DNA from: Lotus japonicus
Lineage: Eukaryota > Streptophyta > Magnoliopsida > Fabales > Fabaceae
Assembly: GCF_012489685.1 (NCBI RefSeq)
Contig: NC_080041.1
Location: forward strand, 26,277,780 to 26,341,779
Direction of reading: 5' to 3'
DNA length: 64,000 nucleotides
A program made the translations under genes and the position numbers. Below, in pieces: positions 1 to 64,000 of this stretch (position 1 is its first letter; each line of letters starts with the position of its first letter). Under the pieces are notes generated by a model. It was not told the origin of the DNA and searched no databases. It worked only from the letters and a program-made list of their open reading frames with translations.

Positions 1-218
1 TCTTAGTTTTTAGGATCTCTTCTTTTTCTTCCTTTTCCTTTTTATTTAACGTTGTTTTATTTCAACTCTGCTTATTTACTTACTTAATTTGTTCATTTGT
101 GATTCTATATGCATATATCTATATATAATTGTGTCACATATGTTTGCAAAACCTGTTTTATTCATAATTGATCTATGTTTACATCATAACTCTTTCCATC
201 ATACATTATTCCCTATAT

Positions 219-611
219 CTAGAATGGAGGATCCTTCCTCATTCTTCTGCATTCTTGGCGCTGCTCCACTCTTTCCTTCTCCAGACGATCCAATGCATAC
301 TCTATGTTGCCAAGTTTGATGCTCAGATCATCTTTTTCTAGACTATCTTCTGTCGTCTTGAGTCTCTTTTCCACAGTCTCCTTCTCTTCCAGCAGATTCA
401 GCTCCCGCTGGCAAAGCTCCTGAATCTCTTCCACGAAGCAGAGGAACTCCTTCAGATCTTTCTCCATCTCTGGACCAAGATCTTCTTCAAGCAGTGTCTT
501 CGTCAGCTCTTGTATGGTCTTTGTACCATCGGGATGCCTAATATTGAGGAACATATCTTCCTCAAACGCCTTCCTTCTGAGCTCTTCTAATGCCATTCTG
601 TATGATGCCAT
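219..611 (-). CDS. Antisense 130-aa coiled-coil protein, copy 0
   Basis: Unknown function. The ORF runs opposite to its host element, from an ATG at 611 to a stop at 219. An in-frame ATG at 659 would add 16 residues, but 611 is chosen because the other three copies all start MASY at this point. The N-terminus is short and globular-looking (F-L-N-I-R-H-P near residues 21-27). From about residue 45 onward it is a Glu/Lys/Leu-rich helix with heptad-like leucines, read as coiled coil. It ends in a basic tail and DPPF. There is no signal peptide, membrane segment or enzyme motif. A TATA box lies upstream at 663-670 and an AATAAA (complement) at 157-162, after the stop. About 40 of 130 residues differ from copy A with no indel, and many changes are conservative (K/R, D/E, I/V, L/M). 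This is the most diverged copy and the best evidence that the frame is selected. Confidence 0.8.
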   Translation of the reverse strand: MASYRMALEELRRKAFEEDMFLNIRHPDGTKTIQELTKTLLEEDLGPEMEKDLKEFLCFVEEIQELCQRELNLLEEKETVEKRLKTTEDSLEKDDLSIKLGNIEYALDRLEKERVEQRQECRRMRKDPPF

Positions 612-662
612 TTTTCTTACTGAAATTATTCGAGATGTGAAGCTTACCTTTCTCTCCAACGC

Positions 663-670
663 TTTATATA
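663..670 (-). promoter_or_regulatory. TATA box of antisense gene, copy 0
   Basis: On the minus strand this reads TATATAAA inside CCTATATAAAGC, 52 nt upstream of the ATG at 611. The other three copies have TATAAAAA at the equivalent place. Transcription would be expected to start about 25-30 nt further on, leaving a leader of only about 20-30 nt. Confidence 0.65.
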
Positions 671-855
671 GGCTTCCTTTCTCTCTGAAAGTTAATGCTC
701 TTACTGTTTCTCGAGGTTAAGTACTTGGTAACTGACCCTTCTATTTACTCACTTGACCGGTGGTAACGTTCATCCCTTGCATTAACTCTTCATTTATTAT
801 CGCCTCACTCTGATTCTTACATCGTCTTCATTTTCTTTCAACTTAGACCTTCTCT

Positions 856-1406
856 AAGGGGGAGTACCTTGTACTTCAAGCTAAGTTTTTCACACCCCGA
901 GCTTTTTGCTTATGACAAAAAGGGGGAGTAAACCCAGTTTTTGATGTGTAAGATGTGTTAGTGTGACTTATTTTTCTTTTGGAGATTTTAAGAGTTCCAC
1001 CTTCATGACCATAGATGTGTCACTGGGCAAATACAAGGAATACATTTCACTTCTTCTGAAGTGATTCTAAGTTGACTCTGATACCCAAGACTCTGATACC
1101 TTGTCCATGACTCTGATCACTTATGCGCTCTGATTATTCGTTTTTCATCTATGTCATAAGCTTTTCACTCTGAACTCTTATATGATTTAGCTCAGAATCT
1201 AGACTTTACTAACGTTTTCATCAAGTATTAGATTCAGGGGGAGCTAAGCTCAGAATCAAGCAGTGACTTGAATTCAGAATGAGCAAGATAAACTATTCAC
1301 ATCAGGATAAGTCTTATTCTATATCTCTAACTCTGAGTGAATTCAGTTTAATGTTTAAGAATTGTTCATCAAAATCTTAGTTTTGTCATCATCAAAAAGG
1401 GGAGAT
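856..1406 (+). other. Cluster of polypurine tracts before the 3' LTR
   Basis: Four G-rich purine runs lie in order: about 856-865, 917-930, 1236-1243 and 1391-1406. The last abuts the LTR and is the functional PPT by position. Multiple PPT-like runs upstream of the 3' LTR are a recognised trait of the plant Sirevirus lineage. The same four runs recur in A (split by B) and C. The intervening DNA carries many short CTCTGA/TCAGA repeats and no ORF. Confidence 0.75.
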
Positions 1407-2174
1407 TGTAAGATCAAGTTTTGATCTAGTAGTACAACTCTATGTTTTGATGATTACAAGTTAACCTTTTGATATGAACATTGTGGTACTCTAACGTGTT
1501 TTTCTGAGTGTGCTATTTACAGGCTCTGACCCTGACTCAATTTCACACAAATCAGAAGCACTGTGTATAAAGGGTAACCCAAGCAACGCTTTCGCATTCA
1601 CCATGTTCAGTATGAACAGTGGAAAAGCTTCAGAANNNNNNNNNNNNNNNNNNNNNNNNNNNNNNNNNNNNNNNNNNNNNNNNNNNNNNNNNNNNNNNNN
1701 NNNNNNNNNNNNNNNNNNNNNNNNNNNNNNNNNNNTTCTTTCATCTGAAATTCATTGAGTTTACTATTAGCTTTTTAGAAGCAAATCTCTTGTAAACATT
1801 TCTTTGATAAACAGTTTGTTTAGTTCCTTTAGGAGATCAAGGTTGATCGGATCCTAGAGAAGACTAAGAGAGTGAATCTTAGTGTGAGCTAAGTCAGTGT
1901 AATTGTTAGTCACTTGTAGGTTTCAAGTGCATTTGTAACTCTTACCTGATTAGTGGATTGCCTTCATTCTAAGAAGGAAGAAATCACCTTAACGGGTGGA
2001 CTGGAGTAGCTTGAGTGATTTATCAAGTGAACCAGGATAAAATCCTTGTGTGCTTCTCTATCTCTTATCTTTAGCACTTAAGTTCTCGAAAGATTTGTCA
2101 AAATCTTTAAGGTGGAAGTTTTGTACTGAAAACGTTATTCAAACCCCCCCTTTCTACCGTTTTTCATACCTTCA
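1407..2174 (+). repeat. Sirevirus LTR, interrupted by the assembly gap
   Basis: The LTR starts TGTAAGATCAAG directly after a PPT and ends CATACCTTCA directly before a PBS. It therefore reads as both the 3' LTR of element 0 and the 5' LTR of element A. Complete family LTRs are 1209-1279 bp, so about 0.55 kb is hidden by the 100-N gap. Left of the gap it shares variants with the LTRs of B (GATCTAGTAG, GTTAACC). Right of the gap it looks like C and A. Two different LTRs may have been joined across the gap. Confidence 0.85.
1636..1735. other. Assembly gap of exactly 100 N
   Basis: One hundred consecutive N in an LTR. The round number suggests a scaffolding gap of unknown true size. A simple LTR would need about 546 bp here, and more if two elements were bridged. 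Confidence 0.98.
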
Positions 2175-2176
2175 AT

Positions 2177-2190
2177 TGGTATCAGAGCGC
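2177..2190 (+). other. Primer-binding site of element A
   Basis: TGGTATCAGAGCGC begins two bases after the LTR end (2174). It is complementary to the 3' end of plant initiator tRNA-Met, the usual primer of plant copia elements. Confidence 0.9.
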
Positions 2191-2246
2191 AAGTTCTGAT
2201 TACCACACCTAACAGTGTTCAGTGATCCGGGCCGGTGTGAAAAAAA

Positions 2247-4154
2247 ATGGCTGCCACCACCAGTGAAACTCAAAGAGATGGTTACAATGCAAAGCCTCCT
2301 ATGTTCGACGGTCAAAGGTTCGAATATTGGAAAGATAGACTGGAAAGTTTCTTTCTGGGTTTCGATGCAGATCTCTGGGATATTATTGTGGATGGCTACG
2401 AGCGTCCAGTTGATGCAGATGGCAAGAAGATCCCAAGGTCAGAGATGACTGCAGATCAAAAGAAGCTGTACTCACAACATCACAAAGCAAGAGCAATTCT
2501 TCTAAGTGCTATTTCCTATGAAGAGTACCAGAAGATTACAGATCGTGAGTTTGCTAAAGGCATTTTTGAATCTCTGAAGATGTCTCATGAAGGAAACAAG
2601 AAGTCAAAGAATCAAAGGCATTGTCTTTGATCCAAAAGTATGAATCCTTCATCATGGAGCCAAATGAATCCATTGAAGAAATGTTCTCCAGATTTCAATT
2701 GCTTGTAGCTGGCATACGACCTCTCAACAAGAGCTACACAACAAAAGATCATGTCATAAGGTCATCAGGTGTCTTCCTGAAAGTTGGATGCCTTTGGTGA
2801 CTTCAATAGAGCTCACGAGAGACGTTGAGAATATGAGTTTAGAAGAACTCATCAGCATTTTGAAATGCCATGAGCTGAAGCGCTCAGAGATGCAAGATCT
2901 GAGGAAAAAGTCCATAGCCTTGAAATCCAAATCTGAAAAGGCTAAGGTTGAGAAGTCAAAGGCTCTTCAAGCTGAAGAAGAAGAATCTGAAGAAGCATCA
3001 GAAGATTCTGATGAAGATGAGCTGACTCTGATCTCCAAGAGACTCAACCGCATCTGGAAGCACAGGCAGAGCAAGTTCAAAGGCTCTGGAAAGGCAAAAG
3101 GAAGTATGAGTCCTCAGGCCAGAAGAAGTCTTCAATCAAGGAAGTCACATGTTTTGAGTGCAAAGAATCTGGGCACTACAAAAGTGATTGTCCAAAGTTG
3201 AAGAAAGACAAGAAGCCAAAGAAGCACTTCAAGACCAAGAAGAGTCTGATGGTGACATTCGATGAATCAGAGTCAGAGGATGTTGACTCTGATGGTGAAG
3301 TCCAAGGACTCATGGCCATTGTCAAAGACAAAGGAGCAGAGTCAAAGGAAGCTGTTGACTCTGACTCAGAATCAGAAGGAGATCCTAACTCAGACGATGA
3401 AAATGAGGTATTTGCTTCTTTCTCTACCTCTGAACTGAAACATGCTTTGTCTGATATCATGGATAAGTATAACTCTTTATTGTCTAAGCATAAAAAGTTG
3501 AAAAAGAACTTATCTGCTGTCTCCAAGACTCCTTCTGAACATGAGAAAATTATTTCTGATTTGAAAAATGAAAATCATGCTTTGGTAAATTCTAACTCTG
3601 TGCTTAAGAACCAGATTGCTAAGTTAGAAGAAATTGTTGCCTGTGATGCCTCTGATTGTAGGAATGAATCTAAGTATGAAAAGTCTTTTCAAAGATTCCT
3701 AGCTAAAAGCGTGGATAGAAGCTTAATGGCTTCAATGATCTATGGCGTAAGCAGAAATGGAATGCATGGCATTGGCTATTCTAAACCAATTAGAAATGAG
3801 CCTTCTGTGTCTAAAGCTAAATCCTTGTATGAATGCTTTGTTCCCTCTGGTACCATATTGCCTGATCCTGTACCTGCTAAAGTTGCTAAACATCCTCTTA
3901 AAAAGGGATCTTTCTCTATGACTAAATATCATGCAAATATTCCTTTTAAATATTATGTTGAGACACCCAAGGTGATCAGAACCTCTGGGGTAACTAACAA
4001 AAGAGGACCCAGAAAGTGGGTACCTAAGGACAAGATTATCTATGTTGCAGATATCCTTGATAGCTCCACTGAAACACCAATCATGGTATCTGGACAGTGG
4101 ATGCTCGCGTCACATGACGGGAGAAAAGCGTATGTTCCGAGAGCTGAAACTTAA
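2247..4154 (+). pseudogene. gag of element A, frameshifted
   Basis: This is the capsid/nucleocapsid gene, starting [13 protein letters not shown], corresponding to the intact 636-aa gag of C. Relative to B and C it has three single-base deletions, near 2602 (GG to G), 2760 (GGG to GG) and 3103 (AAA to AA). They split it into pieces at 2247-2630, about 2640-3200 and 3198-4154. The zinc knuckle (CFEC...HYKSDC pattern, near 3152-3193) now lies out of frame with its surroundings. The remaining protein sequence is almost identical to C. The breaks are therefore very recent or are sequencing errors. Confidence 0.9.
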
Positions 4155-7144
4155 GCCTGGAGGCGAAGTTGGCTTCGGAGGAAATGAAAAGGGTAAAATT
4201 GTTGGTACTGGTACTATTTTGTAGATAGTAGCCCATGCATTGATAATGTTTTATTGGTAGACGGCTTAACACATAACTTATTGTCTATAAGTCAATTAGC
4301 TGACAAGGGTTATGATGTTATATTCAATCAAAAGTCTGCCGGGCTGTAAGTCAGATCGATGGCTCTGTTCTATTTAACAGCAAGAGGAAGAACAACATCT
4401 ATAAGATCAGATTATCTGAGTTGGAGGCTCAGAATGTGAAGTGCCTTCTGTCTGTTAATGAAGAGCAGTGGGTATGGCATAGACGGTTAGGGCATGCCAG
4501 TATGAGAAAGATTTCTCAGCTGAGCAAGCTAAACCTTGTCAGGGGCTTACCCAATCTGAAGTTCGCTTCAGACGCTCTTTGTGAAGCATGTCAGAAAGGC
4601 AAATTCACAAAAGTCTCTTTCAAGGCAAAGAATGTTGTCTCAACCTCAAGGCCGTTGGAACTTCTGCATATCGACCTTTTTGGACCAGTGAAAACTGAGT
4701 CTATAGGTGGCAAGAGATATGGGATGGTTATCGTTGATGACTATAGCCGCTGGACATGGGTAAAGTTTCTAACCCGCAAGGATGAGTCTCATGCTGTGTT
4801 CTCTACCTTCATTGCTCAAGTGCAAAACGAGAAGGCTTGTAGGATTGTGCGTGTCAGAAGTGACCATGGTGGAGAGTTTGAGAATGACAAGTTTGAGAGT
4901 CTGTTTGATTCCTATGGAATTGCACATGATTTCTCTTGTCCCAGAACTCCTCAACAAAATGGTGTTGTTGAAAGGAAGAACAGAACTCTTCAGGAGATGG
5001 CTAGAACCATGCTCCAAGAAACTGGCATGGCTAAGCATTTTTGGGCAGAGGCAGTAAATACAGCATGTTACATTCAGAACAGAATCTCTGTGAGACCAAT
5101 TCTGAATAAGACTCCTTATGAATTGTGGAAGAACATAAAACCCAACATTTCTTATTTTCATCCTTTTGGCTGTGTTTGTTATGTTCTCAATACTAAGGAT
5201 AGATTGCATAAATTTGATGCTAAGTCTTCTAAGTGTCTATTACTTGGTTATTCTGATAGATCTAAAGGTTTTAGATTTTATAATACTGATGCTAAGACTA
5301 TTGAAGAATCTATTCATGTTAGATTTGATGATAAGCTTGACTCTGACCAGTCAAAGCTAGTTGAAAAGTTTGCAGATTTAAGCATTAATGTTTCTGACAA
5401 AGGCAAAGCTCCAGAGGAAGTTGAGCCAGAGGAAGATGAACCAGAGGAAGAAGCTGGTCCCTCTAACTCACAAACTCTGAAGAAGAGCAGAATCACTGCA
5501 GCTCACCCTAAGGAATTGATTCTACGCAACAAAGACGAACCAGTCAGAACCAGATCTGCCTTCAGACCCTCTGAAGAGACCTTGCTGAGTCTGAAAGGAT
5601 TGGTGTCCTTAATTGAACCCAAGTCCATAGATGAAGCTCTTCAGGACAAGGATTGGATTCTGGCCATGGAAGAAGAATTGAATCAATTTTCCAAGAACGA
5701 TGTTTGGAGCTTAGTGAAGAAGCCTGAGAGTGTCCATGTTCTTGGAACGAAATGGGTATTCAGAAACAAGCTGAATGAGAAAGGAGATGTAGTCAGAAAT
5801 AAGGCAAGGCTAGTTGCTCAAGGCTACAGCCAGCAGGAAGGAATAGACTACACTGAAACATTTGCTCCAGTAGCAAGACTGGAAGCAATCAGACTGTTGA
5901 TCTCTTTCTCAGTAAATCACAACATAGTTCTACATCAGATGGACGTAAAGAGTGCCTTCCTAAACGGTTATATCTCAGAGGAAGTCTATGTTCATCAACC
6001 CCCAGGTTTTGAAGATGAAAAGAAACCAGACCATGTGTTCAAATTGAAGAAATCACTCTACGGTCTGAAGCAAGCTCCCAGAGCATGGTATGAGAGACTT
6101 AGCTCATTCCTTCTGGAGAATAAGTTTGTAAGGGGTAAAGTAGATACAACTCTTTTTTGCAAGACTTATAAAGATGATATCCTAATTGTGCAAATTTATG
6201 TTGATGATATTATATTTGGTTCTGCTAATCAATCTCTATGCAAAGAATTTTCTGAGATGATGCAGGCTGAATTTGAGATGAGTATGATGGGAGAATTAAA
6301 GTACTTTCTGGGAATACAAGTTGATCAAACACCAGAAGGAACATATATCCATCAGAGCAAGTACACTAAAGAACTTCTAAAGAAGTTCAATATGCTGGAA
6401 TCTACAGTGGCCAAGACTCCAATGCATCCTACATGCATTCTGGAGAAAGAAGATAAAAGTGGTAAAGTATGTCAGAAGCTCTATCGTGGCATGATAGGTT
6501 CACTTCTATACTTAACTGCATCTAGGCCAGACATATTATTTAGTGTTCATTTATGTGCTCGATTCCAATCAGATCCAAGGGAAACCCACTTAACTGCTGT
6601 TAAGAGGATCCTAAGGTATCTGAAAGGCACCACTAACCTTGGCTTGATGTATAAGAAAACATCAGAGTATAAGCTTTCAGGTTATTGTGATGCTGATTAT
6701 GCTGGAGATAGAACAGAGAGAAAAAGTACTTCCGGAAATTGTCAATTTCTGGGAAGCAATCTAGTCTCATGGGCAAGCAAGAGGCAATCAACCATTGCAC
6801 TATCAACTGCAGAGGCAGAATATATCTCAGCAGCAATATGCAGCACTCAGATGCTCTGGATGAAACATCAGCTGGAGGATTATCAGATCCTTGAGAGCAA
6901 TATCCCAATCTATTGTGATAACATTGCTGCAATCTCATTGAGTAAGAATCCTATCCTACATTCAAGGGCAAAGCACATTGAGGTAAAGTATCACTTTATT
7001 AGAGATTATGTACAGAAGGGCGTACTTCTTCTGAAGTTTGTTGATACTGACCATCAATGGGCAGATATCTTTACAAAGCCCTTAGCAGAGGATAGATTTA
7101 ATTTTATTCTGAAAAATCTAAACATGGACTTTTGTCCAGAGTGA
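4042..7144 (+). pseudogene. pol of element A (protease, integrase, RT, RNase H), frameshifted at its N-terminus
   Basis: The polyprotein is nearly identical to the 1034-aa pol of C. The first part, with the protease motif [10 protein letters not shown] near 4096, runs open from 4042. Single-base losses near 4218 and 4336 break it. From 4421 to 7144 it is one open frame of 907 codons. This holds the integrase HHCC zinc finger, the D,D-35-E catalytic triad, the linker, RT with YVDD, and RNase H ending [13 protein letters not shown]. Pol overlaps the end of gag in another frame. It ends with TGA at 7144, and ORF3 starts 443 bp later. Confidence 0.92.
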
Positions 7145-7587
7145 AGATGGATCAGAACCTCTGACTATGATACTTCTTGATCAGAAGATGTCTAGTCCAG
7201 TAGGTAACTCAATCAGAGTGTGTGTGCCCACTGGTACTGACTCTGAAGCTGAGACAATAACACGTGCGTCAGAATTTCTGATGCATAGTTCCTTGTGCCC
7301 GTGTGACAGTCTGTTATGATTGCGTGTAGATATGCTTATCTCCTGTGTGTGATTGTGTATTTTACTGTTACTATCTATCTTTAATTTTCAGCCGTTGATC
7401 TTAAAGTGCTTTTTGAATCAACAACGGTTATTTGATAAAACCCACTATACACACACGTTCTCTTTCACTTCCGGTTTTCACTCTAGCTCTCTCTGCTTTT
7501 CAAAACCGCCTTTTTCTCGAATTCTCTCTCGATCTCTCTTCATCTTTCAACCTTCATCTTCTACCTCAAACCTTCAACCTCTTCAAA
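7145..7587 (+). other. Spacer between pol and ORF3 of element A
   Basis: There is no conserved gene here. The ORF3 frame is open back to an ATG at 7432, adding 52 residues in A and C. B carries small changes that close this extension, so the conserved start is taken as 7588. The final stretch is a pyrimidine-rich CTCTCT/CTTCA tract resembling a plant 5' leader, so ORF3 may be expressed from its own or a spliced mRNA. The same spacer lies at 31445-31887 in C and 16923-17364 in B. Confidence 0.55.
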
Positions 7588-10440
7588 ATGGTGAGACAAA
7601 CCAGAAGATCTACTGCAGATGCACCTCAGTTCCCTCACATGGTAGTTGGTCTAGCAACGGGTCAAAGGGGCTCTGAGAATCCAACTCAAGATCAAGTTCA
7701 AGCTCAAGAACAGAGTGTTCCAATTGCAGAACGGGGCTGTGCCGTTCACTGTGTTTATCCTCCTGAGGAACTCCAAGTCCTGGCAGAATGGAGATTCAAC
7801 CTCGACAACTTGGCTGCAAATGGGTTTGATCTTCGTCCTGAAGTCCAAGCTCAAGGTTGGGGAAATTACTTCAACCGACTTCGAGGACCGGTGTATGAGA
7901 AACTGGTAAAGGAATTCTGGAAGCACGCAGACTGCGATGATACTCAAGTGGTCTCTCACATTCTTGGCAGGAAGATCATCATCACGGAGAAGTCATTCGT
8001 GAATCTGCTAGGTGCAGAAACTGCTTATGGGTATCGGTTCCAACTGACGGAATCGAAGCTGAAACCCAGCACCAAGGACATAGTCAATCAGGCTCTGTAC
8101 ACCACCTTCAAACCGGGCAAGACGAGTTACAAGGTGATGGATCTTCACCCCAAACTCAGGATCTGGCACAAGATCCTGCTCAACTGCATAAACCAGAGAC
8201 CGAAGGGCAGTTCCCCAGACTACATCAACTTCAACCAGAAGGCGATGTTGTTCTTCATCCAAAATCAGGAGAAGATCTGCCTTCCCTACTTCCTGTTCTC
8301 CTACTTGAAGGAATGCATCCGGAAGTCCCGCACCACCGCCTCCATCAAGTCTGCAATCAAATACATCCCTTTTGGGAGGCTGCTCTCAGACTTTCTCATT
8401 GAAAGCAACTTGGTGCAAGATTTGATCAATGCTGGTTGCACAGAGGATTTGAGCACCATTGTCAGTGATGTCTTCACTGCAAATTCTCTGAAGAAGATGG
8501 GTTTGGTCCAGAAGAAGATTGCTCCTGCTCATGAAGACACATCTTCTGAGATCAGAGGAAGAAGAATGCCTCTGAATGACTACCCTCTGTGGACTCAAGC
8601 AGACAATCCTGACGCCATCAGATGCTATGTTGAAGATCTAAGGGCTCAAGGATTCGAAATTGACCTTGATGATTTCGTCAGCAGACTACCACCAGCTCCA
8701 GAGTTTCCTTCTCCTCCCAAGAAGAAAGCTCAGAGGAAGATGGTTCTGCACGAATCTTCTGAGGAATCTGATGTCCCTCTGGTCAAGAAGACAAAGAGAA
8801 AGCCTGATGATGGTGATGATAGTGAGGATGGTCCTCCAAAGAAGAAGAAGAAGAAGGTCAGAATCGTGGTGAAGCCTACTCGGGTGGAACCAGCTGCTGA
8901 AATGGTCAGAAGGACTGAACCTCCTGCCAGAGTGACTCGATCATCAGCACATTCAAGTAAGCCTGCACTTGCTTCTGATGATGATTTGAATTTATTTGAT
9001 GCACTCCCTATTTCTGCTATGCTCAAACACTCCTCCAATCCCCTCACTCCTATTCCTGAATCCCAGCCAGCCGCACAAACCACCACTCCACCACATTCCC
9101 CAAGATCTTCCTTCTTTCAACCTTCTCCTACTGAAGCACCTCTCTGGAATTTGCTTCAGAACCAACCCTCTAGGTCAGAAGAACCAACCTCTCTCCTCAC
9201 CATTCCGTACGACCCATTATCCTCTGAACCCATCATCCATGACCAACCCGAGCCAAACCAAACAGAACCACAACCCAGAACGTCTGATCACTCTGCTCCC
9301 AGAGCATCAGAACGTCCTGCTGCCAGAACCACGGATACAGACTCTTCAACAGCCTTTACACCTGTATCCTTCCCAACCAATGTTGCTGATTCTTCTCCCT
9401 CCAACAACTCTGAATCCATTAGAAAATTCATGGAGGTTAGAAAAGAAAAGGTGTCTACCTTGGAAGAATATTACCTAACTTGTCCAAGCCCTAGGAGATA
9501 TCCTGGCCCTAGACCTGAACGTCTAGTAGACCCGGATGAACCTATCTTGGCTAATCCTTTACAAGACGCAGACCCCTTGGTTCAACAAGCTCACCAAGTC
9601 CCTAACCAACAAGAGCCTATTCAACCAGAACCTGAACCCGAACATTCAGTATCTAACCAATCCTCGGTTAGATCACCTCATCCTCTGGTTGAAACTTCAG
9701 ACCCCCACCTTGGAACCTCTGAACCCAATGCTCCTATGATTAACATTGGTTCTCCACAAGGTGTCTCTGAAGCTCATAGCAGCAATCACCCAGCCTCTCC
9801 TGAAACCAACCTCTCCATAATTCCCTATACTCACCTTCAACCCACCTCTCTCTCTGAGTGCATCAATATTTTCTATCATGAAGCCTCCTTGAGGCTCCGC
9901 AATGTGCACGGTCAGACTGACCTCAGTGAGAATGCTGAAAGTGTGGCTGATGAGTGGAACAATCTGAGCACTTGGCTAGTGGCTCAAGTTCCAATTATGA
10001 TGCAGCTCCTGCATGCAGAGGGAAGTCAGAGCATTGAGGCTGCAAGGCAAAGGTTTGCTCGAAGGGTGGCTCTTCATGAACAAGAACAGAGAAATAAGCT
10101 TCTCGAAGCTATTGAAGAAGCCAAGAAAAAGAAAGAACAAGCAGAAGAAGCTGCACGTCAGGCAGCAGCTCAAGCTGAACAAGCCAGACTTGAGGCAGAG
10201 CGACTTGAAGCTGAGGCTGAAGCTCTTAGATGCCAAGCACTTGCACCAGTTGTGTTTACTCCTGTTGCTTCTGCTTCCATTCCAGATCCTCAAGCTGCTC
10301 AGAATGTTCCTTCCAGTTCTACTCAGCCAAGCTCATCCAGACTCGACATCATGGAACAACGTCTTGACACTCATGAATCCATGCTGATTGAGATGAAGCA
10401 CATGATGATGGAACTTCTGCGACGCACTGACAAACCTTAG
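7588..10440 (+). CDS. ORF3 of element A, envelope-position protein, 950 aa
   Basis: It occupies the env-like slot of Sireviruses, but no signal peptide, transmembrane helix or fusion-peptide-like segment is evident. Residues about 50-300 form a conserved globular block (F-N-R-L-R-G-P-V-Y-E-K-L-V-K-E-F-W-K-H, then L-G-R-K-I). This resembles the domain annotated in plant proteomes as a putative plant transposon protein; I identify it by recall, not by search. Residues 377-420 hold Lys/Arg clusters typical of nuclear localisation signals. About 440-790 is Pro/Ser/Thr-rich and disordered. About 829-881 is a strong Ala/Glu/Gln/Arg coiled coil, followed by a second short amphipathic helix near 921-945. 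B and C keep it open too. It converges with the antisense gene downstream. Confidence 0.85.
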   Translation: MVRQTRRSTADAPQFPHMVVGLATGQRGSENPTQDQVQAQEQSVPIAERGCAVHCVYPPEELQVLAEWRFNLDNLAANGFDLRPEVQAQGWGNYFNRLRGPVYEKLVKEFWKHADCDDTQVVSHILGRKIIITEKSFVNLLGAETAYGYRFQLTESKLKPSTKDIVNQALYTTFKPGKTSYKVMDLHPKLRIWHKILLNCINQRPKGSSPDYINFNQKAMLFFIQNQEKICLPYFLFSYLKECIRKSRTTASIKSAIKYIPFGRLLSDFLIESNLVQDLINAGCTEDLSTIVSDVFTANSLKKMGLVQKKIAPAHEDTSSEIRGRRMPLNDYPLWTQADNPDAIRCYVEDLRAQGFEIDLDDFVSRLPPAPEFPSPPKKKAQRKMVLHESSEESDVPLVKKTKRKPDDGDDSEDGPPKKKKKKVRIVVKPTRVEPAAEMVRRTEPPARVTRSSAHSSKPALASDDDLNLFDALPISAMLKHSSNPLTPIPESQPAAQTTTPPHSPRSSFFQPSPTEAPLWNLLQNQPSRSEEPTSLLTIPYDPLSSEPIIHDQPEPNQTEPQPRTSDHSAPRASERPAARTTDTDSSTAFTPVSFPTNVADSSPSNNSESIRKFMEVRKEKVSTLEEYYLTCPSPRRYPGPRPERLVDPDEPILANPLQDADPLVQQAHQVPNQQEPIQPEPEPEHSVSNQSSVRSPHPLVETSDPHLGTSEPNAPMINIGSPQGVSEAHSSNHPASPETNLSIIPYTHLQPTSLSECINIFYHEASLRLRNVHGQTDLSENAESVADEWNNLSTWLVAQVPIMMQLLHAEGSQSIEAARQRFARRVALHEQEQRNKLLEAIEEAKKKKEQAEEAARQAAAQAEQARLEAERLEAEAEALRCQALAPVVFTPVASASIPDPQAAQNVPSSSTQPSSSRLDIMEQRLDTHESMLIEMKHMMMELLRRTDKP

Positions 10441-10644
10441 TTTTAGGATCTCTTCTTTTTCTTTTTCGTTAACTTTGTTTTTCTTTTGATTAAACTCTGT
10501 TTCTTTTTTATTTACTTATTCTTTTTAATTTGTTCGTTTGTGATTATATATGCATATCTATTTACTTGTGTCACATATGTTTGCTAAACTCGTTTTATTC
10601 ATAATCTTTTTATGTTTACATCATACATTACTTCCCTATAAAGT

Positions 10645-11037
10645 CTAGAATGGAGGATCTCTCCTCATTCTTCTGCACTCCTGGCGCTGCTCTGACCTAT
10701 CTTTCTCCAGTTGCTCCAGTACATGCTGGATGTTGCTAAGCCTGTTCTTTAGCTCATCCCTCTCCAGAATCTCTTCTGAAGTCTTGAGCTTCTCTTCCAA
10801 ACACTCTTTCTCTTCCCGCAGCTTGAGTTCAAGCCGGCTGAGTTCTTGCACCTCCTCCACGAAGGCAAGAAATTCCTTCAGGTCTCTCTCCAACTCTGGA
10901 CGCAGGTTCTCTTCCAGCAGTGTCCGTGTTAGCTCCGAGATGGTCGTTGTACCCTCTGGATGCCTGATGTTCAGGAACAAGTCCTCTTCAAAGGCCTTCT
11001 TCCTCAGCTCTTCTAGTGCTACGTTGTATGATGCCAT
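10645..11037 (-). CDS. Antisense 130-aa coiled-coil protein, copy A
   Basis: Same gene as at 219-611: 130 codons, start MASYNVALEEL, end MRRDPPF, no indels. It lies head-on to ORF3, with stops 205 bp apart. TATAAAAA (minus strand) is at 11091-11098, 54 nt upstream of the ATG. The polyadenylation-type signal AATAAA (minus strand) is at 10594-10599, about 46 nt past the stop. Predicted to be almost entirely helical beyond residue 45. The Ser-rich frame on the opposite strand (10730-11050) is a shadow of its Glu/Arg/Lys codons and is not kept in copy 0. Function unknown; a role as a structural or regulatory partner of the element's own proteins is inference. Confidence 0.82.
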   Translation of the reverse strand: MASYNVALEELRKKAFEEDLFLNIRHPEGTTTISELTRTLLEENLRPELERDLKEFLAFVEEVQELSRLELKLREEKECLEEKLKTSEEILERDELKNRLSNIQHVLEQLEKDRSEQRQECRRMRRDPPF

Positions 11038-11090
11038 TCTTTTTTACTGAAAATTATTCGAGGTGTGAAGCTTACCTTTCTCTCCAACGC

Positions 11091-11098
11091 TTTTTATA
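11091..11098 (-). promoter_or_regulatory. TATA box of antisense gene, copy A
   Basis: On the minus strand this reads TATAAAAA within CCTATAAAAAGC. Spacing to the ATG at 11037 is close to that in the other copies. Confidence 0.65.
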
Positions 11099-11393
11099 GG
11101 CTTCACTTTCTCTCTGCAAGTTAATGCTCCTACAGTTTCTCGAGGTTAAGTTCTTGGTAACTGACCCTTCTATTTACTCACTTGACCGGTGGTAAACGTT
11201 CATCCCTTGCATTAACTCTTTTATTTAGTTCGCCTGACTCTGATTCTTACATCGTTTTCGTTTTCGTTTTCTTTAAACTTAGACCTTCTCTAAGGGGGAG
11301 TCCCTTGTACTTCAAGCTAAGTTTTTCACACCCCAGGCTTTTTGCTTATGACAAAAAGGGGGAGTAAACCCAGTTTTTGATGTGTAAGATGTG

Positions 11394-11398
11394 TTAGT
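11394..11398. repeat. Left target-site duplication of element B (TTAGT)
   Basis: TTAGT directly precedes B's first LTR base and recurs at 21026-21030 after its last. Removing B and one copy restores continuity with the homologous stretch of element 0 around 945-970. Confidence 0.95.
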
Positions 11399-12677
11399 TG
11401 AAGGTATGAAAAACGGTAGAAAGGGGGGGTTTGAATAACGTTTTCAGAACAAAACTTCCACCTTAAAGATTTTGACAAATCTTTCGAGAACTTAAGTGCT
11501 AAAGATAAGAGATAGAAAAGCACACAAGTATTTTATCCTGGTTCACTTGATAAATCCCTCAAGCTAATCCAGTCCACCCGTTAAGGTGATTTCTTCCTTC
11601 TTAGAATGAAGGCAATCCACTAATCAGATAATTGTTACAACTGCACTTGAAACCTACAAGTGACTAACAATACACTGACTTAGCTATCACTAAGATTCAC
11701 TCTCTTAGTCTTCTCTAGAATCCGATCAACCTTGATCTCCTAAAGGAATCACCACTAAGATTCACTCTCTTAGTCTTCTTAAGGATACTGACCTACCCAG
11801 TCCCTTAAGGAAAATCAAACAACTGTTTGAGGTTGGTGTTTACAAAGGTTTGCTTCTAAATAAGCTGAGTGTAAACTAAATAAGAACAGATGAAAGAAAG
11901 CTTAGAATATTTTGAATATGTCTTGCGCGTGTGAATGCTTCTTAGTTTCTTCTTAGCCGCTTCTTTCAATCTTCAGCCTCTATATATACTCCAAGGATTA
12001 GGGTTGAGCGTTGCATGGGAAATGCTACCGTTGGAGGGCAGTTCTGGAAAATCCAGCTTCTGCTGTGGCTGAGAACGTTAGGTAGGTCGTCACGAAGGTA
12101 CACTTTCTTTTGTACTTGGATAGCGACTTGACCTTTTAACCTAGGAGACTTCTGATCAGGGGAATACTTCATATTGGAACTTGTGAAGCCGGTTGATCAG
12201 AGTCAGAGGGAAAGCACAGATCCTCTGATCATTGTATCTTCTGATTCTGAACTCAGAGGGAAGAACATGGCCTTCAGAGTTTCTTGCTTCTGGACTTCAG
12301 AGTTTCCACTATTCAGCTTCTGGATCTTCAGAGTCTTCTACACCATCAGAACACTTGAACCTTCAGTGTTTCTTGGTTATCAGAACTTCTGGATCTTCAG
12401 AGCTTCTAGCGACTGAGTCCACATCAGAGTTTGTATAGCTTCAAAACTTCTGAAGCTTTTCCACTGTTCATACTGAACATGGTGAATGCGAAAGCGTTGC
12501 TTGGGTTACCCTTTATACACAGTGCTTCTGATTTGTGTGAGATTGAGTTGAGGTCAGAGCCTGTAAATAGCACACTCAGAAAAACACGTTAGAGTACCAC
12601 AATTGTTCATATCAAAAGGTTAACTTGTAATCATCAAAACATAGAGTTGTACTACTAGATCAAAACTTGATCTTACA
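11399..12677 (-). repeat. 3' LTR of element B
   Basis: 1279 bp, bounded by TGAAGG and TTACA on the plus strand, followed at 12678 by the complement of the PPT (ATCTCCCCCTTTTT). The U3/R promoter candidate TATATATA lies near 11981-11988. The LTR is dense in TCAGA/TCTGA repeats. Minus-strand and plus-strand small ORFs inside are by-products of these repeats. Confidence 0.95.
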
Positions 12678-13420
12678 ATCTCCCCCTTTTTGATGATGAC
12701 AAAACTAAGATTTTTGATGAACAATTCTTAAACATTAAACTGAATTCACTCAGAGTTTAGAGATATAGAATAAGACTTATCCTGATGTGAATAGTTTATC
12801 TTGCTCATTCTGAATTCAAGTCACTGCTTGATTCTGAGCTTAGCTCCCCCTGAATCTAATACTTGATGAAAACGTTAGAAAAGTCTAGATTCTGAGCTAA
12901 AAAGTATAAGAGTTCAGAGTGAAAAGCTTATGACATAGATGAAAAACGAATAATCAGAGCGCATAAGTGATCAGAGTCATGGACAAGGTATCAGAGTCTT
13001 GGGTATCAGAGTCAACTTAGAATCACTTCAGAAGAAGTGAAATGTATTCCTTGTATTTGCCCAGTGACACATCTATGGTCATGAAGGTGGAACTCTTAAA
13101 ATCTCCAAAAGAAAAATAAGTCACACTAACACATCTTACAAATCAAAAACTGGGTTTACTCCCCCTTTTTGTCATAAGCAAAAAGCTTGGGGTGTGAAAA
13201 ACTTAGCTTGAAGTACAAGGTACTCCCCCTTAGAGAAGGTCTAAGTTTAAAAGAAAAGGAAAACGATGTAAGAATCAGAGTTAGGCGAAAATAAATAGAA
13301 GAGTTAATGCAAGGGATGAACGTTTACCACCGGTCAAGTGAGTAAATAGAAGGGTCAGTTACCAAGAACTTAACCTCGAGAAACTGTAAGAGCATTAACT
13401 TTCAGAGAGAAAGTGAAGCC

Positions 13421-13428
13421 TATAAAAA
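13421..13428 (+). promoter_or_regulatory. TATA box of antisense gene, copy B
   Basis: TATAAAAA inside CCTATAAAAAGC, 57 nt upstream of the ATG at 13478, matching the other copies. Confidence 0.65.
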
Positions 13429-13477
13429 GCGTTGGAGAGAAAGGTAAGCTTCACACCTCGAATAATTTTTAAAAAAA

Positions 13478-13870
13478 ATGGCATCATACAACGTAGCACT
13501 AGAAGAGCTGAGGAAGAAAGCCTTTGAAGAGGACTTGTTCCTGAACATCAGGCATCCAGAGGGTGCAACGACCATCGCGGAGCTGACACGGACACTGCTG
13601 GAAGAAGACCTGCGTCCAGAGTTGGAGAGAGACCTGAAGGAATTGCTTGCCTTCGTGGAGGAGGTGCAAGAACTCAGCCGGCTTGAACTCAAGCTGCTGG
13701 AAGAGAAAGAGAGTTTGGAAGAGAAGCTCAAGACTTCAGAAGAGATTCTGGAGAGGGATGAGCTAAAAGACAGGCTCAACAACGTCCAGTATGCACTGGA
13801 GCGTCTGGAGAAGGAGAGGTCAGAGCAGCGCCAGGAGTGTAGAAGAATGAGGAGAGATCCTCCATTCTAG
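13478..13870 (+). CDS. Antisense 130-aa coiled-coil protein, copy B
   Basis: Complete 130-codon ORF, antisense to element B, from MASYNVALEEL to MRRDPPF. AATAAA is at 13916-13921, 46 nt beyond the stop. It stays intact although B has lost most of pol. Against copy 0, I compared the first 55 codons: 19 differ silently and 12 change the amino acid, with no indels. That ratio indicates purifying selection since their common ancestor. The alternative reading frame on the other strand (13420-13782, Ser-rich) lacks a conserved counterpart in copy 0. Confidence 0.83.
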   Translation: MASYNVALEELRKKAFEEDLFLNIRHPEGATTIAELTRTLLEEDLRPELERDLKELLAFVEEVQELSRLELKLLEEKESLEEKLKTSEEILERDELKDRLNNVQYALERLEKERSEQRQECRRMRRDPPF

Positions 13871-14072
13871 ACTTTTTAGAGAAGTGATGTATGATGTAAA
13901 CACAAAAAGATTATGAATAAAACGAGATTTTTGCAAACATATGTGACACAAATATATATAAGGATATGCATATATAATCACAAACGAATAGAATAGAATA
14001 AGTAAATAAAAAGAAACAGAGTTTGAATAAAATAACGTGAAATAAAAAGAAGGAAAAAGAAGAGATCCTAAA

Positions 14073-16922
14073 CTAAGGTTTGTCAGTGCGTCGCAGAAGT
14101 TCCATCATCATTTGCTTCATCTCAATCAGCATGGATTCATGAGTGTCAAGACGTTGTTCCATGATGTCGAGTCTGGATGAGCTTGTCTGAGTAGAGCTGG
14201 AAGGAACATTCTGAGCAGCTTGAGGATCTGGAATGGAAGCAGAAGCAGCAGGAGTAAATACAACTGGTGCAAGTCGCTCTGCCTCAGCCTCAGCTTCAAG
14301 ACGCTCTGCCTCAAGTCTGGCTTGTTCAGCCTGAGCTGCTGCTTGACGTGCAGCTTCTTCTGCTTGTTCTTTCTTTCTCTTGGCTTCTTCAATAGCTTCA
14401 AGAAGCTTATTTCTCTGTTCTAATTCGTGAAGAGCCACCCTTCTAGCAAACCTTTGCTTTGCAGCCTCAATGCTCTGACTGCCCTCTGCATGCAGGAGCT
14501 GCATCATAATCGGAACTTGAGCCACTAGCCAAGTGCTCAGATTGTTCCACTCATCAGCCACATTTTCAGCATTCTCACTAAGATCAGTCTGACCGTGCAC
14601 ATTGCGGAGCCTCAAAGAGGCTTCATGATAGAAAATATTGATGCACTCAGAGAGAGATGTGGGTTGAAGGTGAGTATAGGGAATTATGGAGAGGTTGGGT
14701 TCAGGAGAGGCTGGGTGATTGCTGCTATGAGCTTCAGAGGCACCTTGTGGAGAACCAATGTTAATCATTGGAGCATTGGGTTCAGAGGTTCCAAGGTGAG
14801 GGTCTGAAGTTTCAACCAGAGGGTGAGGTGATCTAACCGAGGATTGGTTAGACACTGAATGTTCGGGTTCAGGGTCTGGTTGAATAGGCTCATGTTGGTC
14901 AGGGACAGGGTGAGCTTGTTGAACTAAGGGGTCTGCCTCTTGGATAGGATTGGCCAAGATAGGTTCATCTGGGTCAACTAGACGTTCAGGTCTAGGTCCA
15001 GGATATCTCCTAGGGCTTGGACAGGTAAGGTAATACTCTTCCAAGGCAGATACCTTTTCTTTTCTAACCTCCATGAATTTTCTAAGGGATTCAGAGTTAT
15101 TGGAGGGAGAAGAGTCAACAGTATTGATTGGGAAGGATACAGGTGTGAAGGCTGTTGATGAGTCTGTATCCGTGGTTCTGGCAGCAGGACGTTCTGATGC
15201 TCTGGGAGCAGAGTGATCAGACGTTCTGGGTTGTGGTTCTGTTTGGATTGGCTCTGGTTGGTCATGGATGATGGGTTCAGAAGATAATGGGTCGTACGGA
15301 ATGGTAATGAGAGAGGTTGGATCTTCTGACCTAGAGGTTGGGTTCTGAAGCAAATTCCAGAGAGGTGCTTCAGTAGGAGAAGGTTGAAAGAAGGAAGATC
15401 TTGGGGAATGTGGTGGAGAGGTGGTTTGTGCGGCTGGCTGGGATTCAGGAATAGGAGTGAGGGGATTTGAGGAGTGTTGGAGCAAGGCAGAAATAGGAAG
15501 TGCATCAAATAAATTCAAATCATCATCAGAAGCAAGTGCAGGCTTACTTGAATGTGCTGATGATCGAGTCACTCTGGCAGGAGGTTCAGTCCTTCTGACC
15601 ACTGCAGCAGCTGGTTCCACCCGAGTAGGCTTCACCACGATTCTGACTTTCTTCTTCTTCTTCTGGGGAGGACCATCCTCACTATCATCATCATCACCAT
15701 CATCAGGCTTTCTCTTCGTCTTCTTGACCTGAGGGACATCAGATTCCTCAGAAGATTCGTCCAGAACCATCTTCCTCTGAGCTTTCCTCTTGGGAGGAGA
15801 AGGAAACTCTGGAGCTGGTGGTAGTCTGCTGACGAAATCATCAAGGTCAATTTCGAAACCTTGAGCCCTGAGGTCTTCAACATAGCATCTGATGGCTTCA
15901 GGATGGTCTGCTTGTGTCCACAGAGGGTAGTCATTCAGAGGCATCCTTCTGCTTCTGATCTCAGAGGATGTGTCTTCACGAGCAGGAGCAATCTTCTTCT
16001 GGATTAAGCCCATCTTCTTCAAGGAGTTTGCAGTGAAGACATCACTGACAATTGTGCTCAAATCCTCTGTGCAACCGGCATTGATCAAATCTTGCACCAA
16101 GTTGCTTTCAATGAGAAAGTCTGAGAGCAGCCTCCCAAAAGGGATATATTTGATTGCAGACTTGATGGAGGCGGTGGTGCGAGACTTCCTGATGCATTCC
16201 TTCAAGTAGGAGAACAGGAAGTAGGGAAGGCAAATCTTCTCCTTGTCTTGAATGAAAAACAGCATCGCCTTCTGATTGAAGTTGATGTAATCTGGGGAAC
16301 TGCCCTTCGGTCTCTGATTGATGCAGTTGAGCAGGATCTTGTGCCAGATCCTGAGTTTGGGATGAAGATCCATCACCTTGTAACTCGTCTTGCCCGGTTT
16401 GAAGGTGGTGTACAGGGCCTTGTTGACTTTGTCTTTGGTGCTGGGTTTCAGCTTGGATTCCGTCAGTTGGAACCGATACCCATAAGCAGTTTCTGCTCCT
16501 AGCAGATTCACGAATGACTTCTCAGTGATGATGATCTTCCTGCCAAGAATATGAGAGACCACCTGAGTGTCATCGCAGTCTGCGTGCTTCCAGAATTCCT
16601 TGACCAACTTCTCATACACGGGTCCTCGAAGTCGGTTGAAATAATTTCCCCAACCTTGAGCTTGGACTTCAGGACGAAGATCAAACCCATTTGCAGCCAG
16701 GTTGTCGAGGTCGAATCTCCATTCTGCCAGGACTTGGAGTTCCTCAGGAGCAAATACGCAGTGAACGGCACAGCCCCGTTCTGCAATTGGAACAAACTGC
16801 TCTTGACCTTGAACTTGGACTTGTGCCGGGTTCTCAGAGCCCCTTTGACCCGTAGCCAAACCGACTACCATGTGAGGGAACTGAGGTGCATCTGCAGTAG
16901 ATCTTCTGGTTTGTCTCACCAT
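14073..16922 (-). CDS. ORF3 of element B, 949 aa
   Basis: Intact envelope-position ORF starting MVRQTRRS, with the same layout as in A: globular block at about 50-300, basic clusters near 375-420, a Pro/Ser/Thr-rich middle, a coiled coil near the C-terminus, and an end at RRTDKP. It differs from A by scattered substitutions and small in-frame indels, such as extra Asp codons in the acidic stretch near residue 410 and a shorter coiled coil. Retention of an open frame in a pol-deleted element suggests either a very recent deletion or mobilisation in trans. The start at 16922 is favoured because upstream sequence in B no longer supports the longer N-terminus seen in A and C. Confidence 0.85.
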   Translation of the reverse strand: MVRQTRRSTADAPQFPHMVVGLATGQRGSENPAQVQVQGQEQFVPIAERGCAVHCVFAPEELQVLAEWRFDLDNLAANGFDLRPEVQAQGWGNYFNRLRGPVYEKLVKEFWKHADCDDTQVVSHILGRKIIITEKSFVNLLGAETAYGYRFQLTESKLKPSTKDKVNKALYTTFKPGKTSYKVMDLHPKLRIWHKILLNCINQRPKGSSPDYINFNQKAMLFFIQDKEKICLPYFLFSYLKECIRKSRTTASIKSAIKYIPFGRLLSDFLIESNLVQDLINAGCTEDLSTIVSDVFTANSLKKMGLIQKKIAPAREDTSSEIRSRRMPLNDYPLWTQADHPEAIRCYVEDLRAQGFEIDLDDFVSRLPPAPEFPSPPKRKAQRKMVLDESSEESDVPQVKKTKRKPDDGDDDDSEDGPPQKKKKKVRIVVKPTRVEPAAAVVRRTEPPARVTRSSAHSSKPALASDDDLNLFDALPISALLQHSSNPLTPIPESQPAAQTTSPPHSPRSSFFQPSPTEAPLWNLLQNPTSRSEDPTSLITIPYDPLSSEPIIHDQPEPIQTEPQPRTSDHSAPRASERPAARTTDTDSSTAFTPVSFPINTVDSSPSNNSESLRKFMEVRKEKVSALEEYYLTCPSPRRYPGPRPERLVDPDEPILANPIQEADPLVQQAHPVPDQHEPIQPDPEPEHSVSNQSSVRSPHPLVETSDPHLGTSEPNAPMINIGSPQGASEAHSSNHPASPEPNLSIIPYTHLQPTSLSECINIFYHEASLRLRNVHGQTDLSENAENVADEWNNLSTWLVAQVPIMMQLLHAEGSQSIEAAKQRFARRVALHELEQRNKLLEAIEEAKRKKEQAEEAARQAAAQAEQARLEAERLEAEAEAERLAPVVFTPAASASIPDPQAAQNVPSSSTQTSSSRLDIMEQRLDTHESMLIEMKQMMMELLRRTDKP

Positions 16923-17364
16923 TTTGAAAGGTTGAAGGTTTGAGGTAGAAGATGAAGTTTGAAGGATGAAGAGAGATCGAGAGAGAAATCAAGAATGAGG
17001 CGGTTTTGAAAAGCAGAGAGTGCGAGAGTGAAAACCGGAAGTGAACGAGAACGTGTGTGTATAGTGGGTTTTATCAAATAACCGTTGTTGATTCAAAAAG
17101 CACTTTAAGATCAACGGTTGAAAATTAAAGATAGATAGTAACAGTAAAATACACAATCACACACAGGAGATAAGCATATCTACACGCAATCATAACAGAC
17201 TGTCACACGGGCACAAGGAATTATGCATCAGAAATTCTGACACACGTGTTGTTGTCTCAGCTTCAGAGTCAGTACCAGTGGGCACACACACTCTGATTGA
17301 GTTACCTTCTGGACTAGACATCTTCTGATCAAGAAGTATCATAGTCAGAGGTTCTGATCCATCT

Positions 17365-17876
17365 TCACTCTGGACAAAAGTCCATGTTTAGATTTTTCAG
17401 AATAAAATTAAATCTATCCTCTGCTAAGGGCTTTGTAAAGATATCTGCCCATTGATGGTCAGTATCAACAAACTTCAGAAGAAGTACGCCCTTCTGCACA
17501 TAATCTCTAATGAAGTGATACTTTACCTCAATGTGCTTTGCCCTTGAATGCAAGATAGGATTCTTGCTCAACGAGATTGCAGCAGTGTTATCACAATAAC
17601 ATCATAACCCTTGTCAGCTAATTGACTTATAGACAATAAGTTATGTGTTAAGCCGTCTACCAATAAAACATTATCAATGCATGGACTATTATCTACACAA
17701 ATAGTACCAGTACCAATAATTTTACCCTTTTCATTTCCTCCGAAGCCAACTTCGCCTCAAGGCTTAAGTTTCAGCTCTCGGAACATACGCTTTTCTCCCG
17801 TCATGTGACGCGAGCATCCACTGTCCAGATACCATGATTGGTGTTTAAGTGGAGCTATCAAGGATATCTGCAACAT
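17365..17876 (-). pseudogene. pol remnant of element B: protease fragment joined to RNase H tail
   Basis: Compared with C (31888-34992), B keeps about the first 95 codons, including protease [10 protein letters not shown], and the last about 75 codons (end of RNase H, to LNMDFCPE). Everything from 32117 to about 34713 of C is gone. The junction near 17604-17607 has ATA shared by both breakpoints, pointing to microhomology. The two parts are out of frame with each other, and the protease part has a TGA near 17757 where C has GGA. No functional pol product is possible. Confidence 0.9.
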
Positions 17877-19674
17877 AGATAATTTTGTCCTTAGGTACCC
17901 ACTTTCTGGGTCCTCTTTTGTTAGTTACCCCAGAGGTTCTGATCACCTTGGGTGTCTCAACATAATATTTAAAAGGAATATTTGCATGATATTTAGTCAT
18001 AGAGAAAGATCCCTTTTTAAGAGGATGTTTAGCAACTTTAGCAGGTACAGGATCAGGCAATATGGTACCAGAGGGAACAAAGCATTCATACAAGGATTTA
18101 GCTTTAGACACAGAAGGCTCATTTCTAATTGGTTTAGAATAGCCAATGCCATGCATTCCATTTCTGCTTACGCCATAGATCATTGAAGCCATTAAGCTTC
18201 TATCCACGCTTTTAGCTAGGAATCTTTGAAAAGACTTTTCATACTTAGATTCATTCCTACAATCAGAGGCATCACAGGCAACAATTTCTTCTAACTTAGC
18301 AATCTGGTTCTTAAGCACAGAGTTAGAATTTACCAAAGCATGATTTTCATTTTTCAAATCAGAAATAATTTTCTCATGTTCAGAAGGAGTCTTGGAGACA
18401 GCAGATAAGTTCTTTTTCAACTTTTTATGCTTAGACAATAAAGAGTTATACTTATCCATGATATCAGACAAAGCATGTTTCAGTTCAGAGGTAGAGAAAG
18501 AAGCAAATACCTCATTTTCATCGTCTGAGTTAGGATCTCCTTCTGATTCTGAGTCAGAGTCAACAGCTTCCTTTGACTCTGATCCTTTGTCTTTGACAAT
18601 GGCCATGAGTCCTTGGACTTCACCATCAGAGTCAACATCCTCTGACTCTGATTCATCGAATGTCACCATCAGACTCTTCTTGGTCTTGAAGTGCTTCTTT
18701 GGCTTCTTGTCTTTCTTCAACTTTGGACAATCACTTTTGTAGTGCCCAGATTCTTTGCACTCAAAACATGTGACCTCCTTGATTGAAGACTTCTTCTGGC
18801 CTGAGGACTCATACTTTCCTTTTGCCTTTCCAGAGCCTTTGAACTTGCTCTGCCTGTGCTTCCAGATGCGGTTGAGTCTCTTGGAGATCAGAGTCAGCTC
18901 ATCTTCATCAGAATCTTCTGATGCTTCTTCAGATTCTTCTTCTTCAGCTTGAAGAGCCTTTGACTTCTCAACCTTAGCCTTTTCAGATTTGGATTTCAAG
19001 GCTATGGACTTTTTCCTCAGATCTTGCATCTCTGAGCGTTTCAGCTCATGGCATTTCAAGATGCTGATGAGTTCTTCTAAACTTATATTCTCAACGTCTC
19101 TCGTGAGCTCTATTGAAGTCACCAAAGGCATCCAACTTTCAGGAAGACACCTGATGACCCTTATGACATGATCTTTTGTTGTGTAGCTCTTGTTGAGAGG
19201 TCGTATGCCAGCTACGAGCAATTGAAATCTGGAGAACATTTCTTCAATGGACTCATTTGGCTCCATGATGAAGGATTCATACTTTTGGATCAAAGACAAT
19301 GCCTTTGATTCTTTGACTTTCTTGTTTCCTTCATGAGACATCTTCAGAGAATCAAAAATGCCTTTAGCAAACTCACGATCTGTAATCTTCTGGTACTCCT
19401 CATAGGAAATAGCACTTAGAAGAATTGCTCTTGCTTTGTGATGTTGTGAGTACAGCTTCTTTTGATCTGCAGTCATCTCTGACCTTGGGATCTTCTTGCC
19501 ATCTGCATCAACTGGACGCTCATAGCCATCCACAATAATATCCCAGAGATCTGCATCGAAACCCAGAAAGAAACTTTCCAGTCTATCTTTCCAATATTCG
19601 AACCTTTGACCATCGAACATAGGAGGCTTTGCGTTGTAACCATCTCTTTGAGTTTCACTGGTGGTGGCAGCCAT
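17845..19674 (-). CDS. gag of element B, 609 aa (slightly truncated)
   Basis: A UBN2-type copia gag: the N-terminal capsid-like part ([13 protein letters not shown] at 20-32), a middle helical part (S-I-E-E-M-F-S-R-F), a CCHC zinc knuckle at about residue 303, then an acidic Ser/Asp/Glu region and a coiled-coil stretch. It ends at a premature TAA 27 codons before the gag stop of C, where a GAA codon of A and C has become TAA in the gag-pol overlap. The frame is otherwise unbroken and almost identical to C, so particle assembly could be retained. Confidence 0.88.
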   Translation of the reverse strand: MAATTSETQRDGYNAKPPMFDGQRFEYWKDRLESFFLGFDADLWDIIVDGYERPVDADGKKIPRSEMTADQKKLYSQHHKARAILLSAISYEEYQKITDREFAKGIFDSLKMSHEGNKKVKESKALSLIQKYESFIMEPNESIEEMFSRFQLLVAGIRPLNKSYTTKDHVIRVIRCLPESWMPLVTSIELTRDVENISLEELISILKCHELKRSEMQDLRKKSIALKSKSEKAKVEKSKALQAEEEESEEASEDSDEDELTLISKRLNRIWKHRQSKFKGSGKAKGKYESSGQKKSSIKEVTCFECKESGHYKSDCPKLKKDKKPKKHFKTKKSLMVTFDESESEDVDSDGEVQGLMAIVKDKGSESKEAVDSDSESEGDPNSDDENEVFASFSTSELKHALSDIMDKYNSLLSKHKKLKKNLSAVSKTPSEHEKIISDLKNENHALVNSNSVLKNQIAKLEEIVACDASDCRNESKYEKSFQRFLAKSVDRSLMASMIYGVSRNGMHGIGYSKPIRNEPSVSKAKSLYECFVPSGTILPDPVPAKVAKHPLKKGSFSMTKYHANIPFKYYVETPKVIRTSGVTNKRGPRKWVPKDKIIYVADILDSST

Positions 19675-19730
19675 TGTTTTTCACACCGGCCCGGATCACT
19701 GAACACTGTTAGGTGTGGTAATCAGAACTT

Positions 19731-19744
19731 GCGCTCTGATACCA
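19731..19744 (-). other. Primer-binding site of element B
   Basis: Reads TGGTATCAGAGCGC on the minus strand, two bases inside the 5' LTR boundary. Complementary to initiator tRNA-Met. Confidence 0.9.
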
Positions 19745-19746
19745 AT

Positions 19747-21025
19747 TGAAGGTATGAAAAACGGTAGAAAGGGGGGGTTTGAATAACGTTTTCAGAACAA
19801 AACTTCCACCTTAAAGATTTTGACAAATCTTTCGAGAACTTAAGTGCTAAAGATAAGAGATAGAAAAGCACACAAGTATTTTATCCTGGTTCACTTGATA
19901 AATCCCTCAAGCTAATCCAGTCCACCCGTTAAGGTGATTTCTTCCTTCTTAGAATGAAGGCAATCCACTAATCAGATAATTGTTACAACTGCACTTAAAA
20001 CCTACAAGTGACTAACAATACACTGACTTAGCTATCACTAAGATTCACTCTCTTAGTCTTCTCTAGAATCCGATCAACCTTGATCTCCTAAAGGAATCAC
20101 CACTAAGATTCACTCTCTTAGTCTTCTTAAGGATACTGACCTACCCGGTCCCTTAAGGAAAATCAAACAACTGTTTGAGGTTGGTGTTTACAAAGGTTTA
20201 CTTATAAATAAGCTGAGTGTAAACTAAATAAGAACAGATGAAAGAAAGCTTAGAATATTTTGAATATGTCTTGCGCGTGTGAATGCTTCTTAGTTTCTTC
20301 TTAGCCGCTTCTTTCAATCTTCAGCCTCTATATATACTCCAAGGATTAGGGTTGAGCGTTGCATGGGAAATGCTACCGTTGGAGGGCAGTTCTGGAAAAT
20401 CCAGCTTCTGCTGTGGCTGAGAACGTTAGGTAGGTCGTCAGGAAGGTACACTTGCTTTTGTACTTGGATAGCGACTTGACCTTTTAACCTAGGAGACTTC
20501 TGATCAGGGGAATACTTCATATTGGAACTTGTGAAGCCGGTTGATCAGAGTCAGAGGGAAAGCACAGATCCTCTGACCATTGTATCTTCTGATTCTGAAC
20601 TCAGAGGGAAGAACATGGCCTTCAGAGTTTCTTGCTTCTGGACTTCAGAGTTTCCACTATTCAGCTTCTGGATCTTCAGAGTCTTCTACACCATCAGAAC
20701 ATCTGAACCTTCAGTGTTTCTTGGTTATCAGAACTTCTGGATCTTCAGAGCTTCTAGCGACTGAGTCCACATCAGAGTTTGTATAGCTTCAGAACTTCTG
20801 AAGCTTTTCCACTGTTCATACTGAACATGGTGAATGCGAAAGCGTTGCTTGGGTTACCCTTTATACACAGTGCTTCTGATTTGTGTGAGATTGAGTTGAG
20901 GTCAGAGCCTGTAAATAGCACACTCAGAAAAACACGTTAGAGTACCACAATTGTTCATATCAAAAGGTTAACTTGTAATCATCAAAACATAGAGTTGTAC
21001 TACTAGATCAAAACTTGATCTTACA
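19747..21025 (-). repeat. 5' LTR of element B
   Basis: 1279 bp, the same length as the partner at 11399-12677 and different at about ten sites by eye. It ends at TTACA, followed by TSD TTAGT at 21026-21030. Confidence 0.95.
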
Positions 21026-21478
21026 TTAGTGTGATTTATTTTTCTTTTGGAGATTTTAAGAGTTCCATCTTCATGACCATAGATGTGTCACTGGGCAAAT
21101 ACAAGGAATACATTTCACTTCTTCTGAAGTAATTCTAAGTTGACTCTGATACCCAAGACTCTGATACCTTGTCCATGACTCTGATCACTTATGCGCTCTG
21201 ATTATTCGTTTTTCATCTATGTCATAAGTTTTTCACTCTGAACTCTTATATTATTTAGCTCAGAATCTAGACTTTACTAACGTTGTCATCAAGTATTAGA
21301 TTCAGGGGGAGCTAAGCTCAGAATCAAGCAGTGACTTGAATTCAGGATGAGCAAGATAAACTATTCACATCAGGATAAGTCTTATTCTATATCTCTAAAC
21401 TCTGAGTGAATTCAGTTTAATGGTTAAGAATTGTTCATCAAAAATTTTTAGTTTTGTCATCATCAAAAAGGGGGAGAT
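21026..21478 (+). other. Rest of element A's internal tail, with PPT
   Basis: Begins with the second TTAGT and continues the element A sequence interrupted at 11398, equivalent to 955-1406 of element 0. It carries a PPT-like run near 21304 and the functional PPT AAAAAGGGGGAGAT at 21465-21478. No ORF. Confidence 0.9.
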
Positions 21479-22692
21479 TGTAAGATCAAGTTTTGATCGA
21501 GTAGTACAACTCTATGTTTTGATGATTACAAGTTAATCTTTTGATATGAACAATTGTGGTACTCTAACGTGTTTTTCTGAGTGTGCTATTTACAGGCTCT
21601 GACCTCAACTCGATCTCACACAAATCAGAAGCACTGTGTATAAAGGGTAACCCAAGCAACGCTTTCGCATTCACCTTGTTCAGTATGAACAGTGGAAAAG
21701 CTTCAGAAGTTCTGAAGCTATACAAACTCTGATGTGGACTCAGTCGCTAGAAGCTCTGAAGATCCAGAAGGTCTGATAACCAAGAAACACTGAAGGTTCA
21801 GATGTTCTGATGGTGTAGAAGACTCTGAAGATCCAGAAGCTGAATAGTGGAAACTCTGAAGTCCAGAAGCAAGAAACTCTGAAGGCCATGTTCTTCCCTC
21901 TGAGTTCAGAATCAGAAGATACAATGGTCAGAGGATCTGTGCTTTCCCTCTGACTCTGATCAACCGGCTTCACAAGTTCCAATATGAAGTATTCCCCTGA
22001 TCAGAAGTCTCCTAGGTTAAAAGGTCAAGTCGCTATCCAAGTACAAAAGCAAGTGTACCTTCCTGACGACCTACCTAACGTTCTCAGCCACAGCAGAAGC
22101 TGGATTTTCCAGAACTGCCCTCCAACGGTAGCATTTCCCATGCAACGCTCAACCCTAATCCTTGGAGTATATATAGAGGCTGAAGATTGAAAGAAGCGGT
22201 GAGAAGAAACATTCACATACGCAAGACATATTCAAAAAATTCTAAGCTTTCTTTCATCTGAAATTCATTGAGTTTACTATTAGCTTTTTAGAAGCAAATC
22301 TCTTGTAAACAATTCTTTGATAAACAGTTTGTTTAGTTCCTTTAGGAGATCAAGGTTGATCGGATCCTAGAGAAGACTAAGAGAGTGAATCTTAGTGTGA
22401 GCTAAGTCAGTGTAATTGTTAGTCACTTGTAGGTTTCAAGTGCAGTTGTAACTATTACCTGATTAGTGGATTGCCTTCATTCTAAGAAGGAAGAAATCAC
22501 CTTAACGGGTGGACTGGAGTAGCTTGAGTGATTTATCAAGTGAACCAGGATAAAATCCTTGTGTGCTTTTCTATCTCTTATCTTTAGCACTTAAGTTCTC
22601 GAAAGATTTGTCAAAATCTTTAAGGTGGAAGTTTTATACTGAAAACGTTATTCAAACCCCCCCCCCCCTTTCTACCGTTTTTCATACCTTCA
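21479..22692 (+). repeat. 3' LTR of element A
   Basis: 1214 bp from TGTAAGATC to ACCTTCA. TATATATA at 22168-22175 is the likely U3 promoter TATA box. A run of C near 22658-22669 is longer than in the sister LTRs. The right flank, AAAGGTAGCC from 22693, is LTR sequence of element G. Confidence 0.93.
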
Positions 22693-25481
22693 AAAGGTAG
22701 CCAGATCAGCAGTAAACCCGTAGGTCTGCCATTTCGGTCTGCTACTAAGAGTCACCTAGCAGCGCTCTTACGCGGAAATCCTGGTCTTATAACCAATTTT
22801 GGAATCCGCCGTGGTCCGGTATCTCGCCGTGTTTAAACCACTTAATGAGTGCATGCAATGCAGTGATTAGCCAAACAACGTCTCCGACCTCACTCGACAC
22901 GTCGCCACGTGTTCTAGCTAAATTAATGTCTCTAAAAGCTTACCCTAAGGTAAAGTCGATTCGGCGACAAAATACAATAATCATAAAATGAGTGCAACCA
23001 CTCACGATGACTCTTCGGGTCATCAATGCTCTCACGAAGTCTCACGCTTCAGTGAAGTTTCATGCTCTCACAAGGTCTCACGCCTCAGTGGAGTTCCATG
23101 CTTTCCACAAGGTCTCACGCCTCAGTGGAGTATCCCGCATTCACAAGGTCTCACGCCTCAGTGAAGCTTCTCGGCTCATCCCATGGATGGCTAAACCAAC
23201 TGCTCCCAGAGCACAGGAGTATCAACATACTCGCAACTTCTTAACATTCTCATTACTTGGGATCCGACGACACTTCTCGCTTTCCACAACTAAGATTTGC
23301 ATCCAAAGCTTCCTTTCGAGGTTAACGCCATTACTTAAAGATTTAGAGGTTGTTTAATGTCTTATGAGTTTTCTTTTCAAAATAATATCCTTTTAGTCTT
23401 ATCGCAAATCCTATAAGTTCTCGGGATCTCCAAATCCCCAAATGACTCCAGAGAATGTCTCGATCCATAAACATCATAACAAGGCCCGAATCTCATTCGT
23501 CCTATCAAGCTTCCTCCAAAACTCTCAAAATAAAATCGGCATGACCTGCCCGCTATCCTCACCATTCAGAATCTCAGTTTCTAGTGCAAAGCATATTTAA
23601 ATCATCACAATCAACAACATGTCATATATCCATAAATCGCATCATAAACACTTAGCACTTAGCATATAAAGCATGCACCACACATCCTAGATTACCCACA
23701 TAGCACATAGCACGTAAGACAATCTCAAAAACATTCAGTAGATGAATCATCTACATTGTCAGCCGAACCTCAGAAAACATTTTCCAATCACACACAATTC
23801 CAGTGCATAAACAGTAAACAATGTCGAAACATCGACCCTAAGCATTAACTAGAGATTCAGTGAGAAGCCCTCACCTGTAGGTTCTCCAGAGTTATCGTCT
23901 AACGCTTCCTCGCAAGCAAAGCCTTGTTCCTCGGGAAACTCTTCAAAAGCACCTTTAGAACAAAACCACAGAAATCAATCAAAATCTATCGAAAACTAAG
24001 TTATCGATACTTACTAAGGTTACTCGAAGTAATCTATACTCTAAGGTACGATAATCTAGCGCGAAAGACAAGTTTTCGGAAAAGGAAATTTTCCTCCTCC
24101 TCCCCCTATAGGCTCGGCCACTTTAGGTAATTAGGGGACTCGATTTTTCTTCGATCAAACTTGGTTCCTATGCTATCATTAGCCGTAACTAAGGGTATTC
24201 TGAACTCGGAAAAATTATCGGATCAAAAACTGTCGCAGGGGTATTTTGGTCATGATTTTTAACTTAGGATATTTCAAAACTGAAATCCCAAAAATAAAAT
24301 TTTGCAGGGACGTCACCAACGACGTTTATGACAACTAATCCTACTAGCACTAAGCTAAGGCGATAGTTTTCAGCCTAAAGGTTGAAGCTTTACACCAAAA
24401 ACTCCAAAAATGGGTATTTTAGGCTCAAATTGATTCCGGCGGAATTCCGGCGACATAACGGAAAATCTAACCCGGCAGAAGTGATCTTGGGCGCATAAGG
24501 AAGAGGTTTAGAATCAGAAATGAAAGATTCAGGATAGTTTTGCAAAAACCCATAAACTATCCACTCAGAAAACTCTACAGAAAAGCTATGGAAAAAGCGA
24601 TCAGAGGTAAGGATTTGCGACTATACCTCGAAGCCTTGAAGTAGCAACTAACGGATCAACGATCAAGCAAGCGATGAACAAAATTCTTCTTCCTTCTTCC
24701 TTGTTCTTGGCCGCGGGTTTGAGGAGAGAAAATGGAGGAAAATTTGAGTTTTTCTTCCTTTCTTTGCTATATATAAAGGTTGGAAATTCGCGGGAAAATG
24801 AAAGTTTCGCGAATCTGATTTTTCCGGCGTCAATCTCCGTGAATTAATAGATATGTTTTGGCAAAATAATTCCAAAACCATAAAGAGGTCTCCTTGTATT
24901 TTTGGCAACTAATGCATAGTCGGTATAAAACTATTTTACCCGATAAGTTGCTTTTTACATCGAATGTCGGAATAGAAAACTTCCTTCTGAAGAAAGATTG
25001 AAATCATCAAGAGAAATGGGTGTACGCGTGTGGAATATTCATTTGAAGCTCTGAATAGAAAAAGTCTTCATTGTCGAGAAATTCTAGGGTTTTGAAATAC
25101 CAGGGATTCGGTTTCGGCAAACTTCCGATGATTGGAATCGGACGTTCGTAGATCCTAGAGTTTCGCCTCGAAACGATTGTGATATATGGAAAAAGAGAAG
25201 TTCTAACATTTCTCTGAAGATTTTTGGAATTAACTTCCGTCGTGCCTAAAAGTGAAAATTAGCTATATACTAGGGTTTCTGACCTAGGTTTAAGCGTAAA
25301 ACGATCGTGCTATAACTTTTATCGACTTCAATACGAACCTCAGACTTTTCCTGAACTTTCTCCTTCATACATTTATTTCATTTACTAAACTCTTGTTCAG
25401 GTTTCCCTTCGCCATGCTTCAAACCTACTGGTGAATAAGAATTTATTCACTTGGTATAAACTGAAAAACTTGGGCCTTACA
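22693..25481 (-). repeat. 3' LTR of element G, truncated by insertion of A
   Basis: 2789 bp that align with 40147-42936 almost base for base. Only scattered substitutions and single-base indels are seen, so G is young. It ends GGGCCTTACA on the plus strand next to the complement of a PPT. No convincing gene. Small ORFs (22992-23357, 24663-24908) recur in both LTRs only because the LTRs are copies. Confidence 0.9.
23027..23170. repeat. Four 36-bp tandem repeats in the G 3' LTR
   Basis: Four degenerate copies of a 36-bp unit containing TCTCACGCCTCAGTG. The same array lies at 40481-40624 in the partner LTR. Confidence 0.85.
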
Positions 25482-26169
25482 TTACTACCCTCCAAAAAGA
25501 AAGTTTCGTCCTCGAAACTTAAGGGTTAGTAAAAAAATTCTGAATATTGTCCCTTGGTCTTTTCCTCTAACTCCCATATAGCACCGTCTGTGTCTTTGTT
25601 CCAAATAACTTGCACTAAAGCACTCTGCTTTCCCCTCGATTGTTTCACTCTTCTAGTCCCAATGCTGACCCACGGCGTCTTAAAAGACATATCGTCCTCT
25701 AACTCTCTGTTGTCCGGTTCGACCACTTGAATCGGTTCTCCGTTGGAAATAATATTTGTTGGCATTCGTGCAATCGCACAACCTTAACCACTTGCTCCTC
25801 TGCCCTTGTTCGTCCAAAATACTGATTAGGAAGTCGGTACATCTCTATGTTCCGGATTGAATGCTCAACTTGAGTCTTACTACCTTGTGCATGACAAGAC
25901 TCATTCTCCTTAATCATAAATTCATCAACCCCTCATAAGCTAATCATCCTCTTGATATCCAACAATCCATTATTGTCGTCTTTGTCCTCAAAACCTTCCT
26001 CACTCAAACCAGTTTACACTTACTGAAATCCCTAACGCTTCGTATCAATCGAGATTTATCCTCTAGAAGGTCAAATCATAACTATACCTCAAGGGACTTA
26101 ACTAGTCATTTCGTCATCCGATCCTCCAACCTTCTGAGGTTTAACTACTATCGTAAATGCTATCACCAC
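25482..26169 (-). pseudogene. 3' internal part of element G with integrase scrap and chromodomain-like remnant
   Basis: PPT complement (CCTCCAAAAAGAAAG) at about 25489-25503. On the minus strand, 25765-25526 encodes about 79 residues: P-T-N-I-I-S, then Q-V-V-E-P-D-N, then R-R-V-K-Q-S-R-G-K and W-E-L-E-E. This matches the end of chromovirus pol, with the chromodomain signature V-K-Q-x-R-G-K ... W-E-L-E. An integrase-derived K-V-V-R-L-H lies just upstream in another frame (25917-25766). Everything between that motif and V-E-P-D is deleted, as in H. Degenerate and not translatable as a whole. The end at 26169 is the insertion site of C. Confidence 0.78.
26165..26169. repeat. Left target-site duplication of element C (ACCAC)
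   Basis: ACCAC precedes C at 26165-26169 and follows it at 38072-38076. Confidence 0.95.
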
Positions 26170-27380
26170 TGAAGGTATGAAAAACGGTAGAAAGGGGGGG
26201 GGGTTTGAATAACGTTTTCAGTACAAAACTTACACCTTAAAGATTTTGACAAATCTTTCGAGAACTTAAGTGCTACAGATAAGAGATAGAGAAGCACACA
26301 AGGATTTTATCCTGGTTCACTTGATAAATCACTCAAGCTACTCCAGTCCACCCGTTAAGGTGATTTCTTCCTTCTTAGAATGAAGGCAATCCACTAATCA
26401 GGTAAGAGTTACAACTGCACTTGAAACCTACAAGTGACTAACAATTACACTAACTTAGCTCACACTAAGATTCACTCTCTTAGTCTTCTCTAGGATCCGA
26501 TCAACCTTGATCTCCTAAAGGAACTAAACAAACTGTTTATCAAAGAAATGTTTACAAGAGATTTGCTTCTAAAAAGCTAATAGTAAACTCAATGAATTTC
26601 AGATGAAAGAAAGCTTGGAATTTTTGAATATGTCTTGCGTATGTGAATGTTTCTTCTCGCCGCTTCTTTCAATCTTCAGCCTCTATATATACTCCAAGGA
26701 TTAGGGTTGAGCGTTGCATGGGAAATGCTACCGTTGGAGGGCAGTTCTGGAAAATCCAGCTTCTGCTGTGGCTGAGAACGTTAGGTAGGTCGTCAGGAAG
26801 GTACACTTGCTTTTGTACTTGGATAGCGACTTGACCTTTTAACCTAGGAGACTTCTGATCAGGGGAATACTTCATATTGGAACTTGTGAAGCCGGTTGAT
26901 CAGAGTCAGAGGGAAAGCACAGATCCTCTGACCATTGTATCTTCTGATTCTGAACTCAGAGGGAAGAACATGGCCTTCAGAGTTTCTTGCTTCTGGACTT
27001 CAGAGTTTCCACTATTCAGCTTCTGGATCTTCAGAGTCTTCTACACCATCAGAACATCTGAACCTTCAGTGTTTCTTGGTTATCAGAACTTCTGGATCTT
27101 CAGAGCTTCTAGCGACTGAGTCCACATCAGAGTTTGTATAGCTTCAGAACTTCTGAAGCTTTTCCACTGTTCATACTGAACAAGGTGAATGCGAAAGCGT
27201 TGCTTGGGTTACCCTTTATACACAGTGCTTCTGATTTGTGTGAGATTGAGTTGAGGTCAGAGCCTGTAAATAGCACACTCAGAAAAACACGTTAGAGTAC
27301 CACAATTGTTCATATCAAAAGATTAACTTGTAATCATCAAAACATAGAGTTGTACTTCTCGATCAAAACTTGATCTTACA
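26170..27380 (-). repeat. 3' LTR of element C
   Basis: 1211 bp, from TGAAGG to TTACA on the plus strand, followed by the PPT complement at 27381-27394. It has a longer G run near 26193-26202 than the partner LTR. Confidence 0.95.
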
Positions 27381-27394
27381 ATCTCCCCCTTTTT
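27381..27394 (-). other. PPT of element C
   Basis: AAAAAGGGGGAGAT on the minus strand, touching the 3' LTR. This is the primer for plus-strand DNA synthesis. Further PPT-like runs occur at about 27548-27556, 27862-27876 and 27927-27936. Confidence 0.88.
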
Positions 27395-28128
27395 GATGAT
27401 GACAAAACTAAAAATTTTTGATGAACAATTCTTAACCATTAAACTGAATTCACTCAGAGTTTAGAGATATAGAATAGGACTTATCCTGATGTGAATAGTT
27501 TATCTTGCTCATCCTGAATTCAAGTCACTGCTTGATTCTGTGCTTAGCTCCCCCTGAATCTAATACTTGATGACAACGTTAGTAAAGTCTAGATTCTGAG
27601 CTAAATAATATAAGAGTTCAGAGTGAAAAACTTATGACATAGATGAAAAACGAATAATCAGAGCGCATAAGTGATCAGAGTCATGGACAAGGTATCAGAG
27701 TCTTGGGTATCAGAGTCAACTTAGAATTACTTCAGAAGAAGTGAAATGTATTCCTTGTATTTGCCCAGTGACACATCTATGGTCATGAAGGTGGAACTCT
27801 TAAAATCTCCAAAAGAAAAATAAATCACACTAACGCATCTTACACATCAAAAACTGGGTTTACTCCCCCTTTTTGTCATAAGCAAAAAGCCTGGGGTGTG
27901 AAAAACTTAGCTTGAAGTACAAGGTACTCCCCCTTAGAGAAGGTCTAAGTTTAAAGAAAACGAAAACGAAAACGATGTAAGAATCAGAGTCAGGCGAACT
28001 AAATAAAAGAGTTAATGCAAGGGATGAACGTTTACCACCGATCAAGTGAGTAAATAGAAGGGTCAGTTACCAAGAACTTAACCTCGAGAAACTGTAGGAG
28101 CATTAACTTGCAGAGAGAAAGTGAAGCC

Positions 28129-28136
28129 TATAAAAA
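28129..28136 (+). promoter_or_regulatory. TATA box of antisense gene, copy C
   Basis: TATAAAAA inside CCTATAAAAAGC, 61 nt upstream of the ATG at 28190. The surrounding 100 bp, including an ACCGATCAAG/ACCGGTCAAG block further up, is strongly conserved among A, B and C. Confidence 0.65.
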
Positions 28137-28189
28137 GCGTTGGAGAGAAAGGTAAGCTTCACACCTCGAATAATTTTCAGTAAAAAAGA

Positions 28190-28582
28190 ATGGCATCATA
28201 CAACGTAGCACTAGAAGAGCTGAGGAAGAAGGCCTTTGAAGAGGACTTGTTCCTGAACATCAGGCATCCAGAGGGTACAACGACCATCTCGAAGCTAACA
28301 CGGACATTGCTGGAAGAGAACCTGCGTCCAGAGTTGGAGAGAGACCTGAAGGAATTTCTTGCCTTCGTGGAGGAGGTGCAAGAACTCAGCCGGCTTGAAC
28401 TCAAGCTGCTGGAAGAAAAAGAGTGTTTGGAAGAGAAGCTCAAGACTTCAGAAGAGATTCTGGAGAGGGATGAGCTAAAGAACAGGCTCAGCAACATCCA
28501 GCATGAACTGGAGCGTCTGGAGAAAGATAGGTCAGAGCAGCGCCAGGAGTGCAGAAGAATGAGGAGAGATCCTCCATTCTAG
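28190..28582 (+). CDS. Antisense 130-aa coiled-coil protein, copy C
   Basis: Complete ORF antisense to element C, MASYNVALEEL to MRRDPPF. AATAAA at 28628-28633 gives a compact transcription unit of about 0.5 kb (TATA to poly(A) signal). That unit ends before the facing ORF3 stop at 28787, so the two coding regions converge without overlap. Only a few residues differ from A and B (for example Lys for Glu near residue 35 and Glu for Val near 107). The helical part is rich in Leu at heptad spacing with Glu/Lys/Arg between, suggesting an oligomerising coiled coil. No known family recognised. Confidence 0.83.
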   Translation: MASYNVALEELRKKAFEEDLFLNIRHPEGTTTISKLTRTLLEENLRPELERDLKEFLAFVEEVQELSRLELKLLEEKECLEEKLKTSEEILERDELKNRLSNIQHELERLEKDRSEQRQECRRMRRDPPF

Positions 28583-28786
28583 ACTTTTTAGAGAAGTAAT
28601 GTATGATGTAAACATAAAAAGATTATGAATAAAACGAGTTTAGCAAACATATGTGGCACAAGTAAATAGATATGCATATATAATCACAAACGAACAAATT
28701 AAAAAGAATAAGTAAATAAAAAAGAAACAGAGTTTAATCAAAATAAAAACAAAGTTAACGAAAAAGAAAAAGAAGAGATCCTAAAA

Positions 28787-31444
28787 CTAAGGTTTGTCAG
28801 TGCGTCGCAGAAGTTCCATCATCATGTGCTTCATCTCAATCAGCATGGATTCATGAGTGTCAAGACGTTGTTCCATGATGTCGAGTCTGGATGAGCTTGG
28901 CTGAGTAGAACTGGAAGGAACATTCTGAGCAGCTTGAGGATCTGGAATGGAAGCAGAAGCAGCAGGAGTAAACACAACTGGTGCAAGTGCTTGGCATCTA
29001 AGAGCTTCAGCCTCAGCTTCAAGTCGCTCTGCCTCAAGTCTGGCTTGTTCAGCTTGAGCTGCTGCCTGACGTGCAGCTTCTTCTGCTTGTTCTTTCTTTT
29101 TCTTGGCTTCTTCAATAGCTTCGAGAAGCTTATTTCTCTGTTCTTGTTCATGAAGAGCCACCCTTCGAGCAAACCTTTGCCTTGCAGCCTCAATGCTCTG
29201 ACTTCCCTCTGCATGCAGGAGCTGCATCATAATTGGAACTTGAGCCACTAGCCAAGTGCTCAGATTGTTCCACTCATCAGCCACACTTTCAGCATTCTCA
29301 CTGAGGTCAGTCTGACCGTGCACATTGCGGAGCCTCAAGGAGGCTTCATGATAGAAAATATTGATGCACTCAGAGAGAGAGGTGGGTTGAAGATGAGTAT
29401 AGGGAATTATGGAGAGGTTGGTTTCAGGAGAGGCTGGGTGATTGCTGCTATGAGCTTCAGAGACACCTTGTGGAGAACCAATGTTAATTATAGGAGCATT
29501 GGGTTCAGAGGTTCCAAGGTGGGGGTCTGAAGTTTCAACCAGAGGATGAGGTGATCTAACCGAGGATTGGTTAGACACTGAATGTTCGGGTTCAGGTTCT
29601 GGTTGAATAGGCTCTTGTTGGTTGGGGACATGGTGAGCTTGTTGAACCAAGGGGTCTGCCTCTTGTAAAGGATTAGCCAAGATAGGTTCATCTGGGTCTA
29701 CTAGACGTTCAGGTCTAGGGCCAGGATATCTCCTAGGGCTTGGACAGGTTAGGTAATATTCTTCCAAGGCAGACACCTTTTCTTTTCTAACCTCCATGAT
29801 GGGTTCAGAGGATAATGGGTCGTATGGAATGGTGAGGAGAGAGGTTGGTTCTTCTAACCTAGAGGGTTGGTTCTGAAGCAAATTCCAGAGAGGTGCTTCA
29901 GTAGGAGAAGGTTGAAAGAAGGAAGATCTTGGGGAATGTGGTGGAGTGGTGGTTTGTGCGGCTGGCTGGGATTCAGGAATAGGAGTGAGGGGATTGGAGG
30001 AGTGTTTGAGCATAGCAGAAATAGGGAGTGCATCAAATAAATTCAAATCATCATCAGAAGCAAGTGCAGACTTACTTGAATGTGCTGATGATCGAGTCAC
30101 TCTGGCAGGAGGTTCAGTCCTTCTGACCATTTCAGCAGCTGGTTCCACCCGAGTAGGCTTCACCACGATTCTGACCTTCTTCTTCTTCTTCTTTGGAGGA
30201 CCATCCTCACTATCATCACCATCATCAGGCTTTCTCTTTGTCTTCTTGACCAGAGGGACATCAGATTCCTCAGAAGATTCGTCCAGAACCATCTTCCTCT
30301 GAGCTTTCTTCTTGGGAGGAGAAGGAAACTCTGGAGCTGGTGGTAGTCTGCTGACGAAATCATCAAGGTCAATTTCGAATCCTTGAGCCCTTAGATCTTC
30401 AACATAGCATCTGATGGGGTCAGGATTGTCTGCTTGAGTCCACAGAGGGTAGTCATTCAGAGGCATTCTTCTTCCTCTGATCTCAGAAGATGTGTCTTCA
30501 TGAGCAGGAGCAATCTTCTTCTGGACCAAACCCATCTTCTTCAGAGAATTTGCAGTGAAGACATCACTGACAATGGTGCTCAAATCCTCAGTGCAACCAG
30601 CATTGATCAAATCTTGCACCAAGTTGCTTTCAATGAGAAAGTCTGAGAGCAGCCTCCCAAAAGGGATGTATTTGATTGCAGACTTGATGGAGGCGGTGGT
30701 GCGGGACTTCCGGATGCATTCCTTCAAGTAGGAGAACAGGAAGTAGGGAAGGCAGATCTTCTTCTGATTTTGGATGAAGAACAACATCGCCTTCTGGTTG
30801 AAGTTGATGTAGTCTGGGGAACTGCCCTTCGGTCTCTGGTTTATGCAGTTGAGCAGGATCTTGTGCCAGATCCTGAGTTTGGGGTGAAGATCCATCACCT
30901 TGTAACTCGTCTTGCCCGGTTTGAAGGTGGTGTACAGAGCCTGATTGACTATGTCCTTGGTGCTGGGTTTCAGCTTCGATTCCGTCAGTTGGAACCGATA
31001 CCCATAAGCAGTTTCTGCACCTAGCAAATTCACGAATGACTTCTCCATGATGATGATCTTCCTGCCAAGAATGTGAGAGACCACTTGAGTATCATCGCAG
31101 TCTGCGTGCTTCCAGAATTCCTTTACCAGTTTCTCATACACCGGTCCTCGAAGTCGGTTGAAGTAATTTCCCCAACCTTGAGCTTGGACTTCAGGACGAA
31201 GATCAAACCCATTTGCAGCCAAGTTGTCGAGGTTGAATCTCCATTCTGCCAGGACTTGGAGTTCCTCAGGAGGATAAACACAGTGAACGGCACAGCCCCG
31301 TTCTGCAATTGGAACACTCTGTTCTTGAGCTTGAACTTGATCTTGAGTTGGATTCTCAGAGCCCCTTTGACCCGTTGCTAGACCAACTACCATGTGAGGG
31401 AACTGAGGTGCATCTGCAGTAGATCTTCTGGTTTGTCTCACCAT
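28787..31444 (-). CDS. ORF3 of element C, 885 aa, with in-frame deletion
   Basis: Envelope-position ORF as in A and B. The conserved start MVRQTRRS is at 31444; the frame is open further up to 31600. The N-terminal globular block, basic clusters and C-terminal coiled coil are all present. Compared with A, 65 residues (195 nt) of the Pro/Ser/Thr-rich middle are missing between S-S-E-P-I and M-E-V-R-K. A CAT shared by both breakpoints suggests microhomology. The reading frame is kept, so the disordered linker appears tolerant of length change while the terminal domains are conserved. Confidence 0.85.
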   Translation of the reverse strand: MVRQTRRSTADAPQFPHMVVGLATGQRGSENPTQDQVQAQEQSVPIAERGCAVHCVYPPEELQVLAEWRFNLDNLAANGFDLRPEVQAQGWGNYFNRLRGPVYEKLVKEFWKHADCDDTQVVSHILGRKIIIMEKSFVNLLGAETAYGYRFQLTESKLKPSTKDIVNQALYTTFKPGKTSYKVMDLHPKLRIWHKILLNCINQRPKGSSPDYINFNQKAMLFFIQNQKKICLPYFLFSYLKECIRKSRTTASIKSAIKYIPFGRLLSDFLIESNLVQDLINAGCTEDLSTIVSDVFTANSLKKMGLVQKKIAPAHEDTSSEIRGRRMPLNDYPLWTQADNPDPIRCYVEDLRAQGFEIDLDDFVSRLPPAPEFPSPPKKKAQRKMVLDESSEESDVPLVKKTKRKPDDGDDSEDGPPKKKKKKVRIVVKPTRVEPAAEMVRRTEPPARVTRSSAHSSKSALASDDDLNLFDALPISAMLKHSSNPLTPIPESQPAAQTTTPPHSPRSSFFQPSPTEAPLWNLLQNQPSRLEEPTSLLTIPYDPLSSEPIMEVRKEKVSALEEYYLTCPSPRRYPGPRPERLVDPDEPILANPLQEADPLVQQAHHVPNQQEPIQPEPEPEHSVSNQSSVRSPHPLVETSDPHLGTSEPNAPIINIGSPQGVSEAHSSNHPASPETNLSIIPYTHLQPTSLSECINIFYHEASLRLRNVHGQTDLSENAESVADEWNNLSTWLVAQVPIMMQLLHAEGSQSIEAARQRFARRVALHEQEQRNKLLEAIEEAKKKKEQAEEAARQAAAQAEQARLEAERLEAEAEALRCQALAPVVFTPAASASIPDPQAAQNVPSSSTQPSSSRLDIMEQRLDTHESMLIEMKHMMMELLRRTDKP

Positions 31445-31887
31445 TTTGAAGAGGTTGAAGGTTTGAGGTAGAAGATGAAGGTTGAAAGATGAAGAGAGAT
31501 CGAGAGAGAATTCGAGAAAAAGGCGGTTTTGAAAAGCAGAGAGAGCTAGAGTGAAAACCGGAAGTGAAAGAGAACGTGTGTGTATAGTGGGTTTTATCAA
31601 ATAACCGTTGTTGATTCAAAAAGCACTTTAAGATCAACGGCTGAAAATTAAAGATAGATAGTAACAGTAAAATACACAATCACACACAGGAGATAAGCAT
31701 ATCTACACGCAATCATAACAGACTGTCACACGGGCACAAGGAACTATGCATCAGAAATTCTGACGCACGTGTTATTGTCTCAGCTTCAGAGTCAGTACCA
31801 GTGGGCACACACACTCTGATTGAGTTACCTACTGGACTAGACATCTTCTGATCAAGAAGTATCATAGTCAGAGGTTCTGATCCATCT

Positions 31888-34800
31888 TCACTCTGGACAA
31901 AAGTCCATGTTTAGATTTTTCAGAATAAAATTAAATCTATCCTCTGCTAAGGGCTTTGTAAAGATATCTGCCCATTGATGGTCAGTATCAACAAACTTCA
32001 GAAGAAGTACGCCCTTCTGTACATAATCTCTAATAAAGTGATACTTTACCTCAATGTGCTTTGCCCTTGAATGTAGGATAGGATTCTTACTCAATGAGAT
32101 TGCAGCAGTGTTATCACAATAGATTGGGATATTGCTCTCAAGGATCTGATAATCCTCCAGCTGATGTTTCATCCAGAGCATCTGAGTGCTGCATATTGCT
32201 GCTGAGATATATTCTGCTTCTGCAGTTGATAGTGCAATGGTTGATTGCCTCTTGCTTGCCCATGAGACTAGATTGCTTCCCAGAAATTGACAATTTCCGG
32301 AAGTACTTTTTCTCTCTGTTCTATCTCCAGCATAATCAGCATCACAATAACCTGAAAGCTTATACTCTGATGTTTTCTTATACATCAAGCCAAGGTTAGT
32401 GGTGCCTTTCAGATACCTTAGGATCCTCTTAACAGCAGTTAAGTGGGTTTCCCTTGGATCTGATTGGAATCGAGCACATAAATGAACACTAAATAATATG
32501 TCTGGCCTAGATGCAGTTAAGTATAGAAGTGAACCTATCATGCCACGATAGAGCTTCTGACATACTTTACCACTTTTATCTTCTTTCTCCAGAATGCATG
32601 TAGGATGCATTGGAGTCTTGGCCACTGTAGATTCCAGCATATTGAACTTCTTCAGAAGTTCTTTAGTGTACTTGCTCTGATGGATATATGTTCCTTCTGG
32701 TGTTTGATCAACTTGTATTCCCAGAAAGTACTTTAATTCTCCCATCATACTCATCTCAAATTCAGCCTGCATCATCTCAGAAAATTCTTTGCATAGAGAT
32801 TGATTAGCAGAACCAAATATAATATCATCAACATAAATTTGCACAATTAGGATATCATCTTTATAAGTCTTGCAAAAAAGAGTTGTATCTACTTTACCCC
32901 TTACAAACTTATTCTCCAGAAGGAATGAGCTAAGTCTCTCATACCATGCTCTGGGAGCTTGCTTCAGACCGTAGAGTGATTTCTTCAATTTGAACACATG
33001 GTCTGGTTTCTTTTCATCTTCAAAACCTGGGGGTTGATGAACATAGACTTCCTCTGAGATATAACCGTTTAGGAAGGCACTCTTTACGTCCATCTGATGT
33101 AGAACTATGTTGTGATTTACTGAGAAAGAGATCAACAGTCTGATTGCTTCCAGTCTTGCTACTGGAGCAAATGTTTCAGTGTAGTCTATTCCTTCCTGCT
33201 GGCTGTAGCCTTGAGCAACTAGCCTTGCCTTATTTCTGACTACATCTCCTTTCTCATTCAGCTTGTTTCTGAATACCCATTTCGTTCCAATAACATGGAC
33301 ACTCTCAGGCTTCTTCACTAAGCTCCAAACATCGTTCTTGGAAAATTGATTCAATTCTTCTTCCATGGCCAGAATCCAATCCTTGTCCTGAAGAGCTTCA
33401 TCTATGGACTTGGGTTCAATTAAGGACACCAATCCTTTCAGACTCAGCAAGGTCTCTTCAGAGGGTCTGAAGGCAGATCTGGTTCTGACTGGTTCGTCTT
33501 TGTTGCCTAGAATCAATTCCTTAGGGTGAGCTGCAGTGATTCTGCTCTTCTTCAGAGTTTGTGAGTTAGAGGGACCAGCTTCTTCCTCTGGTTCATCTTC
33601 CTCTGGCTCAACTTCCTCTGGAGCTTTGCCTTTGTCAGAAACATTAATGCTTAAATCTGCAAACTTTTCAACTAGCTTTGACTGGTCAGAGTCAAGCTTA
33701 TCATCAAATCTAACATGAATAGATTCTTCAATAGTCTTAGCATCAGTATTATAAAATCTAAAACCTTTAGATCTATCAGAATAACCAAGTAATAGACACT
33801 TAGAAGACTTAGCATCAAATTTATGCAATCTATCCTTAGTATTGAGAACATAACAAACACAGCCAAAAGGATGAAAATAAGAAATGTTGGGTTTTATGTT
33901 CTTCCACAATTCATAAGGAGTCTTATTCAGAATTGGTCTCACAGAGATTCTGTTCTGAATGTAACATGCTGTATTTACTGCCTCTGCCCAAAAATGCTTA
34001 GCCATGCCAGTTTCTTGGAGCATGGTTCTAGCCATCTCCTGAAGAGTTCTGTTCTTCCTCTCAACAACACCATTTTGTTGAGGAGTTATGGGACAAGAGA
34101 AATCATGTGCAATTCCATAGGAATCAAACAGACTCTCAAACTTGTCATTCTCAAACTCTCCACCATGGTCACTTCTGACACGCACAATCCTACAAGCCTT
34201 CTCGTTTTGCACTTGAGCAATGAAGGTAGAGAACACAGCATGAGACTCATCCTTGCGGGTTAGAAACTTTACCCATGTCCAGCGGCTATAGTCATCAACG
34301 ATAACCATCCCATATCTCTTGCCACCTATAGACTTAGTTTTCACTGGTCCAAAAAGGTCGATATGCAGAAGTTCCAACGGCCTTGAGGTTGAGACAACAT
34401 TCTTTGCCTTGAAAGAGACTTTTGTGAATTTGCCTTTCTGACATGCTTCACAAAGAGCGTCTGAAGCGAACTTCAGATTGGGTAAGCCCCTGACAAGGTT
34501 TAGCTTGCTCAGCTGAGAAATCTTTCTCATACTGGCATGCCCTAACCGTCTATGCCATACCCACTGCTCTTCATTAACAGACAGAAGGCACTTCACATTC
34601 TGAGCCTCCAACTCAGATAATTTGATCTTATAGATGTTGTTCTTCCTCTTGCTGTTAAATAGAATAGAGCCATCGATCTGACTTACAGCCCGGCAGGACT
34701 TTTGATTGAATATAACATCATAACCCTTGTCAGCTAATTGACTTATAGACAATAAGTTATGTGTTAAGCCGTCTACCAATAAAACATTATCAATGCATGG

Positions 34801-34992
34801 GCTACTATCTACACAAATAGTACCAGTACCAACAATTTTACCCTTTTCATTTCCTCCGAAGCCAACTTCGCCTCCAGGCTTAAGTTTCAGCTCTCGGAAC
34901 ATACGCTTTTCTCCCGTCATGTGACGCGAGCATCCACTGTCCAGATACCATGATTGGTGTTTCAGTGGAGCTATCAAGGATATCTGCAACAT
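31888..34992 (-). CDS. pol of element C, 1034 aa, intact
   Basis: Domains in order: aspartic protease with D18-S-G; integrase zinc finger with H147, H152, C181 and C184; integrase core with D212, D275 and E311 (35 residues between the last two); an acidic linker near 455-475; RT with YVDD at 720-723; RNase H with D884, E925 and D960; and the C-terminal ADIFTKPL motif near 1008-1015. The order protease-integrase-RT-RNase H is that of Ty1/copia. All catalytic residues seen are present. It overlaps the end of gag (34880) by 113 nt in the +1 frame relative to gag, so expression would need a frameshift or another recoding event; the ATG at 34992 is only where the open frame first has Met. Confidence 0.95.
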
Positions 34993-36790
34993 AGATAATC
35001 TTGTCCTTAGGTACCCACTTTCTGGGTCCTCTTTTGTTAGTTACCCCAGAGGTTCTGATCACCTTGGGTGTCTCAACATAATATTTTAAAGGAATTTTTG
35101 CATGATATTTAGTCATAGAGAAAGATCCCTTTTTAAGAGGATGTTTAGCAACTTTAGCAGGTACAGGATCAGGCAATATGGTACCAGAGGGAACAAAGCA
35201 TTCATACAAGGATTTAGCTTTAGACACAGAAGGCTCATTTCTAATTGGTTTAGAATAGCCAATGCCATGCATTCCATTTCTGCTTACGCCATAGATCATT
35301 GAAGCCATTAAGCTTCTATCCACGCTTTTAGCTAGGAATCTTTGAAAAGACTTTTCATACTTAGATTCATTTCTACAATCAGAGGCATCACAGGCAACAA
35401 TTTCTTCTAACTTAGCAATCTGGTTCTTAAGCACAGAGTTAGAATTTACCAAAGCATGATTTTCATTTTTCAAATCAGAAATAATTTTCTCATGTTCAGA
35501 AGGAGTCTTGGAGACAGCAGATAAGTTCTTTTTCAACTTTTTATGCTTAGACAATAAAGAGTTATACTTATCCATGATATCAGACAAAGCATGTTTCAGT
35601 TCAGAGGTAGAGAAAGAAGCAAATACCTCATTTTCATCGTCTGAGTTAGGATCTCCTTCTGATTCTGAGTCAGAGTCAACAGCTTCCTTTGACTCTGCTC
35701 CTTTGTCTTTGACAATGGCCATGAGTCCTTGGACTTCACCATCAGAGTCAATATCCTCTGACTCTGATTCATCGAATGTCACCATCAGACTCTTCTTGGT
35801 CTTGAAGTGCTTCTTTGGCTTCTTGTCTTTCTTCAACTTTGGACAATCACTTTTGTAGTGCCCAGATTCTTTGCACTCAAAACATGTGACTTCCTTGATT
35901 GAAGACTTCTTCTGGCCTGAGGACTCATACTTGCCTTTTGCCTTTCCAGAGCCTTTGAACTTGCTCTGCCTGTGCTTCCAGATGCGGTTGAGTCTCTTGG
36001 AGATCAGAGTCAGCTCATCTTCATCAGAATCTTCTGATGCTTCTTCAGATTCTTCTTCTTCAGCTTGAAGAGCCTTTGACTTCTCAACCTTAGCCTTTTC
36101 AGATTTGGATTTCAAGGCTATGGACTTTTTCCTCAGATCTTGCATCTCTGAGCGCTTCAGCTCATGACATTTCAAAATGCTGATGAGTTCTTCTAAACTC
36201 ATATTCTCAACGTCTCTCGTGAGCTCTATTGAAGTCACCAAAGGCATCCAACTTTCAGGAAGACACCTGATGACTCTTATGACATGATCTTTTGTTGTGT
36301 AGCTCTTGTTGAGAGGTCGTATGCCAGCTACAAGCAATTGAAATCTGGAGAACATTTCTTCAATGGATTCATTTGGCTCCATGATGAAGGATTCATACTT
36401 TTGGATCAAAGACAATGCCTTTGATTCTTTGACCTTCTTGTTTCCTTCATGAGACATCTTCAGAGATTCAAAAATGCCTTTAGCAAACTCACGATCTGTA
36501 ATCTTCTGGTACTCTTCATAGGAAATAGCACTTAGAAGAATTGCTCTTGCTTTGTGATGTTGTGAGTACAGCTTCTTTTGATCTGCAGTCATCTCTGACC
36601 TTGGGATCTTCTTGCCATCTGCATCAACTGGACGCTCGTAGCCATCCACAATAATATCCCAGAGATCTGCATCGAAACCCAGAAAGAAACTTTCCAGTCT
36701 ATCTTTCCAATATTCGAACCTTTGACCGTCGAACATAGGAGGCTTTGCATTGTAACCATCTCTTTGAGTTTCACTGGTGGTGGCAGCCAT
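34880..36790 (-). CDS. gag of element C, 636 aa, intact
   Basis: Structural protein of the virus-like particle. The N-terminus [13 protein letters not shown] is followed by the UBN2-type capsid region at about residues 17-235. There is a Glu/Ser-rich charged stretch (about 235-262) and a CCHC zinc knuckle starting at C303 (C-X2-C-X4-H-X4-C). Next are a basic segment and an acidic Asp/Ser/Glu region at about 340-400. A helical stretch (about 405-480) and a C-terminal basic region close it. It is unusually long for copia gag, as in other Sireviruses. The start lies just downstream of the PBS. Confidence 0.95.
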
Positions 36791-36846
36791 TTTTTTTCAC
36801 ACCGGCCCGGATCACTGAACACTGTTAGGTGTGGTAATCAGAACTT

Positions 36847-36860
36847 GCGCTCTGATACCA
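36847..36860 (-). other. Primer-binding site of element C
   Basis: TGGTATCAGAGCGC on the minus strand, two bases from the 5' LTR. Initiator tRNA-Met type. Confidence 0.92.
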
Positions 36861-36862
36861 AT

Positions 36863-38071
36863 TGAAGGTATGAAAAACGGTAGAAAGGGGGGGTTTGAAT
36901 AACGTTTTCAGTACAAAACTTCCACCTTAAAGATTTTGACAAATCTTTCGAGAACTTAAGTGCTAAAGATAAGAGATAGAGAAGCACACAAGGATTTTAT
37001 CCTGGTTCACTTGATAAATCACTCAAGCTACTCCAGTCCACCCGTTAAGGTGATTTCTTCCTTCTTAGAATGAAGGCAATCCACTAATCAGGTAAGAGTT
37101 ACAACTGCACTTGAAACCTACAAGTGACTAACAATTACACTGACTTAGCTCACACTAAGATTCACTCTCTTAGTCTTCTCTAGGATCCGATCAACCTTGA
37201 TCTCCTAAAGGAACTAAACAAACTGTTTATCAAAGAAATGTTTACAAGAGATTTGCTTCTAAAAAGCTAATAGTAAACTCAATGAATTTCAGATGAAAGA
37301 AAGCTTAGAATTTTTTGAATATGTCTTGCGTATGTGAATGTTTCTTCTCACCGCTTCTTTCAATCTTCAGCCTCTATATATACTCCAAGGATTAGGGTTG
37401 AGCGTTGCATGGGAAATGCTACCGTTGGAGGGCAGTTCTGGAAAATCCAGCTTCTGCTGTGGCTGAGAACGTTAGGTAGGTCGTCAGGAAGGTACACTTG
37501 CTTTTGTACTTGGATAGCGACTTGACCTTTTAACCTAGGAGACTTCTGATCAGGGGAATACTTCATATTGGAACTTGTGAAGCCGGTTGATCAGAGTCAG
37601 AGGGAAAGCACAGATCCTCTGACCATTGTATCTTCTGATTCTGAACTCAGAGGGAAGAACATGGCCTTCAGAGTTTCTTGCTTCTGGACTTCAGAGTTTC
37701 CACTATTCAGCTTCTGGATCTTCAGAGTCTTCTACACCATCAGAACATCTGAACCTTCAGTGTTTCTTGGTTATCAGAACTTCTGGATCTTCAGAGCTTC
37801 TAGCGACTGAGTCCACATCAGAGTTTGTATAGCTTCAGAACTTCTGAAGCTTTTCCACTGTTCATACTGAACAAGGTGAATGCGAAAGCGTTGCTTGGGT
37901 TACCCTTTATACACAGTGCTTCTGATTTGTGTGAGATTGAGTTGAGGTCAGAGCCTGTAAATAGCACACTCAGAAAAACACGTTAGAGTACCACAATTGT
38001 TCGTATCAAAAGATTAACTTGTAATCATCAAAACATAGAGTTGTACTTCTCGATCAAAACTTGATCTTACA
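36863..38071 (-). repeat. 5' LTR of element C
   Basis: 1209 bp. TATATATA at 37375-37382 is the candidate promoter for the genomic RNA. It ends TTACA at 38071 and is followed by ACCAC. Confidence 0.95.
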
Positions 38072-39125
38072 ACCACTACATCCCTTACTCACACACGATT
38101 TCCAACTCCCCAAGTCAATCTTAATCATAGGATTCTTATTCAACTGAGCAAAATTCACTTGCTAACTCTATCAAGCATCACCGAAATCCATAACAAGTTT
38201 CATTCCCTCTTAAACTCTACGAAACTTATCCAATTGTAAAAACCTCAAGTATTCATCTTACTACTAACACTTTCCTTTCCGTAACTTGATCATCCTCCAA
38301 TCAATCTAATACTTGGTCTCTTGATCAAAACTAACAAGACTTCCTGTCTCCCGCGTTTGGGGTAAAATCAATTGGCTTAAAATCTAAACCTTCACTAAGT
38401 TTGGGCCTCTAATATCCCTTAACTCTCCAACACTTCTTAAATGAATATTCATTTCTTAAAATCATAACTCCTTCCCTAAGAAAATCAATTACTTAACACG
38501 GGCTTTCCTCTCAAATCCGACTAATCCTCGATCAATTCAAGTTCATCTTACATAACCTTCTATCAAAGTCCATTACCAGCTGTGATTCCGAAAATCACCC
38601 CCTCAATATTAAGTTGATCAGGCCTAATACATCGAAGGTGAAAATCTAGAAAAAGCCCACTGGAACAGTCAATGAGTTTCCTATCATCCAGTGGTCACAT
38701 ACACCCTGATGATAAATCTTCAGTGATGTCGCTACGGAACTACACACCCTCGACATCATACGTATACTATCCATGAGGAATCTCTCTGAGATTCATTCTT
38801 CGGCTTCTACCTTCCTTATAATCGCATCGGCGCAATACTACTTTCTAGGCTTAGTGGGTTATTCTAAACCTCGTGTAACTTCTATAGTTAAGCCATTCGG
38901 TCAGGGCTTACCATCATATGCTTAGTTAAACAAACAGTTGGTACTTATCACAAGATAGTCTCTGGCACAACTATACAGTATGATTAAGCAATAACTTCAA
39001 TCAATTCAAAGCGAAAAATCGCTTGCAGACAATCAATTTTCACTCTTTGCAGAGTCACACAACCTAGCACAGAAGACCTATTCCCCAACAACTCCCGAAA
39101 GACTCGACAAGCTCTGATACCACAA
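38072..39125 (-). other. 5' internal part of element G (no gag)
   Basis: Begins with C's right TSD copy (38072-38076). It aligns with the reverse complement of H internal DNA: around 38340-38390 with 45805-45850, and 38580-38880 with 45300-45620. Near the PBS it matches H 43843-43970. The gag gene of H (44048-45229) has no counterpart here. No usable ORF. PBS at 39111-39122. Confidence 0.8.
39111..39122 (-). other. Primer-binding site of element G
   Basis: TGGTATCAGAGC on the minus strand, three bases from the LTR end. Initiator tRNA-Met type. Confidence 0.88.
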
Positions 39126-42100
39126 TGTAACACCCCGATTTCGGTGGCGTCACTTTAGTAACCAAAAGTAAACTTAATGCGGAAAAACGTGAAATATTTT
39201 TTTTTCGATAATAACTAAGACAAGACTGAATTAAATAAAACCCGAATGCGAAAAGCAATAGAACTAAAATACAATATATAAACAGCCCTCGCTGTAAGTA
39301 GCAACCTCGTCACGAGTAACCTCCAGTGACGGAAAGAAAAGTGCAACGCCCGTAGGCAATATGTACAAACCAAATAAAAAGGTGAAGTGTCCGCAACACC
39401 ATCCCTCAAAACTGAGAATAAGTCAGCCCAGATGGCCTAAAACAAGGCCTCCTAAGTCCAACCAACTCCCTGTGATTCCCGTAAAGAAACCACACAAAAA
39501 GCTATAGGTGGGAAACTACCCTGTTCCCAAAGGAACAAAATGATGTTCAGAGCTAGGACTCTACTCCTACACTAATCCCATCTCGAGGAGCTCACACTAA
39601 CACTCAATCCTACATGCTAGCATGATCGTCGTCCGAATTCGAAATCCAGAACGACCTAGTCTACATACACCATCCGTCCTCCTCTCGCAACCGCGATACG
39701 CTCCAGTTCCTGCATCTCAACCCTAGTTCCTCCCGAAGGATGAACCATCATGAATCAGCCCGCCAAAGACATCTGACAAAGGGCGTTTGTTCGCCAAAGC
39801 ACACACAGAAGACGCGAGGGTCAACTCCAAAGAATTATATAAATAATACCACCAATAGATACCATTAAAGGATTAGCCACTTAGGCTTATAACTAGGGAT
39901 AACATCCTAGGGTTGCATTATTCCACAAAGAATATAACGACAGTAAAACACAGTTAACATGCATCAAGTAGAACTAACAAGTATCAAACACACTCATCAC
40001 TAAGTCAGTATGCATGTTGCATGAAATGATATGCAGGTTAACCCAGTTAACCACATGCATTCCGGAAAGGGATGGACATCAAACGGATCAGCCCTAAAAC
40101 CAGCCACGGTGGAACCATTTCGGCCCGCGTGCCTCTTACACCACACAAAGGTAGCCAGATCAGCAGTAAACCCGTAGGTCTGCCATTTCGGTCTGCTACT
40201 AAGAGTCACCTAGCAGCGCTCTTACGCGGAAATCCTGGTCTTATAACCAATTTTGGAATCCACCGTGGTCCGGTATCTCGCCGTGTTTAAACCACTTAAT
40301 GAGTGCATGCAATGCAGTGATTAGCCAAACAACGTCTCCGACCTCACTCGACACGTCGCCACGTGTTCTAGCTAAATTAATGTCTCTAAAAGCTTACCCT
40401 AAGGTAAAGTCGATTCTGCGACAAAATACAATAATCATAAAATGAGTGCAACCACTCACGATGACTCTTCGGGTCATCAATGCTCTCACGAAGTCTCACG
40501 CTTCAGTGAAGTTTCATGCTCTCACAAGGTCTCACGCCTCAGTGGAGTTCCATGCTTTCCACAAGGTCTCACGCCTCAGTGGAGTATCCCGCATTCACAA
40601 GGTCTCACGCCTCAGTGAAGCTTCTCGGCTCATCCCATGGATGGCTAAACCAACTGCTCCCAGAGCACAGGAGTATCAACATACTCGCAACTTCTTAACA
40701 TTCTCATTACTTGGGATCCGACGACACTTCTCGCTTTCCACAACTAAGATTTGCATCCAAAGCTTCCTTTCGAGGTTAACGCCATTACTTAAAGATTTAG
40801 AGGTTGTTTAATGTCTTATGAGTTTTCTTTTCAAAATAATATCCTTTTAGTCTTATCGCAAATCCTATAAGTTCTCGGGATCTCCAAATCCCCAAATGAC
40901 TCCAGAGAATGTCTCGATCCATAAACATCATAACAAGGCCCGAATCTCATTCGTCCTATCAAGCTTCCTCCAAAACTCTCAAAATAAAATCGGCATGACC
41001 TGCCCGCTATCCTCACCATTCAGAATCTCAGTTTCTAGTGCAAAGCATATTTAAATCATCACAATCAACAACATGTCATATATCCATAAATCGCATCATA
41101 AACACTTAGCACTTAGCATATAAAGCATGCACCACACATCCTAGATTACCCACATAGCACATAGCACGTAAGACAATCTCAAAAACATTCAGTAGATGAA
41201 TCATCTACATTGTCAGCCGAAGCCTCAGAAAACATTTTCCAATCACACACAATTCCAGTGCATAAACAGTAAACAATGTCGAAACATCGACCCTAAGCAT
41301 TAACTAGAGATTCAGTGAGAAGCCCTCACCTGTAGGTTCTCCAGAGTTATCGTCTAACGCTTCCTCGCAAGCAAAGCCTTGTTCCTCGGGAAACTCTTCA
41401 AAAGCACCTTTAGAACAAAACCACAGAAATCAATCAAAATCTATCGAAAACTAAGTTATCGATACTTACTAAGGTTACTCGAAGTAATCTATACTCTAAG
41501 GTACGATAATCTAGCGCGAAAGACAAGTTTTCGGAAAAGGAAATTTTCCTCCTCCTCCCCCTATAGGCTCGGCCACTTTAGGTAATTAGGGGACTCGATT
41601 TTTCTTCGATCAAACTTGGTTCCTATGCTATCATTAGCCGTAACTAAGGGTATTCTGAACTCGGAAAAATTATCGGATCAAAAATTGTCGCAGGGGTATT
41701 TTGGTCATGATTTTTAACTTAGGATTTTTCAAAACTGAAATCCCAAAAATAAAATTTTGCAGGGACGTCACCAACGACGTTTATGACAACTAATCCTACT
41801 AGCACTAAGCTAAGGCGATAGTTTTCAGCCTAAAGGTTGAAGCTTTACACCAAAAACTCCAAAAATGGGTATTTTAGGCTCAAATTGATTCCGGCGGAAT
41901 TCCGGCGACATAACGGAAAATCTAACCCGGCAGAAATGATCTTGGGCGCATAAGGAAGAGGTTTAGAATCAGAAATGAAAGATTCAGGATAGTTTTGCAA
42001 AAACCCATAAACTATCCGCTCAGAAAACTCTACAGAAAAGCTATGGAAAAAGCGATCAGAGGTAAGGATTAGCGACTATACCTCGAAGCCTTGAAGTAGC

Positions 42101-42936
42101 AACTAACGGATCAACGATCAAGCAAGCGATGAACAAAATTCTTCTTCCTTCTTCCTTGTTCTTGGCCGCGGGTTTGAGGAGAGAAAATGGAGGAAAATTT
42201 GAGTTTTTCTTCCTTTCTTTGCTATATATAAAGGTTGGAAATTCGCGGGAAAATGAAAGTTTCGCGAATCTGATTTTTCCGGCGTCATTCTCCGTGAATT
42301 AATAGATATGTTTTGGCAAAAAAATTCCAAAACCATAAAGAGGTCTCCTAGTATTTTTGGCAACTAATGCATAGTCGGTATAAAACTATTTTACCCGATA
42401 AGTTGCTTTTTGCATCGAATGTCGGAATAGAAAACTTCCTTCTGAAGAAAGATTGAAATCATCAAGAGAAATGGGTGTAAGCATGTGGAATATTCATTTG
42501 AAGCTCTGAATAGAAAAAGTCTTCATTGTCGAGAAATTCTAGGGTTTTGAAATACCAGGGATTCGGTTTCGGCAAACTTCCGATGATTGGAATCGGACGT
42601 TCGTAGATCCTAGAGTTTCGCCTCGAAACGATTGTGATATATGGAAAAAGAGAAGTTCTAACATTTCTCTGAAGATTTTTGGAATTAACTTCCGTCGTGC
42701 CTAATAGTGAAAATTAGCTATATACTAGGGTTTCTGACCTAGGTTTAAGCGTAAAACGATCGTGCTATAACTTTTATCGACTTCAATACGAACCTCAGAC
42801 TTTTCCTGAACTTTCTCCTTCATACATTTATTTCATTTACTAAACTCTTGTTCAGGTTTCCCTTCGCCATGCTTCAAACCTACTGGTGAATAAGAATTTA
42901 TTCACTTGGTATAAACTGAAAAACTTGGGCCTTACA
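39126..42936 (-). repeat. 5' LTR of element G, 3.8 kb
   Basis: 3811 bp, from TGTAACACCCCG to GGGCCTTACA on the plus strand, an unusually long LTR. The part from 40147 on matches 22693-25481. The ends resemble those of the H LTR, but the middle is largely different. In particular it lacks the 236-aa LTR ORF of H. No gene is supported inside. The right flank CAGGT at 42937 is LTR sequence of H. Confidence 0.9.
40481..40624. repeat. Four 36-bp tandem repeats in the G 5' LTR
   Basis: Degenerate 36-bp units around TCTCACGCCTCAGTG, the same array as at 23027-23170. Confidence 0.85.
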
Positions 42937-43839
42937 CAGGTACTGGTCGAGGACCACCTGCACCACCTCCTGCTTCATCTTCTGATGACGAGGACCCAGC
43001 AGAGATCGAGTTTGTTGTTGCTTCACCTGTTGCGCCACCTCCTGCTACTGCTATCGATCCTACCGACGTGGCGTCGTCCTCTAGGCTTGTGCGGCCGAAG
43101 AGGGAGTCTATTGTCCCATCTGCATCACGTCTCTTTTCTTTCTCTTCACCGCACGGCTACCGTGTGGACCCCTTAGTTAGGGTGGTTGAGGAGGATGTTC
43201 TTACAGGAGAGGTGGATGTTGAGACCGGCTCGACTAGGGCGGTGCACAGGACAGTTAGGAGGGAGGTCGTGGACTTGGACACCGAGATGATTACGGTGGA
43301 TTCCGACTCTGACTCTGAGAGCAGCGGGGGCAGCTACTCGCCGAGCAGCGACGAGGAGGAGGAGGAGCTATGAGCTGGACTGGGAGGGTAGGTTAGGCTA
43401 GCGTCATTTTTTGTGTAGATCTCTGATCGTCTTACTTTTTGGGACAGGGTAGGTTCCCGATGTGTGGCTTTTTGTGTGGTTCTTTTGAGGAGGATCACAG
43501 AGAGTCTGTCGGAGTATAGGGGTCTTTGTTTAGGCCATTTTTGGGTGCCGACTTTCTCTTGGATGACTGTATATTTGATACTTTTACTTACAGTTCTGGT
43601 TCTGTATATATTTGCCTGCGGGCGTACTATTTTGGAGTCACTGCGAGTGCGTGTGACGGGAGAGTGTAGCTGAGGCTGTACATGTGTATATATTTGTATA
43701 TTGGTTAGTTAGTGTTGGGTCATGTCTTTATTTTCTATCGCTTTATTTAAAAGGAATCAAACAAAAAAAAAATTACCTGCTTTCCGCGTAAAGTTTACTT
43801 TTGGTTACTAAAGTGACACCTGGAAATCGGGGTGTTACA
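42937..43839 (+). repeat. 5' LTR of element H, right part only
   Basis: Matches 50263-51162 of the 3' LTR, ending GGGGTGTTACA before the PBS. A handful of substitutions separate the two LTRs. Confidence 0.92.
42939..43373 (+). pseudogene. Truncated copy of the LTR-encoded ORF of H
   Basis: The last 144 codons of the frame found complete at 49988-50698, cut at its 5' side by insertion of G. The remaining frame is open to the same TGA after the poly-Glu tail. Differences from the complete copy include Ser for Thr, His for Arg and two silent changes. Confidence 0.7.
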
Positions 43840-43842
43840 TTG

Positions 43843-43854
43843 TGGTATCAGAGC
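43843..43854 (+). other. Primer-binding site of element H
   Basis: TGGTATCAGAGC, three bases after the LTR end. Initiator tRNA-Met type. Confidence 0.9.
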
Positions 43855-44047
43855 TTAGTCGAGTCTTTTGGGAGTCTTTGGGGAATATGTCTTCTGTGCT
43901 AGGTTGTGTGACTCTGCAAAGAGTGAAAATTGATTGTCTGCAGAACGATTTTTCGTTCTAATTGATTGCATTGTTACTTAATCATATGGAGTAGTTTTGG
44001 TGCTATCGTACGATTAGGACTCACAGTTTTCTTGGGGGTAACAGACG

Positions 44048-45229
44048 ATGGTGAACACGAATCAACTAGCAGAGATGATGGCCACTATGGCTCAGGCGAT
44101 GACTAACCAAGCGAATGACAATGCTTTGAGGCGTGCTGCAGAGGAAGCGCGTGATCAACACCAGCGTCAGAGGGAGGCGACTTTGGATCAGAACAAAGGT
44201 TTGAATGATTTCAGGATACAGGATCCACCTAAGTTTTCGGGGGGTACTCACCCGGATAAAGCGGATCTCTGGATTGAGGAAATAGAGAAGATCTTTGGTG
44301 TGTTACAGACTGCTGAGGGAGCCAAGGTGGGGATGACAACCTTTCTGCTGTTGGGTGATGCTGAGTACTGGTGGAGAGGCGCCAGAGGGATAATGGAAGC
44401 AAATCATGTTGAGGTGAACTGGAATTCTTTTCGAACTGCTTTTCTCGAGAAGTATTTTCCTGACAGTGCTCGTGACGAGTGTGATTCACAGTTTCTGACT
44501 CTTAAACAAGGGAGCATGACCATTCCGGAATATGCTGCTAAGTTGGAGTCTCTGGAAAAACATTTTCGATTTTTCCGTGACCAAGTTGATGAGCCCTACA
44601 TGTGCAAGCGCTTTGTGAGGGGATTGAGAGCTGACGTTCAGGACTCAGTGAGACCGTTGGGGATCACGAGATTCCAGGCATTGGTTGAGAAAGCCACAGA
44701 GGTGGAACTAATGAAGAATAGAAGACTGAGCAGGGTTGGAACAGGAGGACCAGTGAGGTCGACACCACAGAATTTTCAGGGAATGGGAAAAATTCAGGCG
44801 AGGAAGCCGTATCAACGTCCTGCGGGGAGAGGGTTTACCCCGGGATCTTACAAGCCGATGGCTGCTGCTGCTACTTCTGGAGGGTCGAGAAGCCGTACCC
44901 CAAATCATGAGGTGACTTGTTTCCGATGTGGAGCGGTCGGGCACTATGCAAACAATTGCACGATGCCACCAAGATGCTACAACTGCAATAAATCCGGGCA
45001 TCTGGCTATGGATTGCAAGGCACCGAAGGCTGAACCGTCTGTGAATGCTGTTAGTGGGAAGCGTCCAGTGGCGAAGGGAAGAGTGTATACAATGGATGGT
45101 GAAGAGGCTGAAGGAGCGGATGGATTGATCAGAGGGGAATGTGGAATCGACGGTAATCTTCTAACTGTACTCTTTGATTCCAGTACGACATGCTCTTCAT
45201 TACTCTCGAAGCGTGTGCAACACACATAA
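44048..45229 (+). CDS. gag of element H with protease stub, 393 aa
   Basis: A Ty3/gypsy gag. The capsid domain spans about residues 55-220, with landmarks W-I-E-E-I-E-K-I-F, the Y-W-W motif near 104-107, and F-L-E-K-Y-F-P. A basic linker follows, then two CCHC zinc knuckles starting at C291 (CFRCG) and C310 (CYNCN). The C-terminus enters the protease: L-F-D-S-S-T-T at about 375-381 replaces the usual D-S-G-A-T, so the catalytic Gly is lost. The frame then stops at 45229. Gag itself looks usable, but any protease activity would have to come in trans. Start chosen at the first ATG, with MVNTNQLAEMM. Confidence 0.9.
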   Translation: MVNTNQLAEMMATMAQAMTNQANDNALRRAAEEARDQHQRQREATLDQNKGLNDFRIQDPPKFSGGTHPDKADLWIEEIEKIFGVLQTAEGAKVGMTTFLLLGDAEYWWRGARGIMEANHVEVNWNSFRTAFLEKYFPDSARDECDSQFLTLKQGSMTIPEYAAKLESLEKHFRFFRDQVDEPYMCKRFVRGLRADVQDSVRPLGITRFQALVEKATEVELMKNRRLSRVGTGGPVRSTPQNFQGMGKIQARKPYQRPAGRGFTPGSYKPMAAAATSGGSRSRTPNHEVTCFRCGAVGHYANNCTMPPRCYNCNKSGHLAMDCKAPKAEPSVNAVSGKRPVAKGRVYTMDGEEAEGADGLIRGECGIDGNLLTVLFDSSTTCSSLLSKRVQHT

Positions 45230-46657
45230 CTAGCTTTTACAGTTTGAACTTGACTTATAGTTATTACAACTACTAAGACTTTATTTGACTGTTACTCGTG
45301 TTTTAACTATAGAAGTTACACGAGGTTTAGAATGACACGCTAAGTCTAGAAAGTAGTCTTGCACCGATGCGTTTATAGGGAAGCTAGAAGCTGAAGAATG
45401 AATCCTAGAGAAATTCCTTATGGGCAGTATACGTGTTATGTTGAGGGTGTGTGGTTCCGTAGCGGAATCGTTAGGGACTTGATATCAGGATATTTGTGGT
45501 TACTGGATGTTAGGAACTCATTGACTGTTCCAGTGGGTTTTTCTAAATTTCCACCTTCGATGTATTAGGCCTGATCAACCTAATATTGAGGGGGTGATAT
45601 TTGGAATCACAGCTGGTCATGGACTTTGATAGAAGGATGTGTAAGATGAATTTGAATTGACCGAGGATTAGTCGGGTTTGAGAGGAAAGTTCGTGTTAAG
45701 TAATTGATTTTCCTTGGGAAGGAGTTGTAGCTTTAAGAAATGAATATTCATTTAAGAAGTGTTGGAGAGTTAAAGGATATTGGTGGTCCAAACTTAGTGA
45801 AGGTTTAGATTTTAAGCCAATTGATTTTATCCCAAACGTGTGAGACATGAAGTCTTGTCAGGTTCTGATCGAGAGGCTAAGTGTGGGATTGATTGGAGGA
45901 TGATTGTTACAGAAAGGAAAATGTTAGTATTAAGATGAATACCTGAGGTTGTTATATTTGGACGAGTTTTGTAGAGTTTAAGAGTCAATGGGACTTTGTT
46001 ATGGATTTTAATGATGCATATTACGGTTAACAAGTGAATTTTACTAAAGTTGAATGAGAATCCTAGGGCTAAGGTTGATCTAGTGAGCTGAGATTCATGT
46101 ACACTTAAGAGATTTAGTGGTGTTAGCGGTTACGATAACAGTTAAATCTCAGAATGTTGAAGGATCGGATGATAAAATGGCTAGTTAAGTCCCTTGAGGT
46201 ATAGTTATGATTTAATCTTCTAGAGGATAAGTCTCGATTTGTGCGAAGTGTTAGGGATTTCAGTAAGTGTAAATAGGTTTGAGTGAGGGAAGTTTTGAGG
46301 AAGAAGACGATAATAATGGATTGTTAGATATTAAGAGGAGGATTATCTTATAAGTTGTTGATAAATTGATGTTGAAGGGGATAAGATTAGTGAAGGACAA
46401 GAAATAAGGACATAAGTCGAGTTTTAATTCGAATAGTGACTAAGTAGAAGTTTGATTTCTTGGTGGGTGTAAAGATAGTTACGAAGTTGGAGGTGTTTTA
46501 ATGGACTAGCGGTTTCCAAGGGGATGATTTGTCTAGGAGTTATCAAATGGACAAGTGGAGTTTTGGACTGTAGGTGAAGATCACGAGGACAAGTTGAGTA
46601 TTTACTTTGAAATGACAGAGAGGCACCGAGTTTAAGAAGAATTTCGGACGACCGAAA
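45230..46657 (+). other. Degenerate internal DNA of element H
   Basis: No RT, RNase H or integrase core is recognisable in any frame. The region is shared with G (38072-38900 and 25900-26169, reversed), so it is an inherited part of the non-autonomous family and not fresh damage. It is AT-rich and without a long ORF. Confidence 0.7.
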
Positions 46658-46942
46658 GTAAAGAAGCAAGTGGCTAAGATTGTGCGACTGCACGGAGTGC
46701 CAACCAGTATCATTTCAAGCAGAGATCCGACGCAAGTGATCGAGCCAGACGACATGAAGTTGAATGATGGCTTGTCTTTTGAGACGCCGACAGTTAGCAG
46801 TGGGGATAGAAGAGTGAAACAGTTAAGGGGAAAACAGATTGCTTAAGTAAAGGTTATGAGGAACAATGACACGGGCAATACTACATGGGAATTGGAAGAC
46901 AAGATCAAGGAACTGTATCCCGGACTTTTCGCAGAACTCTGA
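46658..46942 (+). pseudogene. Integrase scrap joined to chromodomain tail, element H
   Basis: One frame of 95 codons with one internal TAA. It starts in integrase (K-I-V-R-L-H-G-V-P-T-S-I-I-S-S-R-D-P), where the catalytic Asp of the usual S-D-R-D is Ser. It jumps directly to the pol C-terminus (Q-V-I-E-P-D-D). It ends in a chromodomain-like stretch with V-K-Q-L-R-G-K, W-E-L-E-D and L-Y-P-G-L-F. The TAA lies between Q-I-A and V-K-V. The junction integrase-to-V-I-E-P-D is the same as in G. The chromodomain places the parent element in the chromovirus branch of Ty3/gypsy. Confidence 0.82.
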
Positions 46943-49174
46943 GTTTCGAGGACGAAACTTTCTTTTTGGAGGGGAGTATTGTAAGACCTGGATTTACAGA
47001 GCAAGTTAATTTCCGACTCACGCGTAGAATCAGTGTAAGCGTGATAGGAGTTTGATTTTGAGAAAGATTAATGAAGAAGAAAGTTCAGGAATTGCTCGAG
47101 GAATGTTGCGTAGTTGTTTTGGGAGTTAGTGCGAGTCGTCTGCACACCTGCCTTATGGCGAGCGTGTCCGGAATAGGCTAATTTCGCTTTTAAAGCAACG
47201 TATTAAGTGAGATTTCAAATCCTTGGAAAATTTAAAGGTTCTCTTTATTTTTCCTTCGACCAGTGTTTCATTTCGGAACCCTGGACTATACGCACGATAG
47301 TATTCACTTTTCGGAAGTCCGACGACGCTAATTTCTTTGCTTCGAAACCCTAAATTCAATCGCTGGATGAAGACTTTTTCTATTCGGGACTTCTAACGAA
47401 GTTTCCGTCCGCATTTCCAGATTTGTTTCGACGTTTCCAATCTTTCTCCAGAACAAAGTTTTGTCGTCCGACATTCACAGCAAAAAGTAGTTTTTCGGGA
47501 CAGATTAACTTACACCGCTTTTGGGATTTTAGATATCGTTTTTCCCAAATGTCAGAGATTTGTTTTGAGTTCTGGAATTCTGTCGCCAGAATCTCTCTTA
47601 GAATTCATCGGTGAACGTGCTGCAAAAATCGGAATTGCGAAATTTTCATTTTCCCACGATTTCAAAATATCTTCATTTCTTCCATCTTGGGGCCACGAGT
47701 TTAGGGGAGGAGAGGGAGAAGAATTTTTTGCCGAAACTTGACCGATCTTCGCGCAGTTCGTCCCTACTTCAAGGTATCGAGGTAACAAGCTTGATTCTTA
47801 CCTCTGATCACTGTTTCTACTGCGTTTCTTTAGTCGTTTCTGTGCTCAAAGTTTCGAGCTTTTCGTAAAACTGTCCGATTTTCTTGATTTTTCGCTTGGG
47901 GTTTGTTCTCTACGTGCCCAAGAGCCTAAAACCTCCGTCGGTATTCGCCGATTTTGATCGAGTTGTCAAGGATCTGAAAAACTGATTCAAAACCCTTTTT
48001 GGCGCACATTTCGAAACTTTACTGTCGAAAAGTTTTAATCTGACTTCGTGCCTTTAGGATTAGTTGTCACGGATGTCGTTAGGATCATTGCTGTCAAATT
48101 TGTTTTTCGAACTGATAACTTTGAGGTTTTGTGCTTTTATTTTGGACCAAAATGCCCCTGAACAGCCGTATTTCGATCCGATCGTCCGAAAATTGTTCCG
48201 AAAGTTTCTTTGCCTTAGTTTTACCCTAAAACTACCTTGTAAACAGATTTGATCGAAGAAAAAGAGCCGGAGCCCTTTTTCCTTTTTGGCCGAGAGCTTG
48301 AAGTGAGGGGAGGGAGTTTTTCGTTTTCGAAAACTTGTCTTTTCGTACTCGATTGTTGTATTCTGAAGCTTTAATGCTTTGTCTATCGTTAATGTGTTGT
48401 ATGGTGATCGAGCTAATCGATTTTGTTTGGATTTCTGCTTTGTTTTCTCCGATGTTCAGTTGAAGGGACTTTGGATATTGTAGAGCAATCTTGTGAAGGA
48501 TATTGTAACCACGAGACTGGAGCAGCTCGAGGTCAGGGCAACTTACTTATTAGCTATGACTGTATGATAGGCGTCGAGAAATTCCACTTATGCTTTGTGT
48601 TGATATGGATTATGATGATGAACTGATGTTATGATGTTGTCTATAACTTATGATGTTGAGATGTTGTTGAATGGTGCGTTCTGACGCGACTTCGGAGTGG
48701 GGATTCATTGATCTGGTGTTCTTTGATATTTCGGGTTGGATGAACAACCCTAGGCAAGTTCAAACTTGGGGTTTGAGACTTAGCCATTCGTTGGTATTCG
48801 TTGGAATGCTTAGACTTTCCCCGGGAAACTTCTTTTGGAGGATTTTTGAAAAAATTAGAATGATTAGAATTTCGAAAACTAGAGACTTTGGGAGACTTAG
48901 ACTTTGAGAAATAAACTCATAACTTGACTAATCCAATTCGAAACGTGTTTACTAAACGAATAAATATAGGGAACCTAAAGGGGAAAGTGATTGCGAAAGA
49001 CGGGGAAAAATCGACTTTTGTTGTGGGTTTTGGAGAATTGTTGGACACTAGGGGGGAAAATGATTGCGAAAGATGGGGAAAAGTCGTCAAGTCTTGAAGT
49101 TACTGGGAATTGGGGAAAGCCACTAAGGTGAGCTATGGTGATGATTGAAAGTCACCGAGTACTTTAGTACTCTT

Positions 49175-49470
49175 ATTGTTGGGGTTGTGTTGTATTGACC
49201 GACACTAACCCTGGGTTTCGACATTGGGTTTTGTTGTTGGAGTTGTGTTGTATTGACCGACACTAAACTCCCGAGTACTTTAGTACTCTTGTTGTTTGAG
49301 TGGTGTTGTATTGACCGACACTAACTCTAGGTTTTTGTTGTTGGAGTTGTGTTGTATTGACCGACACTAACTCTTAGGTCTTGTTGTTTGAGTTGTGTTG
49401 TATTGACCGACACTAACTCTAGGTTTTGGTTGTTGGAGTTGTGTTGTATTGACCGACACTAACTCTTGGG
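49175..49470. repeat. Six spaced repeats in the H LTR
   Basis: Six copies of a roughly 26-bp core, GTTGTGTTGTATTGACCGAC plus ACTAAC, spaced 44-59 bp apart (near 49184, 49242, 49301, 49347, 49394 and 49438). Confidence 0.85.
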
Positions 49471-49557
49471 TTTTTTATATTGGGTTTTGGGCTAAACACT
49501 TGTGTTGTGAGGACGATTCGATGTTTGGCTAACCATATTGCATCATGCATCATTTGG

Positions 49558-49790
49558 TGAATAACGGGAATGGTTCACCAATGCATCATTTGGTGAAGAA
49601 CAGGAATGCTTCACCGATGCATATTCGATGAGGAACGGGAATGCTTCATTGATGGTGAATAACGGGAATGGTTCACCAATGCATCATTTGACAAAGAACG
49701 GGAATGCTTTGTCAAGGATGAAGAACGGGAATGCTTCATCCATAGTGAAGAACGGGAATGCTTCACTAGTGGCGAACGGGAACGCGTCAC
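49558..49790. repeat. Eight degenerate AACGGGAATG repeats in the H LTR
   Basis: About eight units of 19-37 bp around GAAGAACGGGAATGCTTCAC. In one frame they spell repeated N-G-N-A-S (49628-49810), but the unit length varies and there is no reason to see this as coding. Confidence 0.8.
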
Positions 49791-49987
49791 AATTATCCGG
49801 ATCATATTGATTTCATTTCACGCATACATTCATTCTTACTGGAATTGTGTGCTGGTTGATTTATTGAAGCATTGTTAGAGCCAATAACATGCTAGGATTA
49901 TTTATATATATATCAACATATAAATCTATACCCCATATCATATGTTGAGTGTATATCTACTTTATTCCGTGAGTTGACCCTAGCGCC

Positions 49988-50698
49988 TTGGCTTTGGTTG
50001 CATGTTTGTGTTTGGGCGGTCGGCCTGCTGCCAGATGTCGGGCCGACTGGTTTTCGATGGTCTCTCCCTCGGGGGGGATCAGGTATGAGCTGGTGGATCG
50101 TGATGCCCCCACCGCTTGGGTGATCGATGTTGCGGGTCACCGAGCGACGTACCGGGGAAGGGTCATGGAGGACCGGACGGATGAGCGAGGACGCTTGACG
50201 AGAGGAGTGCTACGACGTATGGAGCTGAGCTTTGACTTGCCGCCCTCAGTTCACTGTGGACCAGGTACTGGTCGAGGACCACCTGCACCACCTCCTGCTT
50301 CATCTTCTGATGACGAGGACCCAGCAGAGATCGAGTTTGTTGTTGCTACACCTGTTGCGCCACCTCCTGCTACTGCTATCGATCCTACCGACGTGGCGTC
50401 GTCCTCTAGGCTTGTGCGGCCGAAGAGGGAGTCTATTGTCCCATCTGCATCACGTCTCTTTTCTTTCTCTTCACCGCACGGCTACCGTGTGGACCCCTTA
50501 GTTAGGGTGGTGGAGGAGGATGTTCTTACAGGAGAGGTGGATGTTGAGACCGGCTCGACTAGGGCGGTGCGCAGGACAGTTAGGAGGGAGGTCGTGGACT
50601 TGGACACCGAGATGATTACGGTGGATTCCGACTCTGACTCCGAGAGCAGCGGGGGCAGCTACTCGCCGAGCAGCGACGAGGAGGAGGAGGAGCTATGA
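49988..50698 (+). CDS. ORF of 236 aa inside the 3' LTR of element H
   Basis: Unknown protein. The frame is open for 711 bp in GC-rich DNA that contrasts with the AT-rich LTR around it. The N-terminal third contains Y-E-L-V-D-R-D-A-P-T-A-W-V-I-D-V. The middle is Pro/Ala/Ser-rich with a D-D-E-D acidic patch. The C-terminal part has S-R-L-V-R-P-K-R and alternating acidic/hydrophobic stretches. It ends in a Ser/Asp-rich segment and five Glu plus Leu. The truncated 5' LTR copy (42939-43373) keeps the same frame. The G LTRs lack it. It could be a gene fragment captured by the LTR or a chance GC-rich frame. Start uncertain: MALVACL at 49988 is the first Met, and a Met also occurs at residue 24. Confidence 0.45.
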   Translation: MALVACLCLGGRPAARCRADWFSMVSPSGGIRYELVDRDAPTAWVIDVAGHRATYRGRVMEDRTDERGRLTRGVLRRMELSFDLPPSVHCGPGTGRGPPAPPPASSSDDEDPAEIEFVVATPVAPPPATAIDPTDVASSSRLVRPKRESIVPSASRLFSFSSPHGYRVDPLVRVVEEDVLTGEVDVETGSTRAVRRTVRREVVDLDTEMITVDSDSDSESSGGSYSPSSDEEEEEL

Positions 50699-51162
50699 GC
50701 TGGACTAGGAGGGTAGGTTAGGCTAGCGTCATTTTTTGTGTAGAGCTCTGATCGTCTTACTTTTTGGGACAGGGTAGGTTCCCGATGTGTGGCTTTTTGT
50801 GTGGTTCTTTTGAGGAGGATCACAGAGAGTCTGTCGGAGTATAGGGGTCTTTTGTTCAGGCCATTTTTTGGTGCCGACTTTCTCTTGGATGACTGTATAT
50901 TTGATACTTTTACTTACAGTTCTGGTTCTGTATATATTTGCCTGCGGGCGTACTATTTTGGAGTCACTGCGAGTGCGCGTGACGGGAGAGTGCAGCTGAG
51001 GCTGTACATGTTATATATTTGTATATTGGTTAGTTAGTGTTGGGTCATGTCTTTATTTTCTATCGCTTTATTTAAAAGGAATCAAACAAAAAAAAATACC
51101 TGTTTTCCGCGTAAAGTTTACTTTTGGTTACTAAAGTGACACCTGGAAATCGGGGTGTTACA

Positions 51163-52426
51163 GCAATGGTATGCCAAGCTCACTAGTTTGTTAGTTACTT
51201 GTGGCTATAAGCAAGCACATTCTGATCATTCTTTGTTTACTAAAACTCAAGGTCAAAGTTTTAATGTCTTGCTTATCTATGTGGATGATATTATCTTAGC
51301 TGGAACTTCTTTGGATGAGTTTACACAGATCAAAACAGCCTTGGATACTGCTTTTAAGATCAAGGATTTGGGAGTCTTAAAGTATTTTCTTGGTTTAGAA
51401 GTTGCTCATTCTGCCAAAGGTATTTCTTTGTGCCAAAGGAAATACTGTCTTGACTTGCTTCATGATTCAGGTGTCTTGGGCAGCAAACCAGTGAGTACTC
51501 CTCTTGATCCATCTTCCAGATTATCTCAAGATGGGGGGCAACTCTATGAAGATGTTTCTTCATACAGAAGACTCATAGGAAGACTGCTTTATCTTACTAC
51601 AACCAGACCAGACATAACTTTTGCAGTCCAACAACTAAGTCAGTTCCTCTCCAATCCAACTGTGACTCATTATACTGCAGCTCATAGAGTTTTAAAGTAT
51701 CTGAAAGGGAGTCCAGGAAAAGGGTTATTTTTTCCAAGGGATTCTGCAGTACAATTGTTGGGGTTTAGTGATGCAGATTGGGGAGGTTGTGTAGACACTA
51801 GAAGATCAGTGACTGGCTATTGTTTCTTCATTGGAAAGTCATTAATCTGTTGGAGATCAAAGAAACAATAGACAGTATCTAAATCATCCTCAGAAGCAGA
51901 GTATAGAGCTCTAGCTTCAGCCACTTGTGAGCTACAATGGCTTACTTATTTACTAAAGGATCTTCAGATTGAACCTATAAGATCATCAGTCATTTACTGT
52001 GATTACCAAAGTGCCCTTCATATAGCTGCTAACCTTGTTTTTCATGAAAGAACTAAGCATTTAGAGATTGATTGCCACATAGTAAGGGAGAAATCAGAAG
52101 CTGGTTTAATGAAGTTACTGTCTATTTCTTCAAAATTTCAAGTGGCAGATTTCTTCACAAAGGCTCTTTCAGTAGGACCCTTTTCTTTTCTACTAAGCAA
52201 GCTCAACATGTTAGACATCTACCATGGTTCAGCTTGTGGGAGGCTATTGAATGAAGATCAGGAAAATTCTATAGTATCAAGGGATGAAGGAAACAAGCTC
52301 ACACAGGTTACAAATTCAGAAGTGATTCCTAGCAGTGTTGATACAAGTTGTGGACAACTCACCAATTCTGTTGTAACAAACTTGACAGCTAAGCAAGCCA
52401 ACTCAGCAAGAGAAGGTTATGGCTAA
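51163..52426 (+). pseudogene. RT/RNase H end of copia element D, cut by H
   Basis: The open frame resumes right after H: W-Y-A-K-L, then Y-V-D-D-I (RT active site), K-Y-F-L-G-L-E, T-R-P-D-I, and RNase H with D-A-D-W and S-S-S-E-A-E-Y. One in-frame TAG at 51869-51871 sits between S-K-K-Q and T-V-S-K-S-S. The frame then continues through A-D-F-F-T-K-A-L and runs on into the LTR to 52426. The upstream three quarters of pol lie beyond H and G, outside the window. The sequence differs strongly from the Sireviruses and is closer in style to small plant copia lineages. Confidence 0.88.
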
Positions 52427-52636
52427 CTGATTTGGGAATAGAATAGGGTGTAGCAGAGTAACAGAATAGTTATGGTGTACTCTACTTTAGCTAGTATAAA
52501 TAAGGGTAGTGCATTGTAAATCGTAACAAAAATTCTACTTGTTCAATAAGATTCTTCTTCAATTCTATTTGCTCTGCAAATTTCTGAAAAATATTTAAGC
52601 CTTAATATTTTATAATAACTATTTCTAAGAGTTACA
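52245..52636 (+). repeat. 3' LTR of copia element D (degenerate)
   Basis: Starts TATTGA after the purine run GTGGGAGG (52236-52243) and ends GTTACA at 52636. A TATA-like TATAAATAAG near 52495 fits an LTR promoter. It is followed immediately by TTTTTTGGTATCAAAG, which looks like a degraded PBS. A PBS is unexpected after a 3' LTR. Boundaries inferred, since the partner LTR is not in the window. Confidence 0.55.
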
Positions 52637-52832
52637 TTTTTTGGTATCAAAGTTTCTTTAAAACTTGCGTTGTTATTGTTTTATTTTAAATTTAATTGAT
52701 TAGTTGTTTCAAGACTTTAGAAACGTTTCTATGTTCTAATATATATGATGATTTTTCTTTCATTTGGATGATATCTATCTATAATCTATCTATATCTATA
52801 ATCTATCTATCTATCTATCTATAGTCTATCTA
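52637..52832. other. AT-rich spacer with microsatellite
   Basis: No gene is seen. Contains the PBS-like motif at 52641-52651 and a (TCTA)n tract from about 52772 to 52838. Confidence 0.6.
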
Positions 52833-53070
52833 TCTATAATATATATAAAAGCAGAGTTTATGCAGTCTTGAGGGCAAACTGGGAATTCAATACATCATTA
52901 CACATGGTTGGAATTTTTTGTTGGATATTTCTGTAATTTTGTTAATTATTGAATAGAGAATCAAATCTTGGCCGTCCCTTAGTTTGATCATGGCCGTTGA
53001 CATCCTGACTTTCACTCTTCCATTACATTCAAAACATCTCTTCACCTTCTCCCTTTTCTACAGTTACACT

Positions 53071-53131
53071 TTCTGAAACGTATCAATAGGTCTCGACTCC
53101 CCTCCCCTTCTGAAACGTATCAATAGGTCTC
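53071..53131. repeat. 24-bp direct repeat, two copies
   Basis: TTCTGAAACGTATCAATAGG plus TCTC occurs at 53071-53094 and 53108-53131. Confidence 0.9.
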
Positions 53132-54073
53132 TTTAATTTTTCACAAAAACTTCTGGATAAATTGCTTTCAGTTGTCGCTTATCGTCTCTGCAACTCTTGC
53201 GGCGCAGCTTTCGTTTCCACTAGGGTTTGGCCGCACAAAATCGCCAACTCTGCAACTCTTTGATTGTTCTTCTGAGATTATCTTCTTCCTCCTGATCCCA
53301 AGGTTCGTTTTCTTCCCCTCTTTTTTTTTTGTCTTTCATTTGTTCATATCAATCGACCTTACTATGTGATTAAGGTTCGATTACCGTCTTTCCGTTTGGT
53401 CTTCAATCTGTAATGAAAATATTGTGGTTTTGGTCTTTATCAGTGGCATGGATAAGATTTTGAAACCAGGGAAGGTTCGATCAGTATCGCAATTTCACTT
53501 CTTCTTCAATTTCGCTTCACCATCACCACTTCAAAGACGAAGCTTCCAGAACCCACCCCGTGAGTTCCCAAGCCCTAATTTTCTCGCAAATTTTCATCTT
53601 TTCATTCTGGGTCCTTGAATTTTTCTTTATTCACCCTCACATCCCCAATGTGAATTGTGTTTCCTTCCTAGGGTTTCTCTCTCTTTTTTTTTTTTTGATC
53701 GATTTTGTTTTGATGAGCTTCACTGTGTTACTTTTTTTTTTTGATAGGCAACTGTGTTACTTGAAGTTCGCTGCTTGAATTTTCCATACTGTGTGATGTA
53801 ATTCTTACTTTAATATTTTTTGTGTTCCTTTCAAAATTTCTTTTTGATTTTCCTACTGTTTTTTATTTTCAAAGATATGCGTAGGAATCAGTGGAAACAA
53901 GTTGTTATCTTTGTTAGTAAAAGTGAAAACAATAAGTGGATATATGATTTTTTTAATATTTTATTTTTGCAAATAAATCAGGCTTGGCATTGTGTTAAGA
54001 TCAGAGTGAATGATTATCATGTCTGTTATATGCTTTTATTGATTTATGGTTAGGAAAAGTGTGTTCCAGAGGC
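53132..54073 (+). other. Gene-like 5' region without a supported ORF
   Basis: Contains pyrimidine-rich leader-like DNA and phrases typical of plant first exons (CTAGGGTTT, CCCTAATTTTC). There is a short GC-richer block at about 53440-53590 (from GCATGGATAAG). No frame longer than about 65 codons has recognisable content. Probably the promoter or leader of a captured gene; identity unknown. Confidence 0.35.
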
Positions 54074-54383
54074 ATGGATGGAAGTAGTGATGGGAATGGG
54101 AAAGAGAAGGAGTTAGCGGGAGAAAATGGTTTCCTGAAAGTGTCAGAGGCTTCTATCAGTTCTACTAAATCAGTATTACAGCTAGAATAATTTGTTCTTT
54201 TTTTTCCCTAATTTGTTCTCTTTTTTCCTGAACTATTTGTTCTCATGAACCTGTTTCTTTCTGACATCTATTTTACGGTAGGGCTATGAAAAATCCTCAT
54301 AGAATTTCTCAAGGACTGAGGCTGCTAATAGATCCAGTAAGAATGACACTTGAAGAGGATTTTAAAAAAACAACATGCAAAAG
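54074..54383 (+). other. Exon-like pieces of an unidentified captured gene
   Basis: 54074-54172 encodes 33 codons from ATG (MDGSSDGNGKEKE...), ending at a possible GT donor. After a possible intron, 54292-54383 is open in one frame (M-K-N-P-H-R-I-S-Q-G) and ends at an AG|GT donor-like site. The splice phases of the two pieces do not agree, so a mutated or misjudged junction is likely. Protein not recognised. Confidence 0.35.
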
Positions 54384-54506
54384 GTTACACTAAATTAAAT
54401 TTTACTATAAAGTAAATTGAAGCATACACTATGAAGTTCATGAGCATACACTATACAAAGTACATGATATAGTAGTTTATTGGTTTTAATTGAATATGTT
54501 TTGTTT

Positions 54507-55226
54507 ATTTTTTTTTTCGCAGTTCCAGGGATCAAGTCTCAAATATAAATTCTAACTTGACAGTTGCAAGGTTTTGGATTCTCTGCTTCATAGCTCAATA
54601 ACTATCTACTTGCTATTCCTCAAACACTTCAATTGGCGTCGTCCATGAATTCTGCAGCAGACCAACCCACGGTGGAGAGGAGTATTCACGCGAGCCTTAT
54701 GCAGCAGCTTCGGTGGAACCGACCTCCATATGGATTTGTGAAAGCGAACTTTGATGCGGCATGTTCAGATACTCATAGAACTGGCTTCGGTTTGATTATC
54801 AGGGATGTCCAGGGGATTTATTATTTGTTGTGTGCTACAAACCTATAAGCAAATTCAATCCCACCTTGGCAGAAGCAAGCTTTTAGGTGGGCTATGCAGA
54901 ACTGTGTAAATTGGGGGCTCACGAATATAGCTTTTGAAACAGATTGCAGTATGCTAACTAAAATATGGCATTCCCCGGGTATTTCTGTATCATATCTGCA
55001 TTCCATTCTGGAAGACTGTAAGATGATTATTTCTAATGTAGGCACATACTCTTTGCCAGTGTAATATGGTTGCTGATCTAATGGCAAAGTATGCCATTGT
55101 TTTTCCTGATAATGTATGGGTTGAGGAAGGTCCATTTGGTTTATGATCAATATTGTTAGAGGACCAATCTTCCCTTTCCATTCCTAATCAATGATATATA
55201 TGTGGTTTGCCCGTAAAAAAAACCAT
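54507..55226 (+). mobile_element. 5'-truncated LINE insertion
   Basis: Contains the RNase H domain remnant and ends in an A8 tail (55215-55222) after TTTGCCCGT, as plant L1-type LINEs do. A 13-bp match, ATATGTTTTGTTT, at 54494-54506 and 55227-55239 is a candidate TSD. It is AT-rich and a few bases separate it from the A tail, so the left boundary is uncertain. Confidence 0.6.
54633..55146 (+). pseudogene. LINE-derived RNase H domain, broken
   Basis: Landmarks: W-N-R-P-P-Y-G-F-V-K-A-N-F-D-A-A, then T-G-F-G-L-I-I-R-D (first catalytic Asp region), then F-R-W-A-M-Q-N with E-T-D-C-S, and the terminal V-A-D-L-M-A-K-Y-A and V-W-V-E-E-G-P-F. This is the RVT_3-type RNase H found at the C-terminus of plant LINEs. 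The first frame stops at 54848. Later pieces are in shifted frames with stops, ending TGA at 55144-55146. Confidence 0.82.
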
Positions 55227-55239
55227 ATATGTTTTGTTT

Positions 55240-55929
55240 TTCATTAGTTTCTTATTTCATCACAAAAGGATTTATGACATATTTTGCGGTTCATTGCAAT
55301 CGTTTTTCGGTGATTGCTTAGTGTTAATTCTTATTTGGTTTTCATTTTGCAGTTATCATCAGAGTCATATTCTGCACGACCATCGCAGATTCTAGCTCCA
55401 ATTTTAATGGGGACATGACATCTACACCTGGGCTGAGCTTTGCCCCACCTGCTTTATTAAGTTGGTAGCAGCACAACAAGAAAGTTAAGGTAAAGAGCAT
55501 GTAATATAATTCTTCATGTAATTGAAATGGTTGAAAAATAGATATCTTAATTAGATGGTGTTCTCTACTTGAGTTCAATTTTGGGATGGTTATCTACAAA
55601 AGCTATATGCTTTTGCATTATGCAGACATTAAGACTTAATTTGTATGAATCTTTGCTAGCATGATTCTTTATTTTGTTAATGGATTTGTTTCACATAATT
55701 CATTTTTCAAATTTCATCTTACCAATTACCAAACACGCTTACACACTTCTGCTTGGCAACTGTTACATAGAATGCTTGACATCATACTTTTTTCTATTTT
55801 TCTCTGTTTCAGATTAGTTTCAAATCAAAATCAGGCTGTGTAAAGGAACCTACTCCTGCAGCATGTTACTTGAATCACTGTGATTAGTGGAATACTTAAA
55901 GTGGCTGCTGCGGGAACATGAGAATATAA
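55240..55929 (+). other. Intron-like DNA with one exon-like block
   Basis: A polypyrimidine-AG site precedes a block at about 55354-55465 that is GC-richer than its surroundings and open in one frame (A-D-S-S-S-N-F-N-G-D-M). The rest is AT-rich and without a supported ORF. Confidence 0.3.
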
Positions 55930-56094
55930 AATATTGTGATAAGGAGGTTTTCTGAAGGACAGTTTGAAGAGGCACTCTTTGGCTGCATGTTGGAGAAGTG
56001 TGTGAAACCCGGTGTTACAACTTACACTTCTTTTCTGGACGGGATCTCCCAAGAAGAAAAGATTGAAGCAGCTTGGAAACAACGTGCATATTAA
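55930..56094 (+). pseudogene. PPR-like gene fragment
   Basis: One 55-codon frame: F-E-E-A-L-F-G-C-M-L-E-K-C-V-K-P-G-V-T-T-Y-T-S-F-L-D-G-I, then K-I-E-A-A-W-K, and a stop. This is the rhythm of pentatricopeptide repeats (V-x-P-x-x-x-T-Y-x-x-L-I-x-G ... A). Genuine PPR genes encode hundreds of residues, so this is a scrap covering about one and a half repeats. Likely captured with the Helitron. Confidence 0.55.
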
Positions 56095-57007
56095 TTACTG
56101 AAATTGAAACCTGTATTGATGTTCTTATTATGTTCAGTATCAAGAGCATAATTTAGAGTTCGACTTTGGATTTGGCAACATTATAGTGGTTAATAGCGGT
56201 GCTTCTCAAATTTGTCTAGAGACTCTAGATCATGCTGAGGTGATTTGACTTTTCTTCCTTCTCTATGTAGCACTTTAGGCATGGAGTACATTGCTCAAAG
56301 TGACTAATTTTAAGGCTACATACTAATTTTTATGTAATAGTTTTGTTGTCTGATTATGACTAGAAGCATAGATGTGCAAGCCTTTGAAGGTCTAATATAA
56401 ACCTGATGCTTTTTATTGTTATTATGTAGTTTGCTTTCCATTTGCCTCTTTAATTATGTGGGAACAAAATAAATTAACAAACAGTTTAAATTCTGAGCTA
56501 GCACACTAAATGGAAATTAAAACCAGGTGAATATGAAACACCTCATCAAACAAAGTTATATTTAGTTTGATTCACAAGTTTCTTTACAAACAGAACACTA
56601 AAAGTAATGCTGTTTAGAATCATTAACATATAGGCAGTGCATTCCCATAGAAAGTAACATTTAGAAAGTAAAGTTAACCCAAAAGGTAGTATTACTCAAA
56701 GACAGAGCAGTAGGAACAAATTTATTTCATAAGCTTTCTAAAAACCTGAAGCGTGGTTAATATTAAACAAAAATGTACTCTTATATAGATAATAACAGTT
56801 ATAGGTATATGTACCTGCAAGTTTAAATTTTTTAAGACAAGGTACTCTTATTTAGATAATTAATCATGTCTTTTTGAATTCCTAACTGATATTGATCACA
56901 TATAAACCACCAAGATTTAAATATTAAACAAAAAGGTACTCTTATTTAGAGTTTTTTTTTTGGATAAGCACTCTTATTTAGATAATAACATATAATCTAT
57001 TTTGAAT
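56095..57007. other. AT-rich DNA, nothing recognised
   Basis: No ORF, repeat boundary or RNA gene is supported. GTACTCTTAT(T/A)TAGATAAT recurs near 56774, 56844 and 56966. Confidence 0.5.
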
Positions 57008-57316
57008 TGTGAATATTGGACTGGGCGAGCCCCTAGAGGGCCTACGCCCAGGGGTTGCCCGACAAGCGGCGGCCGCCCAGCTTGGGAATTGGGTCTCTTC
57101 AGCGAGGCCAAACCGGCCCAATAGAAACAATTACGTTCATCAGGCCCAGTTCTCACCATATAAATAGGAAGCGGTTACCGTTTGTAGATGACTTTTGGCT
57201 CATTTACTAAATACGCACAAGAAATTCAGTTATTTTCTCTCTCTAACTTTCTCACTCTAAGTGCAATCTCTCTACTCCAGGGGTTATACCCTTTCTCAAT
57301 GTTCATGGTAAGAACA
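57008..57316 (+). repeat. LTR relic of a Ty3/gypsy or TRIM-like element
   Basis: 309 bp from TGTGAATATTGG to GAACA. GC-rich U3, a TATAAATAGG promoter motif near 57160, and a CTCTCT-rich leader follow. It is directly succeeded by TTTGGCGGCGTCTATGGGGA. No second LTR was found nearby, so the element is truncated or rearranged. Confidence 0.6.
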
Positions 57317-57318
57317 TT

Positions 57319-57337
57319 TGGCGGCGTCTATGGGGAA
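57319..57337 (+). other. Primer-binding site of the LTR relic
   Basis: TGGCGGCGTCTATGGGGAA resembles the TGGCGCCGTctGTGGGGA type of PBS seen in Tat/Athila-like and some miniature LTR elements, and differs from the initiator-Met type of the other elements here. Confidence 0.55.
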
Positions 57338-57913
57338 CGATAAATTTTCTATTCCCGGATCACGTGGATTGGTTGCACGGTTGAAAGAATCTTTGATCAC
57401 TGTTGAATTCTTACAATTTATGTAGAATTCAATTTCTGTATCATACAATGTTAAAGAGAAAAAAATGAAAGCATTTTAATATATTTTTTAAATCCACAAG
57501 GATATATTTACATGGTACTTCATGTAGCTAAAATTTGTATTATTTTCATGGTACTACATTTTCTTTGTAAGAAAAAAAAACATAATTCAAATAAGTACAA
57601 ATTAATTGAAAAATTATAAATATAATAAAAAATAATAAAAATTGATAAAAATTTAAGTTAAAAATGACTTCAAAACTTTTAAATTTTTATACAGGAAAAA
57701 AATTAAATAATGTAGCATTTTGTAAAATAGGGGTAAAAACCACATAAATAAAATGATTACATTTTTACAAAATATAAAAAAACACAATTATGAACAAAAA
57801 AAATTATTTTCTTATATATATAATTAATTTTTGTAATCCTTAAATTTTCCGTTAACAAACATAATAAAAACAATACATATTTTTTTAAAGACGCAATAAA
57901 CTAAAAAGAAGGT
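57338..57913. other. AT-rich DNA, nothing recognised
   Basis: Very AT-rich up to the Helitron 3' hairpin. No coding frame. Confidence 0.5.
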
Positions 57914-57943
57914 CCCCGTGCATCGCACGGGTAAAAGTACTAG
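57914..57943 (+). other. Helitron 3' terminus (hairpin plus CTAG)
   Basis: CCCGTGC-ATC-GCACGGG stem-loop, then TAAAAGTA and CTAG, followed by T. In Helitrons this hairpin lies just before the 3' cleavage site. Confidence 0.75.
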
Positions 57944-57977
57944 TATACACAATATAAAAAGAGGGGGCAGTGTGCTC

Positions 57978-58101
57978 ATGAAGGAAAGAGAGGTTAAGAC
58001 CATTTTGCGATACCCAATGGTTTTTATTGTGGAATTCAAGGTTTCAATGCACTATGAAAGTTGTGATTCCAAAGTTGTCAAAGCCCTCTCCAAATTCGAA
58101 G
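57978..58101 (+). pseudogene. Orphan first exon of an HMA-domain (heavy-metal-associated) protein
   Basis: 41 codons plus one base from ATG (MKEREVKTILRYP) to a GT donor at 58102. The sequence F-K-V-S-M-H-Y-E-S-C-D-S-K-V-V-K-A-L-S-K-F matches the first half of plant HMA domains, whose metal motif is M-x-C-x-x-C. Here the first Cys is Tyr (M-H-Y-E-S-C), so metal binding would be impaired. HMA/HIPP-type plant genes commonly have an intron at this point. The next exon is not seen; candidate Helitron DNA begins 62 bp into the intron. Likely a decayed or dismembered host gene. Confidence 0.6.
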
Positions 58102-58163
58102 GTATTTAATCTCATGATTCTATCTCTTGTCTTATTATAATTTCTTGTGAAATACTATATCCA

Positions 58164-58736
58164 CTAGATATTATACTCGTGCGCTGCACGGATTTATTAA
58201 CCATATATTTAACATTATATAAAATTATTATAGTTTAAAAAATAAATATACACTAAAATAGATTTTAATTATAAGATATAAAAAGTAATTGTGTTAAGAC
58301 ATTACAATAAATAGTATTAGAGTTCTCAATTGTGCAGTAAGTAATATTAATCAAATTTAATAATTAACATGGAAGTAATTTTAAAATTTAATAATATGAT
58401 AAATTATTAAGAACGGGTTTATACTTTCCAAGACCATGAACATAATTTTAAATTTTAGAATTATAATAGGTTATAACTTTAATAGCATAAAATATTACTG
58501 AAATTAATTACTATGCATTAACAATGTAAAAAAAAAGTTTACACAAATACTCAATTAGAATCAAATTATTTTCCTCGTCATATTTGTATATGAAATTAAA
58601 AATGGAAAATAAAGAGATATGATTGCTTACATGTGTAAAACTCTTTCACTGTGTGTTTAAATTTTTTAACTTTAGTCATAACTATTTTCCTTTATTATGC
58701 TTCCTCAAATCCTTTTTACTAATATATGATGATAGA
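58164..58736 (-). mobile_element. Candidate small non-autonomous Helitron, 573 bp
   Basis: On the minus strand, the 3' end has the hairpin CGTGC-AGC-GCACG (58190-58178), then TATAATAT, CTAG at 58167-58164 and a host T. The proposed 5' end, TCTATCATCATATATTAG at 58736, follows a host A. Very AT-rich with no ORF. The 3' end is convincing; the 5' end rests on a weak consensus. Confidence 0.45.
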
Positions 58737-59124
58737 TCAAAAAATATACACGTATGTTATAGTTAATAGTAAATACCTTATCGCAATATTTATTAATTTT
58801 AAATATTTTGTCAGACTTGTGAGTAACCTCCTTTGCATGAGTTTCCCCTTTCTATTTCCATTGCATTTGAGTTTTCCCTTTCTATTTCCATTGCATTTTG
58901 ACACAAATTTATGGATTATTCTTTAAAGCAATTGATGATGGCTTGTTAGATTTACAACAGGATTTATAAATAAGTTATGGATAATAAGTCTTTCATTATT
59001 TTTTGGAAAATAAGAAGAATTATATTACCGAAAAGACAATAAAGGATGAATTTTTGGTGTAGACAAATTTTCCTTGACAATGGACAAAAGAGGAATGCTT
59101 ATCCAAAATTATTAACGGTTTTGG
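58737..59124. other. AT-rich spacer, nothing recognised
   Basis: No gene or repeat is supported. A 24-bp tandem duplication (TGAGTTTCCCCTTTCTATTT type) lies nearby at about 58838-58895 within the preceding element. The missing second HMA exon was looked for and not found. Confidence 0.5.
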
Positions 59125-61317
59125 TATCTTTATATGTGGAAATTGTGGCTTAAGAGTCCAAACTTAATGACCATGTGCTTATGTAGTGATTTTTTGAGGA
59201 TTTCTCAGCTTGGCCCTGGATTTAAAGTTCTTATTCCAGAGTAGGATTCCTACTATTTCTTACTATTTGTGTCATATTCTGTATTGGGAATTTGGATCAC
59301 TCATGGGTTTTACTTTTTCCCCAGTATGTACGGAGGAAACTATGCACGGCAATTGATTCTACTACAAAATAACCATGTGTTAATCATAGTGTGAAATCTG
59401 AATGATGATTATTTTTAGCTATAATTTATGAATAGATTAAGAATTAATAGGTTTGAAAACAGGTTGTAAGTTGGATTCTGGTTACATGAAGCAAATTTTT
59501 GTCTGTTTTGTTTTATATCATGTTATGTTAGTTGTTGTTGTGTCTTTTATCTTCTGTAATTGTGCATATGTATGAAATATATGTAGGAATGACTTTTAAG
59601 GGGAGTGGCAAGTTTGTTACATTAGAAGGCTTATATCCGCAATTGGATGAAGAATTAAAGGCTACCATTAAGTCAAATATAGACTGCAATGGTCAAGGGA
59701 GTTGTCTTCTCCGCCTATTGCCAGTGGAGCATTAAGGCAACGATATTCCATCTGCGTTATATGATATATTTTTGGAAAGTTATCAAGTCTTTGATGAACG
59801 CAGGGGACTTCTATTCATTCCTCATTAATGACATTTTCATGAACGTCACACTTGAAGACATTCTTTTTTTAACTAGGTTACCAATTGATGGGAAACCCTT
59901 CATCTCAATTTGTAGTCGCGATACAGATGCATTTTCTATATTCGGGTTAAAAGAAAAGACCCTTTATCTTGTTAGATTGAAAGAAATTGCATGTGGGAGG
60001 GCCGTGCCAACTACCTAGAAGTTTTACGTTGTGTTGTTGATGATTATCACTTGTCTAGTGGTACCATCGCGGGATGGACATGTATGTCGCTCTTCATACG
60101 TTCAATTCATTAAGGATTTGGACAATGTCAACAATAATGCTTGGGAGGCTGCTTTACTTTCATTCCTCTATCATGGGATGAGGAAGTATAAAAAAGAAGA
60201 GAAGAATTATTGTGATGGCAACATTTGGGTTGTATTGGTAAGAAAATATATAATGATGACCTTTTTTGATGAGTTTTTCTTTCTTTTTATAACTTTTGAT
60301 ATTTTAATGAGTTGAGTTTTTTTTTTTTCCTTTTACGGTGTTTTTAGTATACCACATTCTGGAATTGCGGAAGAGCTTAAAATTAACCTCAAGAAAGTGC
60401 AGCCGCCAACACCCTTGTTGTCGGTTGTGGAGGCTTTGCAAAAGATAGGTCAAGATAGATATGCAACGTATAAGTAGAAAACAGATTCCTTTTTAAACAC
60501 ACTATAGGACATAGTAAGGCTAAATCACTTGCATTTTCTTCTAAATTTTAATTTAAATTTGATTGTATTTTTCCTGCAACATTAGTAAAATTTTGGAAAA
60601 TTTCGTGACATTCATCTCATGGTTGGTTACTGTATAAGCCAGCATTAGTAATTTTTTTGCATTTCGTCACATGTACTTATAGTCTCACTTGTTTTTTTAA
60701 TTGAACCGCCTTTTATTTCTAACTTTTAATTATAATAACTTCTTTTTGTTCTATAAAACAGCATGTAGAATGACACTAAAGAGATGCTGCCTGCGGAGCT
60801 CCATTTCCAAATACCTCTCACCCCACGTTTATCACCATTGTTTTGCTTTAACTTTGTGGAACGCCGTCTTCCACATCTTTTAGCTAGACAATTTGATGTG
60901 TTGCAGGGGTTGAATCTCGATGGTGTTGCAAATTTTCTTGCCTTGATCACTATCAAGCATAATAGGAGTCCAACTGGCTCGGACCTTATAAAGCACAATG
61001 GAAAAGAGCTCCCAATATGGAACAGCAGGCGCATTTTGAGTTGTGAAACCGCCCCAACCCATACGACTCCAGTGTTTATGGTATTCCATTCCCTTTTTTT
61101 TATAGGATATGCACATCACCCTGGGGTTTTTAGAACGATAAAACCAGAGGGTGTTGTCCTAGTAGAAATGAGAAATTCGGATATTGTTTCTTCTGCTTTT
61201 CTGCAAAGCCCACCTTCTCCACCCAAAATGTTTCTTCTACTTCTCAGGCGCTGCGAAACTTTCCCACCCAAAATGTTTCTTCTGCTTCATAGGCGCGACA
61301 AATATCCCCATCCAGAC
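59125..61317. repeat. Left arm of a 4.7-kb palindrome
   Basis: Inverted match to 61345-63850 around a 27-bp spacer (61318-61344). The innermost arms are perfect over CCCCATCCAGAC/GTCTGGATGGGG. The outermost match is TATGTGGAAAnTGTGGCTTA at 59134 and 63834 (reversed). The arm carries one copy of a PMD-like gene and a local tandem duplication near the centre (ACCCAAAATGTTTCTTCT at about 61219 and 61265). Confidence 0.88.
59589..61110 (+). pseudogene. Plant-mobile-domain (PMD) gene copy, left arm
   Basis: Discontinuous pieces of the plant mobile domain found in MAIN-like proteins and in phosphatase-7 long-form homologs. MTFKGSGKF starts at 59589 and is cut by TAA (GAGCATTAA) where the right copy has AAA. 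Then come L-E-D-I-L-F-L-T-R-L-P-I-D-G-K-P (about 59845-59900), D-G-H-V-C-R-S-S-Y-V-Q-F-I (about 60078), and N-I-W-V-V-L followed by a GTAAGA donor at 60239. A further exon lies near 60350, and C-terminal L-L-A-R-Q-F-D-V-L-Q-G-L-N at about 60880-61050. Several frameshifts and stops; not functional. Confidence 0.8.
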
Positions 61318-61344
61318 AACTCCAGTGTTACAATATTATTCTTG
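61318..61344. other. Palindrome spacer
   Basis: 27 bp between the perfect inner arms. A short spacer of this kind favours hairpin extrusion and hairpin RNA if transcribed. Confidence 0.8.
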
Positions 61345-61810
61345 GTCTGGATGGGGGAGGTTCGTCGTGCCTGAGAAGTAGAAGAAACATTCTGGATTGG
61401 GAAGGTGGGCTGCGCAGAAAAGCATAATAAACAATATCAGAATTGCTCATTTCTACTAGGAAAACACCATGTGGTTTTATTGTTCTAAACACCCCAGGGT
61501 GATGTCCCTGAACAATAAATGAAAAAAATGAGGGAATGAAATACCATAAACACTGGAGTCGTCTGGGTGGGGGAGGTTTCAGAGCTCAGAATGCGTCTAT
61601 TGTTCCATATTGAGAGCTCTTTTCCATTGTGCTTTATAAGGTCCGAGCCAGTTGAACCCCTATTATGCTTGAAAGTGATCAAGGCAAGAAAATTTGCAAC
61701 ACCATCGGGATTCAACCCCTGCAACACATCAAATTGTCTAGCTAAAAGATACGGAAGATGATGTTCCCACAAAGTTAAGGCAAAACAATGGTGATAAAAG
61801 TGGGGTGAGA

Positions 61811-61818
61811 GGTATTTG
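61811..61818. repeat. MITE target-site duplication (GGTATTTG)
   Basis: GGTATTTG at 61811-61818 and again at 62559-62566. The left palindrome arm has the uninterrupted site (reversed, near 60812-60820). Confidence 0.95.
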
Positions 61819-62331
61819 TAGGGATGGCAATGGGTAGGGTATGGGTAGGGTACGATAGTACCCATCTCCATACCCGCGTTTTAAAAAATTACCCGTATCC
61901 GTCCCCATACCCGCGTGGGTAGCAACTTGAATGCCCGTCCCCGTACCCTCTGGGTACCTATATGCATGTACTCGTGTCCATTACCCGCAATTTAGTTAAC
62001 CAAAATATATTTTTCACTATTTTTGTTAATAGAAAACAAAAAATACAACTAACTTTTTAAATAAAAAATACTAATATAAATACAAAAGATTATCTACGTA
62101 ACAAATAAAATCATTCAACTAAGAATATATTTTTTTAGAACGAATAAGCAAGAAAGATATAACTTAATTTTTAATTTTAGATTTATAATATAGTCCTAAA
62201 GTTGTAGGTTATTAACTTACTAATTTTAAAAATAAATGGGAATAAATTAGCAATGATTATGAGTACTTTAAATAGTCACCTATTTTTTAAAATAAGTAAG
62301 TTTGAAAGCTATAGCTTAAGTTAATTTGTTC

Positions 62332-62378
<47 letters not shown>

Positions 62379-62558
62379 TGTGTGTGCGGGTATGGGGCGG
62401 GTTGGGTACTATAGTACCCATACCCACACCCATACCCAATACTTTTTGCGGGTAATTATCCATACCCAACCCCATACCCATCTAGCGGGTTTTTACCGTA
62501 CCCATAGTGGGTATTTTTTGCGGGTACCCTATGGGTCCGAGACTCATTACCATCCCTA
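61819..62558. mobile_element. hAT-type MITE, 740 bp
   Basis: Terminal inverted repeats TAGGGATGGCAATGGGT / TAGGGATGGTAATGAGT (15 of 17 matching) and a perfect 8-bp TSD, both hallmarks of non-autonomous hAT elements. Subterminal regions are filled with degenerate GGGTA(T)GGGTA motifs in inverted orientation at the two ends. The centre is AT-rich. No transposase. Confidence 0.9.
62335..62378. repeat. (AAT)n microsatellite inside the MITE
   Basis: About 14 uninterrupted ATA/AAT trinucleotides. Confidence 0.95.
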
Positions 62559-63850
62559 GGTATTTGGACATGGACCTCAGCAGACAACATCTCCTGAGTA
62601 TATGGGTGTCATTCTACATGCACTTTTATAGAAAAAAAGAAGTTATTATAATTAAAAGTTAAAACTAATAGGTGGTTTAATTAAAAATCAAGTGAGAATA
62701 TAAGTACATGTGACGAAATGCAGAAAAAATATACTAATGTTGGCTTATACAATTACCAACCGGGGGATGCATCCCACGAAATTTTCCAAAAATTTACTAA
62801 TGCTGCAGGAGAAATACAATCAAATTTAAATTTAAATTATGAAGCAAATGCAAGTGATTTAGCCTTATCGTGTCCTCTAGAATGTTTAAAAATGAATTTG
62901 TTTTCTGCTTATACGTGGCATATTTATCATGACCTATCTTTTGCAACGCCTCCAAATCCGATAACAGCAAGGGCCCAAGCATAATTGTTGACATCGTCCA
63001 AATCCTTAATGAATTGAACGTATGAAGAGCGACATACATGTCCATCCCCCGATGGTACCACTAGACAAGTGATAATAATCAACAACACTTCGTTAAGCTT
63101 ATGGGTAGTTGGCGCGGCCCTCCCACGTGTAATTTCTTTCAATCTAACAAGACCAAAGGTCTTTTCATTTAACCCGAATATAGAAAATGCATCTGTATCG
63201 CGACTACAATATGGAATGACGGGTTTCCCATCAATTTGTAACCCAGTTAAACAATCACGTCTTCGAGTGTGACGTTCATGAAAATGCCATTGATGAAGAA
63301 CGGATAGAAGTCTAGGCATTCATCATAGACTTGATATCTTTCCAAAAAGATATCGCATAACGTGGATGGAATATCGTTGCCTTTATGCTCCGCTGACAAC
63401 GGGCGGAGAAAACATATCCCTTGACCATAGCCGTCTATATTTGACTTAATGGTAGCCTTTAACTCTTCATCTAATTGTGAATATAAGCCTGCTAATGTGT
63501 CAAACTTGCCATTTCCCTTGAAAGCCATTCCTACATATATTACATACACATGCACAATTACATAAGATAAAAGACATAGCAGCAACTAACATAACATGAT
63601 ATAAAACAAAACAGACAAAAATTTGTTTCATGTAACCAGAATCCAACTTACAACATGTTTTCAAACCCATTTATTTATTCATAAAATATTGCTATAAATA
63701 ATCATCATTCAGATTTTGCAGTATGATTAACACATGATCATTTTGCAGTGTAATCAAATTCATTCTTCTGTAAAAATCACAACATAAACACATGGTCATT
63801 AAGTGTGGACTGTTAAGCCACAGTTTCCACATATATAGTTGCCAGCCAAA

Positions 63851-64000
63851 GTCATTATGAAAGGGAAGACACATGCAATATGTTCAAGTAAGTTTGATGA
63901 GTACCTTAAAAAGAAGCACCGGAAATCGGAGTGGCGAGATAGATAGAGTGAGAGAGCACCGATGAATCGTGGGTGCGAAGTGGGAGAGCACCAGAAATCA
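63851..64000. other. Flank right of the palindrome
   Basis: Unique relative to the left arm. Contains GAGAGCACC three times near the window end (63951, 63983 and a GAAGCACC variant at 63915). Too short to interpret. Confidence 0.4.

Follow-up and report, generated by a model that had tools for sequence, protein, structure and literature searches.

Additional open reading frames (ORFs) occur in most lineages of LTR retrotransposons according to a 2025 review (PMC12786077), and the plant examples in antisense orientation include Grande, RIRE2, Retand and PvRetro13 (Vicient and Casacuberta, PMC7264820). In Ty3/gypsy, such aORF-3R genes are known from maize (Grande gene23), rice (RIRE2), Silene (Retand) and bean (PvRetro13 and 14 further families), and in most copies they lie antisense in the interval between pol and the 3' LTR (PMC7264820; PMC4093653), as does the ORF described here; the initial annotation of this locus had pointed to such Ty3/gypsy genes correctly. 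Grande gene23 is reported to have its own promoter and a nuclear product (PMC7264820; PMC4093653). Their carriers are Ty3/gypsy, whereas ours is Copia, and it is by published description that the present protein is set apart from those of Grande, RIRE2 and PvRetro13. In bean, all 15 families with antisense ORFs were reported as Ty3/gypsy, the extra ORFs of two Copia families are not opposite-oriented, and the antisense ORFs encode 211-939 residues (PMC4093653), compared with 130 here.

For the lineage and region considered here, the described extra gene is a sense one (env-like, eORF-3'F), and the present element also carries a sense ORF3, from which the antisense 130-residue ORF differs. According to Neumann et al., 74% of SIRE elements have an extra ORF in sense orientation, a count limited to ORFs of at least 250 codons (PMC6317226). 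Small or antisense extra genes are easily overlooked, and a 130-codon antisense ORF would be missed at the threshold of that main plant survey. Sunflower Athila 14 has a similar arrangement, with a sense 3'aORF(+) of 487 residues containing PF20167 and a small antisense ORF(-), but it is a Ty3/gypsy element and its ORF(-) has 70 residues and a transmembrane helix (PMC11728184), whereas the protein here has 130 residues and lacks a hydrophobic stretch. HTLV-1 HBZ and HTLV-2 APH-2 are antisense accessory proteins of a retroviral LTR element (comparison in PMC11963269) and serve as an analogy only.

Antisense promoters have been cited in other retrotransposons, including Arabidopsis AtRE1 (PMC7264820). 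Antisense transcription as such is therefore not new. AtRE1 is a Copia element. No described equivalent of the antisense gene in Copia elements or Sireviruses was found in the literature searched, most subscription papers lying outside its scope, which is consistent with the earlier statement that none was known. The roles of plant retrotransposon extra genes are described as not known (PMC7264820).

The antisense ORF and its carrier element

The window analysed here, a 64-kb stretch of Lotus japonicus DNA, contains four copies (0, A, B and C) of one LTR retrotransposon family within its first 38 kb (Table 1). In each copy, the interval from ORF3 to the 3' LTR contains an ORF of exactly 130 codons on the strand opposite to gag-pol. 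The distance from the TATA box to the ATG is 57-61 nt and that from the stop to AATAAA is 45-56 nt; the start context is favourable in every copy, with A at -3 and G at +4. This combination of TATA box, 130 codons and AATAAA in four of four copies had been noted in the initial annotation and was confirmed in full, apart from the minimum TATA-to-ATG distance, given there as 52 nt; the coordinates were also correct, with the qualification that 663 is the far end of the copy 0 TATA box.

Table 1. Positions, in window coordinates, of the antisense ORFs, their signals and the carrier elements
Feature	Position	Strand	Details
Copy C antisense ORF, 130 aa	28190..28582	+ (element C on -)	From ORF list and dN/dS
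Copy C TATA box TATAAAAA	28129..28136	+	61 nt before ATG
Copy C AATAAA poly(A) signal	28628..28633	+	45 nt after stop
Copy B antisense ORF, 130 aa	13478..13870	+	TATA 13421-13428, AATAAA 13916-13921
Copy A antisense ORF, 130 aa	10645..11037	-	TATA 11098-11091, AATAAA 10599-10594
Copy 0 antisense ORF (divergent sublineage), 130 aa	219..611	-	TATA 670-663 (TATATAAA), AATAAA 162-157
Linker from antisense gene to 3' LTR (presumed antisense promoter region)	27381..28128	.	Four AGGGGGAG polypurine tracts on - strand: 27934, 27870, 27555, 27390
Element C	26170..38071	-	5-bp target duplication ACCAC; LTRs 26170-27380 and 36863-38071, ~1.2 kb
gag of C, 636 aa	34880..36790	-	Retrotran_gag_2, zinc knuckle
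pol of C, 1034 aa	31888..34992	-	rve, RVT_2 copia type
ORF3 of C, 885 aa	28787..31444	-	PF20167 below cut-off (41.6 versus 45 bits)
Element B, nested in A (+ strand)	11399..21025	-	5-bp target duplications TTAGT
Copy 0, 3' end of element	1-1405 region, window edge beside 100-N gap	+	5' end outside window

Chance expectation differs among these features. An antisense-strand ORF of at least 130 codons appeared in two of 2000 Markov-simulated linkers of 1405 nt. The motif TATA[AT]A[AT] fell within a 75-nt upstream window in about 4% of 5000 simulations, while AATAAA arose within 120 nt in about 65%, so that the poly(A) signal by itself is weak evidence. Among the 37 ATG-started ORFs of at least 100 residues in the window, nine have a TATA motif 25-100 nt upstream and seven have AATAAA within 120 nt; six have both, and four of those six are the antisense ORFs.

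The carrier appears to be a Sirevirus, as the initial annotation had suggested, an assignment made by four motif tests from the published description (Bousios et al., PMC2829016) together with copia-type Pfam domains rather than by an RT tree. The junction of the 5' LTR with the primer-binding site (PBS), CA-ATTGG-TATCAGAGC (CAATTGGTATCAGAGC junction), occurs at 2173 (A), 19748 (B) and 36864 (C). The terminal polypurine tract (PPT) AGGGGGAG is followed by AT and the TG of the LTR, giving AGGGGGAGATTG at 12687 (B), 21469 (A) and 27390 (C); in copy 0 this sequence is not exact. Identical PPTs are clustered near the 3' LTR: each linker of A, B and C has four, copy 0 has three exact ones, and elsewhere in the window the octamer occurs only at 24107 and 41562, outside these elements. 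In A, B and C a polyC-rich integrase signal, AAACCCCCCCTTTCTACCG, lies some 15-30 nt short of the end of the 5' LTR, as judged by eye against the published description. The CpG observed/expected ratio of the C 3' LTR is 0.39, taken as one average overall rather than by CGG-CCG motifs; some Sireviruses are described as lacking LTR CpG/CGG-CCG boxes (PMC2829016).

The LTR pairs differ at 10 of 1280 positions in B and six of 1209 in C, and since they are nearly identical both insertions look young. In ORF3 the highest 19-residue hydropathy mean is 1.12 (C) or 1.25 (A), so that a crude test detects no transmembrane segment and the label 'envelope-like' is positional only. ORF3 carries polybasic (poly-lysine) clusters that look like nuclear signals. 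Element B lacks, at 17596-17598, the counterpart of C 32121-34712 (most of the pol integrase-RT region) and retains gag, ORF3 and the antisense ORF. The gag and pol frames of C overlap at 34880-34992 in different reading frames.

Selection on the frame and relatives in other sources

Copies A, B and C are 95-98% identical to one another in DNA sequence and 75-76% identical to copy 0, with 93-97 differences per 390 positions in the antisense ORF. Because the copies share kinship, only copy 0 offers a near-independent test of the frame, which the frame passes. In the antisense frame, dN/dS for copy 0 is 0.163 against A, 0.161 against B and 0.138 against C, compared with 1.0-1.5 in the other two frames of the same strand; synonymous sites are nearly saturated in these comparisons (dS 1.0-1.2). 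The differences between copies 0 and C fall 22/19/56 on codon positions 1/2/3, each with 130 sites (χ2 26, p 2e-6). Amino-acid changes number 39 against C and 37 against B, where permutation gives a mean of 59-60, and none of the 2000 permutations in each of three copy 0 runs had as few; only 1.7-11% of the permuted frames were free of stops. The 39 replacements between copies 0 and C have BLOSUM62 scores that are positive in 24 cases, zero in six and negative in nine. Judged by the comparison with copy 0, the antisense frame is coding and under purifying selection.

With copies as close as A, B and C, the permutation test is without power and selection is not visible: dN/dS of the antisense ORF is 0.42 (B-C), 0.51 (A-B) and 0.36 (A-C, eight differences), and B and C differ by 12 amino-acid changes against 13.1 expected, with 761 of 2000 permutations equally low. 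For the other genes, dN/dS is 0.15-0.16 (B versus A and C) and 0.42 (A-C, 19 differences) in ORF3, which is under purifying selection, 0.11 in gag (B-C) and 0.47 in pol (A-C). In comparisons involving B the antisense ORF thus appears less constrained than ORF3 or gag (0.42-0.51 versus 0.11-0.16); for the A-C pair its value is similar to those of ORF3 and pol.

Three protein searches with the antisense protein, the second of which scored the 7999 candidates sharing most words, returned seven proteins. Five span 100% of the query (129-130 residues), namely P0001 (93% identity), P0002 (79%), P0005 (60%), P0006 (55%) and P0007 (45%); P0003 and P0004 are shorter pieces. The nine full-length sequences show one single-residue length difference: the four copies, P0001 and P0002 align without indels, and one residue separates them from P0005-P0007 (P0003 and P0004 left out). 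Conservation is highest in residues 1-27, in a central stretch and in the tail at the C terminus, ECRx[ML]Rx[DN]PPF. All seven come from short contigs, the longest of 1102 bases. Public databases assign P0001 and P0004, on contigs of 561 and 483 bases, to a Bradyrhizobium strain, and this label probably reflects contamination with plant DNA; the strain's name appears in three papers, two of them with abstracts on isolates or bacteria from sorghum roots. Searches of viral contigs and of bacterial and archaeal genome contigs gave no confirmed relative of the antisense protein or of ORF3. By these alignments the frame is conserved beyond the L. japonicus genome, in relatives known from short contigs without host plant, element or strand context. 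The initial annotation had proposed a protein-coding antisense gene and a homologue search with its 130-residue product; the dN/dS values of 0.14-0.16 with copy 0, the permutations and the relatives elsewhere bear out that reading, and the five full-length relatives place a conserved frame in other sources.

Copy 0 itself is a mosaic. Its alignment with C has 30 mismatches in 782 columns from the LTR to about 28177 and 159 in 607 beyond, with a linker like that of A, B and C joined to an antisense ORF and adjoining sequence from a divergent sublineage, with the breakpoint near C 28177. The natural reading would be a template switch between two sublineages during minus-strand synthesis, just before the ATG. 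As the TATA box and 5' region of copy 0 are near-identical to the others through this breakpoint, they are recently shared sequence and not independent evidence for a promoter. Downstream of the stop, the flank aligned with copy 0 contains 48 gap columns for C and 35 for B; in the alignment with C, 165 of 189 aligned columns are identical, against a shuffled mean identity of 67%. A constrained 3' end or a second breakpoint may account for only part of the contrast between this low divergence and the nearly saturated synonymous sites of the ORF.

The 130-residue protein

The antisense protein is acidic (33 D/E versus 25 K/R) and rich in leucine and glutamate, and has no hydrophobic stretch, its highest 19-residue hydropathy mean being 0.63. 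A structure model from 10 sequences has a mean pLDDT of 78.9 and a pTM of 0.64, the five models ranging from 67.5 to 78.9. Long helices are predicted at residues 47-86 and 90-126, while those at 2-15, 18-22 and 33-41 are short and less certain; pLDDT is 92-95 for residues 71-110, 55-66 for residues 1-30 and 68 for the last ten. Two stretches of heptad periodicity stand out in a crude score, in agreement with the two long helices. The model suggests a soluble protein in which a short helical segment at the N terminus precedes a helical hairpin.

A search of Pfam with the copy C protein gave no match at E<=0.1. At E<=1 the 10 members matched 14 families, with best E values of 0.018-0.44 and none matched by more than two members; Transposase_28 (PF04195), the domain of the Retand-type antisense protein TRP28, is absent from these 14 families and none of the 10 members matches it. 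A Cucumovirus 2b identity, indicated by one member at E 0.11, was not counted. A search of PDB sequences yielded no relative, with five matches at E values of up to 10 and 0.039 as the best E, and Rfam gave no match in the window at gathering thresholds. A tblastn search of the window with the protein recovered the four copies and one eight-residue match (E 6.7). Origin from a coiled coil of ORF3 or Gag was considered and rejected, since all BLASTP matches to the copy C proteins were short or coil-like (best E 0.019, with composition correction off).

Interpretation and alternatives

We infer that the antisense gene is transcribed, translated and endowed with a molecular role, and we propose, with a probability of about 0.75, that it serves this Copia/Sirevirus family as an accessory gene and forms an antisense transcription unit of its own. 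Transcription would start from a promoter in the linker, run away from the LTR in the direction opposite to gag-pol and terminate at the gene's own AATAAA. A sense-oriented internal poly(A) signal endangers genomic RNA, as in retroviral vectors; a poly(A) signal in antisense orientation would be unable to truncate it, and the gene would still be copied at every retrotransposition. The product would most likely act in the replication of the element, through self-association or through contact with element or host proteins; an enzyme is less likely. Our tentative guess is that it serves as an adaptor for, or regulates, the function of the particle, Gag or ORF3; control of the LTR and control of silencing are the next candidates, each of them rather unlikely.

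It is conceivable that the significant quantity here is the antisense RNA, which would pair with genomic RNA and regulate the element via dsRNA/siRNA or interference. The antisense unit would fall entirely inside the genomic RNA, and dsRNA and interference by antisense retrotransposon RNAs are described in reviews (PMC7264820; PMC12786077), but an RNA role predicts neither an excess of third-position differences, nor a stop-free frame of constant length, nor protein relatives down to 45% identity. We consider it improbable that RNA matters instead of the protein; it could have a role in addition. A second alternative sees the ORF as a by-product of a gene on the opposite strand, where sense ORFs of 106 residues (28497-28177 and 10730-11050) overlap it in C and A and where one frame has a lowered dN/dS with copy 0 (0.24-0.27). 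Such lowering is expected because the third positions of the two frames face each other. The lowest dN/dS with copy 0 belongs to the antisense frame, no sense ORF of at least 100 residues is listed in B or copy 0, all opposite frames are interrupted by one or more stops in every copy, and the protein relatives came from the antisense-frame query, the only frame used as query. A by-product is therefore very hard to credit.

Composition raises a different question, namely whether the gene is a captured host gene or the remnant of a nested element, carried as a passive passenger. Its GC3, 0.63 in each of A, B and C but 0.53 in copy 0, exceeds that of the three sense genes of element C (gag, pol and ORF3, 0.39-0.44), and it has promoter-like and poly(A) signals of its own. 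Purifying selection between sublineages and the same location in all four copies speak against a passive passenger, as does the lack of any Pfam or PDB relative in the searches above, and we regard this explanation, too, as improbable, although capture is possible as the origin of the gene.

If a selected 130-residue antisense gene in a Sirevirus is accepted, antisense accessory genes are not confined to Ty3/gypsy elements. More speculatively, and with less than even odds, the family may have a two-way Sirevirus genome, in which the product of a dedicated antisense gene, unrelated to any family with a name, is a conserved accessory protein of helical structure on which efficient replication or resistance to silencing depends; this would be the first antisense-encoded accessory protein in Ty1/copia, parallel to the retroviral antisense regulators. 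The protein is compact, conserved and assayable, and its ECRx[ML]Rx[DN]PPF ending provides a signature for finding others.

Two further observations concern the surrounding sequence. In the linker, GGTATCAGAG occurs twice on the antisense strand at 27691-27715; it is possible that sense RNA near the 3' end could pair with the PBS (cyclisation), or that GGTATCAGAG is part of a TCAGAG-rich repeat. At 59353-63757 the window contains a large imperfect inverted duplication with arms that are 83-88% identical.
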